IMG/VR virus record: IMGVR_UViG_3300044522_000701
Span: 1-21,601 of that record
Reading direction: 5' to 3' (one strand)
Source: a virus
Length of the DNA stretch: 21,601 bases
This document shows, one piece after another, positions 1-21,601 of the stretch (the first letter of the stretch is position 1; each line of letters begins with the position of its first letter). The notes beneath the pieces were generated by a model that was given only the letters and a program-made list of their open reading frames with translations, did not search any database and was not told where the DNA came from. The position numbers and the translations under genes were made by a program.

Positions 1-1
1 G

Positions 2-412
2 TTGAACCTTCAGGCTAATTGGGATATGCTTTGGATTGGACACAAAGGATGCGACAGCGACCCCATTCTTGGCGGTGACGCTGGCACGAGAATCAACACA
101 CGCTTTGGTCAAGGCTGGATGAACTTTATGTTTCCCCTGCGTGACTGGTCGCACGATGACATCTGGGAGTACATCGAGGCTAATGATGTCCCTTGGGATA
201 AGGATAGATATGAGAAGGTAGACGGCAAGTATCGTGAGAAGGCTGATAGGTCTTTCAATGTAGACTATGTCCACGCCTGCACCGCCTGCATCGACAAGAG
301 ACCTGATGCGGCAAAAACTGTTTACTGCCCTAAGTTTAAAGGTACTGTTGAGAACGCCTCAGCAAGATACCCTTGGGCAGACCAAACACCTCTTTCTTAT
401 ATGAAAGACTAA
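2..412 (+). CDS. PAPS reductase-like protein, 3' part only
   Basis: The reading frame is open at the left edge, so the N-terminal nucleotide-binding half lies outside the window and the true start is not visible. The visible 136 residues resemble the C-terminal half of phosphoadenosine-phosphosulfate reductase / ATP-pyrophosphatase-fold proteins. They include a GGDAGTR segment, the PLRDWSHDDIWEYIE segment (the usual 'PLrdWt..diweYi' signature) and a late cysteine cluster CTACIDKRP...VYC that could bind zinc or act in thiol chemistry. True PAPS reductases reduce activated sulfate to sulfite. Phage homologues are common, but their substrate is usually unknown and could concern sulfur or nucleic-acid thiolation. 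The stop lies 4 bases before the next gene, so it appears co-transcribed with virion genes. Family assignment is good; reaction is uncertain. Confidence 0.8.
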   Translation: MNLQANWDMLWIGHKGCDSDPILGGDAGTRINTRFGQGWMNFMFPLRDWSHDDIWEYIEANDVPWDKDRYEKVDGKYREKADRSFNVDYVHACTACIDKRPDAAKTVYCPKFKGTVENASARYPWADQTPLSYMKD

Positions 413-416
413 CTTT

Positions 417-3011
417 ATGGCTAAAACATTTGGACAGTATACTGGTGGCATTCAAGCCATTCAAGGCATCGAGCAATATGGTGCTCAAAATGCCGAGATG
501 ATTTCTAAGGCTTGGGGTGGAGTTGCTAATACAATATCCAACACATACAAGACTATCAACGAACAGGAAGAGCAGACTACTGTAAACAGAGAGCAGGCTA
601 AGGGTACGGCTGACAATCTTACTGCAATTAAGAAGTTGATGGATGCAAATCCTGACACCAAGAACAGTCCTCTCTCGATGAGTATCAATGAAATGATAGT
701 CAAGTTGGGTACGGCTGGAGAGATGAACAACGGACAACTTAAAGGTGTCCTTAAATCTGCTGAAGTTTTCACATCTCAGTTGCCTCTTACGATGCAGTTG
801 CAGGACAAGGCGTTCTTGGCTCAGACTACTGTTGGCATTCAGAAGGCTCTTGCGGCTCAAAAAAATCGTACAGTTAAAGATGATACTGGCTACGATATTC
901 CAGTTCCGGGATTCTCTGGAGGAAGCCCTGACAAGTATCAAAGAGACCTCAGAACATTCTTTGAGCAACATAAGCAAGCCAACCCTAAGGTTGAACTTGA
1001 TGTAGACAAGGCTGTCAGAGACTCCATTCAAATGACCATTCAGGGGTTCACTAATGACCCTGACCTGAAGAAAAGCGACCCTGCATATCAGCAACATCTT
1101 ATCAGAGGTTTTGAAGCCCTTGGAAAGGTTGACGCTGAAATCCCGCAAGCAGGTGGTTGGTTTGGTAAAACCGAGGAAGATGTGTTCAAGGCTATGGATG
1201 AAGTTGCGGCGGCTGATAGGCTTGCCAATCAATCACCTGCTGACATCCGTAGAGGAGAAATTGCGGCTCAGGCTCTAGAGGCTCAGCGTAAGGCTGGAAA
1301 CCTTCCTCCTACTGAAGGAACTGCACCTGCCGCACCTTCCGCACCTACAGAATACAAGACTGCTACTCAAAAGTACGAAGCGGCTAAGACTGAAGTAGAG
1401 AAGTCTGTTGCCGATGCAACTGCCGAAGAGAAAACATATGACGATAAGGCAACAGCGTTTGTAAAAACTACTTCTGGAAGTCTGACTCCTGAGCAGAGTA
1501 AACACTTTAGTTGGCTTCTAAAGAAAGGCGAAGAAGCAAAAAAGAAGAAAGAAACGGCTCAAGCAAAACTTGACGGACTTGACGAAGACACATTCACAAG
1601 CGATGTTGTTCCTGTTGCTGAACAAGCGGCTCAGGCAAAGAACGCTGACACTACCTTTAAAAACTTAACCGAAGCCATCACGCTTCAAGAGGAACTGAAG
1701 TATCTAGAAAAGCAGAAAGCGTCACTTCAAGACCCCAATGGGTATGTCGGCATTCTTGACAGGGCAGACACAGCCTCAATGTTTGGTGGAGGTTCTGGTC
1801 TTGAACAGGCTGTTAACCTTAACCCTGCTGTGCAGGAGGCAATTGCAAAACTAAAGACTGGTGCAGTTTCTGATATTGCTAAAGAACATAACGCAAAGAA
1901 TTACTACAAGCAATTTATCACTCCGAGAGCAGAAGACCTCAATAACTTCATTCGTGATGTAAGAACAAAACAAAATGCTCCTCTTGCTGATGGCTCTGCA
2001 ATGAAGCCAGAAAACAGACAGGATGCCCTTGGGATGGTTGAAGGAAGAATTGCAAAACTTAAGGAAGAAATTGCGGGAAGAAAGCCCAAGGTTGCGGATG
2101 CAACTCCTGCTTCAGTTACGGCTGAGTCTAAGGTTCGTGTTGCTGAGGCTACAGGCGTTACTCCTGAAGCACCAAAGGAAGACCCTTACGCTAGCGGATT
2201 TAATTATGGTATGACAATTCCTGGGGTATTCAAAAATGAAAGACCTCTTACTTACGAAGAAGAAAAAGAAGGTATCAGAAAGTGGTTTGAAGAAAATCAC
2301 GCTGGCGTTGTTCCGTCTACGATTGATGCTATTTACAAGACTATCAGACCTGAGGCGGCTCTTATCATTAAGACTCTTCCTACTGGCGAGAAACTGATAT
2401 ATAATGAAGGCAAGGGTTGGTCTCAACTTACTCAGATGGCTCAGACTAAGGGTCAGACAGACGAAGAGAAAAGCGATGCTGGTCTATATAACTTTGGACA
2501 GATTGTTGGAAACAGAAGAATTCCTACCGAAGCAAGAGTTAACTCTGGCATTATGGTCAATGGTTTCTTTAGCGGTGGTAAGAAGAGAGCCGAAGAATTC
2601 AATCAAGCCCTTACAGACACAGCCACACTTACTGAACACATTCCTCAACTTGTAGATATGTTCGGAAAATTTGGACACTCATTTAAGACATTAAACCCAG
2701 AACAACAAGGTGTTGCGATGGGTCTTCTTGGTAAGATTCGTGCCGCTATTAAGGTAGAAACCATTGGTACTGGTCCAATTGCTATTGCTGAACACAAGAT
2801 GCTTCAGGAAAGACTTGGTGACCCCAATGCTTGGCTAACCTTTGATACTCACGAAATTGCTAAACTTCAGTCTATCCTTAATACATCTAAGTCGCAACTT
2901 CAGAGACTGGGAACTGGCGTTACTGTTACATTCAGACAGCCTACTGTTGCTGGACAGAACCCTATACAGCAGAACAAACTTGACAACCGCATTAATCAGC
3001 CTTCTAAGTAA
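417..3011 (+). CDS. Probable internal (ejected) virion protein, 864 aa
   Basis: I do not recognise a named family. The protein is long, Ala/Lys/Glu-rich and mostly helical in appearance. A Gly/Gln/Ala-rich N-terminus (MAKTFGQYTGGIQAIQGIEQ) is followed by Ala/Pro-rich linker sequence around residues 285-315 and strongly coiled-coil-like stretches around 318-450. A more globular part begins near residue 595 (GFNYGMTIPGVF). The C-terminal region contains GPIAIAEHKMLQERLGDP near residue 785. Its position directly before a giant, domain-rich protein and holin resembles the internal-core protein block of T7-like phages (gp14-gp16). I therefore infer a virion core or ejection protein. The start at 417 is 4 bases after the upstream stop and has no Shine-Dalgarno sequence (AACTTTATG). 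A structural scaffold or tail role is the main alternative. Confidence 0.7.
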   Translation: MAKTFGQYTGGIQAIQGIEQYGAQNAEMISKAWGGVANTISNTYKTINEQEEQTTVNREQAKGTADNLTAIKKLMDANPDTKNSPLSMSINEMIVKLGTAGEMNNGQLKGVLKSAEVFTSQLPLTMQLQDKAFLAQTTVGIQKALAAQKNRTVKDDTGYDIPVPGFSGGSPDKYQRDLRTFFEQHKQANPKVELDVDKAVRDSIQMTIQGFTNDPDLKKSDPAYQQHLIRGFEALGKVDAEIPQAGGWFGKTEEDVFKAMDEVAAADRLANQSPADIRRGEIAAQALEAQRKAGNLPPTEGTAPAAPSAPTEYKTATQKYEAAKTEVEKSVADATAEEKTYDDKATAFVKTTSGSLTPEQSKHFSWLLKKGEEAKKKKETAQAKLDGLDEDTFTSDVVPVAEQAAQAKNADTTFKNLTEAITLQEELKYLEKQKASLQDPNGYVGILDRADTASMFGGGSGLEQAVNLNPAVQEAIAKLKTGAVSDIAKEHNAKNYYKQFITPRAEDLNNFIRDVRTKQNAPLADGSAMKPENRQDALGMVEGRIAKLKEEIAGRKPKVADATPASVTAESKVRVAEATGVTPEAPKEDPYASGFNYGMTIPGVFKNERPLTYEEEKEGIRKWFEENHAGVVPSTIDAIYKTIRPEAALIIKTLPTGEKLIYNEGKGWSQLTQMAQTKGQTDEEKSDAGLYNFGQIVGNRRIPTEARVNSGIMVNGFFSGGKKRAEEFNQALTDTATLTEHIPQLVDMFGKFGHSFKTLNPEQQGVAMGLLGKIRAAIKVETIGTGPIAIAEHKMLQERLGDPNAWLTFDTHEIAKLQSILNTSKSQLQRLGTGVTVTFRQPTVAGQNPIQQNKLDNRINQPSK

Positions 3012-3016
3012 ATTAT

Positions 3017-6000
3017 ATGCCTGAAGAACTCTATAATACTCCTGCCCCTAGACTGTCTACAGCAAGCGGTTGGATGGCTGGGCAAGCGGCAGGACAGCAA
3101 GACCAGTCTACTCAAGGAATGAATGAGCAAACAAAGGCTTATATTGAGACGCTTGCTCCTGAAGATAGACAAAAGGCTATTGATGAATTCAATGCTCCTT
3201 TGACTGGTATGGAAGTCTATGAGGCTCTTAAGCAAAGCCCTGACTTCACACCTACGCACGAAGAGTACACAAAGTTCCTTGCATATGATAAAGAACACAA
3301 GTCCAGCATTTTGGCTGGTCTTGCCGAGGGTGCTGGTGCTGTTATGGGTGACCTTGGTCGGGCGGCTGGTGCTGTAGTTGACCACCCCCTCAAGAGCCTC
3401 GCTACTGCCCCTGCGAACCTTATTGAGGCATTTGCACAGGGTACTCGAAACCTTTATGGTATGGTGTCTCAGTCTGCTAGTCCTAATAGCGTTCTGTTCA
3501 AGATGAGAAATGCCCTTGCTGGAGATGGTACTGTTGACGGCTATAATCAGTTTCTTGAGGCTCGTAAGTTCAATAAGCATTCTGCGGATATTGCGTCTGG
3601 CAAGGAAACGCTCATTATGGACAAGGATGTCATTGACCACGACATCACGCTTGCGATGTCTTATATCGCTGACCCTACTTTATTTATTCCTTTTGGTGCG
3701 GCGGCTACTGCTGGTATGAAGGCTGTTGGTCTTGGGTCTAAACTTGCCGCAGTTGGCGGGAGAGCATCCGCTATTAAGGCGGCTCTTATTGGTGGCGGTC
3801 TTAAGTGGGGCGTTGGTGCTCCCATTGAGGCTATTGCTAATGTTACTAGAGGTACAATCGAAAAGGCGGCAAGCCTTGGTGGTACTGTGCTAGAAACTAC
3901 TACAGGCATTTCTGCGGCTGAACTGAGGGCTACGGCTAGACTCTCTGCCGCAGGCACTACAACGGCTTCTGCCCTTGGTGGTCATATTCCTATCGTATCT
4001 GACATCAGCAATGTTTATGTTGCATCTGGTGCGGCTAGGGGTTTCGGTGAAGCCATTGGTGCTGTTGGTGAGCAGATTCAAAAACGAGGCTTCAAGCGTG
4101 GCTACGATTCCTTTGCTCGTGAGGCTCTTGAACAGACAAAGGGTCTCTCTCCTCACGCTCAGGGACTCCTGAAGGTGCTTGATGCAATTGACCCTATGAT
4201 GTCATATGGCTATGGAACGGCTGTAGGTATGGGACACGGAGCACTTATTGGCGGTACTCTTGGTTATCTTAATGCAGGAGAAGAAGGTCTTGGACACGGA
4301 CTTGGTGCTGGTATCGCCCTTGGCGGTGTTGGTTCTATTGCTGGCAGGGTGTTTGCTGATGCTACTGGTGGCACTAAGATGGCTAGAGCAGAAGTGCAAG
4401 GTACTTTTAATATCGAAAGTATGAGGGCTGATAAGCACCAAAACCTTCCTGCGGCTGAACTGCTACTTGAACTAGGTACTCGCAATGGAGACAGGGCTGG
4501 TGCTTTGCAGGTCATTGGCGGTCTTGGAAGAATTGCTCCCGACCTAAGACTTCTTCTTGGCAATGTTGAAAGCCAAAAGAAACTGCTTCAGTCTAAAGGA
4601 CTCAATGCAGATGGTCATAGAGTTGATAAGGTTACTGGTAAGGTTGAAATAGGTAAAGATGGTAAGCCTATTCCGTATGAAGCCCCTCTATCCGCATTTT
4701 ATGGTGGCGAAGGTTTCACGATGCACACCGAAAAACTTGGTGATGGCAAGCAAGAGGTAACAGTTGTTATCAACACAGATGCCCTTGCTAGCGGTAGCAA
4801 GAATGTTATGCACCACGAACTTTTCCACGCTGTCTTTAAGACAACGATTATGGAGAAGATGTTCAGACAAGGCTTCTCTGAGGCTATCCTTGGCAAGTTT
4901 GATGCTAATGGCATTAAGGTTAAGGACTCTGAAATTAACCCTAAAGAGTTCAGGGCGTTCGTTATGAGAGAACTCAGGTTCAAACGAGATGCTCAAGGAA
5001 ATCAACTTGGTGCTGTTGAGGTCAATAGAAGACTCAAGGAGTTTGATGCTCACCTTGCCGAGTACCAGAAGGCTGGAAGTACAACAAGGATGAACCCTGA
5101 CTCTGCTAAGGCTCTTGATTATCTCGTTGAAGAATTTGGTGCTCACTACGCCACACAGTTTATGAAGGGCAAGCCTGTTGACTACCTGTTCCGTGGAGCA
5201 GAGTACACAGGTATGCAAGGCGTTATGGATAGACTACATAATAACTTCCTAGACTTCTGGCAGGGACAGACTGCTAGACAGAACCCCACATTTGGAGACT
5301 TCAAGTCCAAGTCATTTGATGAATCATTTGGTCCGAACAAGGGCAAGCGTACTCTTGAACAAAGAAGTGCGGCTCTTGACTATATGGTGCAAGACCTTCT
5401 GCGTTCTGTCGCTGGCAAACGCAAGGGAAGCACGAACTCTTTTGATGTTAGAAGTCTTTCTCCTGAGGCTCGCAATGCTTACTTTGATAGTGCTGGTATG
5501 GATGGAGTGAGGGCTTACTATGACAAGGATGGCAACCTCCGCAATGTCACAGAGGCTCAGGTTAGAACTGAAAGACTTGAAGTCGGTAAGGCTATTCACG
5601 AGTCTCTGTCTAAACTTGACCCTAAGGAAACTGTTGGACTTGTTGATGCTGACGGAAACTTTGGTTCTTCCTCAACGCTTGGTACTAAGTTTAACGACAC
5701 AGTACTGGCTCACCTAGTCAAAGAAGGTCACATCAGCCAGCAACTTGCTGAGCGTATTAAGACTGTTCAGGATATTGTTAGCGGTAAGGGTTCTAATCGT
5801 GTCTCGTACCTCTACAAGGGTGCGTCTATGGAAACCGAAGTTGGTCCGAATTCGCCTCGTGTTTACGGCAAGGATGTTCCTATCACATCTAGAGAAACCA
5901 TTGTCGTAGGATACAGCATTAAGATTAAAAAGGATGGTGGTCTGTCTCTTGTTATGAAAGGACTGGACGCTAATGTCATTGATGCCAGAGGTAACATTCA

Positions 6001-9000
6001 ATGGGCTAAGCCTGAAGTTAGAGCACTTTGGCAGGGCGATAGAAATGCTTTTGACCAGTCGTTCTTTGAGTACCTAAGCAACGCTAGTAAGGCTAGCACA
6101 GATAGAACTCGTGTCGAGTCTTCCCTCCTTCCCCTGCTTGCTCGTGGTGACGGATTTGGTGCAGAGCGTAGAAACATTATGCACCAGTTCCTTGGTATGG
6201 CTAAGAGAAAGGATGCAGGATACTTCAATGTTCCCATCGCTGAGATTCCTAGAGGCAAGACCTCTGTTGTCACTAACTTCACGATGGACACGATGAGTCC
6301 TATGCAGAGCAACTCGCCTCTGCGTTATGACTTCAACTTAGACAATGCTCATAGCGACCTCTCTAGAAACTTTAAGGTGTCTGATATGGAATACGAAAAG
6401 ACTCCTCAGGCAGACATATACACTCACGCATCTGGATTTAAGATTATTGCTGACAAGAATGGTGCGTCTAAACTTTACGATAATCGTGGTCAATCCCTAG
6501 GTTCGTTTAAGGACAAAGACCTTGCTTCTGGTGCAATGGAAAAGGCTTATCTGTACGAACGAGCCGAGACCAATGTTCGCATTGAACGAGTCAAAGAAGA
6601 CCAACAGAAACAACAGCAGAACTTCAAGGTCTGGGATGGCAAGACAATGGAAGAAGCCAGACGGCTTGGAGACATCTTTGAGACAGAAGAAGGCAAAACT
6701 TTCGTACAAGGCACTTCTCTTATTCGTCAGACTCGTGAAGAGTTCTACAGCGACAACTTTACTAAACTCCGACAGGCAGACCCTGATACAGTTATGGCAG
6801 TCACGGAGCAGATTGCTCAGCGTGGTTATCAACTCAGAGAACTTAGAACTCAGGCTTACGACAAAGTGCAGGCTGAACTAGCCAAGGGCAAGGGCAGAGC
6901 CTACAAGTTGGCTCGTGACCAGTACGATGTCATCGTCTCTCACGCTGACAGATATAACGACATCCTGCTTGCTTACGAAAGAGCAACTAGAGCCAAGACC
7001 AATGGTCAGGGCATCCTTGACTACATCAACACTCACAGACGCACCTCTACTGGCTATGACAATATGGCTAAGGTGTTCTTTGGAGACCACTACGACTCTC
7101 AGTTCCAGACTGGCAAGGCTGTCACTACTGTGGCTACACACGGAACAAGCAGTCACGAACTGCTGACCTCTAGAGAGTTCGACCCTGCACAATCTGGTTC
7201 TAAGCACGGAGCAGAACACGACAAGGTTGGCATCTTCCTGTCTGGCGAGACTAAGACCTCTCACGGCTACGCTGACCCTAAGGAGGGTGGCTTTGGATAT
7301 CGTCAGGTTAGAGCCGCCATTAAGTTCAACAACCCCCTAGTAGTTGACGCTGAGTTCAGATGCTACAGCCCTGAAATATACGAAGGGTATATGAGAAAGG
7401 TAAGAGATGGCGGTCACGATGGCGTTATCATCAAGAATGTTTACGATGGTGGTAGTGCTGATACTGTCTTCATTATCAATAACGAGTCCGTAAAAGATAA
7501 CACGGCTATCATTGACACGCACATTGGTATGGAGCGAGTCACCAGACAGTCCGAACAGATGGGTAGTGTGTCTGCTGACAGCGACCAAGGCTCTGTTAGA
7601 TACCCGATTCAGGAATCTACGCCTCGTGGCAAGGGAGTCCGTGTCGGCTCTGAATTAGGTCTGTCTTGGAAGGTTGATGACTCTCCCAAGATGTCTCCTC
7701 AGGAAGCACTTAAGGAAGCGGCATTTGAAAGAGTTATTCCTACTGCAAAGATTGATGAGGCTAAGATTGCTGGCAGGTATGAAGAGGGCGTTGATATCAC
7801 ACGCCTTGCTGATAAGAATGTTGCTGTTCTTGCTTATGACTCTGCTGGTGTTCTTCACCTCGCTGATAAGGGTACTGGTCAAAAGATGGCTGACTCTAAT
7901 GCTTGGGGCGGTGCGATGCACTCCGTCAGGTCTGAGGCTCTTAGATACGGCAACACCGCCATTGCATCTACGATGCAGGGCGTGAATGCCATCATAAAGG
8001 TTCTTGGAAGCGTTGAGGCTAAGGCTAAAGCGGCTGGTGAGAAGACCTACTATGCCACAATCCTTGGTGCTAACCCTGAGAAGATGATGTCTTCTACTGT
8101 TGGCGTTAGAATCGCTAACTCGCATATCACTAAACTTATGGCTAATGGTATGCTTCACGAGAGCGATGTTCGTGGTGCTATCCTGAAGATTGCTGGCTCT
8201 AAGAGTGGAGACAAGTTGATGTTCCCCAATCTTGGAGTCACGGAAGGAATGACTACGGCTGAAATGATTCAGACAATCAGTTCCGTCTTTGCCAGACCTC
8301 TTCCAGAAAATAACAAGGCTATATCTGCAAGCACTAAGGGTTCTGCCTTCAAGCAGAAGACTGCGTTCATTGAAAGCCTTGTCAGAAACATTAAGGCTTC
8401 CGACTCTTGGAAGGCTAACGCTGAAGGAATTAAGAAGTACCTAGGAACGAACGAGTCGATGAACAATGCTGAAGGTATCATTAAGGCTCTTGGTCTTTCT
8501 GCTACAGACCCTACGAATTTCGATAAGTCTGGAAATGTAATCAAGAATGGTCATATGTATATGGCTCTTGAGTTCATTACTGGTAAGGAGATTGAATACA
8601 GAAAGGGCGGTCACCCTAGTTATCCTTACGATATTAGATACAAGGACGGCTCTCCTGTAAAGGTTCTCAGATTTGAAACCCCGATGCTTGCGACAGATGC
8701 CGCTGGCAGTAAGGAAGGCATTGATATTGGAAATAGACTTACTGTTCAGGTTGCTGAAAAGACTAAGGGTCATCCTAGATTTGGTATGCAAAAGATGGAC
8801 GCTCAGGGTAATCCTGTGTTTACTGATGTGCCTTCTTATACCTATGAAGTCCCGACAGGCTCTGGAACAGGTGAAATGAGAATGAAGAGTGCTAGTAATA
8901 TGGTTAGCCGTGACCCTAACTTCAACACAGGAAAGACAACGGCTGAACTTGGACTTAAGGACACGCTTGCATTCAAGGTAAGAGATAAGTTCTACTCTCC

Positions 9001-11776
9001 TCTCGACAAAGCGGTTGACGATATCTTTAAGCGTAATGTCGGCAAGGATAAGTCCATCAACCCTGCAAGACTGATTAACCTTATCAAGAATGCCTCTGGC
9101 GGTAACATCGGCAAGATTATGACAGAGGCTCAGGCTAATGGTCTTATTGATTTTCTTGAGGCTGGTGGTCAGACCAAGATGCCTATCAAGGAAATCAAAC
9201 AGTACCTTAAGGACAATAGGATTGAAGTCCGTGTAGATAAGAAGACTACAGATGTCGATGCTGACTTTGGTGAGACTACTGAGTACATCGCAAAGCCGTA
9301 TATCAACAGAGACCTAGACGCACAAGTTAAGGGCAAGGTTGAACAGCACACGATTGTTCTCAGAACCAATCCGATGTATTCGCACGGACACAAGGGTCAC
9401 TTTGGCGAAGCCGTTACTCACATCAGAGGCACGATGAGAAAAGATGCTTCCAACAGAAATGTTTTCTTTGTTGATGAAATGCAAATACAGAACGCCGCCG
9501 CAGACAACCTCAAGCCAGAACAGCGTGTCGCTTTGCTTAAAGAAGTTGAAACCATCAAGGAAATTAGAGACAAGTACAAGCACCTCTATCCTGATGTAGA
9601 AGCAGAAGGTGGCGGTACATATAGTCCGTTTACAACTGCTGAGAAGCAGAGAAGCATTCTTTACAGACTTGCCGCTAGTGTTAAGCGTGGCACTCTCGCA
9701 GAAAGACTGAAGGAATTCAAGGAGTTTAAAGCCAAGGAAGCCAGAGGGTTAAAGAAGAATGGCAGGGAAACTACAGCCAACAAAATCTTTTCTGACGAGT
9801 TCGTTGACCTGATGGACTTCATCAGAAAGCACAAAGATTCTACTGTCATTGAAAGAACGGAGACAACCCTGAAGAGCCTGCACGACCGATTTGCTTTGTT
9901 CCGTGATAGAAATGCTATGCTTAGAGACATCAAGGCTAATGGCGTTGAAGGCTATGTTGACAGATTCCTTGAGCAGAACTGGTTCTTTGATAATGAATAT
10001 CCTGCGGTCAGGGATGGTATGGGTCGTGCCGAAGGAGGCAGTAGGGCTAATAGAAGAAACATAGAGACAAAGGAAGCCGTAGTCCCTGTTCCTGACGCAG
10101 TCAGAAACCTGCTTGAAAGAGTTGTTCGTGATGAGGTTATTTCTAAGAGCGAAATGAACAAAGAGTTCAACGAAAAGATTCCTGCCTCTCAAGCAGACCT
10201 TGCTACTGGAATTAGAAACCCTGACAGACTGACAGGTCTTGGCAATCTTGCTGAGATGATTTCAAACAAAACATCTAAGGCTAACAGAGAAAACAATAAC
10301 GCCCCGCTTCAAGATTTTGCTGAAGTTACAAGACTTCAAAGTCGTGCTATTATGCAGAAGGCTATTGAACTTCACGCTGACAGAGTTGTCTTTGTTCGTT
10401 CTAGGGACACGCATCCTTCTGTTGATATGCGTAACGCAAGAGGACAACAACTCTACGATGTCTCTATCCCTGCCATTGTCGGTGGTGAGTTAAAGAAGTA
10501 TGGCGTAGAACTAAAGCCTGCAAATGACATCTCCAAGAGCAAGGCTTACGAGTCTTCTCCTGTTCACGAAGAGCAGACGATGCTTTCTGAGTCTTTGGGC
10601 TATGACATCACCAACAAGATGATTGGTCAAGACGCTTGGCACGGACAGCCTACATACAAGGTCTCTGATAAAGCACCTTCTCGTGCAGAAGTTAAACCTG
10701 ACCTCAAGCCCTTTGAAGGAAACTTCAAGGTGAGCGATGTTGTTAAGTCTGGCGTTGCTAAACTTGATGAGACGCTTGCACGGCTTGCTAAGACAGAGAA
10801 TCTGTCCCCTGCACTCAGAGATGCAATGAGGTCGTTAAAGGATGCTGTGCGTAAGCAGGATGCTACAGATGAGTTCCTTGTCCCTGAACTTAGAGAATCC
10901 TATGACGCTATGGTGAGAAGCATTGAAGACCAGATGGCTGGTGCATCGCTAACTCCGATTGAAAGCCTAAAGGAAATCCAGAAGGCACTCAAGCCTCTCG
11001 ACAAGAAGATTCAAAAGAACACGGAGCGTATCCAGAAGAACATCAAAGATTCTTATGAGGCTGATATGGCTGAAGGTGCTGATGTTGAAAGTCAGACAAC
11101 AGCCGATAGAAGAACTGCGGCTCGTAGAGATATGGAGGAAGGTGCTAGCCTTGAGTCTGACCAGATTACTTCTGAGGTAGACCGCAGGCGTGGTGATGCT
11201 AGACTAGATATGGAAGAGGGTGCTAACCTTGATTCCGACCAAGTGCATCAACAAATTGGTGAGTACAATGCAGACCAGAACGAAGCGGCTAATGTTGAAG
11301 CATCTGAGCCTCGTAATCAGAACCTGCCTCCCCAGTTCCCTTACCCTGCCCCGCCTGCCCCTCAGGGACTGCCTAGACCTACCCCTAGCGGTAAGCCTGC
11401 CTTCCCTAGACCTCCTGCTACGCCTGCCCTTCCTCAGGTCAAGCCTAGCGGGGCTGTTCCGTTCCCCCGACCTCCCGCTACCCCTGCCCTCCCGAAAGGC
11501 TCTATAGCCCCTCCTCCCCCCCAAGGAACGCCTCCTCCTAACCCTCTCGCTCCTAGCCTTACAGCCGCTAAGCCTCTTCCCAAGTTGTCGGCTTGGAGAG
11601 GGTGGACGCTGGAGAAGGGTCTCAATGGTGGCTTCTGGTCTAACGCTGTCGGCTGGATGATTATCGTCCAAGGCGATAAGTTCAAGGTGTACAACCCCCA
11701 GAAAGCGATGCAGGGAATCTATGAAGACCTTGACCAAGCCAAGAGGAGAGTCCAAAGGGCTGAACCTAAGCAATGA
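3017..11776 (+). CDS. Giant polyvalent virion protein (2919 aa) with metallopeptidase and ADP-ribosyltransferase-like domains
   Basis: One uninterrupted frame of 2919 residues. Gly/Ala-rich, membrane-compatible stretches lie around residues 210-290 and 395-455. A zinc-metallopeptidase motif HHELFH (H600, E601, H604) has a candidate third ligand at E705/E706, as in gluzincin-like 'MPTase-PolyVal' domains. Residues about 1373-1500 look like an ADP-ribosyltransferase of polyvalent proteins: HGT at 1375, GIFLS, SHGYA with Y1418, and DGVIIKN near 1468. Residues about 1590-1985 (AWGGAMHS near 1630) and about 2100-2500 (VDEMQIQ at 2152-2158, LYDVSIP near 2480) resemble domains found in phage large polyvalent proteins. 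Imperfect acidic repeats (about 2682-2760), a proline-rich region (about 2770-2855) and a small C-terminal module (2858-2919) follow. I infer a protein packaged in the virion and injected, T7 gp16-like in position. Its stop overlaps the holin start by ATGA. Confidence 0.85.
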   Translation: MPEELYNTPAPRLSTASGWMAGQAAGQQDQSTQGMNEQTKAYIETLAPEDRQKAIDEFNAPLTGMEVYEALKQSPDFTPTHEEYTKFLAYDKEHKSSILAGLAEGAGAVMGDLGRAAGAVVDHPLKSLATAPANLIEAFAQGTRNLYGMVSQSASPNSVLFKMRNALAGDGTVDGYNQFLEARKFNKHSADIASGKETLIMDKDVIDHDITLAMSYIADPTLFIPFGAAATAGMKAVGLGSKLAAVGGRASAIKAALIGGGLKWGVGAPIEAIANVTRGTIEKAASLGGTVLETTTGISAAELRATARLSAAGTTTASALGGHIPIVSDISNVYVASGAARGFGEAIGAVGEQIQKRGFKRGYDSFAREALEQTKGLSPHAQGLLKVLDAIDPMMSYGYGTAVGMGHGALIGGTLGYLNAGEEGLGHGLGAGIALGGVGSIAGRVFADATGGTKMARAEVQGTFNIESMRADKHQNLPAAELLLELGTRNGDRAGALQVIGGLGRIAPDLRLLLGNVESQKKLLQSKGLNADGHRVDKVTGKVEIGKDGKPIPYEAPLSAFYGGEGFTMHTEKLGDGKQEVTVVINTDALASGSKNVMHHELFHAVFKTTIMEKMFRQGFSEAILGKFDANGIKVKDSEINPKEFRAFVMRELRFKRDAQGNQLGAVEVNRRLKEFDAHLAEYQKAGSTTRMNPDSAKALDYLVEEFGAHYATQFMKGKPVDYLFRGAEYTGMQGVMDRLHNNFLDFWQGQTARQNPTFGDFKSKSFDESFGPNKGKRTLEQRSAALDYMVQDLLRSVAGKRKGSTNSFDVRSLSPEARNAYFDSAGMDGVRAYYDKDGNLRNVTEAQVRTERLEVGKAIHESLSKLDPKETVGLVDADGNFGSSSTLGTKFNDTVLAHLVKEGHISQQLAERIKTVQDIVSGKGSNRVSYLYKGASMETEVGPNSPRVYGKDVPITSRETIVVGYSIKIKKDGGLSLVMKGLDANVIDARGNIQWAKPEVRALWQGDRNAFDQSFFEYLSNASKASTDRTRVESSLLPLLARGDGFGAERRNIMHQFLGMAKRKDAGYFNVPIAEIPRGKTSVVTNFTMDTMSPMQSNSPLRYDFNLDNAHSDLSRNFKVSDMEYEKTPQADIYTHASGFKIIADKNGASKLYDNRGQSLGSFKDKDLASGAMEKAYLYERAETNVRIERVKEDQQKQQQNFKVWDGKTMEEARRLGDIFETEEGKTFVQGTSLIRQTREEFYSDNFTKLRQADPDTVMAVTEQIAQRGYQLRELRTQAYDKVQAELAKGKGRAYKLARDQYDVIVSHADRYNDILLAYERATRAKTNGQGILDYINTHRRTSTGYDNMAKVFFGDHYDSQFQTGKAVTTVATHGTSSHELLTSREFDPAQSGSKHGAEHDKVGIFLSGETKTSHGYADPKEGGFGYRQVRAAIKFNNPLVVDAEFRCYSPEIYEGYMRKVRDGGHDGVIIKNVYDGGSADTVFIINNESVKDNTAIIDTHIGMERVTRQSEQMGSVSADSDQGSVRYPIQESTPRGKGVRVGSELGLSWKVDDSPKMSPQEALKEAAFERVIPTAKIDEAKIAGRYEEGVDITRLADKNVAVLAYDSAGVLHLADKGTGQKMADSNAWGGAMHSVRSEALRYGNTAIASTMQGVNAIIKVLGSVEAKAKAAGEKTYYATILGANPEKMMSSTVGVRIANSHITKLMANGMLHESDVRGAILKIAGSKSGDKLMFPNLGVTEGMTTAEMIQTISSVFARPLPENNKAISASTKGSAFKQKTAFIESLVRNIKASDSWKANAEGIKKYLGTNESMNNAEGIIKALGLSATDPTNFDKSGNVIKNGHMYMALEFITGKEIEYRKGGHPSYPYDIRYKDGSPVKVLRFETPMLATDAAGSKEGIDIGNRLTVQVAEKTKGHPRFGMQKMDAQGNPVFTDVPSYTYEVPTGSGTGEMRMKSASNMVSRDPNFNTGKTTAELGLKDTLAFKVRDKFYSPLDKAVDDIFKRNVGKDKSINPARLINLIKNASGGNIGKIMTEAQANGLIDFLEAGGQTKMPIKEIKQYLKDNRIEVRVDKKTTDVDADFGETTEYIAKPYINRDLDAQVKGKVEQHTIVLRTNPMYSHGHKGHFGEAVTHIRGTMRKDASNRNVFFVDEMQIQNAAADNLKPEQRVALLKEVETIKEIRDKYKHLYPDVEAEGGGTYSPFTTAEKQRSILYRLAASVKRGTLAERLKEFKEFKAKEARGLKKNGRETTANKIFSDEFVDLMDFIRKHKDSTVIERTETTLKSLHDRFALFRDRNAMLRDIKANGVEGYVDRFLEQNWFFDNEYPAVRDGMGRAEGGSRANRRNIETKEAVVPVPDAVRNLLERVVRDEVISKSEMNKEFNEKIPASQADLATGIRNPDRLTGLGNLAEMISNKTSKANRENNNAPLQDFAEVTRLQSRAIMQKAIELHADRVVFVRSRDTHPSVDMRNARGQQLYDVSIPAIVGGELKKYGVELKPANDISKSKAYESSPVHEEQTMLSESLGYDITNKMIGQDAWHGQPTYKVSDKAPSRAEVKPDLKPFEGNFKVSDVVKSGVAKLDETLARLAKTENLSPALRDAMRSLKDAVRKQDATDEFLVPELRESYDAMVRSIEDQMAGASLTPIESLKEIQKALKPLDKKIQKNTERIQKNIKDSYEADMAEGADVESQTTADRRTAARRDMEEGASLESDQITSEVDRRRGDARLDMEEGANLDSDQVHQQIGEYNADQNEAANVEASEPRNQNLPPQFPYPAPPAPQGLPRPTPSGKPAFPRPPATPALPQVKPSGAVPFPRPPATPALPKGSIAPPPPQGTPPPNPLAPSLTAAKPLPKLSAWRGWTLEKGLNGGFWSNAVGWMIIVQGDKFKVYNPQKAMQGIYEDLDQAKRRVQRAEPKQ
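11063..11296 (+). repeat. Imperfect tandem repeats encoding D-M-x-E-G-A modules
   Basis: Inside the giant gene, the sequence encoding DMAEGADVES, DMEEGASLES, DMEEGANLDS and the degenerate DQNEAANVEA starts at 11063, 11129, 11207 and 11273. The spacings are 66, 78 and 66 bases (22, 26 and 22 residues). Between the acidic starts lie basic segments (for example TADRRTAARR), giving alternating charge. All units stay in frame, so this is a protein-level repeat, probably a helical stalk or spacer before the proline-rich tail. Confidence 0.7.
11390..11509 (+). repeat. Proline-rich 20-residue duplication
   Basis: The segment FPRPPATPALP occurs twice, starting at 11402 and 11462, exactly 60 bases (20 residues) apart, within a longer run of Pro, Ala and Ser codons from about 11320 to 11565. 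The two copies differ at several third codon positions, so the duplication is not very recent or is kept at protein level. It looks like an extended flexible linker in front of the C-terminal module of the giant protein. Confidence 0.75.
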
Positions 11777-12078
11777 GTCCTATCGACCCCACACTCGTAG
11801 AGACGGCTGAGGAGTTCAAGAAGGGCGGCTGGGTAGTCGCAGTCCTTGGTGCTTTAGGTGCAATCGCTAGATTCATTATAACGGAGGAAAAGTTCAGGTG
11901 GGTAATCCTGCTCCGAAAGGCTATTGCTGGCTCTATCGTTGGTACGCTGGTGTACTTTGGAATCAACTATGCCCCCATCGACCCTATCTATAAGGGAATC
12001 ATTTACTCCTCCTCTGGTGCGTTAGCCCCTGATATCTTTGAATGGGTTAAGGCTAAGTTCACACAGCAGGTAAAATAA
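11773..12078 (+). CDS. Holin (101 aa)
   Basis: A small membrane protein with a short soluble N-terminus (MSPIDPTLVETAEEFKKGG). It has a first hydrophobic segment around residues 19-36 (WVVAVLGALGAIARFII), then a basic loop EEKFRW..LLRK, a second segment around 50-65 (AIAGSIVGTLVYFGI), a third weaker segment around 73-88, and a charged tail. The pattern resembles LydA-like phage holins, which form the inner-membrane lesion that triggers lysis. The ATG overlaps the stop of the giant gene (ATGA), implying translational coupling, and a lipoprotein gene follows 2 bases later. No murein-degrading enzyme lies in this cluster; the nearest one is the exported transglycosylase at about 16.6-17.1 kb. 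Confidence 0.75.
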   Translation: MSPIDPTLVETAEEFKKGGWVVAVLGALGAIARFIITEEKFRWVILLRKAIAGSIVGTLVYFGINYAPIDPIYKGIIYSSSGALAPDIFEWVKAKFTQQVK

Positions 12079-12080
12079 TT

Positions 12081-12809
12081 ATGCAAACTAAACGGCTCAA
12101 AAGTTTACAAAGCCTGACAATGCTATTTATGTTTGTAACCTTGTCTGGATGTTCATCTACGCCAGAGCCTAAGCCCACAATTATTATAAACAAAGATAAG
12201 GACACCTACATTGACAAAGTCGAAGCCATCGTTTCTGAAGCGGGTTCTGCCCTTACTGCTGTCGCTCCTACCCTTCCTGCTGGAGTGGGTAGAGAACTCG
12301 TTGAAGGGCAAATCGTCAGGCTCAGCGGAATCAGCAAGCCGTCAGTCGAGAAGGTCGAATCCTTTAGAGCAATGGTTAAATCAAACGACCACAAAGCGGT
12401 CAAGAAAGACAAAGAAGAAGCGTCTAAGGTAGATGCTGAGACTAATGCGTTGTGGGCAGTAGTAGAGGAGCAGGAGACTGCAATTGCTATCGCCAATGAG
12501 ATTGCAAACAATGCGGATAAGGAGAGGCAAAGGGAGACGAAGGATAAGATACTATGGATGTTCAGTTGTATCGGTGGTGCTATCTTTGTCGCTGGTGTAG
12601 CACTCCTAGCGTTCTCTCCACGCAAAGCCTCAGGGGTTGTTCTGATGCTAGCAGGTGGGCTAGCGATTGGCTCTGCGTGGATTTTTGATTCACCTTGGTT
12701 TCCTTGGATTGCAGGAGCAGGCGTGGGGTTCGCCCTGCTTGATATCTTGGTTATCGGAATCACCAAGACCTACAAGTATCTAAGACCTTCAGGTCGCTCG
12801 GTCACCTAA
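12081..12809 (+). CDS. Phage lipoprotein with C-terminal membrane segments; possible spanin-like lysis protein
   Basis: The N-terminus is a clear lipoprotein signal: basic MQTKRLK, a hydrophobic stretch, then lipobox LSGC with the lipidated cysteine at residue 24. A periplasm-sized helical region of about 130 charged residues follows, rich in Lys, Glu and Ala. The C-terminus then holds up to three hydrophobic segments (roughly residues 155-177, 182-200 and 208-228) and a short basic tail. A lipid anchor at one end and membrane helices at the other recalls unimolecular spanins such as T1 gp11, which join the outer and inner membranes at the end of lysis. Those have a single C-terminal helix, so the extra segments are odd. 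It starts 2 bases after the holin stop. The 3' end overlaps the convergent gene by 21 bases. Confidence 0.65.
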   Translation: MQTKRLKSLQSLTMLFMFVTLSGCSSTPEPKPTIIINKDKDTYIDKVEAIVSEAGSALTAVAPTLPAGVGRELVEGQIVRLSGISKPSVEKVESFRAMVKSNDHKAVKKDKEEASKVDAETNALWAVVEEQETAIAIANEIANNADKERQRETKDKILWMFSCIGGAIFVAGVALLAFSPRKASGVVLMLAGGLAIGSAWIFDSPWFPWIAGAGVGFALLDILVIGITKTYKYLRPSGRSVT

Positions 12810-13103
12810 CTCAGTAGAGTCATCCTTCCAGAACTCGTCTGGGACGATGTCTACGAATATAGGGGCGAGGTCACCATAGGAAGACTTACCAAGAATGTTG
12901 AGGTGCATATACTCTTCAGCGTCATCGAAGGACATCATATCCTCCTCCATCATATTAGCGATGATACGCTCCGTGGAGTACACAGCACGATAGCCGTCAG
13001 GCGTGTTGGACACACCAATGAAGGCGTGTTCACATCCTTCAGCAATGACGATGCCCTCGTCAAAGTTCGTAAGGAATTCTTTAAGTTTATCAGCGTTGGT
13101 CAT
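12789..13103 (-). CDS. Conserved small phage protein of unknown function (104 aa)
   Basis: No named family is recognised, but the pattern is like a widespread type of small phage protein. It has a hydrophobic strand containing AFIGVS, then AVYSTERIIANMM, then MSFDDAEEYMHLNILG, and finally APIFVDIVPDEF. An acidic, compact alpha/beta fold is likely and no catalytic motif is obvious. This is the last gene of the leftward operon. Its 3' end overlaps the lipoprotein gene on the other strand by 21 bases. The start is 4 bases after the upstream gene's stop, with no Shine-Dalgarno sequence (ACTCTATG). Confidence 0.75.
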   Translation of the reverse strand: MTNADKLKEFLTNFDEGIVIAEGCEHAFIGVSNTPDGYRAVYSTERIIANMMEEDMMSFDDAEEYMHLNILGKSSYGDLAPIFVDIVPDEFWKDDSTELGDRAT

Positions 13104-13107
13104 AGAG

Positions 13108-13347
13108 TTACTTAGTGATGATTCGGTAGTGAGGGATAGGGCGAGTGACCATACCAGACTTCACTCGGTACATACGCATTTCAAGAAGATTATTCTTGAG
13201 AGCGAAACTAAGTTTGCGGGAGATGATAGGCTCAGAACTATTCCACAACTTCTGAATCTCTCTGCGGGTATAGAATCCCTTGGCAGGCTTTTCAGCGACA
13301 GCCTTACCAAACAGTTGTTCTAGAGCCTTGATGTCTTTGTTGTTCAT
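13108..13347 (-). CDS. Small winged-helix-like DNA-binding protein (79 aa)
   Basis: I place the start at 13347 (MNNKDIKALEQLFGK), because this ATG overlaps the stop of the upstream phosphoesterase gene as ATGA. A longer frame to 13449 would lie inside that gene. The order of elements suits a winged helix: GFYTRREIQKLW as helix 2, SSEPIISRKLSFALKNNLLE as recognition helix, then MRMYRVKSG and PIPHYRII as the wing strands. It may regulate transcription or assist replication. No ligand-binding domain is present. Function is inferred from sequence pattern only. Confidence 0.65.
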   Translation of the reverse strand: MNNKDIKALEQLFGKAVAEKPAKGFYTRREIQKLWNSSEPIISRKLSFALKNNLLEMRMYRVKSGMVTRPIPHYRIITK

Positions 13348-14081
13348 AGTCCTTTGATAGAGTAGATAAATTTTTTGCCGACTCGGTGAGCCTGCCAGAC
13401 CTTCCAGTCCTTGCCTTGGACGAATCCATAAGTCCAGCCTGACCCCCACTTGCTCGTGGCTAGGCGATTCTTACTATAGTCCATCGTCTTGACGCAGAGA
13501 CAGCCTCCAGAGAAGCCTACTGCTCCGCTGTGCTTCTTAGCGTTGACCTGCTGGATAGAGTGTAGGTGACCCATAATGACAGCACCCTGAGGCTCTGCGT
13601 AATGGATAGCGTGTTCCTCTACGGCACGAGTGCCACAGGTGTAGCCGTGTACGAACTTGACCTTGCCTAGGGTATGAACTCCGTCCTCAGCGTGGTAGTC
13701 GTAAATCTTCTTACAGCCATTCTTCTTGAGATGGCTATGGATGTCCGTCTTTAGGTCGTGGCAATAGTCTACCATCATACCACTCGTAGAGCCGTTGATA
13801 ATCTGGTCGAGGCGGTCATCGTGGTTTCCGTTTAAGAAAATAGTAGGTTGCACTCTGCTGACGAAATCCTTGCCAGCCTTGACATCAGCAACAAGCGACT
13901 CGTCTTCTTCCTTGCGACCAGCACCCCTACGGATACTGCGGAAGTCCCAGTTGTCACCTAGGTGGATGACCTCGTGAGGGGAGAACCATTTAAGAAACTT
14001 GTAGAACTCGGATGCAACATCCTTGTCCACCATATCTCCGTGGTTATCTCCAACGGCTACGAACTTAATTAGTTTAGACAT
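13344..14081 (-). CDS. Calcineurin-like metallophosphoesterase
   Basis: Metallophosphoesterase motifs appear in order: GDNHGD near residue 11 (D-x-H), HLGDNWD near 41 (GD), NGNHDDR near 84 (GNHD), then VHGY and MGHLHS further on (GH and GHxH). These are the ligands of a two-metal centre that hydrolyses phosphodiesters or phosphomonoesters. The family is frequent in phages, acting on nucleotides, nucleic-acid ends or signalling nucleotides; the substrate cannot be read from sequence. I chose MSKLIKFVAVGD at 14081, because the open frame to 14180 adds a basic, motif-free extension that overlaps the next gene. The chosen start overlaps the upstream gene by 8 bases, and the stop overlaps the downstream start as ATGA. 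Confidence 0.88.
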   Translation of the reverse strand: MSKLIKFVAVGDNHGDMVDKDVASEFYKFLKWFSPHEVIHLGDNWDFRSIRRGAGRKEEDESLVADVKAGKDFVSRVQPTIFLNGNHDDRLDQIINGSTSGMMVDYCHDLKTDIHSHLKKNGCKKIYDYHAEDGVHTLGKVKFVHGYTCGTRAVEEHAIHYAEPQGAVIMGHLHSIQQVNAKKHSGAVGFSGGCLCVKTMDYSKNRLATSKWGSGWTYGFVQGKDWKVWQAHRVGKKFIYSIKGL

Positions 14082-14277
14082 AGATAGAGGGGTCAGGATT
14101 AACCGCACCGCCAGAGATGATGAGGTTATTGAGACGCTCGACCTCTTCCTTGAGACGCTTGTTCTCCTCAGCCAAGGCACGGCACTCGTTTCCTAGGTTC
14201 AGCACATTCTTTACAAGACTCGTCTTGATAGAGTCATCAAAGTTATGTTCGTAAAAGATTAAGGATGGGGTGTCCAT
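14074..14277 (-). CDS. Small coiled-coil protein (67 aa)
   Basis: No known family. After a short N-terminus (MDTPSLIFYEHNF), residues about 17-52 form a heptad-patterned helix with leucines, valines and charged residues (SLVKNVLNLG...RALAEENKRLKEEVERLNNL). This suggests a dimeric coiled coil. It ends in a short Pro/Asn tail. It overlaps the phosphoesterase start by 8 bases and its own start overlaps the upstream gene by 19 bases, consistent with a coupled operon. It could be an adaptor or a spanin-like small protein, but no signal peptide or membrane segment is present. Confidence 0.6.
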   Translation of the reverse strand: MDTPSLIFYEHNFDDSIKTSLVKNVLNLGNECRALAEENKRLKEEVERLNNLIISGGAVNPDPSIYV

Positions 14278-14468
14278 TTGTTTAGAGGCTTTGCAAAGAG
14301 TTCGTCCCAGCGTTTCTTATTCCTTGCGAGATTGCCAGCCGTGACAGTAGCCTCCCAAGGGGTTTGCATTTTTCCAGAAAGAACACTACCTGTCCTAGGC
14401 ACTCCACAGGGTCTGCCTGCTCGCTTGCGTGTAAGCAATGTCTTTGCATAATCATTTACTTCAGACAT
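14259..14468 (-). CDS. Small basic protein of unknown function (69 aa)
   Basis: I do not recognise a family. The protein is basic and has the segment LTRKRAGRPCGVPRTG near residue 12, faintly like an AT-hook core (GRP flanked by basic residues). The C-terminal half is Trp- and Lys-containing (NKKRWDELFAKPLNKW). A nucleic-acid-binding role is possible but unproven. The ATG is preceded by ACCT rather than a Shine-Dalgarno sequence and lies inside the end of the upstream gene (13-base overlap). Confidence 0.55.
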   Translation of the reverse strand: MSEVNDYAKTLLTRKRAGRPCGVPRTGSVLSGKMQTPWEATVTAGNLARNKKRWDELFAKPLNKWTPHP

Positions 14469-14761
14469 AGGTTACGCTTCTTGAGAAGCAGGCTGAGGAC
14501 ACGGACTTCACGCACGGACTGGTTGTGCTTAGGATTAAGTTCAGTACGCTTGATAGCGTCAGCATAAGAGAGCAACTGCGTGTCGCTAAGTTTGCCTAAC
14601 TTGTCTTCATACTTAGCGTCCCATTCGCAACGCAGAGTAGGAAGGTTGTAGCGAGTCTTGCACTTGGCAATGCTCCTGTAGTCTAGGCTGAACTTAATGC
14701 CTGCTTGTCGGGCGGTGAGTCCCTCGATTAAGGCTAGGCGGTATGCGTGGAGTAGGGTCAT
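14456..14761 (-). CDS. Putative helix-turn-helix protein (101 aa)
   Basis: The N-terminal half reads like a homeodomain-type helix-turn-helix: LIEGLTARQAGIKF as the first helices and turn, then SLDYRSIAKCKTRYNLP as the recognition helix. The C-terminal half is charged and helical (ADAIKRTELNPK, LSLLLKKRNL). A DNA-binding or regulatory role is likely but the family is not identified. The start overlaps the upstream stop as ATGA at 14758-14761, supporting coupled translation. Confidence 0.6.
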   Translation of the reverse strand: MTLLHAYRLALIEGLTARQAGIKFSLDYRSIAKCKTRYNLPTLRCEWDAKYEDKLGKLSDTQLLSYADAIKRTELNPKHNQSVREVRVLSLLLKKRNLCLK

Positions 14762-15024
14762 AGAATTTCGTAGCCTTCTTTTTCGAGGTCGAGAGGAAGG
14801 TCAAGGAAGTCCTTAACCTTGCCGTACTTGTCGGCAGGGAAGTACATAGTCTCTCTAGGGATGGTAGACTCAATGATGTACTCGTGACCTTGGAACGGAG
14901 GAGACATCTTAAACAGGAAGGCTTCACCTCGGCACTTCTTAAGATTCTTATAGACAGTAGGCGTGTCCATAATGGTAGCCGTCTTGTATACGAACTTGTC
15001 TTCTGCTTTGATGAGGTTGTCCAT
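14758..15024 (-). CDS. Hypothetical phage protein (88 aa)
   Basis: No known family or motif. The start is placed at 15024 (MDNLIKAEDKF), because this ATG shares one base with the upstream stop (TAATG). The frame extending to 15048 would add eight residues inside the upstream gene. The protein looks like a small alpha/beta domain with strands such as FVYKTATIMD, EAFLFKMSPPF and HEYIIESTI and an acidic C-terminus. Nothing in the sequence gives a function. Confidence 0.6.
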   Translation of the reverse strand: MDNLIKAEDKFVYKTATIMDTPTVYKNLKKCRGEAFLFKMSPPFQGHEYIIESTIPRETMYFPADKYGKVKDFLDLPLDLEKEGYEIL

Positions 15025-15410
15025 TAGAGTTTCTTGGCGTGAACCCAATCCTTCATAGCACCGAAGTCCTTGTCCCCTGCTAGTTGAGCAAGGCGGTCTC
15101 CAGTACGCTCAAGGGCGTGGATTTTATTCTTAGCCTCTGCTAGGTCGCTGAGGGTTTGAGCCAGCGTAGGGCTGTTCAGACGCTCGCAGAGTTCCCTTAC
15201 AGGAACGCACAGCATCAGAGAAGCCGCCCTCACAGAGTTCTGCGTGACCACGAACTTACCATCGGCAGACTTGAAGTCGGCTGACTGAGCAATGATTTCT
15301 TCTGCTTGTTTCATAGGTATGGTGACGAATTTGCTGTGAGGGCGTTTCTTCTGAGCGATGATAGCGTGTCGTAGGTAGGATACTCCTACGCTCTTAGGCT
15401 CGTACTGCAT
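15024..15410 (-). CDS. Hypothetical phage protein with helical C-terminus (128 aa)
   Basis: Not recognised. The N-terminal part (YLRHAIIAQKKRP..KFVTIPMKQAEEIIAQ) is basic. The middle (DGKFVVTQNSVRAASLMLCVPVRELCERL) could hold a small helix-turn-helix-like unit. The C-terminal part is a charged helix (LSDLAEAKNKIHALERTGDRLAQLA) with coiled-coil character. It overlaps the upstream gene by 17 bases and the downstream start by one base (TAATG). A DNA-binding accessory protein is one possibility. Confidence 0.6.
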   Translation of the reverse strand: MQYEPKSVGVSYLRHAIIAQKKRPHSKFVTIPMKQAEEIIAQSADFKSADGKFVVTQNSVRAASLMLCVPVRELCERLNSPTLAQTLSDLAEAKNKIHALERTGDRLAQLAGDKDFGAMKDWVHAKKL

Positions 15411-15588
15411 TCTCAGGGAACAGAGACTGCATCAGCGTGGTGGTGTTCACACGCTTCATCTTCTTGTCGATGATGAGATTGATGTAGGTCTGGTTGTGAA
15501 TCTTAGTCGGCTTCAGGAGACGAGCGACTCGACCATCGCTGAGAACGATGTACTGCGAGTTGTTGAAGGGCTTGGCGGTCAGGGTCAT
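15394..15588 (-). CDS. Small NUMOD4-like protein (64 aa)
   Basis: Residues about 12-58 resemble the small DNA-binding module found in front of HNH homing endonucleases (NUMOD4-type, 'Y.vs..GrV..l...'). They read YIVLSDGRVARLLKP, then YINLIIDKKMKRVNTTTLMQSLFPE. No HNH catalytic residues are present, so it would bind DNA without cutting, or be a remnant of a homing endonuclease. The start is in the CCTATG context with no Shine-Dalgarno sequence. The gene follows ERF by 19 bases. Confidence 0.55.
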   Translation of the reverse strand: MTLTAKPFNNSQYIVLSDGRVARLLKPTKIHNQTYINLIIDKKMKRVNTTTLMQSLFPENAVRA

Positions 15589-15607
15589 AGGTATGATAGG
15601 TTAGGGG

Positions 15608-16405
15608 TTAGAAGGGGATGGAGTCTTCAGCGACAGGAGCAGAAGGGTTCTGCGACTCGTTCCAGAGACGGACAGCCTCAGCCTTGGTGTTAGCATCCTT
15701 AGCGGACACAGTAGTGTTGTCACCAAAGGGCTTGGGAGTCCAGCGAGTAGCGAAGTAACTGAGGTCACCAAACTTCACCTCACGATTGGCTTCAGTCAGG
15801 GGCAGTTCGCTGAGGGGAGTACCCTTGCGGTCACCAAAGGGAGCGACAGCCACAAAGCCAGCAGGGGCAGGCTTGGCAGGGCTAGCCGTCACACTCGGTG
15901 CAGGGCGAGCCACAGGCTTTGCATAAGAGGCAGTCGGCTTAGAGCCAGACTTAGCCAGACGATTAGTCTCTGCATCGCAATCTTCAGTTGCCACGCCAGC
16001 CACAGAAGCCAGAGCGTACCTGCGAAGATAAGAATAGATAGACCCAGCGTCCTGACCAGACATTTCCTTGTCAGCAGGAATGAGAGCATCCGCTTCAACA
16101 GAGCCACCAGAGGCGTGGATGAGAATGGTACGAACTCCGACAGCACCCTCGCTTCCGATAGGGAACTGGAGGACTGCAAGTCCGTGCTTCTTAAAGATAG
16201 GCTTAAGGGTTTCGAGGTGCTTGGAGAGGCTCGCATAGGAATTCTTATGGAATGGATTAGTCGAGTCGGCAATGATGTCCTGCGTCTCAGAGAGAGCATT
16301 GACCAGAGCGATGTTGAGTTCAGTTTGCTGTTCAGGCGTATTGCGGTTCATAGAAGTGGTGTCAAAAATGGAATCAGAGTAAGTAGAATAGGAGAAGTCG
16401 GACAT
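15608..16405 (-). CDS. erf: ERF-family single-strand annealing protein
   Basis: ERF proteins anneal complementary single strands and work with a 5'-3' exonuclease in phage recombination. The diagnostic order is present at about residues 30-150: ALVNALSETQDI, YASLSKHLETLKPIFKKHGLAVLQFP, VRTILIHASGGSV, and the conserved SIYSYLRRYALASVAGVATEDCDAE. A Pro/Ala/Lys-rich linker (about 155-190) leads to a second small region (about 195-250). The extreme C-terminus is AEDSIPF, an acidic tail ending in IPF like that of SSB proteins. The partner exonuclease is encoded upstream at 18526-19338 in the same operon. The start at 16405 lies 12 bases after the ribbon-helix-helix gene and has TACTCCTATG, not a Shine-Dalgarno sequence. 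Confidence 0.9.
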   Translation of the reverse strand: MSDFSYSTYSDSIFDTTSMNRNTPEQQTELNIALVNALSETQDIIADSTNPFHKNSYASLSKHLETLKPIFKKHGLAVLQFPIGSEGAVGVRTILIHASGGSVEADALIPADKEMSGQDAGSIYSYLRRYALASVAGVATEDCDAETNRLAKSGSKPTASYAKPVARPAPSVTASPAKPAPAGFVAVAPFGDRKGTPLSELPLTEANREVKFGDLSYFATRWTPKPFGDNTTVSAKDANTKAEAVRLWNESQNPSAPVAEDSIPF

Positions 16406-16417
16406 AGGAGTAAGGTA

Positions 16418-16591
16418 TTACGAGAGGGGGTGCGTGTCAACTTCTTTCTGCATAATAGTGCGAACAAAAGTAGAGCGAGTCATTGCCACATCTTTAGCAA
16501 TCTTTGTGATTGACTTAAGGAGTTTGTGAGGCAGGCGAACTGTAAGCATATCTTCAGAGGTTCTGGAAAGGCGTTTGGTTTTGGTTTTCAT
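16418..16591 (-). CDS. Ribbon-helix-helix (Arc/CopG-like) DNA-binding protein, 57 aa
   Basis: A short gene found by reading the gap between the transglycosylase and ERF genes. The 57-residue product begins MKTKTKRLSRTSEDM and then has a typical ribbon-helix-helix core. The strand MLTVRLP is followed by helix HKLLKSITKIAKDV, the turn residues AMTRS, and helix TFVRTIMQKEV. Such proteins dimerise and insert the beta ribbon into the DNA major groove, usually as repressors. The ATG overlaps the transglycosylase stop as ATGA (16588-16591), strongly supporting translation. It probably represses an early promoter, possibly the operon's own. Confidence 0.85.
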   Translation of the reverse strand: MKTKTKRLSRTSEDMLTVRLPHKLLKSITKIAKDVAMTRSTFVRTIMQKEVDTHPLS

Positions 16592-17088
16592 CGGGAAAGA
16601 ATGTAATTGGCTCGCTTAAGGATGCAGGCACGAGCGTCATCAAGTTTATAAGAATTGTATACGAACTCGACCTTAGCCGCACCACCAAAGCCCATATTAT
16701 AAGCCATATAGAGTTGGATGTCAGTCGGCTTGATGCCACGCTTCTGGAAGCGATAGTACAGCAGGAGGAAGTAAGCCTTGGCTACTTGGCGGGAGATGAC
16801 AGGGTCTTTGGCTCGTGTCTTCCATTGGTCATTGATGTGACCAAACATCCAAGCATAGTTGTCAACGAAAGCACCTCGGTCATTATACTCCATCCACTTG
16901 CAACCATCAAGCCAAGCCTCTTGGTGCAACTGGTAAGCCCCCAGAGCCTTTCCCTTGTCCCCAACTGCATTGGGGTTGAAGTTGGATTCAATCATAGCGA
17001 CTGAGTCCAAGAACTTTTCTGAGATGACAGACTCGGTTTTGGCGTGTCCAAAAGAACAGAGAGCCAGCAGGGAGAACAGGTGCTTCAT
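16588..17088 (-). CDS. Exported lytic transglycosylase / endolysin (166 aa)
   Basis: The start is set at 17088 (MKHLFSLLALCSFGHA), which gives a short Sec signal peptide with probable cleavage after GHA. The open frame to 17124 would add twelve residues and bury the signal. The mature part has the lysozyme-like transglycosylase signature: FLDSVAMIESNFNPNAVGD with catalytic E34, then GALGAYQLHQEAW (GxYQ motif) and a later AYNMGFGGA segment (the 'AYNxG' motif). These enzymes cleave peptidoglycan between MurNAc and GlcNAc. With a Sec signal it can reach the periplasm without the holin. It is encoded inside the replication operon, away from holin and lipoprotein. A role in lysis is likely; a role in entry or superinfection is an alternative. 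Confidence 0.85.
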   Translation of the reverse strand: MKHLFSLLALCSFGHAKTESVISEKFLDSVAMIESNFNPNAVGDKGKALGAYQLHQEAWLDGCKWMEYNDRGAFVDNYAWMFGHINDQWKTRAKDPVISRQVAKAYFLLLYYRFQKRGIKPTDIQLYMAYNMGFGGAAKVEFVYNSYKLDDARACILKRANYILSR

Positions 17089-17142
17089 AGACTGGGAAGA
17101 AAAGGAAATGGTAATACGATGCAAGCGGAAAAGTGAAATAGT

Positions 17143-17826
17143 TCAAACTTTCTTTTCAGCCATTCCTGCCATCATATAATAGTCCTTGAGCCTGCGGATG
17201 AGAGCCTTGCCAGTTTCCACATCACGGCTATCGAATCGCTCCAGCAGGGTCGTGCCGTTATAATTCGTGGAGATGATTGTAGGACGCTTGGCGGTGCTAC
17301 GCTCATCAATAATGGCGAACAGGTCAGATGCCATACGCTGGGTCAGACGCTCCTTGCCGAAGTCATCAATGATAAGGAAGGGCAGTTCAATCAGCCCCTC
17401 CAGCATCTTGGCGTGTTGGCGGTCATCAAAGCCCTTTTCAATCATACCCTCAATCTTCCGCATAGTAAGGAACTGGTACTCCAACTGGCGGTCACGCTTG
17501 GCACTCTCCACCCACATCCTGCGGATGATTTCCCAGATGGCTCGTGTCTTGCCAATCCCAGTCGTGCCGTGGAGCAGGAGACCGCTGACATCACCCTCTG
17601 GCTTCCACTCCAGAGCCTTTTGAATGCTGGCGTGGAGTCTGGCTACCTCCGTGTCCCTGAAGAGGACAGGCATAGACGGAGGGACAGTCGAGTCCACCAG
17701 ACCATCGTACGCCACACGCTCAGGGTCGAGGTGCTGACGGCAGAGGTGGTAGCGGACAAGGGAGTGGTCAGCCTTGGAGAACAAAGCCCCACGCTTTCCA
17801 CAATGACAAGCAGTATCGTAAGCCAT
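17143..17826 (-). CDS. DnaC/DnaI-like helicase loader (AAA+ ATPase)
   Basis: The 227-residue protein has a Walker A HGTTGIGKTR (K93, T94), Walker B FLIIDDFGKE (D154, D155), a sensor-1-like ISTNYN near 185-190 and an arginine-bearing IRRLKD at 210-215. This is the order of DnaC/DnaI/IstB-type AAA+ loaders. A possible zinc site at the N-terminus (C7, C9, C29, H32) resembles the zinc-binding N-terminal domain of DnaI. The role would be loading the replicative helicase at the phage origin. No helicase gene is visible here, so it may use the host DnaB. The gene follows the initiator gene by 4 bases, the same order as lambda O and P. A 54-base gap separates it from the transglycosylase. Confidence 0.9.
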   Translation of the reverse strand: MAYDTACHCGKRGALFSKADHSLVRYHLCRQHLDPERVAYDGLVDSTVPPSMPVLFRDTEVARLHASIQKALEWKPEGDVSGLLLHGTTGIGKTRAIWEIIRRMWVESAKRDRQLEYQFLTMRKIEGMIEKGFDDRQHAKMLEGLIELPFLIIDDFGKERLTQRMASDLFAIIDERSTAKRPTIISTNYNGTTLLERFDSRDVETGKALIRRLKDYYMMAGMAEKKV

Positions 17827-17830
17827 AAGA

Positions 17831-18529
17831 TTAGAATGCGTTGTGGTCTTCAGATGTCAATGCCTTTGTAGTCTTAGTGCCAAACTTTTTGTTAGGCTCA
17901 AAGAGACCCTGCCAGCCCTGCTTGATGGATTGCTCGATAGCCTCCGTGGACTTCTGTTCACCCCAGAGGACGAACTCCTTGAACTGAGCCTGTACGCTGG
18001 AGTCCGTGAGGGTCTTCTTCATCTCCTTGCGGTACTGAACCCAAGACTTCCAAGAAGCAATGAAAGCATCAGAACCAAAGGGCAAACGAACAAGCCACAT
18101 CTGCTGTTGGACTGTATCTTTATCTCCTTTATTATTCTCTTTGTTATATGTAGGCAAAATTTTGCCACCCCCCACGGCAATTTCTTTCCTCCCCCCTAGG
18201 CAATTTTTTGCCACCCCCACAGAGCGAGTGACCTGAGCATCTGCCAAGGCATTTTGCAGAGCGACCTTCTCGACAGTACGGATAATCCTGCGACCCTCCT
18301 GCTCGACACGAGTGATGAGACGAGAGTCTTCCAGTTCCTTGAGGAGGTTACGCAACTGACGCTCGCCCAGCCCAAGGTGCTTGGACAGGTAGGCGTTAGA
18401 GGCGAAGCACCCTTCATCGTTGTCCAGACCATCCACGACACCATACACCACCTTAGCGGTGATGCTGATGCTCGTGGTCTGGAAGACTCCCGCAGGAATC
18501 CACACGCCTGTGAACTTAGGCTCGCTCAT
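17831..18529 (-). CDS. Replication initiator, winged-helix (lambda O / DnaD-like organisation)
   Basis: The N-terminal domain (about residues 22-90) is a winged helix: SITAKVVYGVVDGL, then SNAYLSKHLGLGERQLRNLLKELEDSRLI, then a wing with GRRIIRTV. A Gly/Lys-rich linker (about 104-140) is encoded by the iteron-like repeats. The C-terminal domain (about 150-215) ends in EAIEQSIKQGWQGLFEP, a motif common in phage replication proteins that contact the helicase loader. The role is to bind the origin and recruit loader and helicase. The start overlaps the exonuclease stop as ATGA, and here GAGGTG precedes the ATG by five bases, a rare Shine-Dalgarno-like site in this window. The loader gene follows directly. 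Confidence 0.85.
   Translation of the reverse strand: MSEPKFTGVWIPAGVFQTTSISITAKVVYGVVDGLDNDEGCFASNAYLSKHLGLGERQLRNLLKELEDSRLITRVEQEGRRIIRTVEKVALQNALADAQVTRSVGVAKNCLGGRKEIAVGGGKILPTYNKENNKGDKDTVQQQMWLVRLPFGSDAFIASWKSWVQYRKEMKKTLTDSSVQAQFKEFVLWGEQKSTEAIEQSIKQGWQGLFEPNKKFGTKTTKALTSEDHNAF
18118..18219 (-). other. Candidate origin of replication: three 23-bp iterons plus A/T-rich run
   Basis: Three tandem copies with period exactly 23 lie at 18151-18173, 18174-18196 and 18197-18219. Each has GGCAA at the same phase (GGC at 18153, 18176 and 18199) and ends in a run of C. Copies 1 and 3 hold the palindrome-like GGCAAAATTTTGCC and GGCAATTTTTTGCC; copy 2 is degenerate. Because 23 is not a multiple of three, the repeat cannot be a protein-level repeat, so selection on DNA is implied. 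In gene direction the iterons are followed by an A/T-rich segment (18150 down to about 18118). This matches the layout of ori-lambda inside gene O. Functional assignment is inference. Confidence 0.7.
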
Positions 18530-19338
18530 AGGTTCACCTCAACAGAGGAGTCGGAGTAAGCAGGGTACTTACCAGAGGACTGACAGCCAGCGAAGTCGTT
18601 AATAGAATTCTCCCAGAGTTGCGTGGTCTTGTCACGGCTGTGCTTGGACAGCAGGTACACGCCCACGGCAAAGGGTGCTACTTTTTCTACCAGAATGAAA
18701 TAGAAGTTGTTACAGACCTTGCCGTTCGCATCGAGCAACCAGCGGTACTGGACTTCCTGAATGTCGTAGCGTCTATCCCAGATAGCCTTCCTAGCACCAG
18801 CAGGCGAGGCATCCTCAGCACTCTTGTAGTCCAGAGCAAAGCCATCGGTAGCAGAGTAGCCGTCAATCATTCCCTTCAGGCGAACCTCACCTGCCTCAGG
18901 GCGAGCCGTGCCGAACACAGCGACCTCCTTATGCGTCAGAGCCTTGTGCAGGCTGGAGGCGAGAGGGTGAGCCATCACGCTCTTCTTCATAGCCTGAATC
19001 GTGGCGTACTCATCAGAGTCAATGACAGCCTTGCCAGCGTGTTCGATAGCAAAGTTCTCATTGTACGCCTTACCTTCCTTGGTGCGACCATCCATCTTTT
19101 CTTTTACAGCGAAGAACTTGGTCGGGTCATCCTGAAGCATCAGGGCGTGGAAAGCCGTGCCAAGAATCATAGCCTTGGTCGGTTCTTTCTTAACCTCCGT
19201 GCTGGCGAGGTAGTGAGCAGGGCTGACGAGGAATTCTTTGAGCGAACTCTGAGCCAGACCAGTTGCGTTGCGGTAGTCAGCGTCAGCAATCCCAGCGAGG
19301 AACGCTGGGTCTGAGCCGTTGAGGGATGTAGTAATCAT
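18526..19338 (-). CDS. RecE-type PD-(D/E)XK exonuclease
   Basis: The protein resembles the nuclease domain of RecE/exonuclease VIII-like phage proteins. It shows the N-terminal motif GLAQSSLKEFLVSPAHYL, then GTAFHALML (H64), then VRLKGMIDGY (D159), then LDYKSAEDA (D170, K172), and the QEVQYRWLL helix (Q194, Y198) that follows the active site. These are the metal-binding and catalytic positions of the PD-(D/E)XK fold. The enzyme would resect 5' ends of double-stranded DNA to give 3' tails for ERF. It is the second gene of the leftward operon. Its stop overlaps the initiator start as ATGA. No Shine-Dalgarno sequence precedes the ATG. Confidence 0.88.
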   Translation of the reverse strand: MITTSLNGSDPAFLAGIADADYRNATGLAQSSLKEFLVSPAHYLASTEVKKEPTKAMILGTAFHALMLQDDPTKFFAVKEKMDGRTKEGKAYNENFAIEHAGKAVIDSDEYATIQAMKKSVMAHPLASSLHKALTHKEVAVFGTARPEAGEVRLKGMIDGYSATDGFALDYKSAEDASPAGARKAIWDRRYDIQEVQYRWLLDANGKVCNNFYFILVEKVAPFAVGVYLLSKHSRDKTTQLWENSINDFAGCQSSGKYPAYSDSSVEVNL

Positions 19339-19369
19339 CAGGGCTAGTAAAACCCTGTATCACAGAGTG

Positions 19370-19735
19370 TCAACCCTTCTTTCGTCTTTCTTTCGCTTTC
19401 TTATTCCGTCTCAATCTCTTCTCATCTGCGGTCTTATGGGTCGGGTGAATCTCTACACGAGGGGCTTCTGCAAAGCAATCCCAGTACGCCATCACGCTGG
19501 CTACGAACTCAGCCTTGGTACGCTGACGCTTGGCTCTGCGAGCGAGGTTGCTTATCTTTCCTTCAATGCCATTGCAGTTCTGGCACAGCACCCCACGGAT
19601 AAGCCCTGTCTCGTGGTCGTGGTCAAGGCAGGCGGTCACGCATCGCAGGTCTATCTTGCACAGCCAGCAGTTGCCATTCTGAGACACGGCAATCTTATCA
19701 CGCAGGGCAGGAATATCTTTTACTTTTAGTTTCAT
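19370..19735 (-). CDS. Endonuclease VII-like HNH nuclease (junction resolvase)
   Basis: The protein has the zinc pairs CWLC (C23, C26) and CQNC (C51, C54) enclosing CLDHDHETGLIRGVLC, with D40, H41 and N55. This is the His-Me finger arrangement of T4 endonuclease VII, where the equivalent Asp, His and Asn serve catalysis. Such enzymes resolve branched DNA before packaging or cut mismatched DNA. The C-terminus is a highly basic tail (RLRRNKKAKERRKKG) that should aid DNA binding. It is the promoter-proximal gene of the leftward operon and is divergent from the gene at 19800. The 16-bp repeat at 19713-19728 lies in its first codons. Confidence 0.88.
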   Translation of the reverse strand: MKLKVKDIPALRDKIAVSQNGNCWLCKIDLRCVTACLDHDHETGLIRGVLCQNCNGIEGKISNLARRAKRQRTKAEFVASVMAYWDCFAEAPRVEIHPTHKTADEKRLRRNKKAKERRKKG

Positions 19736-19759
19736 TCTTGTATATATCTTTTACTTTTA
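19713..19759. repeat. 16-bp direct repeat, 31 bases apart
   Basis: ATATCTTTTACTTTTA occurs exactly at 19713-19728 and 19744-19759. The start-to-start spacing of 31 bases is about three helical turns, so both copies face the same side of the DNA. One copy lies in the first codons of the endonuclease gene and the other in the divergent control region. It could be a pair of operator sites for a repressor, for example the ribbon-helix-helix or helix-turn-helix protein encoded in the adjoining operons. Confidence 0.65.
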
Positions 19760-19799
19760 TTAAGGCTTGCTATACTAGTCAAGACGAATAGGGTGCAGT
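19736..19799. promoter_or_regulatory. Divergent control region between leftward and rightward operons
   Basis: This 64-base gap separates two divergent start codons, so both operons probably start here. Rightward, TATACT at 19771-19776 could be a -10 box, with a poor -35 (TTTTAC, 19749-19754) 16 bases upstream. It would start transcription a little before the ATG at 19800. Leftward, the ATATAT run at about 19742-19747 lies just upstream of the endonuclease start. A TTACTTTT element at 19751-19758 lies between them. The boxes are weak matches and the host sigma-factor rules are unknown. Confidence 0.45.
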
Positions 19800-20276
19800 A
19801 TGGAATACGAGTCGAGCAAGGAACGCATCAGCACCAACCCTAACATTCAGGTGACTGGTAAAAAGTTAGCCAAGGATAAGCGTGACAAGGTCATTGAACT
19901 CCTTAAGGATGGTCAGGGTACGAGTGCCGTGGTAGAGGCTACTGGCGTGTCCAAACCTACTGTCATTGCTATTAGAAAAGATACTGAGGACAATAAGGGA
20001 TTTGAATTGGGTACTTGGAAGAAGCAGACCGCCCATTTACTTTCTCAGATTGTTACTCGTGGTTCTACTAGACTTCTGGATGAGATTGAGAATATCCCTG
20101 CGGGTCAACTGCCCCTCGCCATTGCCATTATGGTGGACAAGGTAGCCGCCCTTCAGGATGCCCCTACAGTCATCGTGGAGCATCGCCTGAGGGTCAGCCA
20201 CGAGGACATTAACTCTATGCTTAAGGGGGATATAATCGACATCAAACCTCTTGAACAAAAAGACTTGACGGAGTAA
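19800..20276 (+). CDS. Helix-turn-helix DNA-binding protein (158 aa)
   Basis: Residues about 26-62 form a homeodomain-like helix-turn-helix: DKRDKVIELLKDGQGTSAVV as first helix and turn, then ATGVSKPTVIAIRKDT with the recognition helix. The rest is helical. It includes GTWKKQTAHLLSQIVTRGSTRL, then IPAGQLPLAIAIMVDK and APTVIVEHRLRV, a layout seen in phage small-terminase-like and transposase-like HTH proteins. It is the first gene of the rightward operon, so a role as an early regulator is plausible; small terminase is the main alternative. The start at 19800 has no clear Shine-Dalgarno sequence (AGGGTGCAGTATG). Confidence 0.75.
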   Translation: MEYESSKERISTNPNIQVTGKKLAKDKRDKVIELLKDGQGTSAVVEATGVSKPTVIAIRKDTEDNKGFELGTWKKQTAHLLSQIVTRGSTRLLDEIENIPAGQLPLAIAIMVDKVAALQDAPTVIVEHRLRVSHEDINSMLKGDIIDIKPLEQKDLTE

Positions 20277-20302
20277 CACAGTTGTGAATACTGGGGTTCG
20301 AT

Positions 20303-20563
20303 ATGAACTCTTACAGATTTAAAAATCTGAACATCAGGCACGAGGGCTTAGACTTCCTCGTCAATGGTCTCGCTCACTATGTTATCGAGGACTATGAGGA
20401 AGACGGCAAGCAGGCAGGGTTTGAGACCGCTGAGGTCTATGATGCTCTTGGTGCTAACGGCTATGTGTCCTCCAAGGAAGTCCTTGGTCACCTCGCTGAC
20501 ACGGCTGTCGCTACCCTCAATCAGGACTCGCACCTGACTCGCATCCTCGGTAACAAACTTTAA
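20303..20563 (+). CDS. Small early protein of unknown function, paralogue A (86 aa)
   Basis: Not recognised. The N-terminus (YRFKNLNIRHEGLDFLVNGLAHYVIED) looks like two or three beta strands, followed by an acidic loop and a helical C-terminus (HLADTAVATLNQDSHLTRIL). The same scheme appears in the protein at 20933-21262: NL-I, ING-A-YV-ED, then a late helix with L-N. I therefore infer that the two are diverged duplicates. The gene lies 26 bases after the HTH gene. Small, acidic early phage proteins often target host enzymes, but nothing here identifies a target. Confidence 0.6.
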   Translation: MNSYRFKNLNIRHEGLDFLVNGLAHYVIEDYEEDGKQAGFETAEVYDALGANGYVSSKEVLGHLADTAVATLNQDSHLTRILGNKL

Positions 20564-20616
20564 GTTTCTTTTTAAAGACGCTTGACCTTGGAGCAAATCG
20601 TATTACATTTACTTTT

Positions 20617-20913
20617 ATGGAACACCTAATGGAACAAGTACTGGCAATGAAGCGAGAAGACCGCACGGCTTTCTTGCACGGACTCTGTATGCACCTGAAT
20701 AAGCAGAACGACATCGCTTGTTTTTCTTTTTACGAGCGTGAGACCATCCGTGAAATGCTTGAAGAGAAACTCGACAAGAAGGTTACTGAAGATGACCTTG
20801 ATGGTACTATGGTCACTATGGATATGGAGTGGCTTGAAGACAACTGGGAGGACTTCAACAAGATGACGATTCTCGCCAGCGATTCATATTCTATCTTTAC
20901 TTTTAAGAAATAA
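20617..20913 (+). CDS. Small acidic early protein of unknown function (98 aa)
   Basis: No known family. The protein is mostly helical and acidic in the second half: MEHLMEQVLAMKREDRTAFLHGL, then FYERETIREMLEEKLDKKVTEDDLD, then MEWLEDNWEDFNKM. TTACTTTT at 20609-20616 abuts the ATG directly, preceded by TATTAC. If that is a -10 box, the transcript would be leaderless or nearly so. A start one codon group later (MEQVLAMK) is possible but I keep the first ATG. Confidence 0.6.
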   Translation: MEHLMEQVLAMKREDRTAFLHGLCMHLNKQNDIACFSFYERETIREMLEEKLDKKVTEDDLDGTMVTMDMEWLEDNWEDFNKMTILASDSYSIFTFKK

Positions 20914-20932
20914 CATATACATTACTTTTCCT

Positions 20933-21262
20933 ATGCCCCGCAACCAACCAGAACTCACCTACCCTATCGAGAACCTCGAAATCGAGGTCAACGGCAGGGA
21001 ACTCAAGATTAACGGCTACGCCAAGTATGTCCTAGAAGACCAGTCTTCTGGAGAGCAGGGCGATGCCTCTTCTCTTTTCGCCTGCTTCACTCGCCTGAAG
21101 GTCACGGACTGGACGAACATCGTCAAGACCGACAGAGACGCTGAGGGACTGACCAAGGCTGACCTCAAGGCTATTGAGGACTCCATCCTCGACAACCTGA
21201 ACGAGAACTTTGAACTCTGCGAGTACCTCGCTAACCTTCCTGAAGACGGAAGCGATTTCTGA
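20933..21262 (+). CDS. Small early protein of unknown function, paralogue B (109 aa)
   Basis: Not recognised. The N-terminal pattern TYPIENLEIEVNGRELKING followed by YAKYVLED matches the protein at 20303-20563 in order and spacing. The C-terminal part is longer and acidic (DLKAIEDSILDNLNENFELCEYL). The start at 20933 is in the CCTATG context, with TTACTTTT at 20922-20929 just upstream and TATACAT-like sequence before it. Duplicate early genes are common in phage host-takeover regions, but function is unknown. Confidence 0.6.
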   Translation: MPRNQPELTYPIENLEIEVNGRELKINGYAKYVLEDQSSGEQGDASSLFACFTRLKVTDWTNIVKTDRDAEGLTKADLKAIEDSILDNLNENFELCEYLANLPEDGSDF

Positions 21263-21318
21263 AAATAGTTCTTGCATCATCCACCAGAAGTATTACTTTT
21301 CTTTTCTCACCCACGCAT

Positions 21319-21601
21319 ATGCACATCGAAAAATACATCCTCATCTCGTCCTATGTCTCTCACGAGCAGAAGACCAGCGTCACGACCAGCCCTGTGTTCA
21401 ACACGGCTATCGAGGCTCTCCTGCACCTGAAGAAGGTCAAGGCTCTGGAGACTGAATACTCCAGCCCCAAGTCTTACTCGTTCTACGAACTCTGCCATTG
21501 GGCTGGTATCGACTCGACCCAGTTGTACACCAAGTCTGAGTACGATATGGAAATCCTCGCTCGCAAGGAGGCTGACACGCTCCTCAACCCTCCCGCCCCT
21601 G
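21319..21601 (+). CDS. Small protein of unknown function, 5' part only
   Basis: An open frame starts at 21319 (MHIEKYILISSYVSHEQKTS) and runs off the right edge after 94 codons, so the C-terminus is not seen. It is a mixed alpha/beta sequence with segments VFNTAIEALLHLKKVKALE and YSFYELCHWAG and a Pro/Ala-rich stretch at the edge. TTACTTTT lies at 21293-21300, 18 bases before the ATG, as in front of its neighbours, so it probably belongs to the same rightward set. No family is recognised. Confidence 0.6.
   Translation, partial: MHIEKYILISSYVSHEQKTSVTTSPVFNTAIEALLHLKKVKALETEYSSPKSYSFYELCHWAGIDSTQLYTKSEYDMEILARKEADTLLNPPAP

Follow-up and report, generated by a model that had tools for sequence, protein, structure and literature searches.

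A 2919-residue phage protein with a constant trunk and tail around a variable middle: a probable polyvalent protein with zincin-like, ART-fold and GNAT-fold parts

The window, that is the whole stretch of DNA analysed here, is a 21.6-kb IMG/VR fragment (21,601 nucleotides) and the source of the giant ORF. This ORF, all its parts and the three neighbouring genes named next lie on the plus strand. The ORF occupies 3017..11776, begins with ATG and runs through 2919 codons without a stop. Upstream, 417..3011 encodes an 864-aa protein which has a divergent counterpart in relatives and no database match, the next ATG being that at 3017; downstream, a holin-like ORF (11773..12078; PHROG holin, E 6e-4) overlaps the giant gene's stop and is followed by an Rz-like spanin candidate (12081..12809; E 0.005). 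The first-pass annotation had placed the giant gene after the 864-residue protein and before the holin, and this late virion and lysis setting is backed by the gene order in the relative G002, which reads terminase, a 730-aa protein, a scaffold-like protein, the major head protein (E 1.2e-48), further virion proteins, a 736-aa protein, the giant protein, holin and Rz-like protein. No PHROG tape-measure match was obtained for the giant protein, and PF18857 (LPD38) gave no match in a search in which the control was also silent.

Elsewhere in the window, a 136-aa ORF at 2-412 shows a short and weak PAPS reductase match (E 2.7e-4, below the cut-off), and the minus strand encodes at 13344-19338 a metallophosphoesterase, an Erf-like annealing protein, a replication initiation O-like protein and exonuclease VIII. 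This replication/recombination block is about 74-94% identical in relatives with a far more diverged giant protein. In the 88-kb contig G001:C1 of another relative, two terminase-like matches (39539-40009 and 83153-83497) lie 43.6 kb apart; perhaps two phage genomes were joined in assembly or are present in tandem.

All motifs named in the first-pass annotation were found at their places within the 2919-residue ORF, namely HHELFH (residues 599-604), EE (705-706), HGT (1375-1377), GIFLS (1405-1409), HGYA (1416-1419), DGVIIKN (1468-1474), VDEMQIQ (2152-2158) and LYDVSIP (2479-2485), as was the proline-rich stretch towards the end (about 2761-2860). Since key residues are invariant in relatives and dN/dS is low (about 0.11-0.19 in four domains of the giant protein, compared with two relatives), these motifs are not chance occurrences, and the giant coding sequence, as judged from sequence comparison, is under purifying selection. 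The N-terminus, which had been described as Gly/Ala-rich and membrane-compatible, is indeed Gly/Ala-rich, but only one 19-residue segment (at 429; mean hydropathy 1.44) exceeds the threshold of 1.4, so that no clear membrane span can be recognized in these stretches. Scans of Pfam, PHROG and NCBIfam yielded no useful matches for the whole giant protein, and its full profile found no PDB sequence match; as these library scans were nearly empty, the analysis was built on relatives.

Relatives of the giant protein were found at 47 loci in IMG/VR scans. Searches with a reach of close to moderate relatives found none in GenBank phages or plasmids (tblastn) and none in 84,980 prokaryote genomes (two scans), and a cultured relative was not found; likely members in UniProt are uncultured Caudovirales proteins named 'Large polyvalent protein associated domain'. 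To obtain the family layout, iterative profiles of window segments were run over the window protein and 41 relatives, 42 proteins in all, which share one common layout consisting of a trunk to about residue 1180, a variable middle and a C-terminal tail. Nine distant relatives retain 41-60% identity in residues 181-480 and 61% in the 39 C-terminal residues, in contrast to only 1-12% over about 1500-2460. The middle measures 1129-2120 residues in the 38 proteins which contain both copies of a 55-residue module, and 33 non-redundant members show 17 different combinations of its modules, whole modules having been gained, lost and relocated between family members. This plan of a constant trunk and tail with a swapped middle is well supported; like the duplicated 55-residue module, it was absent from the first-pass annotation.

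No other long part of the family is as well conserved as the Gly/Ala-rich N-terminal trunk (3320..4417; residues 102-467), and the middle trunk region (5363..6535; residues 783-1173) is also conserved, without an assigned known fold. Within the variable middle, a mobile module (7820..8704; residues 1602-1896) is present in 26 family proteins, where it lies after the ADP-ribosyltransferase (ART) domain in the window's clade and immediately ahead of the tail in other members, and it is missing in L005. The pLDDT of its predicted core is mostly about 58-91, a fair to good confidence. Further downstream, a charged region (10697..11287; residues 2561-2757) is common mainly to close relatives and is followed by a proline-rich linker (11297..11596; residues 2761-2860).

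The two copies of the 55-residue module bracket the variable middle, copy 1 at the trunk end (6383..6544; residues 1123-1176) and copy 2 at the extreme C-terminus (11603..11758; residues 2863-2914). They are homologous to each other (hhalign 98.3%, E 1.9e-14, from independent alignments with 31 and 33 sequences). Counted from the end of the YNP..G[IV][YF] motif, the distance between copy 2 and the stop is 16-21 residues in 53/53 places read. We infer an address or assembly role for this module; if this is true, the C-terminal copy would be a candidate tag by which proteins are addressed to the phage particle.

The HExxH...EE domain, which belongs to the trunk, spans 4640..5293 (residues 542-759), and its H600, E601, H604, E705 and E706 are invariant in 34/34 sequences. 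The model shows a beta-hairpin followed by the helix that carries HExxH and, further on, a long helix that carries EE, which is the same strand/helix order as in the zincin core described by Iyer et al. 2017 (PMC5512222). The metallopeptidase that had been proposed for this region therefore keeps its invariant residues and a fitting topology, but it does not belong to the MPTase-PolyVal family: PF18818, the one model tried among the zincin clades of polyvalent proteins, failed to match the giant protein in any of 13 records, whereas the same search does match separate genes of the relatives G001 and G002. These genes, located at G001:C1:79305-79676 and G002:C1:37952-38320 and about 306-308 aa long, combine a strong PF18818 match with an ArdC-like layout. 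An hhalign comparison of the HExxH domain with ArdC-like MPTase proteins was not significant, and the domain found neither a Pfam nor a PDB sequence match. The VIA list for the model of residues 470-1555 is free of zincins, which says nothing against a zincin because the list was filled by the ART part, which took up the fold search. Motif and predicted topology thus argue moderately for a zincin-like domain. That it is instead some other metal-binding or structural helix-pair domain without peptidase function appears somewhat unlikely; such a reading would account for the missing sequence match to any zincin, it profits from the poor coverage of this part by the fold search, and HExxH occurs also in other enzyme classes according to the N4 RNA polymerase paper (PMC12633501), but the invariance of all five residues across 34 divergent sequences and the agreement with the zincin core speak against it.

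The predicted ART-fold domain (7052..7570; residues 1346-1518) contains H1375, Y1418 and D1468, which are invariant in 14/14 uninterrupted orthologues, and shows a dN/dS of about 0.11 when compared with L002. In a one-genome search, PF18760 (ART-PolyVal) matched residues 1375-1518 (7139-7570; HMM positions 11-133/140, E 4e-5) with 18.4 bits, which is less than the Pfam curated cut-off of 31.2 bits, and the domain is therefore filed as an ART fold close to PF18760 and not as a member. In the AlphaFold model of residues 470-1555, most of this domain reaches pLDDT values of roughly 80-95, and its loops fall to about 56 at the lowest. Among the BFVD matches of the model are PolyVal ADP-ribosyltransferases (A0A8S5UGT4, E 4.1e-4, TMt 0.51, rmsd 3.3), and the VIA matches are mostly ARTs with Z 7.1-7.7, values below 8 which alone are only in keeping with an ART. 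Among PDB sequences, cholix matches best (E 0.08), where HGT pairs with HGT and the HGYA Tyr with the HGYA Tyr; the strand-2 position, Tyr in cholix, is Phe1407 (GIF) in the window protein. The Tox-ART-HYD2 clade is characterized by H in strand 1, Y in strand 2 and D in strand 5 (PMC5512222), of which H1375 and D1468 are in place, while strand 2 carries the F of GIFLS and the invariant Y1418 lies in the following helix. Other relatives possess a second ART above the PF18760 cut-off, to which hhalign relates the window ART with 59% only. The ART-like domain which the first-pass annotation had seen at 1375-1475 is well supported as an ART fold by the profile match, the model and the invariant residues, and its activity is predicted.

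The VDEMQIQ and LYDVSIP signatures, which had been listed without a connection, are both real, but according to the model they belong to a single domain of GNAT-like fold, one to each of its two separated halves, and not to two modules. In detail, the first half (9260..9532; residues 2082-2172) holds VDEMQIQ, the second (10283..10651; residues 2423-2545) holds LYDVSIP, and both are separated by a helical insertion (9533..10282; residues 2173-2422) of low confidence that varies between relatives. In the model of residues 1556-2570, the beta strands and the final helices are of fair to good quality and the insert is poor. The VIA matches listed for this model in the top 50 are either proteins with a GNAT fold or complexes that contain such a protein; among the matches listed, 41 chains have a Z of at least 8, the best reaching Z 10.1 over 126 residues with an rmsd of 3.3. 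An hhalign comparison of the module, insert removed, with the family's own GNATs was not significant, and PF00583 has no match in the window; as there is no sequence-profile link to GNATs, the assignment as a GNAT-like fold is made by model only. The acyl-CoA motif [QR]xxGx[GA] is absent after VDEMQIQ in the window, and the module is therefore called GNAT-like and not filed as a GNAT member. The middles of relatives hold GNAT domains (55 copies).

The VDEMQIQ half is homologous to the phage EEIQSDW domain (hhalign 99.2%, E 9.4e-20), and so are both halves together when the inserts are cut (E about 1e-19). The pattern EEIQSDW(H/G/A)Q ... FYDxxLP occurs in at least 120 IMG/VR stretches (L088-L207), often in long ORFs. 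Among the translated EEIQSDW matches listed, 120 are located in ORFs, 67 of them with a FYDxxLP-like partner. In ten ORFs examined there was no Pfam match above threshold at the EEIQSDW core; one has LPD39 after the domain. Among 111 members of the wider domain, R is found at +11 in 87, G at +14 in 100 and Y/F at +15 in 95, and the full [QR]xxGx[GA] motif in 12. This R/G/Y-F pattern after EEIQSDW recalls RGKGYG, the canonical GNAT motif. In contrast to most members, the window version lacks SDW and the RxxG[YF] following it. The conserved Glu and Tyr of the module may be catalytic. If the fold is as modelled, it would provide a predicted fold for a phage domain that occurs in at least 120 viral stretches and has no Pfam model.

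The constancy of trunk and tail against the varying middle, the ART and GNAT domains in the middles of relatives and the late head/lysis gene order lead to the reading of the giant protein as polyvalent. The chain combines unlike domains, namely a predicted ART fold, HExxH/EE and a predicted GNAT fold, and its gene is found among late virion genes, which agrees with the polyvalent character put forward in the first-pass annotation and with phage polyvalent proteins being typically near late genes (PMC5512222). The giant protein is thus probably a phage polyvalent protein, presumably carried by the virion, with zincin-like, ART-fold and GNAT-fold parts; its packaging is predicted. The view that its main role is structural, as an ejection or tape-measure-like protein, with the enzyme-like modules being secondary or decaying passengers, is unlikely. 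The gene is the largest of the late cluster and adjoins the lysis genes, the usual site of internal or tape-measure proteins, the trunk is far better conserved than the middle, and the GNAT-fold module lacks the CoA motif; against this stand the invariant H1375, Y1418 and D1468 in 14 orthologues, the low dN/dS of the ART domain, a middle length that varies almost twofold, unlike a ruler, and the lack of a tape-measure match in PHROG. It is quite improbable that the protein, rather than being delivered by the virion, is produced during infection and works late in the same cell, in host takeover or phage exclusion, as the overlap with the holin-like ORF might suggest, because host-modifying enzymes are of little use so late, the invariant C-terminal module suits particle sorting and phage polyvalent proteins adjoin virion genes (PMC5512222).

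As a virion-carried polyvalent protein, the giant protein would be made late together with the head genes, packaged through the trunk and/or the C-terminal module, and would enter the cell along with the DNA. The zincin-like domain might then cut its own chain (or else a host protein) and thereby release the enzymes of the middle; the ART would transfer ADP-ribose from NAD+ onto host proteins, as T4 Alt does on RNA polymerase, and the GNAT-fold module would serve as a further modifier or for binding. Evolutionary swapping would concern the middle. Delivery and mechanism are inferred here, and the order of cleavage and the targets are conjecture. As a more far-reaching and tentative possibility, which we consider rather doubtful as a whole, the family might represent virion-borne polymorphic cassettes, in which trunk and tail, each closed by a 55-residue copy, serve as delivery frame and address tag between which modifying enzymes are exchanged, the EEIQSDW domain being a hidden, insertion-split GNAT-fold enzyme. 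If this is true, the swapped middle would point to a repertoire of host-modifying enzymes that phages use on entering the cell.

Several known systems can be compared. T4 Alt is an injected ART acting on host proteins (PMC5512222) and would be a functional parallel to the proposed role of the ART domain, but it belongs to another ART clade (R-S-E) and is not a polyvalent protein. The N4 virion RNA polymerase (gp50; PMC12633501) is likewise an ejected protein of about 3,500 residues with a conserved HExxH domain; its payload, however, is an RNA polymerase, and the HExxH domain follows the payload. With ART-PolyVal (PF18760) the window domain shares the H and D and an ART-like fold, differing in the sub-cut-off score and in the Phe at the position that is Tyr in cholix. 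The best structural matches of both models are A0A6J5R0Z9, A0A6J5MBV1 and A0A6J7W8Y5 from uncultured Caudovirales (E 3e-37 to 1e-14; 7e-21), uncharacterised proteins whose names, 'Large polyvalent protein associated domain' or 'NAT_SF', stem from automatic annotation and which probably belong to the same family. The phage polyvalent proteins of Iyer et al. 2017 (PMC5512222) combine zincin, ART and GNAT near virion genes, and the giant protein resembles them as a huge multidomain chain by late virion genes with zincin-like, ART and, in relatives, GNAT modules. What sets it apart is the fixed trunk and tail closed by 55-residue copies around a variable middle, an arrangement not described in the available part of that paper. 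The giant protein is a variant of this known kind of polyvalent protein.
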